Of a DNA stretch of 25,725 nucleotides, positions 1 to 25,725 are shown in pieces. Below the pieces are notes generated by a model that saw nothing but the letters and a program-made list of their open reading frames with translations, was not told the DNA's origin and made no database searches. Position 1 is the first letter of the stretch; each line of letters begins with the position of its first letter. The position numbers were made by a program, and so were the translations under genes. Source of the DNA: a virus; the IMG/VR virus record IMGVR_UViG_3300020347_000028, positions 1 to 25,725 of that record; one strand, given 5' to 3'.

Positions 1-80
1 GCGGTGTTTATATCCCATCGGTTAAAAGATAGGATTTGTAAGGTTTTATTTTGAGTGTAGAATTTAATTTTTGTTTTCAT
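1..80 (-). CDS. Start of an unknown gene running off the left edge (partial)
   Basis: On the minus strand an ATG at 80 opens a frame with no stop to the window edge (26 codons plus two bases). It begins MKTKIKFYTQNKTLQIL and lies 14 nt after the stop of the 164-aa gene on the same strand. The first six residues, MKTKIK, are the same as in that upstream gene, and YT follows in both a little later, so the two may be paralogues. It lacks the ACCTATAAA leader unit seen before the other minus-strand genes. The visible part is too short to assign a function, and an 80-nt open stretch can occur by chance in AT-rich DNA. A competing plus-strand frame at 1-54 is even shorter. Confidence 0.45.
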   Translation of the reverse strand, partial: MKTKIKFYTQNKTLQILSFNRWDINT

Positions 81-94
81 ATCACAAATTCAAT

Positions 95-589
95 TTATCC
101 TCTTAATAGCAATTCAAATTCATTAAATAATGCAGGCAACACCAATTCATTAATTCTAATATATTCTTCATTATTTTTGATGATTTTTGAACATGGGTTA
201 TTTGTCATATGCGCCCCACCAATGTGTAGCATTTCTGAGTAATCTTTTATTTTATAAATACTCAAAGCAAGCTCGCAAAATTTCCATAAGTTTTGTTTTA
301 TGTTATCCTTTAAACTGTAATCTTCCAACAAACAATCATACAGGCATTTATTGCGTTTAATGGTTCCATGGAAATACTTTCCATCTTCTTTTTTATGAAA
401 TACTTGTTCATTTTGATAATTATCTAAATGATAATGCTCATCATTATTGCCTAAATAACCAAATGACCAATACCAGCCACAATTAAATTGTGACATATAT
501 ATAAAGATTTTAGCTTCATCTTTTTTTCGAGTTCCAAAGAAGTATGTATTTTTTTTTGCTGTATAATTTACTTTGATTTTAGTTTTCAT
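95..589 (-). CDS. Hypothetical phage protein, 164 aa
   Basis: The 164-aa product is not recognised. It is rich in aromatic and charged residues, with a Trp/Tyr/Gly-rich stretch at about residues 36-50 (QFNCGWYWSFGYLGNN) followed by HYHLDNYQ, and a C-terminal half that looks alpha-helical. There is no signal peptide or membrane segment, so a soluble cytoplasmic protein is likely. It is the third gene of a leftward cluster; its ATG follows the stop of the 85-aa gene by 21 nt made of one ACCTATAAA unit and a degenerate second unit ending in CTAAAAAT. No Shine-Dalgarno sequence precedes the start. Position away from the virion genes suggests an accessory or early host-takeover role, which is inference only. 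Confidence 0.75.
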   Translation of the reverse strand: MKTKIKVNYTAKKNTYFFGTRKKDEAKIFIYMSQFNCGWYWSFGYLGNNDEHYHLDNYQNEQVFHKKEDGKYFHGTIKRNKCLYDCLLEDYSLKDNIKQNLWKFCELALSIYKIKDYSEMLHIGGAHMTNNPCSKIIKNNEEYIRINELVLPALFNEFELLLRG

Positions 590-610
590 ATTTTTAGTGT
601 TTTATAGGTT

Positions 611-868
611 TTATTGGTGGATTCCTGTATAATCATATTGATTATATTGCTCAGGGTGAATGATTCCATCCTTGCATAATGAGTCTGCCCAATTATTGAA
701 TGCTTCATTTAAAGCCGGTTCGTCATCAACTGGAAAATTAGGAAAACAATCATTAATATATTGATCGAATTGCTCGGATAGTTCGTCCTGAGAACTAATT
801 AATCCAACTTCTATGGCGTATAACTCGATTATTTCTAAGAATGTTTCGTTATTGTATTTTGTACTCAT
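611..868 (-). CDS. Hypothetical acidic protein, 85 aa
   Basis: The product is small (85 aa), strongly acidic and without a membrane segment. The C-terminal half has the pattern DDEPALNEAFNNWADSLCKDG followed by a Tyr-rich tail (QYNQYDYTGIHQ). I do not recognise a characterised family. It sits between the 29-aa membrane peptide and the 164-aa gene on the minus strand and presumably shares their transcript. The whole 28-nt gap before its ATG consists of two perfect ACCTATAAA units plus ACCTAAAAAT, with no Shine-Dalgarno sequence. Small acidic proteins in early phage regions can be host-protein or defence inhibitors, but nothing in the sequence shows that here. Confidence 0.72.
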   Translation of the reverse strand: MSTKYNNETFLEIIELYAIEVGLISSQDELSEQFDQYINDCFPNFPVDDEPALNEAFNNWADSLCKDGIIHPEQYNQYDYTGIHQ

Positions 869-896
869 ATTTTTAGGTTTTATAGGTTTTATAGGT
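869..896 (-). repeat. Tandem 9-nt leader repeat ACCTATAAA before minus-strand genes
   Basis: Read on the minus strand, this 28-nt gap consists of ACCTATAAA twice, then ACCTAAAAAT, directly followed by the ATG of the 85-aa gene. Related copies lie in the gaps before the other two genes of the cluster: 590-610 (one perfect unit plus ACACTAAAAAT) and 987-1004 (ACCTAAA plus ACCTATAAAT). All occurrences end within 0-2 nt of a start codon and take the place where a Shine-Dalgarno sequence would be. They may be a translational control element or binding site; TATAAA also resembles a -10 box, but the distance to the ATG is too short for a normal leader. Confidence 0.7.
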
Positions 897-986
897 TTAT
901 TTAGTGGTCATTACATTAATAGCTAATGCAACGGTAAATATAAGGACCAAAGTCCAGGGCAAATGAATTAGTATTTGATAAATCAT
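897..986 (-). CDS. Possible 29-aa single-pass membrane peptide
   Basis: A short minus-strand frame encodes MIYQILIHLPWTLVLIFTVA followed by LAINVMTTK. Residues 4-25 are almost entirely hydrophobic and would make one membrane helix. Two things support it beyond chance: its ATG is preceded by ACCTAAAACCTATAAAT, the same leader unit that precedes the two following genes, and its stop abuts the 28-nt leader of the 85-aa gene, so the three form a compact cluster. It is the first gene downstream of the putative leftward promoter. A very small membrane peptide could be a holin-like or host-membrane-interacting protein, but that is a guess. Confidence 0.5.
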   Translation of the reverse strand: MIYQILIHLPWTLVLIFTVALAINVMTTK

Positions 987-1032
987 ATTTATAGGTTTTA
1001 GGTTAAAAAATCTCATGAATCGAGATAACGAT

Positions 1033-1061
1033 AAACTACCTATATAATACATATTGTCAAT
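1033..1061 (-). promoter_or_regulatory. Putative leftward promoter with dyad TATTGTCAATA
   Basis: On the minus strand a perfect TTGACA (1061-1056) is followed after 17 nt by TAGTTT (1038-1033), a weak -10, giving a leader of roughly 40 nt to the 29-aa ORF. The -35 is embedded in an 11-bp perfect dyad, TATTG-T-CAATA (1052-1062), which would suit a repressor operator. The -10 match is poor, so confidence is limited. Confidence 0.35.
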
Positions 1062-1075
1062 ACATTGGTTTAAGT

Positions 1076-1115
1076 TTGTTTATATTTTATTATTTGTATT
1101 ATACTAAATCAGTAT
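1076..1115 (+). promoter_or_regulatory. Putative rightward promoter with operator-like dyad
   Basis: TTGTTT (1076-1081), an 18-nt spacer and TATACT (1100-1105) resemble a sigma70-type promoter reading into the 123-aa gene at 1129. The -10 is one arm of a perfect dyad, ATACT-AAATC-AGTAT (1101-1115), which spans the -10 and the expected transcription start. A DNA-binding protein encoded immediately downstream makes autoregulation at this site plausible but unproven. Confidence 0.45.
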
Positions 1116-1128
1116 TAAATTATTTATT

Positions 1129-1500
1129 ATGAGTAAGATACGATCGAGTAATTTAAGTCCTGATAACATTGTGAGCTGGTTTGCTGTTAATGGTAGCGAC
1201 AAGCTTAATGAGGTGCAAAAGGCTTTGATTCTGGCTAAATTAGGGGTTAGACCTAAGACCAAGATCAACAAACAAGATACAATAGTCATAACCTGGGTAT
1301 ATTGCCAAGACAGACAATTGACGGGGGATATTATGAGACAGATTGCCAGCATAATTAAAAGCCATAAACAGATGACTAAAACCGAACTAATCAAGATCTG
1401 CGAAACTAAATTAGATTGCAGGGGTACTATATATAACAGTGTAACTAATTGCCTGAAGGTCCTTAAACATCGGGGGATTGTTAGAATCAATCATAGTTAG
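1129..1500 (+). CDS. Putative small winged-helix DNA-binding protein, 123 aa
   Basis: The 123-aa basic protein has a C-terminal region (about residues 81-120: QMTKTELIKICETKLDCRGT, then IYNSVTNCLKVLKHRGIVRI) with the rhythm of a winged-helix domain: a first helix after 'MTKTEL', a recognition helix 'IYNSVTNCLKVL', and a short hairpin 'HRGIVRI'. The N-terminal half is helical, with no known motif. It is the first rightward gene, divergent from the minus-strand cluster, and the intergenic DNA between them holds two dyads. That arrangement suggests a transcription regulator of the divergent promoters. The opposite-strand frame here is long but encodes a Leu/Ile-rich shadow. The winged-helix call rests on pattern recognition only. 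Confidence 0.7.
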   Translation: MSKIRSSNLSPDNIVSWFAVNGSDKLNEVQKALILAKLGVRPKTKINKQDTIVITWVYCQDRQLTGDIMRQIASIIKSHKQMTKTELIKICETKLDCRGTIYNSVTNCLKVLKHRGIVRINHS

Positions 1501-1567
1501 TTTGCTATTAGATAGGTAGACCTTTGTTGTTCTTTGTTTTGGTTGGAGTTGTTTTGAGGGGGTTATC

Positions 1568-1645
1568 ATGGCTCATGTACAGCATCGCCCGCATGGATCT
1601 AATTACGTCGATACAACCATGCAGCAATCCACTAATTCAAGGTAA
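1568..1645 (+). CDS. Possible 25-aa peptide in the pre-terS intergenic region
   Basis: An ATG at 1568 preceded by a good purine-rich ribosome binding site (GAGGGGGTTATC-ATG) opens a 25-codon frame, beginning MAHVQHRPHGSNYVDTTMQQ and ending STNSR. The peptide has no hydrophobic segment and no recognisable motif. Its stop lies 6 nt before the stem at 1652. It could be a genuine small protein or a leader peptide coupled to the downstream structure; with only 25 codons chance cannot be excluded. Confidence 0.3.
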   Translation: MAHVQHRPHGSNYVDTTMQQSTNSR

Positions 1646-1651
1646 ATATCC

Positions 1652-1696
1652 AAGGTAATGAGAATGTATATTTCCATTACCTTAAACTGATTCTCA
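1652..1696 (+). ncRNA. Pseudoknot-like RNA fold in the pre-terS intergenic region
   Basis: AAGGTAATG (1652-1660) is perfectly complementary to CATTACCTT (1675-1683), a 9-bp stem with a 14-nt loop. The start of that loop, TGAGAAT (1659-1665), is perfectly complementary to ATTCTCA (1690-1696) beyond the stem, which is the topology of an H-type pseudoknot; the two stems share two bases at the junction. Competing partners exist: CCATT (1674-1678) with AATGG (1696-1700), and ATTACCTGG (1732-1740) with the 5' arm. No long T-run follows directly, so it does not look like a simple terminator. Function unknown. Confidence 0.4.
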
Positions 1697-1746
1697 ATGG
1701 TTTACGTAACTGTTTTTTTGTTCTTGTTTGTATTACCTGGACAGCA

Positions 1747-1793
1747 GGGGGTAGGGGGGGAATCGCACTTTCGCAACTTGTCTACCGCACCCC
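1747..1793 (+). other. G-run/C-run island upstream of terS
   Basis: GGGGG-TA-GGGGGGG (1747-1760) is followed by CTACC-GCA-CCCC (1782-1793). GGTAG (1750-1754) pairs with CTACC (1782-1786) and the flanking G and C runs can extend the stem across a 3-nt bulge. The remaining G7 run is left single stranded. This is the most GC-rich short stretch near the packaging genes of an otherwise AT-rich sequence. A DNA-packaging start site near terS is a reasonable but unproven idea. Confidence 0.35.
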
Positions 1794-1802
1794 AACTCCC
1801 AC

Positions 1803-1862
1803 AAAACCAATTTTAAAAACCTAATCAAAACCAAAACCAATTTGACAAAGTTAATCAAAACT
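1803..1862 (+). repeat. 30-bp imperfect tandem duplication
   Basis: Positions 1803-1832 and 1833-1862 are two adjacent 30-bp units that match at 25 of 30 positions. Both begin AAAACCAATTT and contain TAATCAAAAC near the end. Changes in the middle of the second unit create the TTGACA of the terS promoter. The core AAACCAATTTTAA of unit one recurs in the capsid leader at 7853-7865. Confidence 0.75.
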
Positions 1863-1870
1863 CCTACATA
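1842..1870 (+). promoter_or_regulatory. Sigma70-type promoter for the packaging genes
   Basis: TTGACA (1842-1847) is a perfect -35, followed after exactly 17 nt by TACATA (1865-1870), a fair -10. Transcription would start near 1877, giving a leader of about 43 nt to the terS ATG at 1920. It differs from the three late-gene motifs at 4336, 7729 and 20625, so the packaging genes may be under host polymerase control. Confidence 0.6.
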
Positions 1871-1919
1871 TAAGTTCATATGAGTAAGTCTATTATAACA
1901 ATTTGTTAAGAAATTGTGT

Positions 1920-2453
1920 ATGCCTGAATACGAAGAGTTTAGTCCTAGTAAGGAGTTGGAAGATAAGTTAGCTAAGTTAGCAGGTGTTAAGGTTAAGCAG
2001 AGTGGAGGTAGACGTGAAGGTTCTGGACGTAAGAAGAAGGATGGTAGTAATCCTAAACCTATAAAGCCAGAGAAGCCTAAGAAGGTTAATTTAGTTAAGA
2101 AGGCAACTGAGAGTCCTAGGTTAGATCATAGTGTGGATAGTTTGCTAAGTAACAGACCAGCTAAACAAGAAAGTAGTCGTGGTCATTTAACGAAGGGTGA
2201 GGTTATTAAGAGTGTAGCAGAAAAGTTAAATGCTATGGGTTTTGATCCTGTTTTGAATATGGTGGATATGTTTAAGAATCCTGATGTGTATGGATTAGAG
2301 GGTAAAGATTTGATTAGGATAAACTCTGATTTAATTAAGTATGTCCATCCATCACAGAAAGCTATCGAGAAGAAAGAGAGCAAGGAATATACTATTAATG
2401 TTGTCCGAAAGAATTATGTTTTAGATGACAATGGTAAAGTTATTGATATATGA
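1920..2453 (+). CDS. Putative terminase small subunit, 177 aa
   Basis: This gene lies three small genes before the large terminase, where DNA-recognition subunits usually sit. The N-terminal part is basic and disordered, with the motif GGRREGSGRKKK (about residues 29-40) seen at the N-terminus of many phage small-terminase-like proteins, then a Lys/Pro-rich linker. The C-terminal half is helical: GEVIKSVAEKLNAMGFDPVL, then RINSDLIKYVHPSQKAIEKK, which resembles the 'xGxDPxxxL ... LxxYxHPxxKAxE' pattern common in such proteins. TerS would bind the packaging site and regulate TerL. The ATG at 1920 is preferred; a TTG at 1914 adds two residues. The last four bases overlap the next ATG. Assignment is by context and pattern, not a clear domain match. 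Confidence 0.6.
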   Translation: MPEYEEFSPSKELEDKLAKLAGVKVKQSGGRREGSGRKKKDGSNPKPIKPEKPKKVNLVKKATESPRLDHSVDSLLSNRPAKQESSRGHLTKGEVIKSVAEKLNAMGFDPVLNMVDMFKNPDVYGLEGKDLIRINSDLIKYVHPSQKAIEKKESKEYTINVVRKNYVLDDNGKVIDI

Positions 2454-2611
2454 AATATGCTATAGGTGATCGTGTATGGGTGTTAGATCCTGAGTTATGT
2501 AATATAGAGTTTGAGATATTTTGTTATGATACAGGTATGTATCGTTTAATGGATAAGGTTAATAGAGTAAGTATTGATGTAGGAGAGGATGAAATTGTTA
2601 AGAGTGTTTAA
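2450..2611 (+). CDS. Small hypothetical protein, 53 aa
   Basis: This frame starts at the ATG formed by ATGA with the terS stop and ends 23 nt inside the next gene. The product begins MKYAIGDRVWVLDPELCNIE and is rich in beta-prone residues; 'YAIGDRVWVLDPE' looks like the first strands of a small SH3-like barrel, as in many phage small proteins, but 53 aa is short and no family is recognised. ATGA coupling to terS and the dense gene packing here support it as a real gene. It presumably belongs to the terS-terL transcript. Confidence 0.6.
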   Translation: MKYAIGDRVWVLDPELCNIEFEIFCYDTGMYRLMDKVNRVSIDVGEDEIVKSV

Positions 2612-2777
2612 TATATTACGAGATAAGTTTGAGTTAAAAAAGAAGGTTCGGTTTTTGGAAACTGAGCTGGCGGTTGTATTAGGTAAGGTATTTGAAAGAG
2701 ATCGTGAAATACGTAAGTTGCGTAAAGTTATTGAGAGTTATAAAAAGCAAGGTTGGAGATTACATATAGATGATTAA
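2589..2777 (+). CDS. Small coiled-coil protein, 62 aa
   Basis: The 62-aa product is almost entirely charged helix: residues 11-54 (from RDKFELKKKVRFLETELAVV to REIRKLRKVIESYKKQGW) show heptad spacing of Leu/Val/Ile with alternating Lys/Arg and Glu, a predicted coiled coil. AGGAGAGG lies immediately before the ATG and overlaps the end of the 53-aa gene. It overlaps the following gene by 8 nt. Short coiled-coil proteins between terS and terL have no established function that I can assign; an oligomeric accessory of packaging or of an early process is possible. Confidence 0.65.
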   Translation: MKLLRVFNILRDKFELKKKVRFLETELAVVLGKVFERDREIRKLRKVIESYKKQGWRLHIDD

Positions 2778-3009
2778 GTATCGGATTAAGCGAGATGTTC
2801 AGAGTCCTGTTTTTATGGTTGATGATATACAGAAGGATAAGGGTTTAATGAAGATCATAGATAACTTTAATATCCAGATGTATTTTAACAATAATGGTGG
2901 TGGTGGTTTGTTTATGGAAGTTGCCGAGAAGCATTTAGGTGAGATGGAAGATATTATGGAAGAATTTATGACTCGTGATTTTGTATTAGGTTGGAGAGGT
3001 AAGGTTTAG
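2770..3009 (+). CDS. Hypothetical protein, 79 aa
   Basis: The 79-aa product begins MIKYRIKRDVQSPVFMVDDI, has a Gly-rich turn (FNNNGGGGLFM, about residues 39-49) and an acidic helix rich in Glu and Met (AEKHLGEMEDIMEEFMTRDF). No membrane segment or recognised domain is seen. The start is preceded by GGAGATTACATATAG. It overlaps the previous gene by 8 nt and ends one base before the terL start, so it is translationally packed between them. G outnumbers C heavily in this stretch (19 to 2 in 2941-3000). Confidence 0.65.
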   Translation: MIKYRIKRDVQSPVFMVDDIQKDKGLMKIIDNFNIQMYFNNNGGGGLFMEVAEKHLGEMEDIMEEFMTRDFVLGWRGKV

Positions 3010-3010
3010 T

Positions 3011-4339
3011 TTGGATATTACCGTTCCATATAATTGGCATCCGAGGGGTTATCAATTACCTGCTTGGGATTACTTCATTAATCAGTCTGGTCGGTTTGGT
3101 ATGTTTCAATGGCATAGACGAGCAGGTAAAGATTTGTTTTGTATTAATTTAATTGCATCTAAGATAGTAGAACGTCCAGGTGTTTACTGGCATATATTTC
3201 CTAGTAGGGAACAAGCGATCAAAGGTATATGGGAAGGACAGACTAAAGAGGGTAGAAAGTATTTAGACCATTTTCCTCCTGAGTTAATAGATCATGTGTA
3301 TGAAACACAGAAGATGATTAAGTTTAAGAACGGTTCTATCTATAGATTGGTTGGTGCGGATAGTGATGGATTAGTCGGTGCTGGACCTGTCTTTGTTGTA
3401 TTGTCTGAGTTTCCATTAATGGGTTCTAGCACTTGGCAATATTTAAGTCCGATGTTAAACGAGAATGGTGGTGGTTGCTGTATGATCTTTACACCTAGAG
3501 GTAAGAATCATGCGATTAAATTATACGAAGCTTGGGAACGTGAAGGTTTAAGTAACGGTTACTTTACACAGAAACTTACTATTGAGGACACTAAAGCAGA
3601 TACAGGTTGGGATTTAGAAGAGTTGTTGCGTAGAGAACGTCTTAACGGAATGACTGAGGAGAAGATACAGTCAGAATATTATTGCGATAGTGATGCACCG
3701 ATTGAGGGTAGTTATTATAGTGAGGTGTTAAATAAGATAGAGAAAGACAACCATATAAAAGATATTCCTTGGGAAAGTAACTTAGAGGTAAACACTGCAT
3801 GGGATGTCGGTATAAATGATTTTACAGCTATCTGGTTTTATCAACAGTATGGTAGTGAGATTAGATTTATAGATTTTATTATGGAGAAGAATAAGGACAT
3901 CTCGTTCTTTATTAAAGCGGTAAAAGAAAAACCATACATCTATAATAGGCATTACGTTCCACACGATTTAAAGCAACGTAGAGATACAGGTGCTGGACAT
4001 ACTACAACTAGAATTGATATGGCTAGGGATCTTGGGTTGCGTATGACTCCATTAGTCAGAGAGAGTAAAGACGAAGGTATAGATCGGGCTAGAGCTTTGC
4101 TGTATCGTAGCTATTTTGACAAAAAGAAATGTGAGCATGGATTAGATTGTCTAAGGGCATACCATAGGCAGTGGGATGACATGGCAGGTACATTTGTAGA
4201 CCATGATGTGCATGATTGGGCGAGTGATGCAGCGGATGCTTTTAGGTATGCAGCACAAAGTATTCGTAGAGTAAGAGATGAATCTGGTGGTAAGAAAAGA
4301 CAATCTAAAGTGAAAAGTGTGTATGAATTACTACATTGA
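3011..4339 (+). CDS. terL: Terminase large subunit (TerL), 442 aa
   Basis: This is the ATP-driven DNA packaging motor and headful/terminus nuclease that docks on the portal. The N-terminal ATPase has a degenerate Walker A, WHRRAGKD (residues 34-41, Lys40), and a Walker B-like VFVVLSEF (127-134) with Ser-Glu in place of Asp-Glu, a variant seen in other podoviral terminases; a likely coupling motif is MIFTPRG (158-164). The C-terminal RNase H-like nuclease shows AWDVG (Asp265), VPHD (Asp319) and HDWASDAADAFRY (401-413) supplying the last acidic residues. Length is normal. The frame has to start at TTG 3011: the preceding stop ends at 3009 and the next Met (residue 31) would remove the lead-in to Walker A. 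GGAGAGG lies upstream at 2993-2999. Confidence 0.93.
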   Translation: MDITVPYNWHPRGYQLPAWDYFINQSGRFGMFQWHRRAGKDLFCINLIASKIVERPGVYWHIFPSREQAIKGIWEGQTKEGRKYLDHFPPELIDHVYETQKMIKFKNGSIYRLVGADSDGLVGAGPVFVVLSEFPLMGSSTWQYLSPMLNENGGGCCMIFTPRGKNHAIKLYEAWEREGLSNGYFTQKLTIEDTKADTGWDLEELLRRERLNGMTEEKIQSEYYCDSDAPIEGSYYSEVLNKIEKDNHIKDIPWESNLEVNTAWDVGINDFTAIWFYQQYGSEIRFIDFIMEKNKDISFFIKAVKEKPYIYNRHYVPHDLKQRRDTGAGHTTTRIDMARDLGLRMTPLVRESKDEGIDRARALLYRSYFDKKKCEHGLDCLRAYHRQWDDMAGTFVDHDVHDWASDAADAFRYAAQSIRRVRDESGGKKRQSKVKSVYELLH

Positions 4340-4367
4340 CTTTAAATAACTTGTGAATAACTGTTAA
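4336..4367 (+). promoter_or_regulatory. Late promoter-like motif, copy 1 (head operon)
   Basis: TTGA (4336-4339), 16 nt, then AATAACTGTTAA (4356-4367), in the 33-nt gap after terL and 5 nt before the next ATG. The same two blocks at the same spacing recur at 7729 and 20625. The right block contains the perfect dyad TAAC-T-GTTA. It does not match a sigma70 -10, so a phage-specified polymerase or factor may read it. Confidence 0.65.
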
Positions 4368-4372
4368 TTATT

Positions 4373-4897
4373 ATGGATAGAGATACAGCATATAATTTAT
4401 CGGGTGCAACAACACGTAACGCAAGAACTGGTCAAACAAATCGTAACGCTATAGAAGTTATTGAAGAATATGCAAAAAGCAAAGGTCTTACTGTAGATTA
4501 TAATAAATACATTAATACTACAATAAACGATTCTGCTGGAGCTACAAATAGATTTGATAATATATATTTAAGTGGATCACGATTACAAGGTGAGCCTGGA
4601 CGTATGGATGCTTTTCTTAAATCTAATACTCCACCACCTGCACCTGCTCCTACACCTAGACCTACTTATTCTGCTCCTTCCGCACCACCTGCTCCTACAG
4701 TTGCAAGTGCATCTTCGGTAAATGAGGTAAGGGAATCTGATAAAAGACGTAAAGGATTTCAATCTACATTACTAAGCAAAGGGCAAAATCCAAGTAGAAG
4801 TAGGTCAAGAAGTAAGCAGCAAGAAAGTAAAATGAGACAAGGGAAACCTAGTTACGGTGAAACAACTAAAAAAACATTGCTAGGTAGTGCATCGTGA
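4373..4897 (+). CDS. Proline- and RS-rich small virion protein, 174 aa
   Basis: The first gene of the head operon encodes a low-complexity protein. Residues 1-80 are polar (Asn/Thr-rich), 87-108 form a Pro/Ala linker (TPPPAPAPTPRPTYSAPSAP), 141-148 read SRSRSRSK, and the C-terminus carries TTKKTLLGSAS with an earlier related GFQSTLLSKG (128-137). Small proteins ending in a paired 'STLL...KKTLLG' signature occur next to portal genes in many podoviruses, and the position supports a minor head or head-tail component. The biochemical role is unknown. Its stop overlaps the portal GTG start, suggesting coupling. No Shine-Dalgarno sequence is present; the late motif ends only 5 nt before the ATG. 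Confidence 0.7.
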   Translation: MDRDTAYNLSGATTRNARTGQTNRNAIEVIEEYAKSKGLTVDYNKYINTTINDSAGATNRFDNIYLSGSRLQGEPGRMDAFLKSNTPPPAPAPTPRPTYSAPSAPPAPTVASASSVNEVRESDKRRKGFQSTLLSKGQNPSRSRSRSKQQESKMRQGKPSYGETTKKTLLGSAS

Positions 4898-6510
4898 ACG
4901 AAGAACGCTTAATAGACTATTTACATAAAGACCTCCAAACACTTAAAGGTGATAGAGGTTTATGGAATCAGGACCTACAAGATGTTGTTAGATATATACG
5001 TCCAGGCACAAGTGACTTTTTAAGAAACCTAACTCGTGGTGAATCAAGGCATTACGAGATTTATGATGGAACTGCTTTATGGGCATTAGAGCAATTTGCA
5101 TCTGGACTACATACATACAACACATCTCCTACTGATCGTTGGTTTAGTTTATCTACTAGCGACACTAATTTAATGGAGGACGAGTCTGTAAGAGAATGGT
5201 TAGAGTCTGTTAGCGATACTATATTTAGGGAACTCAGCAAACCTAATGTTGGGTTCAATCAATCAATGCACGAATGTTATTTAGACCTTGGAGCATTAGG
5301 CACGTCTATTATATACGAAGAGTTTGACATTAAACGAGATCAGTTAGTATTTAGAACAATACCACTAGCTCATTGCTATATAAGAGAAAATCATCTTGGA
5401 ATGGTTGATACTTTGTATAGAGAAATGGAAATGACTGTCAGGCAAATACTACAGAAGTTTCCTAAAATCAGAAACAATGAGAAGCTTAAAACAATGCGTC
5501 AGCATGATAAGCTTACAATATCTCATTCTGTTTTTCCATCACAGGACGAAACAGGACAGAAGTTGTCTGAGTCAAAAGAGTTTGTAAGCTTTTGGTTTTG
5601 TAAGAAGTTAGACGATGGTATAACTAAAGATGGTGGAATTTTAAGTAAAGGTGGCTTTGACGAGTTTCCTTATCATGTTCCAAGATGGACTAAATTAGCT
5701 GGTGAAGTTTACGGTAGAAGTCCAGGAAGAACAGCTTTACATGATATACGAGTAATTAATGCAGTCCAACGACAAGTGTTAATGAAAGGGGATCAACAAA
5801 TTAATCCAAGCTTAGAAATTGAAGATGATTCAATTATTGGAGATGTTGCAACAGGGAGTGGATCTATTATATGGAAAGAACCTGGTTCAGCACAAATTAG
5901 ACCTGTTGAGACTGGTGGTAGACTTGATTGGGTTGATTACACAATGTCTAGGTTAGAAAAGAAGATTAATGAAGCTTTTCACGTTGATTGGTTATTGCGT
6001 CAAAGAAAGAATGAACGTCAAACAGCATTTGAAGTAGCTGACGAAAGAGACGAGAAATTAAGAATGATGTCTCCTATGCTTGGAAGATTGCAAGTTGAGT
6101 TGTTCGGTCCATTGATACAACGGTCATATAATCTTATGGCAGAGCAAGGTAAATTTGCTGAACCTGATGTAGAATTAGGAACTTTAGAGATTAAATACAC
6201 ATCTCCAGCAGCAAAAGCACAGTTTTCAGTCAAATCTCAAAATTCAAGACGATATATAGAAGAGTTATCTTTACTAGCACAATTAGATCCTAATGTAATT
6301 GATGTTATTGATACCGATGCACTTTCACTCGCAATGGCACAGTGGTCTGACATTTCCACTAAAACCACAAGAACACCAGAAGAAATACAAGAGTTGAGAC
6401 AAGCTAAAGCAGAAAATGAAGCCAGACAAATGGCGGTAAACAATGCACCACTAGAAGCATCTGCTGTTAAAGACTTAGCTCAAGCTCGAAGTATGGAACA
6501 AAACATATGA
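4894..6510 (+). CDS. Portal / head-to-tail connector protein, 538 aa
   Basis: The product belongs to the T7 gp8-type head-tail connector family (Pfam Head-tail_con), the dodecameric ring through which DNA enters and leaves the capsid. Typical features are an N-terminal helix leading to DVVRYIRPGTSDF, ASGLHTYNTSPTDRWFSL (about 69-86, the family's 'SGL..TxPxxxWF' signature), the helical NQSMHECYLDLGALGTSIIY segment, and a C-terminal stem/crown with MLGRLQVELFGPLIQRSYNL. Length matches the family (about 535 aa in T7). Start is GTG at 4894, which overlaps the preceding TGA as GTGA. The last four bases overlap the next ATG. It would bind TerL during packaging and tail tubular protein A afterwards. 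Confidence 0.93.
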   Translation: MNEERLIDYLHKDLQTLKGDRGLWNQDLQDVVRYIRPGTSDFLRNLTRGESRHYEIYDGTALWALEQFASGLHTYNTSPTDRWFSLSTSDTNLMEDESVREWLESVSDTIFRELSKPNVGFNQSMHECYLDLGALGTSIIYEEFDIKRDQLVFRTIPLAHCYIRENHLGMVDTLYREMEMTVRQILQKFPKIRNNEKLKTMRQHDKLTISHSVFPSQDETGQKLSESKEFVSFWFCKKLDDGITKDGGILSKGGFDEFPYHVPRWTKLAGEVYGRSPGRTALHDIRVINAVQRQVLMKGDQQINPSLEIEDDSIIGDVATGSGSIIWKEPGSAQIRPVETGGRLDWVDYTMSRLEKKINEAFHVDWLLRQRKNERQTAFEVADERDEKLRMMSPMLGRLQVELFGPLIQRSYNLMAEQGKFAEPDVELGTLEIKYTSPAAKAQFSVKSQNSRRYIEELSLLAQLDPNVIDVIDTDALSLAMAQWSDISTKTTRTPEEIQELRQAKAENEARQMAVNNAPLEASAVKDLAQARSMEQNI

Positions 6511-6842
6511 GCAAAGAAATAGAAGACAAAGTACAAAAGATTAGAGAGATAGAGTTACAGAAGAAATCATTTAAAAAAATATTCCGAGGTAGGAACGGAA
6601 AACTAGCAATGACTATGTTAGAAAGTTTGTGTTATTACAATACTTCTACATACGTAAAAGGAGATCCACAAGGCACTGCTTTAAATGAAGGTGTTCGGAA
6701 TACGTTGCTTAAAATAAAGGATTTTATATCTACACCAGACAGTGAGTTTGAGCGTAGATCCGAAGCAAAAATCAAAACATTAAGACATGAGCGAAGAACA
6801 AACGATGGAATCAGCAGTAGCTACACAGTCTTCACCGACTGA
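6507..6842 (+). CDS. Small protein resembling the Bbp19-like phage family, 111 aa
   Basis: The 111-aa basic protein has a central region, about residues 27-75 (RGRNGKLAMTMLESLCYY to EGVRNTLLKIKDFI), with the pattern 'GxxxLxxL ... DPxxTAxxEGxRxxLLxI' that I associate with the Bbp19-like phage family found between portal and scaffold/capsid genes. No enzymatic role is established for that family. The start overlaps the portal stop (ATGA). Its last 56 nt overlap the scaffold gene in another frame; the C-terminal tail there (ERRTNDGISSSYTVFTD) looks unconstrained, so the overlap may be a relaxed extension. It is presumably co-translated with the portal. Confidence 0.7.
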   Translation: MSKEIEDKVQKIREIELQKKSFKKIFRGRNGKLAMTMLESLCYYNTSTYVKGDPQGTALNEGVRNTLLKIKDFISTPDSEFERRSEAKIKTLRHERRTNDGISSSYTVFTD

Positions 6843-7671
6843 TACAGTAGCTGAAACAACAACAGAACAACCGCAAACTAATCTACTGAACGAGGGTGCA
6901 ACAATTGCATCTGCTGAAAAAGATTGGTTAAACGATATAAGCGAAGAGTTTAGATCAACTCCTTCTATTAGTAATGCTAAAAACATTAATGATATTGCTA
7001 AACAAGTTGTAAACTTAGAGAAAGTATTAGGTAAACCTAAAGTTTCTTTACCACAGGACAACTGGCAAGATTCAGATTGGAATGAGTTTTACAATAAAAC
7101 AGGAAGACCTGAAACAATAGATGGTTATGATCTAAGTTATAATTCTGAGCATATTAAATTTGAGGATAGTGATAAAAACAAACTTGCAGAATCGTTTCAT
7201 AAAGCTGGACTCAGCCAACAACAAGCAAGTGCAGTTTTTACGAGTATTGCTGAGAGGGAAGCAAACTTATCTCAAAGTGTCGAAGAGAAATTCATCGCTA
7301 ACGAAACAAACGCTAGAGAAGTGTTACAAAAAGAATGGGGTGATGATTTCGAGACTAATTTAAAACTTAGTAATGCAGCTTTAAACAAGTTGTTACCTAA
7401 TGATGTTGCAGAACAAGTGCAAGAAAGATACGGAAACGATCCAAATCTAATTCAATTGTTAGCGAATGCAGGTAAATCATTAATGGACGATACAGAGTTT
7501 AAGGGAACGCTACAATCTAGCTCATGGACAAGTCCAGTTGCTGCTAAGTCAGAATTAGATCAGTTAAGGTCTGATCCAGTTTTTACATCACAATTAACAA
7601 ATAAAACAGATCCAGGTCATAAATTTGCTTTAGAAAAATGGACTGAGTTACATAGAGTTGCAGCTAGTTAA
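6787..7671 (+). CDS. Capsid scaffold (assembly) protein, 294 aa
   Basis: Position directly before the capsid gene, acidic composition, and an architecture of disordered Glu/Thr/Gln-rich N-terminus followed by helices fit a T7 gp9-type scaffold, which templates procapsid assembly and is lost before maturation. The conserved signature is LPQDNWQDSDWNEFYNKTGR then PETIDGYDLS (about residues 89-119), matching the 'xP...W..F....GrPe..dgYdl' motif of podoviral scaffolds. The C-terminal end (VFTSQLTNKTDPGHKFALEK) is typical of the capsid-binding tail. The start overlaps the 111-aa gene by 56 nt and has no clear Shine-Dalgarno sequence; an ATG six codons later is an alternative. A terminator follows at 7696. 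Confidence 0.88.
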   Translation: MSEEQTMESAVATQSSPTDTVAETTTEQPQTNLLNEGATIASAEKDWLNDISEEFRSTPSISNAKNINDIAKQVVNLEKVLGKPKVSLPQDNWQDSDWNEFYNKTGRPETIDGYDLSYNSEHIKFEDSDKNKLAESFHKAGLSQQQASAVFTSIAEREANLSQSVEEKFIANETNAREVLQKEWGDDFETNLKLSNAALNKLLPNDVAEQVQERYGNDPNLIQLLANAGKSLMDDTEFKGTLQSSSWTSPVAAKSELDQLRSDPVFTSQLTNKTDPGHKFALEKWTELHRVAAS

Positions 7672-7695
7672 TTGTCTAAATAAATTATAATCCAT

Positions 7696-7727
7696 AAGCC
7701 TTGTCATTAATTTGATGAGGCTTTTTT
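7696..7727 (+). terminator. Rho-independent terminator between scaffold and capsid
   Basis: AAGCCTTGTCA (7696-7706) pairs with TGATGAGGCTT (7713-7723) as an 11-bp stem with two G-T pairs and a 6-nt loop, followed by TTTTTT. It lies 24 nt after the scaffold stop and one base before the late motif at 7729, so it separates the head operon from a fresh capsid transcript. Confidence 0.85.
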
Positions 7728-7728
7728 A

Positions 7729-7760
7729 TTGACAGATATATAGTTATGAATAAATGTTAA
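7729..7760 (+). promoter_or_regulatory. Late promoter-like motif, copy 2 (capsid)
   Basis: TTGA (7729-7732), 16 nt, AATAAATGTTAA (7749-7760): one base different from the right block at 4356 and 20645. It begins one base after the T-run of the terminator and 156 nt before the capsid ATG. This placement equals that of the T7 capsid promoter phi10. Confidence 0.65.
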
Positions 7761-7818
7761 TTTAAGTTTGTCCTCACTATGTGAAGGCTCATTGTCAGAT
7801 TGTCCTGTTTTTGGGGTA

Positions 7819-7845
7819 GCTATCTTAGAGTTAATCGAGGATAGC
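7819..7845 (+). promoter_or_regulatory. Hairpin in the capsid mRNA leader
   Basis: GCTATCTT (7819-7826) pairs with AGGATAGC (7838-7845), 8 bp with one G-T pair and an 11-nt loop, within the roughly 125-nt leader between the late motif and the capsid ATG. A weaker fold lies upstream (CCTCAC, 7772-7777, against GTGAAGG). Such leader stems can stabilise abundant phage mRNAs or serve as RNA-processing sites. The leader ends ACAGGATATAAA-ATG. Confidence 0.5.
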
Positions 7846-7884
7846 AGACATCAAACCAATTTTAATTTTAAAACAGGATATAAA

Positions 7885-8778
7885 ATGTCAAATCAAGTGA
7901 CTACAGCTTTTGCACAGCAATACAGTGCAAACGTAGACCTAATATTCCAACAAGAAGGATCAAGATTGCGTTCTTACGTTACTGAAGATCCAATGGGTGC
8001 GGAATACAAATACTTTGATCGTGTAGGTGCGGTTAATGCGAAACTAAAAGGATCACGTCATGGTGATGTGCAATATAGCGACACACCACAGAGCAGGCGT
8101 AGAGTTTCTTTCGAAGACTTCTACTCAGCAGACATGATTGATAAAGAAGATAAACTCAGAATGATTATTGATCCTACTTCTGAGTATGTAACTACTGCTG
8201 TATATGCTTTAGGTAGACAAATGGATGAAATCATCCTAGATGCTGCTTTAGGCACTGCTTACACTGGTAAAACTGGAAGCACATCTGTTTCTTTTCCAGC
8301 ATCACAACAAATTGCAGTAAATTTTGTTGAATCTGGTGGGGCAACGGACAGTAATCTTACAATCGGAAAGCTTAGACAAGCTATCTTAAAACTTCGTCAA
8401 GCTGAAGCTATTAAAGATGGTGAGACTCCAGTTTGTATTATTAATGCTGCTGCTGAAAATTCATTACTGAGAACTACTGAAGTTACCAGTGCTGATTTTA
8501 ACACAGTTAAAGCTTTAGTTAATGGCGAAATCAATACTTTTATGGGTCTTGAATTTTGCAGAACTGAGTTAGTTCGCAAGGATGCAAGCGGAAACAGTCG
8601 AGTTGTAGTAATGCCAAAGAGTGCTATTAAAATGGCAGTTGCTTCTGACATCTCTGCAAAGGTTGATCCAATTCCTCATAAATTCCACAACTTCCAGATT
8701 TTGGCAGAAATGTCTGCTGGTGCAGTGCGTATGTATGAGGAAAAGGTTGTAGAAATTAAATGTGATCCAACTAAATAA
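7885..8778 (+). CDS. Major capsid protein, 297 aa
   Basis: The product matches the podoviral major capsid type starting MSNQVTTAFAQQYSANVDLI, followed by a run containing DTPQSRRRVSFEDFYSADMI and DKEDKLRMIIDPTSEYV (about residues 70-107), all typical of this HK97-fold group. It forms the icosahedral shell. The ATG at 7885 is chosen because the family begins with MSNQV and AGGATATAAA precedes it; the frame upstream is open to 7768 but runs through the structured leader. Length (about 300 aa) is normal for the group. The gene has its own late motif and terminator context, as expected for the most expressed gene. Confidence 0.92.
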   Translation: MSNQVTTAFAQQYSANVDLIFQQEGSRLRSYVTEDPMGAEYKYFDRVGAVNAKLKGSRHGDVQYSDTPQSRRRVSFEDFYSADMIDKEDKLRMIIDPTSEYVTTAVYALGRQMDEIILDAALGTAYTGKTGSTSVSFPASQQIAVNFVESGGATDSNLTIGKLRQAILKLRQAEAIKDGETPVCIINAAAENSLLRTTEVTSADFNTVKALVNGEINTFMGLEFCRTELVRKDASGNSRVVVMPKSAIKMAVASDISAKVDPIPHKFHNFQILAEMSAGAVRMYEEKVVEIKCDPTK

Positions 8779-8791
8779 GGAGATATAAAAA

Positions 8792-9334
8792 ATGGCTACT
8801 ACAAAAGGTGCAATCGTAACTCTTTTAGACGCAGAACCAAGAGAGCGTTTAGAGCGAGGAACTATTAATGCTAAATCACGTATTTTTCGTGATACAGCAG
8901 CAGTCGCAGATGGTGATTTTGATGCAGATGGAGATGTGGTTTATTTGGCTGAAGTGCCAAGTAATTCTAAAATCGTATCTATCAAAATTGCTAATGATGA
9001 CTTAGATGGAGGCACAGACAGTGTTGTTAATGTTGGATTGTATAATGCAAAACAAACATTCACTACTTCTGGTGCTGTAACATACTCTGCTGATGCAGTA
9101 ATTGACGAAGACGCTTATGCGACATTAGTAACAGGTTTCCAATCTGCTACTGGTTTTACGGATTATGCGTTTGAAGCAAGAGATATTAACAAAGTAAGCA
9201 ATTACGTTTGGGAAGATGCAGGTCTACCAGAAGATCCAGCAACTAACTTGCGTATTGCAATTACACAAACAGCTACAGTATCAAGTGATTCTGCTGGCGA
9301 TGTTTCAATTATTGTTGAGTATACAGAAGAATAA
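8792..9334 (+). CDS. Capsid-associated / head decoration-type protein, 180 aa
   Basis: This 180-aa acidic, beta-rich protein follows the capsid gene after 13 nt with a near-ideal ribosome binding site (AAGGAGATATAAAA-ATG), implying high expression. It starts MATTKGAIVTLLDAEPRERL and contains a DFDADGDVVYLAEVPSNSKI stretch. Proteins of this kind lie directly downstream of the capsid gene in many marine podoviruses and are usually annotated as hypothetical structural proteins; a decoration or head-stabilising role is inferred from position and expression signals. No enzymatic motif is present. It shares the capsid transcript and is followed by the terminator at 9364. Confidence 0.7.
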   Translation: MATTKGAIVTLLDAEPRERLERGTINAKSRIFRDTAAVADGDFDADGDVVYLAEVPSNSKIVSIKIANDDLDGGTDSVVNVGLYNAKQTFTTSGAVTYSADAVIDEDAYATLVTGFQSATGFTDYAFEARDINKVSNYVWEDAGLPEDPATNLRIAITQTATVSSDSAGDVSIIVEYTEE

Positions 9335-9363
9335 TTTCTTTCGAGAAAGCTCATATTAATGTT

Positions 9364-9401
9364 AAAGGGGGAGAGATTAAATTTGTCTCTTCCCTTTTTT
9401 T
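9364..9401 (+). terminator. Rho-independent terminator after the capsid operon
   Basis: AAAGGGGGAGAGA (9364-9376) pairs with TCTCTTCCCTTT (9386-9397), 12 bp with one bulged G and a 9-nt loop, and the 3' arm runs into seven Ts (9395-9401). It lies 29 nt after the decoration-gene stop and before tail tubular protein A, the same place as the T7 terminator Tphi, so tail genes would be read by partial readthrough. Confidence 0.88.
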
Positions 9402-9416
9402 ATGTAGGTTTAAATT

Positions 9417-10022
9417 ATGGCAAGCAAGACAAGTATTGCAAACGGAGCGTTAGTTAAATTAGGTCAAGACCTGATAACTAGCATTACTGACACAAACAAT
9501 AAGGCTGCTCGTATATGTAATGAGCGTATAAATAATTGTAAAGAGATAGTCTTAAACACGAGCTACTTTCATGGCTCCATTAAAAGAACTAAATTAGCTG
9601 CATTAACAACAGTTCCAGCTTTTAAATTTAGCAACGAATTTCAGTTACCAACAGATTGTCTAAAATTGGTAACAGTAGATCCAGAAAACAAAGACACTTT
9701 TTATAGCTTAGAAGGTGGTAAGATTTTGTTTGATGGAACAGAGTTAGAGATAATATATGTTTCTAACATAGAAGATTTTAATTTATTAGACCCATTGGTC
9801 AACGAAGCTATCTCAGCTTGTTTAGCTTACGACATTGCTTATTTAATTACTAATGACAATCAAACGTCAGAAAGGATGCAACTGTTGTATGAAAGAACAA
9901 TGCAAAAAGCTATTTCTGCCAATAACAGACAAAGACGCAGACAAGGTTTCGAGGCAACAGACTTTTTAAATGCTAGATTAATTGGTGGTTACGCAACTAC
10001 TTATCCTAAACCTACAACATGA
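9417..10022 (+). CDS. Tail tubular protein A (T7 gp11-like adaptor), 201 aa
   Basis: The N-terminus MASKTSIANGALVKLGQDLI, then INNCKEIVLNTSYFHGSIKR, is the standard opening of gp11-type tail tubular proteins ('iaNaALvkLGq..I.sl.D....A......y...rd.vL....W..a..R'). Other family features are FQLPTDCLKLVTV and the helical ACLAYDIAYLITND segment. Twelve copies form the adaptor ring between portal and nozzle. Length matches the family (196 aa in T7). It lies 15 nt after the T-run of the terminator and its stop overlaps the next ATG. No strong promoter is visible just upstream. Confidence 0.9.
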   Translation: MASKTSIANGALVKLGQDLITSITDTNNKAARICNERINNCKEIVLNTSYFHGSIKRTKLAALTTVPAFKFSNEFQLPTDCLKLVTVDPENKDTFYSLEGGKILFDGTELEIIYVSNIEDFNLLDPLVNEAISACLAYDIAYLITNDNQTSERMQLLYERTMQKAISANNRQRRRQGFEATDFLNARLIGGYATTYPKPTT

Positions 10023-12451
10023 GAATAAAAGTTACTAAAAACTCTTTCTCAAGTGGAGAAATTAGTCCATTACTAAGAGGTAGGACTGATATACAACAGT
10101 ATGCAGATGGTGTTGAAGAAATGAATAATTTTCTTATACGTCAACAAGGAGGCATTAGTAAACGTCCAGGAACTAAGTTTATCGGTGAGATTGTAGATCA
10201 ACTTAAAAAAGTAAGGTTGCAAAAGTTTGTATATAATAATGAGCAATCTTACACATTAGAATTTTCTCCACTAAAAATCAGAGTATTAAAGAATGAAGGA
10301 TTTGTTACAGATAATGATGTCGCTATTACAGGGGCAACACAGGCAAGCGTTGTGGTTGTTACGAGTAATGCTCATGGTTTTGTTAATGGTGATGTTCTTA
10401 CTATTAGTAATGTTGTCGGAATGTCTCAGCTAAATAATAAAGACTATAAAGTAAGCAACAAAACAACAAATACATTTGAACTAACTGATATGCTTGGGAA
10501 TAACATAAATTCCACAGCATTTTCAGCATATACATCTGGTGGTGTAGCAAATAAACATATAATTATTGATACACCATACACAGAGGACGATTTAGAAGGA
10601 TTAAGTTTTGCACAGTCTAACGATGTTTTATTTATTGCTAGTGAATCACATCAACCTAGAAAAGTTAGCAGAACTAACAATATTTCTTGGACTATCGAAG
10701 AAGTAGCAAACTTAGATGGTCCTTATCAAGCTGAGAATTTAACTGATGCAACATTAAACCCATCAGGAACAACTGGAGTTATAAACGTAGTTGCTTCTGT
10801 TAGTTTGTTTTCATCTACAGATGTTGGCAGAGTAATAAGAATAGCACATGATGGATCTTCTCCATTGGCTGGGTATGGGTATATTAAAACATTCACAGAT
10901 GCTAGTAATATAAGCGTATCTTTATCTAGTAATTTAGGTTCTAGTTCAGCAACAGAGTTATGGAGACTTGGTGCATGGTCAGAATCTACAGGTTACTCTG
11001 GAACAGTTACGTTTCATCAAAATAGGTTATGGTTTGGTGGAACATCGACAGAACCAAATACTTTTTGGGCAAGTAAAACAGATGATTACGAAAACTTTGA
11101 ACCGAATAATCCAAGTGATGCAGTTGTATCAGATGATAATGGTTTAAGGTTTCAGATTGCTAGTGAAGAAACAAATTCTATTCAGTGGATGCGATCAGCA
11201 CAGCAATTCTTCATTGGAACTAAGGGTGGTCAGTATGCAATTAGATCATCAGGAGCTAGTATTACACCTAGCGATATTAACGTAATCAGGCAGAACGGTT
11301 ATGGCTCCAGTATTGTCGAACCACATCTAATTAGTAACTCATTAATTTACACAGATAGGACAACACGTAAAATAATGGAGATGGGTTACAATTATGACAA
11401 TGATGTTTATGATTCTAAAGAAATATCAGTAATTGCAAATCATATTCTTAGACAAGGAGTTAGGGCAATATATACATCTTACAGACAAGCACCAGATAAT
11501 ATTATTTGGTATGTTTTGGAATCTGGCAGATTAGTAGGCATGACGTATTTGAAGGAACAGAATATTATTGCATTTCACAACCATGATATTGGTGGAACTT
11601 ATGAGTCTGAAACTGTAAATTCTGGATATGTCATTGAAGGTGAGACATATAGGATTAAATCAATAGCTGGTAGTGCAGATTTTACTACAATTGGAGCTAG
11701 TAGCAATACAGTAGGAAACACTTTTGTGGCTACAGATATTAGTCCTACCTGGGGTAGTGGGTCACTAGCTAAAGTTACCATTGCACAAGTCAAAGCAATT
11801 ACAACTATTCCATCGGCACTAGAACAGACAGATATTACATACCTAGTAGTCAAAAGAACGATTAACGGACAAACAAGACAATACATTGAGTATTTAGAGG
11901 ATGACGATTGGGCTAATCACGATCAAGACAAAGACAATCTGTTTTTTGTAGATTGCGGATTAGATTATAGCGGTGGTGCAATATCTACTGTATCAGGTCT
12001 AAGTCATTTGGAAGGTGAAACAGTTTCTATAGTTGCAAACAATGGGTCACATCCAGACCGAGTTGTAATAAATGGTGCTGTTACATTACAAGCACCTGCA
12101 ACTAAGATTAAAATAGGGTATAACTATGCTGCTAGTTGCAAAACATTACCTGTTGATGTGCAAGGAGATATTGGATCTTCTCAAGGATCTACAAAGAGAA
12201 TTAGTAAAATAATTGCAAGGTTCTGGAATAGTTTAGGTTTACAAGTTGGGCAATCATTAGATAAATTAGACGATATTGTTTTTAGATCGTCATTAGATAG
12301 GATGGATATATCCCCACCATTATACACAGGAGATAAAAACATATTATTAAACATGGACTATAACTCAGAAGCTGGTTTTTACCTAAGACAGGATAAACCG
12401 TTCCCTTGTAATGTTTTATTTATAACAACTGAAGTAAGGAGTAATTTATAA
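10019..12451 (+). CDS. Tail tubular protein B (T7 gp12-like nozzle), 810 aa
   Basis: The opening MRIKVTKNSFSSGEISPLLR, then GRTDIQQYADGVEEMNNFLI and RQQGGISKRPGTKFI, is diagnostic for the nozzle protein (gp12, about 790 aa in T7), a hexamer forming the distal tail tube and carrying fibre contacts. Two recognisable insertions are present: an FCCH-like beta domain at about residues 105-180 (VVTSNAHGFVNGDVLTISNV ... NTFELTD), and a small beta domain at about 535-583 (EGETYRIKSIAGSADFTTIG, then ASSNTVGNTFVATDISPTWG) of the 'YxIxxxGxxDFTxIGAxxNxVGxxFxAT' type common in phage tail proteins. ATGA overlap with the preceding gene and a one-base overlap with the next indicate coupling. Confidence 0.92.
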   Translation: MRIKVTKNSFSSGEISPLLRGRTDIQQYADGVEEMNNFLIRQQGGISKRPGTKFIGEIVDQLKKVRLQKFVYNNEQSYTLEFSPLKIRVLKNEGFVTDNDVAITGATQASVVVVTSNAHGFVNGDVLTISNVVGMSQLNNKDYKVSNKTTNTFELTDMLGNNINSTAFSAYTSGGVANKHIIIDTPYTEDDLEGLSFAQSNDVLFIASESHQPRKVSRTNNISWTIEEVANLDGPYQAENLTDATLNPSGTTGVINVVASVSLFSSTDVGRVIRIAHDGSSPLAGYGYIKTFTDASNISVSLSSNLGSSSATELWRLGAWSESTGYSGTVTFHQNRLWFGGTSTEPNTFWASKTDDYENFEPNNPSDAVVSDDNGLRFQIASEETNSIQWMRSAQQFFIGTKGGQYAIRSSGASITPSDINVIRQNGYGSSIVEPHLISNSLIYTDRTTRKIMEMGYNYDNDVYDSKEISVIANHILRQGVRAIYTSYRQAPDNIIWYVLESGRLVGMTYLKEQNIIAFHNHDIGGTYESETVNSGYVIEGETYRIKSIAGSADFTTIGASSNTVGNTFVATDISPTWGSGSLAKVTIAQVKAITTIPSALEQTDITYLVVKRTINGQTRQYIEYLEDDDWANHDQDKDNLFFVDCGLDYSGGAISTVSGLSHLEGETVSIVANNGSHPDRVVINGAVTLQAPATKIKIGYNYAASCKTLPVDVQGDIGSSQGSTKRISKIIARFWNSLGLQVGQSLDKLDDIVFRSSLDRMDISPPLYTGDKNILLNMDYNSEAGFYLRQDKPFPCNVLFITTEVRSNL

Positions 12452-13152
12452 TGAAATCTATCACATACTACATTAATAAATATTTAATACATCAAGAACA
12501 TTTAAGGTTTAGTATCTTAAAATCTATTAAAGATTATTTTACAGGTTCTGAAAGTGCTAAAGCTGCTGCAAAAGCAGGGGATGAAAAAGCTGCTAGACTT
12601 ACATGGAATGCAGAAGAAGTTGAGAGAGCACAAGATATTAATGATAAGGCATATATCTATAATATAAATTCACAAAAAATAACATCTGAATTTAATGATA
12701 AAAGCCGAAAAAAACAAATAGCTTTTCAAAATTGGGCTACTAAGCATAACGACACAATAACACTAAGGTCAGGAATGAGGCAGAGAGGTTCGCAAAGAGT
12801 AGCTATGTCTTCAAGCGGAGTTGCTTCTGGAGGATCTATGACAGATGTTATGCGATATTCTGAAATTGAATATAATTTAAATAGGCAAGCAGAATTGTAT
12901 AGGGGTTTATATGAAGTAGATAGATTGTTTGATATAGCATCAATAAAAAAATATGAAGAAGATAATAAAGCTTGGAACTTAAATTTTGCTAGAAGTGAAG
13001 CTAAAAGAAATTCTGCTTTAGAGGCTAAAGATTTAAGGTGGCAAGCAAAAATAGCACATATGGGTGGACAGGCAGGTGCTCAAGCAGCTAAAACGCAAGG
13101 ATTTGCAAACACACTTAACACTGTTATGAGAGCAGCGGAGATGTTTGCATGA
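12451..13152 (+). CDS. Internal virion protein, T7 gp14-like, 233 aa
   Basis: This gene occupies the T7 gp14 position, after the nozzle and before two large internal proteins. The protein is mostly helical, with an Ala/Lys-rich segment (ESAKAAAKAGDEKAARLTWN), the signature LRSGMRQRGSQRVAMSSSGV, then ASGGSMTDVMRYSE (about residues 108-141), and a C-terminal Ala/Gly/Gln-rich region. The motif 'G..rva.a.sGv...GS..dvl' is typical of gp14-like proteins, which are ejected and form a channel in the outer membrane. Start ATG overlaps the nozzle stop (TAATG) and is preceded by AAGGAG at a suitable distance, so the somewhat long N-terminus is probably genuine. The last four bases overlap the next gene. 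Confidence 0.8.
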   Translation: MKSITYYINKYLIHQEHLRFSILKSIKDYFTGSESAKAAAKAGDEKAARLTWNAEEVERAQDINDKAYIYNINSQKITSEFNDKSRKKQIAFQNWATKHNDTITLRSGMRQRGSQRVAMSSSGVASGGSMTDVMRYSEIEYNLNRQAELYRGLYEVDRLFDIASIKKYEEDNKAWNLNFARSEAKRNSALEAKDLRWQAKIAHMGGQAGAQAAKTQGFANTLNTVMRAAEMFA

Positions 13153-15599
13153 GTAAATTACCAACATTTGAAGCAAAAAAAGTAGGAGGTGCATCAGCAG
13201 CACCTGAAATGAGGGCTAATCAGAGAATGATGACTAAGCCTTTTAGAAAATCTACAAATATTAATTCTAGTGATTTTTATAATTCGGCTGGAACTGCTGC
13301 TATGGGTCAAGTTATCAACAATGCGATAAACTTGTATGGACACGTAAAACAAAAGCAAAAACAAGCAGAATTAGAAAAAATTAGAGCAGAAAGAAACTCA
13401 GCTTTTGCTTTGTTTGCGGCAAAACTAAATCAGAGCAATACAGGAAATGAAGATATACAGGCAAATGATTTTCTTGAAAAAAATGAAGAAAAGTATACAA
13501 GCTCTAAGGACAAGCAAATAAAGCAAAAGTTAAATAATGAGTATTTACAACTTTCGACTAATGTAAAAATAAATGCTATAAAAAAAGTAGATGAAAATGC
13601 TACAAAAACAGGCTTATTAGCTTATAGTAATAATTTAGAAAAAATAAAATCAGACCTTGCTGGTGATCCAACTTTAATAGAGTCATCTTTAACAAAGGTA
13701 AGAGCACATGTTACAGAGCTATTAAACTCAGGAATTATAAACAACGAGGAAGAAGCAAAAGAAATGCTTAGAATAGCTAACAATCAATTGCATGACGCTT
13801 CTTTGAAATCAATGGTAAATAAATCTAACACCATTGATAAATTGAATCAAATGCAAGAACCACTAAAAGAATCATACACAAATGGTGATATAACTTATAA
13901 TGAATTTACTGCTATAGAAAATAAAATAAAAAATAAAAAAAATAAAATTCAAGAAATAAATAAAATAAGACTAAAAGATCAGTTTAATGAAATTAATAAA
14001 TCAGCACTTCAAGGAGAAAATCTTTCAGAAGAAGATTTACAAATTTTCGGTCAAATATTTGGACATAAAGAGCTTTTAAAGTTAGAGGATTCCATAGAAG
14101 AAACTACTGTAAAATATCTAGCTTATGACAAGATAAAAGCACCATTATTTATATCAGATGAACAAATTGACTCATATAGAGCTGAAATTGTATTTTCTTT
14201 AAAAAAAGAATATCCAGAATATTCTTCACAAATACCAGGGTGGGTAGATGATGCTTTAAATGTTCGTAAATCTGCAAGAAATGAAGCTATTAAAAATGAA
14301 GATAATAGTGTTATTTATGAAGGCATGGGAAAAATTTTAGAAGGTGATCTTCATCCAGAGGATTTAGAAAAATTTGCATTTGATAAAACTGGAAGGGAAA
14401 GTACTTCAGCAATTAAAAGAATCCAACAAGAATTAAACAAAGATGCACCAGGAACTTTACAAGTTTATATGTCTAAAAGTATGGGTATAGATTATTTCGA
14501 TTTAAATTCTAATGCCAGTAAACTATTTAATCCAAATGTTAGTTTAGAAGATAAAGGCGATATACTTAAAAACATAGCAAATGATTATAAAACCGTAATT
14601 AATAAATATAAGTCTAGTTTACCACATACTGAAAGTTTTTTACCTAACAACATAGTAACATCAGTATCAAATACCTTTTTAGATGATATGCCAGATTCGG
14701 CAGTCAGAAGAAAAGAAACTGTAGGATTTTTGCAAACATTAGTTGGTAAGGAAAACCTTTATGCAGCTAGTAAACAAATAAGCAAAAATTTTGGTAAAGA
14801 TAAAAGTGTTGCAGCAGAGATGCTAGCTATTTCCGATGGATTCTTAAATAGAAAAGAGGATGTTGCAGATTTTATTAATAATGCTAATATTAAATGGAAT
14901 GCTTTAAATGAAGATCAACAAAACCTTATTGAAGTTGACTTTATTAAAGATTTTGCAGATGAAGGTGGAAATGCCTATGATCCTGTATTGTTTGAAGAAA
15001 GAAAAAGATTAGCATTAAAGCTATACTCACAGTCAAAAGATATTAAATCAGCACTATCAATGTCTTTTGATCAATCAACAATACAAGTTCAAGGTTACTC
15101 TTCATCGTTTATATCAATACCTAATTCCTATTATTCAAATTTAAACAGTCAAACTGTAAAGCTAACTGATAATGACAAAACTAAAATATCTGAAACATTA
15201 GATACTGTGTCTGAATTGTTAAGTTATAATATACAAGAAGTAATTTCATGGGATGAAATAGATAAATTTTCATCAAGGCAAGATGGCAAATATACAGATG
15301 TAAATTCTAGCAATCCATTTAAAAGAGAAAAAGCTAGGAAAGCTATATCTGATATGGTTGATGATAAAAGTTTTTATTACAGATTTAATCCTAATGGTAA
15401 TGCAATTTCTTTATATTTTAAGGATAAAGAAAACGGGTACGGTGAGTTAGTAATGAATATGCCTCTTGATAATATACTAGAGGTTAAAACATTAGAGGTT
15501 GAAGATTTTACAGATGTATATGGAGTTATAGGAAACAAAGAAACACACTTAGAATCTAAAAAGAATAGATTAAATTTTATCAAAGATCTCGCTAAATGA
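13149..15599 (+). CDS. Internal virion (core) protein, T7 gp15-like by position, 816 aa
   Basis: A long, Lys/Asn/Glu-rich, predominantly helical protein in the gp15 slot. It starts MSKLPTFEAKKVGGASAAPE and continues with a region containing TAAMGQVINNAINLYGHVKQ and coiled-coil-like KQKQAELEKIRAERNSAFA (about residues 56-95), similar to the N-termini of other podoviral internal proteins. No enzyme motif is recognised. In T7 the equivalent (747 aa) forms the periplasmic part of the ejection conduit. Sequence similarity to T7 gp15 is not visible by eye, so the name rests on gene order, size and composition. ATGA overlaps link it to both neighbours. Confidence 0.7.
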   Translation: MSKLPTFEAKKVGGASAAPEMRANQRMMTKPFRKSTNINSSDFYNSAGTAAMGQVINNAINLYGHVKQKQKQAELEKIRAERNSAFALFAAKLNQSNTGNEDIQANDFLEKNEEKYTSSKDKQIKQKLNNEYLQLSTNVKINAIKKVDENATKTGLLAYSNNLEKIKSDLAGDPTLIESSLTKVRAHVTELLNSGIINNEEEAKEMLRIANNQLHDASLKSMVNKSNTIDKLNQMQEPLKESYTNGDITYNEFTAIENKIKNKKNKIQEINKIRLKDQFNEINKSALQGENLSEEDLQIFGQIFGHKELLKLEDSIEETTVKYLAYDKIKAPLFISDEQIDSYRAEIVFSLKKEYPEYSSQIPGWVDDALNVRKSARNEAIKNEDNSVIYEGMGKILEGDLHPEDLEKFAFDKTGRESTSAIKRIQQELNKDAPGTLQVYMSKSMGIDYFDLNSNASKLFNPNVSLEDKGDILKNIANDYKTVINKYKSSLPHTESFLPNNIVTSVSNTFLDDMPDSAVRRKETVGFLQTLVGKENLYAASKQISKNFGKDKSVAAEMLAISDGFLNRKEDVADFINNANIKWNALNEDQQNLIEVDFIKDFADEGGNAYDPVLFEERKRLALKLYSQSKDIKSALSMSFDQSTIQVQGYSSSFISIPNSYYSNLNSQTVKLTDNDKTKISETLDTVSELLSYNIQEVISWDEIDKFSSRQDGKYTDVNSSNPFKREKARKAISDMVDDKSFYYRFNPNGNAISLYFKDKENGYGELVMNMPLDNILEVKTLEVEDFTDVYGVIGNKETHLESKKNRLNFIKDLAK

Positions 15600-18500
15600 A
15601 CTTATTTTCATCAGTACCGAACGAAGGCAAAGATTTTAGGAAAGAAGAGTTTCAACCAAAATTATCTTTTGGTGACTCAGTAAAAGGTTTTGCTAAAAGT
15701 TCTTGGCAAGACGCTATTACTAACAGTTCTGTTAGAGCTTTTAAAAAATGGATGTATCAGGATGATGGAGAAGAAGGAGGTAGAGTTATTACAAAAGATG
15801 AAGCTAATATTTATTTCCCTAAAGCAAAACCTTGGTCCGATGAAGTTCCTTTAACATTAGCTAGACATGAGCATGAAAACTACATAAGACAAGAAGATGC
15901 TAAGTATTTTAGCGAAATATCCTTGCAAAATGGAAGCAATATTTTAGCTGCTGTAATTGGCAGTGGAATTGGTTATATGACTGATCCAGCCGAATTAAGC
16001 ATGGCAATTGGTGCAGGTGCTATAACTGCAACAGGTAGAAGCTTGTTTGGTGTTACAAGGAACATGGCTCCAGTAGCTAGAACTTTGACTAGAGGAACAG
16101 TTTATGGTGCTGCTGAAAATGTTCCATTAGAGATACCTTATTATTTAGTTAAAGGATATAATGATGAACAGTATGGGTTAAAAGATACTGCTATGAATTT
16201 AGCATTTGGTGGGAGTATGGGTTTAGCTATGTCTGGTTTAAGAGTAAAGCTTGGCGATTTAGATATGCCTGTAGAGTTAAACGCTAAGACTATACAAAAC
16301 AGCTATATTAATAAGCTAATTAACTCTGATGAAGTAAGTTCTGCTAAAATTCTAGCAGAAGATATGAATTTTATCAGAGAGACATATAAAGATGCAATAG
16401 ACGCTATTGTTGATGATATGGCTAATAAAGCAGGGATTATACCTACACCATCTCAGAATAAAATATTAAGAGCTAAAGCTGAAAGGTTAGTTTACCAAAA
16501 AATAAATAATACAGTAACGCATAATTCCAATAAACTTAATGAGGAATTACCAAAAGAAACTGACGAAAGTATAACTATAGATACTGATAATAACATAAGT
16601 CAGGTTATTAGTAGACAATCAGATGCAGATCAAGAGATAGAATCATTAGGCATTAAAATTGAAACTGATGATACTCCAGAAAAACCTGAAGCACCTAAAT
16701 TAAAAAAAGAAAAAAAAGAAGAACCTAAATTAGATGAAGAACAATTAAAATATGAAAATGATATACGAATTGACAAAGCTTTTAAAGATACTGTTCAAGA
16801 GTTTTTTCCTGGTGTAAAAAGTGTAAATACTGATTTAGATACAAAAGTTCCTAAAAAATTAACAGAAGTATTTGAGCGTGAAGGTGCAGCATACGATCCA
16901 ACTACTGATACTGTTTATTACAATCCAAAAAATATTAATGAAGATGAAGTGGGCAAAACTATACTTCATGAAATTGGCATACATAAAGGTATGCGTGGTA
17001 TTATGGATGATGAGGATCTTGTTAATTTGTCTAAATATATGGTAAAAAACCATAATTCTGAGGTCAATTCTATGAAAAAAAGATTTGGCATTAAGGATGA
17101 TTTAGAAGCTTCAGAGGAAGTATTAGCCTATGGATATGAGGACGGAATAACCCCACCAGCTTATGCTAAATACCTGTATGAAAAAACTAGGCAATTAATG
17201 GGTAAATCTACAAGTGGTAGTAAAGCTGTAGATAATGTAGTCTTACAGGAATTAATGTATAGGTCTTTAAAAGATGCGTCTAAACTTAGACTTGTAAACA
17301 GGTTAGGATCTAGTGCAAAGATTGATGATTATACAGTTGAAGAAGCTTATTTTTCTATAAAAAAACAAGAAGAACTAAAAAGAAAATCAGATAATTTTAA
17401 AATTATTCAAGAGTCTATTAATAAAGAACTTATAAAAGAATTTGAAAGTCCTATAGAAAAACTTCAAAAATGGATGAAGTCTGCTGAAGCTGAACAGCAA
17501 AGGATAAAACTATCTAAATCTGAATATAGCAAAAAAATTAAACAAAGAGAATTAGATGCAAAACAAGAAGAACTTGATTATCAAGAATATATAAAAGAAT
17601 TAAAATCTATTGAGTCTAGTAAATCTCCATTAGAAAAACTAGAAGAATGGATGAAGTCTGATATAGCTGAACAGCGAAGAATAGATGATAGTAAGTCTTT
17701 GTATAAAATTAAAAAGCAAAAAGAAAGACAAGATTCTAAAGAAAAAAAGACTAACTATAAAAAGTTTTTAAGAGACTTAGCACAAAGAGAAGTCAAACCT
17801 ATGTTGGCACATAGGGAAATTGAAGCTAAATCAACTGCAAAACTACAGAATAAAGAGTATTCGAGAAATAAAGATAGTATAGTAGACGATCAAGATATTG
17901 ATGATGCTTATGAAGATTTATATGATATGGGTTTAAGCGATCTTAGGTTTAGAAGATCTAATCTCACACCAGAAGAATCTGCTAATACTAAAGCATTTAC
18001 TAAATCTGTTGGTCCTACAAACATGAAGGGCAAAAATGCTAAAGAAAAAAATAAACTCCATAAGCAGAGTCCTAATGATATTGAAGATCAAGAAAACTTT
18101 ACCTCTGAAATTAACAATACATTACTAACTGCTGGTATTGATACGGATAAAGCAGGTAAGGCTTTAAAGAAATTAAATAGAGCAGAAAATGCTATAGCTT
18201 TAGAAAGATTGGCAAATAAGTTTGATGCTATGCCTGAAGAAACTAAAATGATTGCATTTGATAATCTTGTTGAAAGACAAATACCTGCATCTAAGCATAT
18301 ATATAAATTAGAAGCTATTACTGATCTTAATAATAAATTAAAGCAAGCTGGAGGTAATGGATTTAATCATAAAGATGTATGGAAAGATACATTTATTGCA
18401 TCCTACAACAGAAGAAATAAAAATAAAGGAATACAATTAAAAAATCCATCTAAACATACTAAACTAGGTGAGGATATGGATGTAGCCTTGCAATCTGTAT

Positions 18501-20620
18501 TTAAAAATATTTTAGGCAAAGCTAGAGATATGGGTCTTGTAGTAGGTGAGCTAGAAGAATTTGTATCTCCGCAAAGTTGGAATTTAAATAAAATGTCAAA
18601 AATTTTTGATATTAAAGTAGAGCGTTGGAATCCAAAAAAATTTAGGACTGAGCTTATATCAGAAAACTTAAATTTTATAGCTCATAAGATGTATAAAGAA
18701 TTTGATAAGACTGTTATGTGGCATAAGATAATTGATGCTAATGGCAATAAATTAAAAAGAGGAACAGATGAATCTAAAAAATATGTAAGAGATTGGATTC
18801 AAGGTTTATATGATGGAAAGCTTGCTGATTATGAAGGATTAACTAAAGTTCGACAATCAGCTAATACAGCTATTGAACCTAGAACTTTTCATTTTTACGA
18901 TGGTGCAACTGCTTTTGACTTTCAACAAAGATTTGGTGTAGAAGATACATTTAGCGGAATTAATAATAGTATAGATCAAATAGCTACAAAGATGGCTATG
19001 CGTGAAGCTGCTGGACCAAGTGCTGAAACTAATTTATTAAAGATTTTAGATTACATTGGTAACACTGCAACACCTGCAAATAAAAGACTACAAAAACAAG
19101 TTAGAAAATCTCAAGATACTACACCTATTTCTCTTAGACTTAATGCTGGATCACATAGAGTTAAAGATGTTTCTAGTGGTGTTAAAGTATTGCAATGGGT
19201 CAAAGCTTTTACTGCTGCTACAAAAATGGGTAACTTGTTATTTACTTCTGCTTCTGATGCTGCTTATGTCAACGGAGCATTAAAAAGTTTAGATGTAAGA
19301 GAAGGTTTTAAAGAAGGTAATCTTTTAAAAATACTATTTAAGCAAAAACATTTAAAGGATAAGTTTTTACTAGAGCAAAACTTAGCTATGCTTGATGCTT
19401 TTCAAGGAAGTTTAGTTGGTAGATTTAGTCCTGAAGATATGGATATGTCTACAGCTATGAGTAAATTCAATCACTTTATGTTTACTGTAAACGGAATGAA
19501 CTGGCATAATAGAACTGGCAGAGAGATGTTTCAAATAGGTGCAGTCAAAAGAATGGGTTTTGCTAGTCAATATTCATTGGCAGATTTAAAAGCAAAAGAA
19601 TCAGCTAAATCATTAGTATTTAAATTAGAATCATTTGGTATAGATGATGATATGTGGGATATTATGAGAAATGCTGCAACTGAAGTAATTCAAAAAAACG
19701 GTAAGTTTTCACATCAAAGAGGTAAATCTAATAATTCAGTTCTTACATGGGATGAAATCGGAAAATTAAGCGATCAAGAAGTTAAGAAATACTTAGTAAA
19801 AAAAGGAATTAAAAATCCTACATCTACTAGAATAAATACAGAAAGAAATAAATTATCTAACAAATATGCTGCTTTTATTAAAGATGAAATGGATAATGGG
19901 GTATTAACTCCAGGTATTAAAGAGCAAAGAATAACTACATTAGGTCTTAAAGAAGGAACCTGGGGTAATATGGCTGTTAAATTGTTAATGCAATTTAAAT
20001 CTTTTCCTATAGCAATGTATCAAAAGGTGATAAAACCTAATTATGCTATACATGGACCTCTTAAAGGAACATTTAATATAGCTGCTATGGCAGCTCAAGC
20101 TGCTATGATTTCATTAATAGCTGATCAAATTAAACAAGTTATTGAAGGTAAAAGCGTAAAACCTTGGAATGATCGTAGAATTTTTACAGAAGCTGTAGCT
20201 AGGTCTGGAGGTCTGTCTTTTTTTGCGGATATAATTAATCGAGATTATTCATCATATGGAATGGATGGAGATCTTAGAGCTAATTTAGGTGGTCCTACAG
20301 TTGGTCTGTTAAGTGATGTTGCAAGCGTTAGTTCTCAATTTATGAAGGATTTATCTGATAATGATTTTACAAAGTCTGGAACAAAATTTGTTAAGTTAGC
20401 TGATTCTTGGACAGGAAATATAGCAGGTTGGTCACAATTAAAAAAAGCATTAGTTATTCATCCTTTATTAGATCAACTTAATTCAGATACATTAAAAAAC
20501 AAACAAGCTTTTTTAGAAAGAGAGTTTGGGCAAGATTATAACTGGGGTTCTCCAACTGGTGATAATGAGTCTATGACTTACGAAGAATTACTATTTAGGA
20601 TTAATAAAGGAACTGAATAA
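15596..20620 (+). CDS. Giant internal virion protein (gp16-like) with zincin-like metallopeptidase site, 1674 aa
   Basis: The largest gene, in the T7 gp16 slot; the product is presumably packaged in the capsid and ejected into the host. Visible parts: a hydrophobic segment at 116-146 (ILAAVIGSGIGYMTDPAELS); a Lys/Glu-rich linker (about 345-375); a zincin-like region with LHEIGIHKG (His458, Glu459, His463) and EASEEVLAYG (504-513) as a possible third ligand; a 59-residue tandem duplication (from residue 618) in charged coiled coil; and a C-terminal region with LLMQFKSFPIAMYQ (about 1463-1476) and an Ala-rich hydrophobic helix (1491-1518), as seen in large phage polyvalent proteins. The lytic transglycosylase of T7 gp16 is not apparent. 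The site is HExxxH, not HExxH. Its start overlaps the preceding stop (ATGA). Confidence 0.85.
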   Translation: MNLFSSVPNEGKDFRKEEFQPKLSFGDSVKGFAKSSWQDAITNSSVRAFKKWMYQDDGEEGGRVITKDEANIYFPKAKPWSDEVPLTLARHEHENYIRQEDAKYFSEISLQNGSNILAAVIGSGIGYMTDPAELSMAIGAGAITATGRSLFGVTRNMAPVARTLTRGTVYGAAENVPLEIPYYLVKGYNDEQYGLKDTAMNLAFGGSMGLAMSGLRVKLGDLDMPVELNAKTIQNSYINKLINSDEVSSAKILAEDMNFIRETYKDAIDAIVDDMANKAGIIPTPSQNKILRAKAERLVYQKINNTVTHNSNKLNEELPKETDESITIDTDNNISQVISRQSDADQEIESLGIKIETDDTPEKPEAPKLKKEKKEEPKLDEEQLKYENDIRIDKAFKDTVQEFFPGVKSVNTDLDTKVPKKLTEVFEREGAAYDPTTDTVYYNPKNINEDEVGKTILHEIGIHKGMRGIMDDEDLVNLSKYMVKNHNSEVNSMKKRFGIKDDLEASEEVLAYGYEDGITPPAYAKYLYEKTRQLMGKSTSGSKAVDNVVLQELMYRSLKDASKLRLVNRLGSSAKIDDYTVEEAYFSIKKQEELKRKSDNFKIIQESINKELIKEFESPIEKLQKWMKSAEAEQQRIKLSKSEYSKKIKQRELDAKQEELDYQEYIKELKSIESSKSPLEKLEEWMKSDIAEQRRIDDSKSLYKIKKQKERQDSKEKKTNYKKFLRDLAQREVKPMLAHREIEAKSTAKLQNKEYSRNKDSIVDDQDIDDAYEDLYDMGLSDLRFRRSNLTPEESANTKAFTKSVGPTNMKGKNAKEKNKLHKQSPNDIEDQENFTSEINNTLLTAGIDTDKAGKALKKLNRAENAIALERLANKFDAMPEETKMIAFDNLVERQIPASKHIYKLEAITDLNNKLKQAGGNGFNHKDVWKDTFIASYNRRNKNKGIQLKNPSKHTKLGEDMDVALQSVFKNILGKARDMGLVVGELEEFVSPQSWNLNKMSKIFDIKVERWNPKKFRTELISENLNFIAHKMYKEFDKTVMWHKIIDANGNKLKRGTDESKKYVRDWIQGLYDGKLADYEGLTKVRQSANTAIEPRTFHFYDGATAFDFQQRFGVEDTFSGINNSIDQIATKMAMREAAGPSAETNLLKILDYIGNTATPANKRLQKQVRKSQDTTPISLRLNAGSHRVKDVSSGVKVLQWVKAFTAATKMGNLLFTSASDAAYVNGALKSLDVREGFKEGNLLKILFKQKHLKDKFLLEQNLAMLDAFQGSLVGRFSPEDMDMSTAMSKFNHFMFTVNGMNWHNRTGREMFQIGAVKRMGFASQYSLADLKAKESAKSLVFKLESFGIDDDMWDIMRNAATEVIQKNGKFSHQRGKSNNSVLTWDEIGKLSDQEVKKYLVKKGIKNPTSTRINTERNKLSNKYAAFIKDEMDNGVLTPGIKEQRITTLGLKEGTWGNMAVKLLMQFKSFPIAMYQKVIKPNYAIHGPLKGTFNIAAMAAQAAMISLIADQIKQVIEGKSVKPWNDRRIFTEAVARSGGLSFFADIINRDYSSYGMDGDLRANLGGPTVGLLSDVASVSSQFMKDLSDNDFTKSGTKFVKLADSWTGNIAGWSQLKKALVIHPLLDQLNSDTLKNKQAFLEREFGQDYNWGSPTGDNESMTYEELLFRINKGTE
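17447..17775 (+). repeat. 177-bp (59-codon) in-frame duplication inside the gp16-like gene
   Basis: Residues from 618 (SPIEKLQKWMKSAEAEQQRI) and from 677 (SPLEKLEEWMKSDIAEQRRI) align without gaps at a period of 59 residues. The shared pattern SPxEKLxxWMKSxxAEQxRI, then SKSxYxxKxKQ, fades towards the end of the second copy. Codon differences between copies show the duplication is not recent. The units lie in a charged, helical part between the zincin-like region and the C-terminal domain. Confidence 0.85.
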
Positions 20621-20624
20621 TACA

Positions 20625-20656
20625 TTGAAAAATAACGATTAATAAATAACTGTTAA
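20625..20656 (+). promoter_or_regulatory. Late promoter-like motif, copy 3 (tail fibre)
   Basis: TTGA (20625-20628), 16 nt, AATAACTGTTAA (20645-20656), identical in the right block to the copy at 4356. It fills the 40-nt gap between the gp16-like gene and the fibre gene and ends 4 nt before the fibre ATG. T7 also has a late promoter (phi17) at this point. Confidence 0.65.
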
Positions 20657-20660
20657 GATT

Positions 20661-21668
20661 ATGGCAATAACAACAACAACATCAAGAGTTCAATATACAG
20701 GCAATAATTCTTCCACAGTTTTTGCCATTAATTTTAAATTTATTGAAAATTCTCACATTGTAGCAGAACTGGATGACACTGCTGGAACTGTAACAACATT
20801 AGTATTAGACACTAACTATACATTATCTGGTGCTGGCAACGATTCTGGAGGAACTTTTACTGCAAGTGTAGCACCACCTACAGGTCACATATTAACAATA
20901 TACAGACAAGTTCCATTAACACAGACAAGTGATTTAGTTCTTACAGGAACATTTAATTCTCAAACTGTTGAGGATATGATAGACAAAAACACACAAATGA
21001 TACAGCAGTTGGATGTAGGTATATCTGCAACTTCTGGATCATTAGTTTTAAAATATCCCTTATCCGAACCTGCTACAACTGTTAGCGAAATACCTAGCAA
21101 TGCTAATAGAAGTAATAAAGTTTTAGCGTTTGATTCTTCGGGCAATCCTATAGCAACTGATATATCGGCAAGTGGAACAGGTGATGTGATTGGACCTGCA
21201 TCAAACACACTTAACAATGTGCCACAATGGACAGCAGCAACTAAAACTCTGTCAGATGGTCTAGGAGTGTTAAAATCTACTGACACAACAGTAGACAACG
21301 ATAGCAACCTTGCAACAGTTGGACACATCCTAAATCAGATTAAATCGTTAGCATTACCAGAAACAACTACACAAACATTAACTGAGGGTGCAACGGTTGC
21401 ATGGGATAGGAATGCTGGTCATAACGCAACTATTTCAATAGCTGGAACAGTTAGTCTAGGCATAAGTAATTTATCGGCAGGTAGTTATAACTTGCACGTT
21501 AAGAAAACAAACGCATCTGCATTACTTAACTTTACAAGCAACTTTAAATGGGCTGATGGAATTAAGCCGAGCTTGGCTAATGTTAGCTTAAACAATAGTG
21601 CAATTTTTAGTTTTATGAATCCTGGCAATGGCAATCTTTATGGTGCAGCAATTAGTAACGTAAAATGA
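20661..21668 (+). CDS. Tail fibre protein with T7 gp17-like N-terminus, 335 aa
   Basis: Residues 1 to about 130 (MAITTTTSRVQYTGNNSSTV, FAINFKFIENSHIVAELDD, GHILTIYRQVPLTQTSDL, TVEDMIDKNTQMIQQLD) match the N-terminal, tail-binding domain of T7 gp17-type fibres. The remainder is a Ser/Thr/Asn-rich beta structure ending in SLNNSAIFSFMNPGNGNLYG, a C-terminal pattern seen in many phage and host-recognition proteins. At 335 aa it is shorter than T7 gp17 (553 aa), so it may be an adaptor on which the following gene products hang. The start is fixed by MAITTT and lies 4 nt after the late motif. It overlaps the next gene by ATGA. Confidence 0.88.
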   Translation: MAITTTTSRVQYTGNNSSTVFAINFKFIENSHIVAELDDTAGTVTTLVLDTNYTLSGAGNDSGGTFTASVAPPTGHILTIYRQVPLTQTSDLVLTGTFNSQTVEDMIDKNTQMIQQLDVGISATSGSLVLKYPLSEPATTVSEIPSNANRSNKVLAFDSSGNPIATDISASGTGDVIGPASNTLNNVPQWTAATKTLSDGLGVLKSTDTTVDNDSNLATVGHILNQIKSLALPETTTQTLTEGATVAWDRNAGHNATISIAGTVSLGISNLSAGSYNLHVKKTNASALLNFTSNFKWADGIKPSLANVSLNNSAIFSFMNPGNGNLYGAAISNVK

Positions 21669-22444
21669 GCATTAATACATTAGTAGCGATTCAAGGAGGA
21701 CAAGACAAAAAACCACCTGAGTATGTCGATAAATACTTAGATGACATAGAGTTGTGGTATGAAGGTAACTATGGACTTACAGGAACGTCTTGGAGAGATG
21801 CTAGTGGTAATAATAACAACTTAACTAGATTTAACAATTCATACGTTAATACAATAACATCTGTCAATGGACTTAAAGCTAGTCAGATTAATGCTGGGTC
21901 AGTAGCAGGTTGGCAATACACAGAAGCAAATCCATACTTTCAGACAATTATGTCTAATGGCTATACTTACTTTGCTGTATTTAGAAGCGGAGGTGCTTCA
22001 ATGAATGGTGTAATATTTGAGTTTGGTTCCTCGACAAATAAAGCACATCAACTAGGAATAGCTAATGACACCAATCCGACTAATGTTAGATTGCATCACA
22101 ACACATCAACTAGCGATTTTGTAAGGATCAATCAGCCAAACATGGGATCAATACAATTAGCTACTGCATATGGATCTAGTTTAAATAATTTAAATCTGTT
22201 GTTAAACGGTAATCAGTCAGGTGTTGTTACAACTACATCCAGTACTGGAGTTGCATCATCTACACCTAGTTTATATATGGGGTCTGCTAATAATGATTCC
22301 CTTGTTATATGCGAATTTATTGCAGTTAAAACACAGAAAGCATTATCAGTTAGAGAAGAGTTCGAAGGTTACTTAGCTCATAAATGGGGTTTTGAATCTG
22401 AATTACCTGGTAGTCATACGTATAAAGCAAGTCCACCATTATGA
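21665..22444 (+). CDS. Lectin-like (LamG/concanavalin A-type) adsorption protein, 259 aa
   Basis: The protein has a short N-terminal tail (MSINTLVAIQGGQDKKPPEY) followed by a beta-sandwich: DIELWYEGNYGLTGTSWRDA and SGNNNNLTRFN (about 27-57), central strands with YFAVFRSGG and FEFGSS, and the C-terminal signature REEFEGYLAHKWGFESELPG (230-249) leading to YKASPPL. This 'EGYLAHKWG ... LPxxHxYKxxPP' ending is characteristic of LamG-type concanavalin A-like domains in environmental bacteria and phages, which commonly bind glycans. It is therefore likely a receptor-binding or fibre-tip component. ATGA overlaps with both neighbours place it in the fibre operon. No catalytic residues are evident. Confidence 0.78.
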   Translation: MSINTLVAIQGGQDKKPPEYVDKYLDDIELWYEGNYGLTGTSWRDASGNNNNLTRFNNSYVNTITSVNGLKASQINAGSVAGWQYTEANPYFQTIMSNGYTYFAVFRSGGASMNGVIFEFGSSTNKAHQLGIANDTNPTNVRLHHNTSTSDFVRINQPNMGSIQLATAYGSSLNNLNLLLNGNQSGVVTTTSSTGVASSTPSLYMGSANNDSLVICEFIAVKTQKALSVREEFEGYLAHKWGFESELPGSHTYKASPPL

Positions 22445-22905
22445 GTAAGATTAGCAGTATTAGACTACAAAACATAACTGAGAGATTAAATTCTACAGAT
22501 ATTTTTGCAGTCTACAGAAACAAGACTTGGATTCCTGTAAAGGGTTTGCGGTTTGATGGTTTAATTTTTGGTGATCCAACAATACTAGATGTTAATTTAC
22601 AAGTTAATGGATCTATTACAGATAGTTCTGGCAATGTCAGAGATGATATAAATGACGAGTTCTTAAAGGCACAAAATAATTATTACACCGAAAGAACTTA
22701 TAACGCATCTGGTTATGTAACACAGATTGATACGTGGGAATCTGTAAGCAAAGCAACTAAATTGTTTACTAAGGTATTAACATATACGAGTGATTATTTA
22801 ACTAATTCAGTTCTTACGGATGAAATAAATAGTAAAACCTTAACAAAAACTTGGACATACAACGCATCTAACCAAATAACGAATAGCACAAGAGCTTATA
22901 CCTAA
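22441..22905 (+). CDS. Hypothetical fibre-operon protein, 154 aa
   Basis: The 154-aa product starts MSKISSIRLQNITERLNSTD and continues IFAVYRNKTWIPVKGLRFDG with GDPTILDVNLQVNGSITDSS, then a Tyr/Thr-rich beta-prone C-terminus with two similar stretches, YNASGYVTQIDTWESVSK (about 88-105) and WTYNASNQITNSTRAYT (138-154). These resemble 'Y...G....' repeats in tail and Rhs-like proteins but are only two and short. No enzyme motif is seen. Location between the lectin-like gene and the large tail protein suggests a fibre accessory or chaperone. Its start overlaps the lectin stop (ATGA); its stop overlaps the next ATG (TAATG). Confidence 0.68.
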   Translation: MSKISSIRLQNITERLNSTDIFAVYRNKTWIPVKGLRFDGLIFGDPTILDVNLQVNGSITDSSGNVRDDINDEFLKAQNNYYTERTYNASGYVTQIDTWESVSKATKLFTKVLTYTSDYLTNSVLTDEINSKTLTKTWTYNASNQITNSTRAYT

Positions 22906-23066
22906 TGGCTACTATATCAACAGACTCAACCTACTCAGCAATTAGCGGAGGCTACAGCAATAATGTGTTAATCAACATTATTGATGGTGCTAAATTAACG
23001 ACAACTACACTTATCGTTGTGGCATATATTCACTTACAAGGAGTTATTCATGAGCTTTACCTATAA
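22905..23066 (+). CDS. Possible small protein, 53 aa
   Basis: An ATG overlapping the preceding stop (TAATG) opens a frame for MATISTDSTYSAISGGYSNN, then VLINIIDGAKLTTTT, and a hydrophobic C-terminus (LIVVAYIHLQGVIHELYL). It ends 17 nt inside the large tail gene. The first half looks like the start of a phage tail protein, while the second half, lying over the ribosome binding site of the next gene, looks unconstrained. It might be a genuine small protein, a decayed remnant, or an untranslated spacer. No independent Shine-Dalgarno sequence precedes it, so translation would depend on reinitiation. Confidence 0.4.
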   Translation: MATISTDSTYSAISGGYSNNVLINIIDGAKLTTTTLIVVAYIHLQGVIHELYL

Positions 23067-25725
23067 TTCAACAGACAACATTGTCAGTGTAGATACTGCT
23101 ACAACAGAAACTGCTAAAAGTTTAGCTGACTTCTGTGTGACAACATTCGGAGCATCTTCAGTAGAAATGGACACTGAGAAAACGTGTATCAACATAGTTG
23201 AGCCATGTAGGTTTGAAATAAACGGGCTACTGCAAATTGGTGGTGCAAATTTAGGTATGTCTTCATCTAGGCAAGATGCAAAATTAGTGTTCGGAGCTAA
23301 TAGTGAAATTGTTGATGGGTCATCAGTTAATGTTTCCAATCCGTTTGATTATGTTGCTGTTAATTCTGGAGGGGAGATAAGGGTTGGAGAATATATAGAT
23401 ACATCGAGTAATTGGGGGGCAACTTTATCAAAAGGATGGCCTAGTGGAATTGTTATATTTCCACATCAAGCACTTGCCGTTAATTCGTCTACAGATTTAA
23501 CTGTTAAAAGTGGAGGTAAATTCTCCATGTATGATGCCTATTTTATGGGTAAGGAGGATAGTGATTTTGAATCAGGCAGTACAGTAGAATGTATAAGAAG
23601 CTATTTTTATTTTGATAGTGGTGGTGCGGGATCAACAGCAGATAAGGCAGCCAACACAATTGTTGATTTCTTTGGAACCACAAGTTTTACAGATTGTTAT
23701 ATGGCTGCACTTCATGCTAATTTCAGGCCGACATTCGGTGGTACGGTTGATTTTGATGGTTTTATTAGGGCTGGGGGGAGTCGAGGCATATACATACCTA
23801 ATGATGCGAATCAAGTGTTTAGTGGAGTACAGTTCTTTGAGATTAGCTATAATAGGGACTTGGTTTTTATCCTTAATTCATTTAGGCAAGCAACTGTAAA
23901 GGTAAAGAACACTCCTCAGAGAGATTCGCTTAATGTACTTAGCCAGAACATGGGTAACAATAGAGAATACACTGGATTTATTGGGGGAGATGTTGATTTC
24001 AGGGTGAGTGATTCATCTGGAGACGACTTACAGGGTGTAAAAATCTATATAAGAGATACAAACAACGGACGTAGAGAGCCTGAACCTTCAACTAAGCACG
24101 ATGTAGCTCAATACAATACGGATTATGTTGCTGATGAAATTTATTATGGCACTACAGATGTAAATGGAGAATTATCTTTAGATCTTCTTACTTCTATAAG
24201 ACAAGCTACTCAATATGGAAATACTTGTAGAGGTACAATAACTAGCTCAGGAACAACAGTAACTGGCACAGGCACTAAATTCTTAACAGATCTTTCTTAT
24301 GTTGTTGGAGATGCCGATAGGTTAGTCATTAAAGTTGGGGGAAATCCTGAGGTCGCTAACATATCAAGTATAAATAGTGATACATCAATAACACTATCCT
24401 CAGCATTTTCATCTGGAGATGTTACAGATGTCACGTGTTACGGTTTCAAAGGGTCAGACTATTTTGCTCCAGAGGATATAAGAAAACCTTTTGATGGTAT
24501 TGTTGCATTATATGGAAAGTCAATAACTACTATAAATAACTACACTCCAGATGCCCAACTTTCCAATAATATATTCTCATCATCTCTCCCAAATGATACG
24601 GGAATCACAGAATCTACAGAAGCCACTGTTGATGCGTATACTGAGCTAGAGAACACAGATAAATTTTATGACAGGGCAATTTCTGAATTTATTAATTCAA
24701 TAGATAGCTCATACTCTAAAACCCTGTCTCCTTACGTCATAAAAACTGGTGACTTAATAGATTTAGGTATTATTGACCTAAATATTGATGCGACTGCAGG
24801 AACAGCCTTCTCTTATAGTGAATCAGAATTTCTTGGAACTGGAACAATAACCATCTCGGGGACTTCTATAACAGGATCTGGAACTTTATTTACAACAGAA
24901 TTGAAAGTTGGTCAAAGAATTAAAGCTAATGGGGTAAGCAGGGTTATAGCTTCTATAACTGACAGCACTAATCTCACTATTGACAGAGCTTTAGATAGTG
25001 ATTGGCAATGGGAGTCAGAAGCTTTTAACTTTATTAATCAGCGCATCACTATAAAAGCTTCTACTTATACTGGTGACTTAACGACTATTGGGTCTATTAT
25101 CTTATCTAATGGTGCAGAGATAGTTGGAACTTTTACTGATGCTAATGGAACCATTAACCAGCAGCCCATAAGCATCACAAACATCTCAGCAGGTTCTCGG
25201 ATACGTATTTACAATGTAACTACGAGCACTGAAACAGTAAACACTGTGGTATCTGGAACATCATACACATCGTCTTATCAAGAGGGAACAGGGTACAATG
25301 ATGGAGACACTGTTCGGGTTTACCTTACCAAGTTAGGAAAAAAGGAATGGGTTGGTGATGTCATTGACACTAGCAATGGATTTAGTGTTCTTGTCTCTCA
25401 GGTAGACGATGATGTGTACACTGCTCTAGGCGTTGACGGTACAACTGTAACTAAGTTTCAGGCAGACTATCCAAACAATGAAGTAGACCTCATCATTGGA
25501 TCAGACTGGACAATGGCCGAGTTGTATGCTTGGTGGTCAAATAACTTGACAACCGAGGATGGGATTAGAAGCTTCTTTGGCGGTATTACTGCAATTGATG
25601 AAGCTAATTTTAGAATAAACAGTGCTGTAGTTAATTTGTTTTTAGACAACACAACAAGTGCTAGTTACAAACAGACAGACAATCGAAGATTTTTCCGAGA
25701 CACAGGGGATGGGTATCCTATCAAA
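23050..25725 (+). CDS. Large modular tail/adhesin protein, open at the right edge (892 codons visible)
   Basis: From ATG 23050, preceded by AAGGAG at 8 nt, the frame stays open to the last base, so the gene continues outside the window. The start MSFTYNSTDNIVSVDTATTE leads into a beta-rich region (about 1-310). Then come an Ig/carboxypeptidase-regulatory-like segment (about 315-385, DFRVSDSSGDDLQGVKIYIR ... TTDVNGE) and two copies of a 'GTITxSGTxxTGxGTxF' domain (from 395 and from 598). The later part holds GSRIRIYNVTTSTE (about 716-729), GYNDGDTVRVYL and TTEDGIRSFFGGITAIDEAN. These modules are common in phage tail and adhesin proteins. There is no enzyme motif so far. Host-receptor binding or a tail appendage role is likely. 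G-rich runs distinguish it from upstream genes. Confidence 0.85.
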   Translation, partial: MSFTYNSTDNIVSVDTATTETAKSLADFCVTTFGASSVEMDTEKTCINIVEPCRFEINGLLQIGGANLGMSSSRQDAKLVFGANSEIVDGSSVNVSNPFDYVAVNSGGEIRVGEYIDTSSNWGATLSKGWPSGIVIFPHQALAVNSSTDLTVKSGGKFSMYDAYFMGKEDSDFESGSTVECIRSYFYFDSGGAGSTADKAANTIVDFFGTTSFTDCYMAALHANFRPTFGGTVDFDGFIRAGGSRGIYIPNDANQVFSGVQFFEISYNRDLVFILNSFRQATVKVKNTPQRDSLNVLSQNMGNNREYTGFIGGDVDFRVSDSSGDDLQGVKIYIRDTNNGRREPEPSTKHDVAQYNTDYVADEIYYGTTDVNGELSLDLLTSIRQATQYGNTCRGTITSSGTTVTGTGTKFLTDLSYVVGDADRLVIKVGGNPEVANISSINSDTSITLSSAFSSGDVTDVTCYGFKGSDYFAPEDIRKPFDGIVALYGKSITTINNYTPDAQLSNNIFSSSLPNDTGITESTEATVDAYTELENTDKFYDRAISEFINSIDSSYSKTLSPYVIKTGDLIDLGIIDLNIDATAGTAFSYSESEFLGTGTITISGTSITGSGTLFTTELKVGQRIKANGVSRVIASITDSTNLTIDRALDSDWQWESEAFNFINQRITIKASTYTGDLTTIGSIILSNGAEIVGTFTDANGTINQQPISITNISAGSRIRIYNVTTSTETVNTVVSGTSYTSSYQEGTGYNDGDTVRVYLTKLGKKEWVGDVIDTSNGFSVLVSQVDDDVYTALGVDGTTVTKFQADYPNNEVDLIIGSDWTMAELYAWWSNNLTTEDGIRSFFGGITAIDEANFRINSAVVNLFLDNTTSASYKQTDNRRFFRDTGDGYPIK

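Follow-up and report, generated by a model that had tools for sequence, protein, structure and literature searches.

A putative zincin-like metallopeptidase domain in a T7 gp16-type phage ejection protein

Zincin-like domains and ejection proteins in described phages

Zincin-like peptidases with an HEXXXH motif are a domain type already known from phage proteins (Iyer et al. 2017; PMC5512222): they lie in large phage proteins whose injection is presumed, their HExxxH is followed by a Glu on a later helix, and their core is built from an N-terminal helix, three strands and helices. The domain described here shares these features, but its carrier is a T7/epsilon15-type ejection protein that, unlike typical polyvalent carriers, has no second recognised enzyme domain (no further Pfam enzyme domain was found in it), whereas a prophage relative has PBECR3. 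P1 DdrB, which we liken to it from the literature, is also a virion protein with a zincin-like domain and is proteolytically processed before packaging, a precedent for self-processing (cited in PMC5512222); its carrier is a different one, however, and that its own domain does the processing is likewise a prediction. The C1 domain of the N4 vRNAP of Schitoviridae (PMC12633501) places a zincin-type motif in a virion protein that is ejected with the DNA, but the motif is HExxH rather than HExxxH and the carrier is a giant RNA polymerase, the likeness being at superfamily level.

As to the carrier, T7 gp16 is likewise a large last ejection protein with a conserved C-terminal part, and its enzyme domains, a hydrolase domain among them, are known to move between gp15 and gp16 (Swanson et al.; PMC8954989). 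T7 gp16 differs in having an N-terminal transglycosylase (SLT), which is phage-specific, is absent from P22-like phages and was not detected at E<=1 in the protein studied here, where a peptidase-type domain follows an N-terminal module (N-module). Homologous ejection proteins are known to be packaged and then ejected, and they form a conduit, with the N-terminus of T7 gp16 ending in the periplasm and its C-terminus presumed to reach the cytoplasm, and a protease goes unmentioned in that account (PMC8954989). In the literature searched, mostly outside subscription journals, we found no T7-type ejection protein described as carrying a zincin; the recurrent placing of a zincin as ejection-protein cargo is the new part of this analysis.

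The gp16-like protein and its predicted metal site

The window, that is, the whole stretch of DNA analysed here (25,725 bases, GC 34%), is an IMG/VR fragment of a marine short-tailed phage whose nearest cultured phages, as judged by the tail tube B protein (10019..12451, plus strand like all features below; phrog_376, E 6.5e-184), are Pelagibacter podoviruses, with 38% identity to HTVC035P, while the portal has its best match (35%) in the uncultured ct3Et533. The tail tube B protein, which served as synteny anchor and matches the six prophages described below, also gave a Pfam match to E1_FCCH, a ubiquitin-activating enzyme E1 domain, at aa 108-178 (E 2.2e-13). It is followed by a gp14-like ejection protein of 233 aa (12451..13152), identified by its place between tail tube B and gp15 and by the same order in the six prophages, by a gp15-like ejection protein of 816 aa (13149..15599), identified by position and size and without Pfam or PHROG match or recognisable enzyme domain, and by the gp16-like ejection (internal virion) protein of 1674 aa (15596..20620). 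The last was assigned to the T7 gp16 type through phrog_684 (virion structural protein; aa 906-1657, E 1.2e-59), a C-module profile and the gp14-gp15-gp16 order. Its predicted layout comprises an N-module with hydrophobic stretches, suggestive of a membrane-type segment (aa ~1-300, 15596..16495), an HExxxH zincin-like core of minigluzincin type (aa 381-527, 16736..17176), a K/E-rich charged linker at the junction of peptidase and C-module (aa ~600-821, 17393..18058) in which no Pfam domain scored above cut-off, and a C-module of gp16 type (aa 822-1661, 18059..20578), the span of a profile made from eight phages including the window.

Translation of the ORF 15596-20620 confirmed the two motifs that the initial annotation had read as a zincin-like site, HEIGIHKG beginning at aa 458 and EASEEVLAYG at aa 504-513. 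HEIGIH (16967..16984; codons of His458 at nt 16967 and of His463 at nt 16982) is the sole HExxH or HExxxH motif within gp16, and the second motif contains EEVLA (aa 507-511, 17114..17128; codons of Glu507 and Glu508 at nt 17114 and 17117). Shuffling of gp16 yielded an HExxxH in 1.8% of sequences and an HExxxH with EExxA at the same spacing in 0.005%, but conservation is the stronger support for the motif at the level of sequence. A profile search for homologues gave 53 distinct family members, in which His458, Glu459 and His463 are kept in 53/53, 52/53 and 53/53, and at the second motif Glu508 is present in all 50 ungapped members and Ala511 in 49 of these, while Glu507 is found in merely 42. 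Among the 42 members outside the seed set of the profile the figures are similar (His458 42/42, Glu459 41/42, His463 42/42, Glu508 39/39, Ala511 38/39). These counts are partly circular, as the members were found by a profile rich in H-E-H, a circularity that is tempered because the same profile also favours Gly461 and Glu507, yet both vary across the family. Since Glu508 is conserved and Glu507 variable, Glu508 is the likely third zinc ligand; of the pair Glu507/508 that had been offered for this role, only the second thus stood. We predict that His458, His463 and Glu508 would bind zinc and that Glu459 would activate water as general base.

Profile comparison points to the family to which this site belongs. 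A profile built from 11 phage polyvalent HExxxH domains, with the window and its sister phage L036 (see below) left out of the seed, matched aa 430-518 of the window gp16 (E 3.6e-14, 52 bits) and also L036 (E 2.7e-9), whereas decoys holding an HExGxHxG(L/F)R string, chance ORFs of the kind that made up most of the yield of a pattern scan of genome contigs, scored at most 17.6 bits, and hhalign aligned the window domain with the polyvalent family at a probability of 98.1%. The seed carriers have InPase and MuF_C, LPD22 and PBECR3, or LPD38 and LPD23 in the same protein and are thus polyvalent proteins. With the domain alone, tblastn against cultured phages returned one weak match, to a polyvalent protein of ctsTn925 (3145 aa; LPD38 and LPD23) whose HEVGIH and EEAAAY are spaced much as in the window; prompted by this likeness, we gathered further family proteins via DNA patterns in IMG/VR and genomes. 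The only Pfam match of the domain alone was Zincin_1, below threshold (E 0.042), and no sequence homologue of it was found in the PDB. By these profiles the gp16 domain belongs to the HEXXXH zincin-like peptidases of phage polyvalent proteins, a kinship that the initial annotation had suggested from motif patterns and that also fits the published description (PMC5512222) and the viral structure neighbours.

Structure prediction, proposed earlier as a check of the motif region, returned a zincin topology. A first AlphaFold model from 12 sequences had a core pLDDT of about 80-92 and a low-confidence C-terminus and was then trimmed to aa 381-527, for which the mean pLDDT is 88.4 and the pTM 0.78. 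The elements follow in the order helix, strand, helix, strand, strand, HExxxH helix, two helices and Glu-bearing helix, with HEIGIH on a predicted helix at 449-469 and Glu508 on another at 502-515, and the predicted three-stranded sheet, N-terminal helix and C-terminal helices agree with the core of Iyer et al. (PMC5512222). Large polyvalent-type phage proteins head the nearest BFVD structures, among which an 'internal virion protein D' of ctSH72 also occurs. In the PDB, the minigluzincin-type proteins selecase, jannalysin, IrrE/PprI and TTHA0227 stand near the top (best E 0.14, none significant), in a ranking that also mixes in some M. tuberculosis regulator chains; as these matches are weak, the fold claim rests chiefly on model topology and profile evidence. 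The model thus predicts, with good confidence scores, a minimal zincin topology, and profile, fold and residue conservation together back the earlier proposal that this virion ejection protein has a site of zincin type, predicted to bind metal.

Membership in M49 (dipeptidyl peptidase III), by contrast, is very improbable and was rejected: the HExxxH spacing and the EExxA second motif are as in the bacterial pair HEVIGH...LEEARAD, apart from the Gly directly before the second His, which the window does not keep, but M49 gave no Pfam match at E<=10, the 50 top-ranking PDB fold matches listed include no DPP III, and hhalign against a thin M49 profile (few bacterial rows, one a spurious ORF) gave a probability of 0.8%, comparable to the 0.3% of a reversed decoy and against 98.1% for the polyvalent family. 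The likeness to DPP III noted at the outset is accordingly one of motif style alone.

Modules, cassette exchange and cargo

Within gp16 the zincin sits between the N-module and the C-module, and both of these occur as separate proteins elsewhere. An N-module profile (window, L036 and L038) found a protein encoded upstream of the C-module gene (E 1e-7 to 6e-4) in Pelagibacter phages, ct3Et533, Flu_PA14, Skadi, K300 and Vibrio 1.182.O, and the next profile round added ZCVPP1 and a Pseudodesulfovibrio prophage. The two modules are adjacent separate genes in Skadi, HTVC phages, ct3Et533, Flu_PA14, K300 and Vibrio 1.182.O; SPN1S, YeP5, YA3, Tyrion and phiV10 likewise have a separate C-module gene, the preceding protein there being identified by position only. 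By locus, the C-module is a gene of its own in L004, L005, L162-L168 (L165 being Vibrio 1.182.O) and L170 and in six prophages. A short Cys-bearing tail (...AAAACIxR, ...AAVNCIVKK) ends N-module proteins just before the C-module gene (L005:6553-7827, L004:5650-7242 and the middle proteins of L214-L219). Searches for related loci with gp16 or its parts yielded none, because gp16 diverges fast, while portal and tail tube B queries did find relatives.

In the six prophages, all from Desulfovibrionia, N-module and zincin form a single protein of 811-896 aa, and in 6/6 the order is tail tube B, gp14-like, gp15-like, N-module plus zincin and then the C-module gene. Since the C-module gene is separate here, the combination of N-module and zincin, as read from sequence, is one that recurs independently of fusion to the C-module. 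By eye, a GNAT-like stretch without Pfam match follows the zincin at aa ~560-680 of the ejection protein of a Pseudodesulfovibrio prophage (L100:512-3127). The HExxxH domain was found in 33 of 297 sampled genomes of Desulfovibrionia, the class of the Pseudodesulfovibrio genome, mostly in very large single proteins of 2000-4500 aa, compared with 1/385 genomes in the class of the Hyphomicrobiaceae locus and 11/369 in that of the Burkholderiales locus; none of the domain proteins from the latter two classes carries an N-module.

Comparison with the sister phage L036 (IMGVR_UViG_3300017760_000117) revealed that the whole gp14-gp15-gp16 cassette (12454..20617) has been exchanged as a unit. DNA identity is ~97% across the head genes, the tail genes and the first part of the fibre gene, including both flanks (4627-12454 and 20617-21250), the breakpoints fall at the gp14 start (12454) and the gp16 stop (20617), and protein identity in between drops to 53% for gp14, 29% for gp15 and 34% for gp16. 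Despite this divergence L036 gp16 retains HEVVTHKG...EEVIAY at the aligned place. The exchange hints that the ejection proteins are co-adapted and subject to diversifying selection. A second gene divergent from L036 (65% amino acid identity) lies at 4373-4897, in otherwise ~97% identical surroundings.

Other enzymes occupy the equivalent protein in other phages. An ART-PolyVal domain (E 3e-17) follows the N-terminal region of the equivalent protein in Vibrio 1.182.O, which is homologous to the window N-module by profile (E 5.7e-4 before inclusion), and this small podovirus, whose ejection protein (L165:4845-6545) joins an ADP-ribosyltransferase (ART) to the N-module of the window, probably has an injected ART. 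SLT was detected in BcepC6B (E 2.5e-11), a lysozyme/transglycosylase-like domain in Acinetobacter 4316, SLT with ddrB-ParB in TPWB-05 and ddrB-ParB in an APEC phage, the equivalence of these four proteins being by gene order and shared C-module rather than by an N-module profile link. In one prophage (L189), PBECR3, an RNase, immediately precedes the zincin. The presence of SLT, lysozyme-like, ART or ParB-type domains in the equivalent gene points to a position of varied cargo, and since cytoplasm-acting (ART, RNase) and periplasm-acting (SLT) cargo are both found, the position itself reveals no compartment. In some relatives no cargo domain is recognised, and several have neither zincin nor hydrolase.

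These data bear on the initial proposal that the zincin replaces the T7 transglycosylase. A search for SLT or lysozyme at E<=1 was blank for gp16 and for the gp15-like protein of the window, in agreement with the earlier reading that gp16 has no detectable transglycosylase, and neither domain was found in gp15 of L036 or of six prophages. A replacement is thus supported in part, at a position of varied cargo; a direct swap of SLT for zincin is not supported, zincin carriers are not significantly short of hydrolases (association p 0.28), and mutual exclusion of zincin and murein hydrolase was dropped as an explanation.

Candidate substrates and consequences

We consider it likely that the gp16 zincin is an ejected metallopeptidase domain carried as cargo between N-module and C-module. 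Judged from its T7 and P22-type homologues, gp16 would be packaged, leave the virion together with the DNA and take up a place in the envelope conduit. Among possible substrates we rank the ejection proteins themselves first, at somewhat less than an even chance: the zincin may cut its own or a neighbour's chain, thereby freeing cargo or completing the conduit. That such domains process the polyvalent proteins which carry them has been proposed (PMC5512222), and the processing of DdrB is in keeping with it, whereas the N4 vRNAP, which has an HExxH domain, is packaged unprocessed (PMC5512222), which counts against it. A role in splitting fused N- and C-modules is weakened by the persistence of the zincin where these are separate genes, so that separating the two modules would not be its only use.

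Second in rank, and a distinctly tentative reading, is cleavage of a specific host protein, for example one of defence or of the envelope, by a zincin injected as one of several exchangeable effectors. It gains from the ART-PolyVal of Vibrio 1.182.O at the same place and the PBECR3 RNase beside the zincin, both effector-type, from the diversifying selection suggested by the cassette swap, and from the retention of the zincin in unfused proteins, where module separation would be pointless; it is set back by the relatives without recognised cargo and by the active-site cleft, around which there is no sign so far of rapid evolution. The broader proposal, that ejection proteins of this podovirus lineage hold a cargo position for exchangeable enzymes entering with the genome (zincin, ADP-ribosyltransferase, PBECR RNase, ParB-type domain, murein hydrolases) and that the window zincin, once injected, serves as a protease against a host protein, is one that we likewise advance with considerable doubt.

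Two further readings are improbable to a like degree. As a murein peptidase, the lowest-ranked of the three substrate roles, the zincin would cut peptide cross-links as a stand-in for the T7 gp16 transglycosylase, which would suit both the blank SLT/lysozyme searches in the window, L036 and the prophages and the occurrence of such domains in the equivalent gene of BcepC6B, TPWB-05 and Acinetobacter 4316. Several relatives, however, lack zincin and hydrolase alike, the association is insignificant, the family occurs mostly in polyvalent proteins beside cytoplasm-acting domains, and murein endopeptidases are mostly LAS-type rather than HExxxH. An inactive relic or structural domain would be in line with the P22-like ejection sets that lack the T7 gp16 enzyme domain (PMC8954989), but it accords poorly with catalytic residues kept almost without exception across very divergent sequences while adjacent positions vary, and with the site retained across the exchanged cassette in L036.

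The gp16 zincin links polyvalent effector proteins, whose injection is predicted, with the T7/P22 DNA-ejection machine, whose injection is known, and it singles out Glu508 as a residue to test. Should the cargo position prove real, sequence would suffice to tell which enzymes the ejection proteins carry, and cultured phages or inducible prophages that share the gene order would allow injected proteases to be tested.
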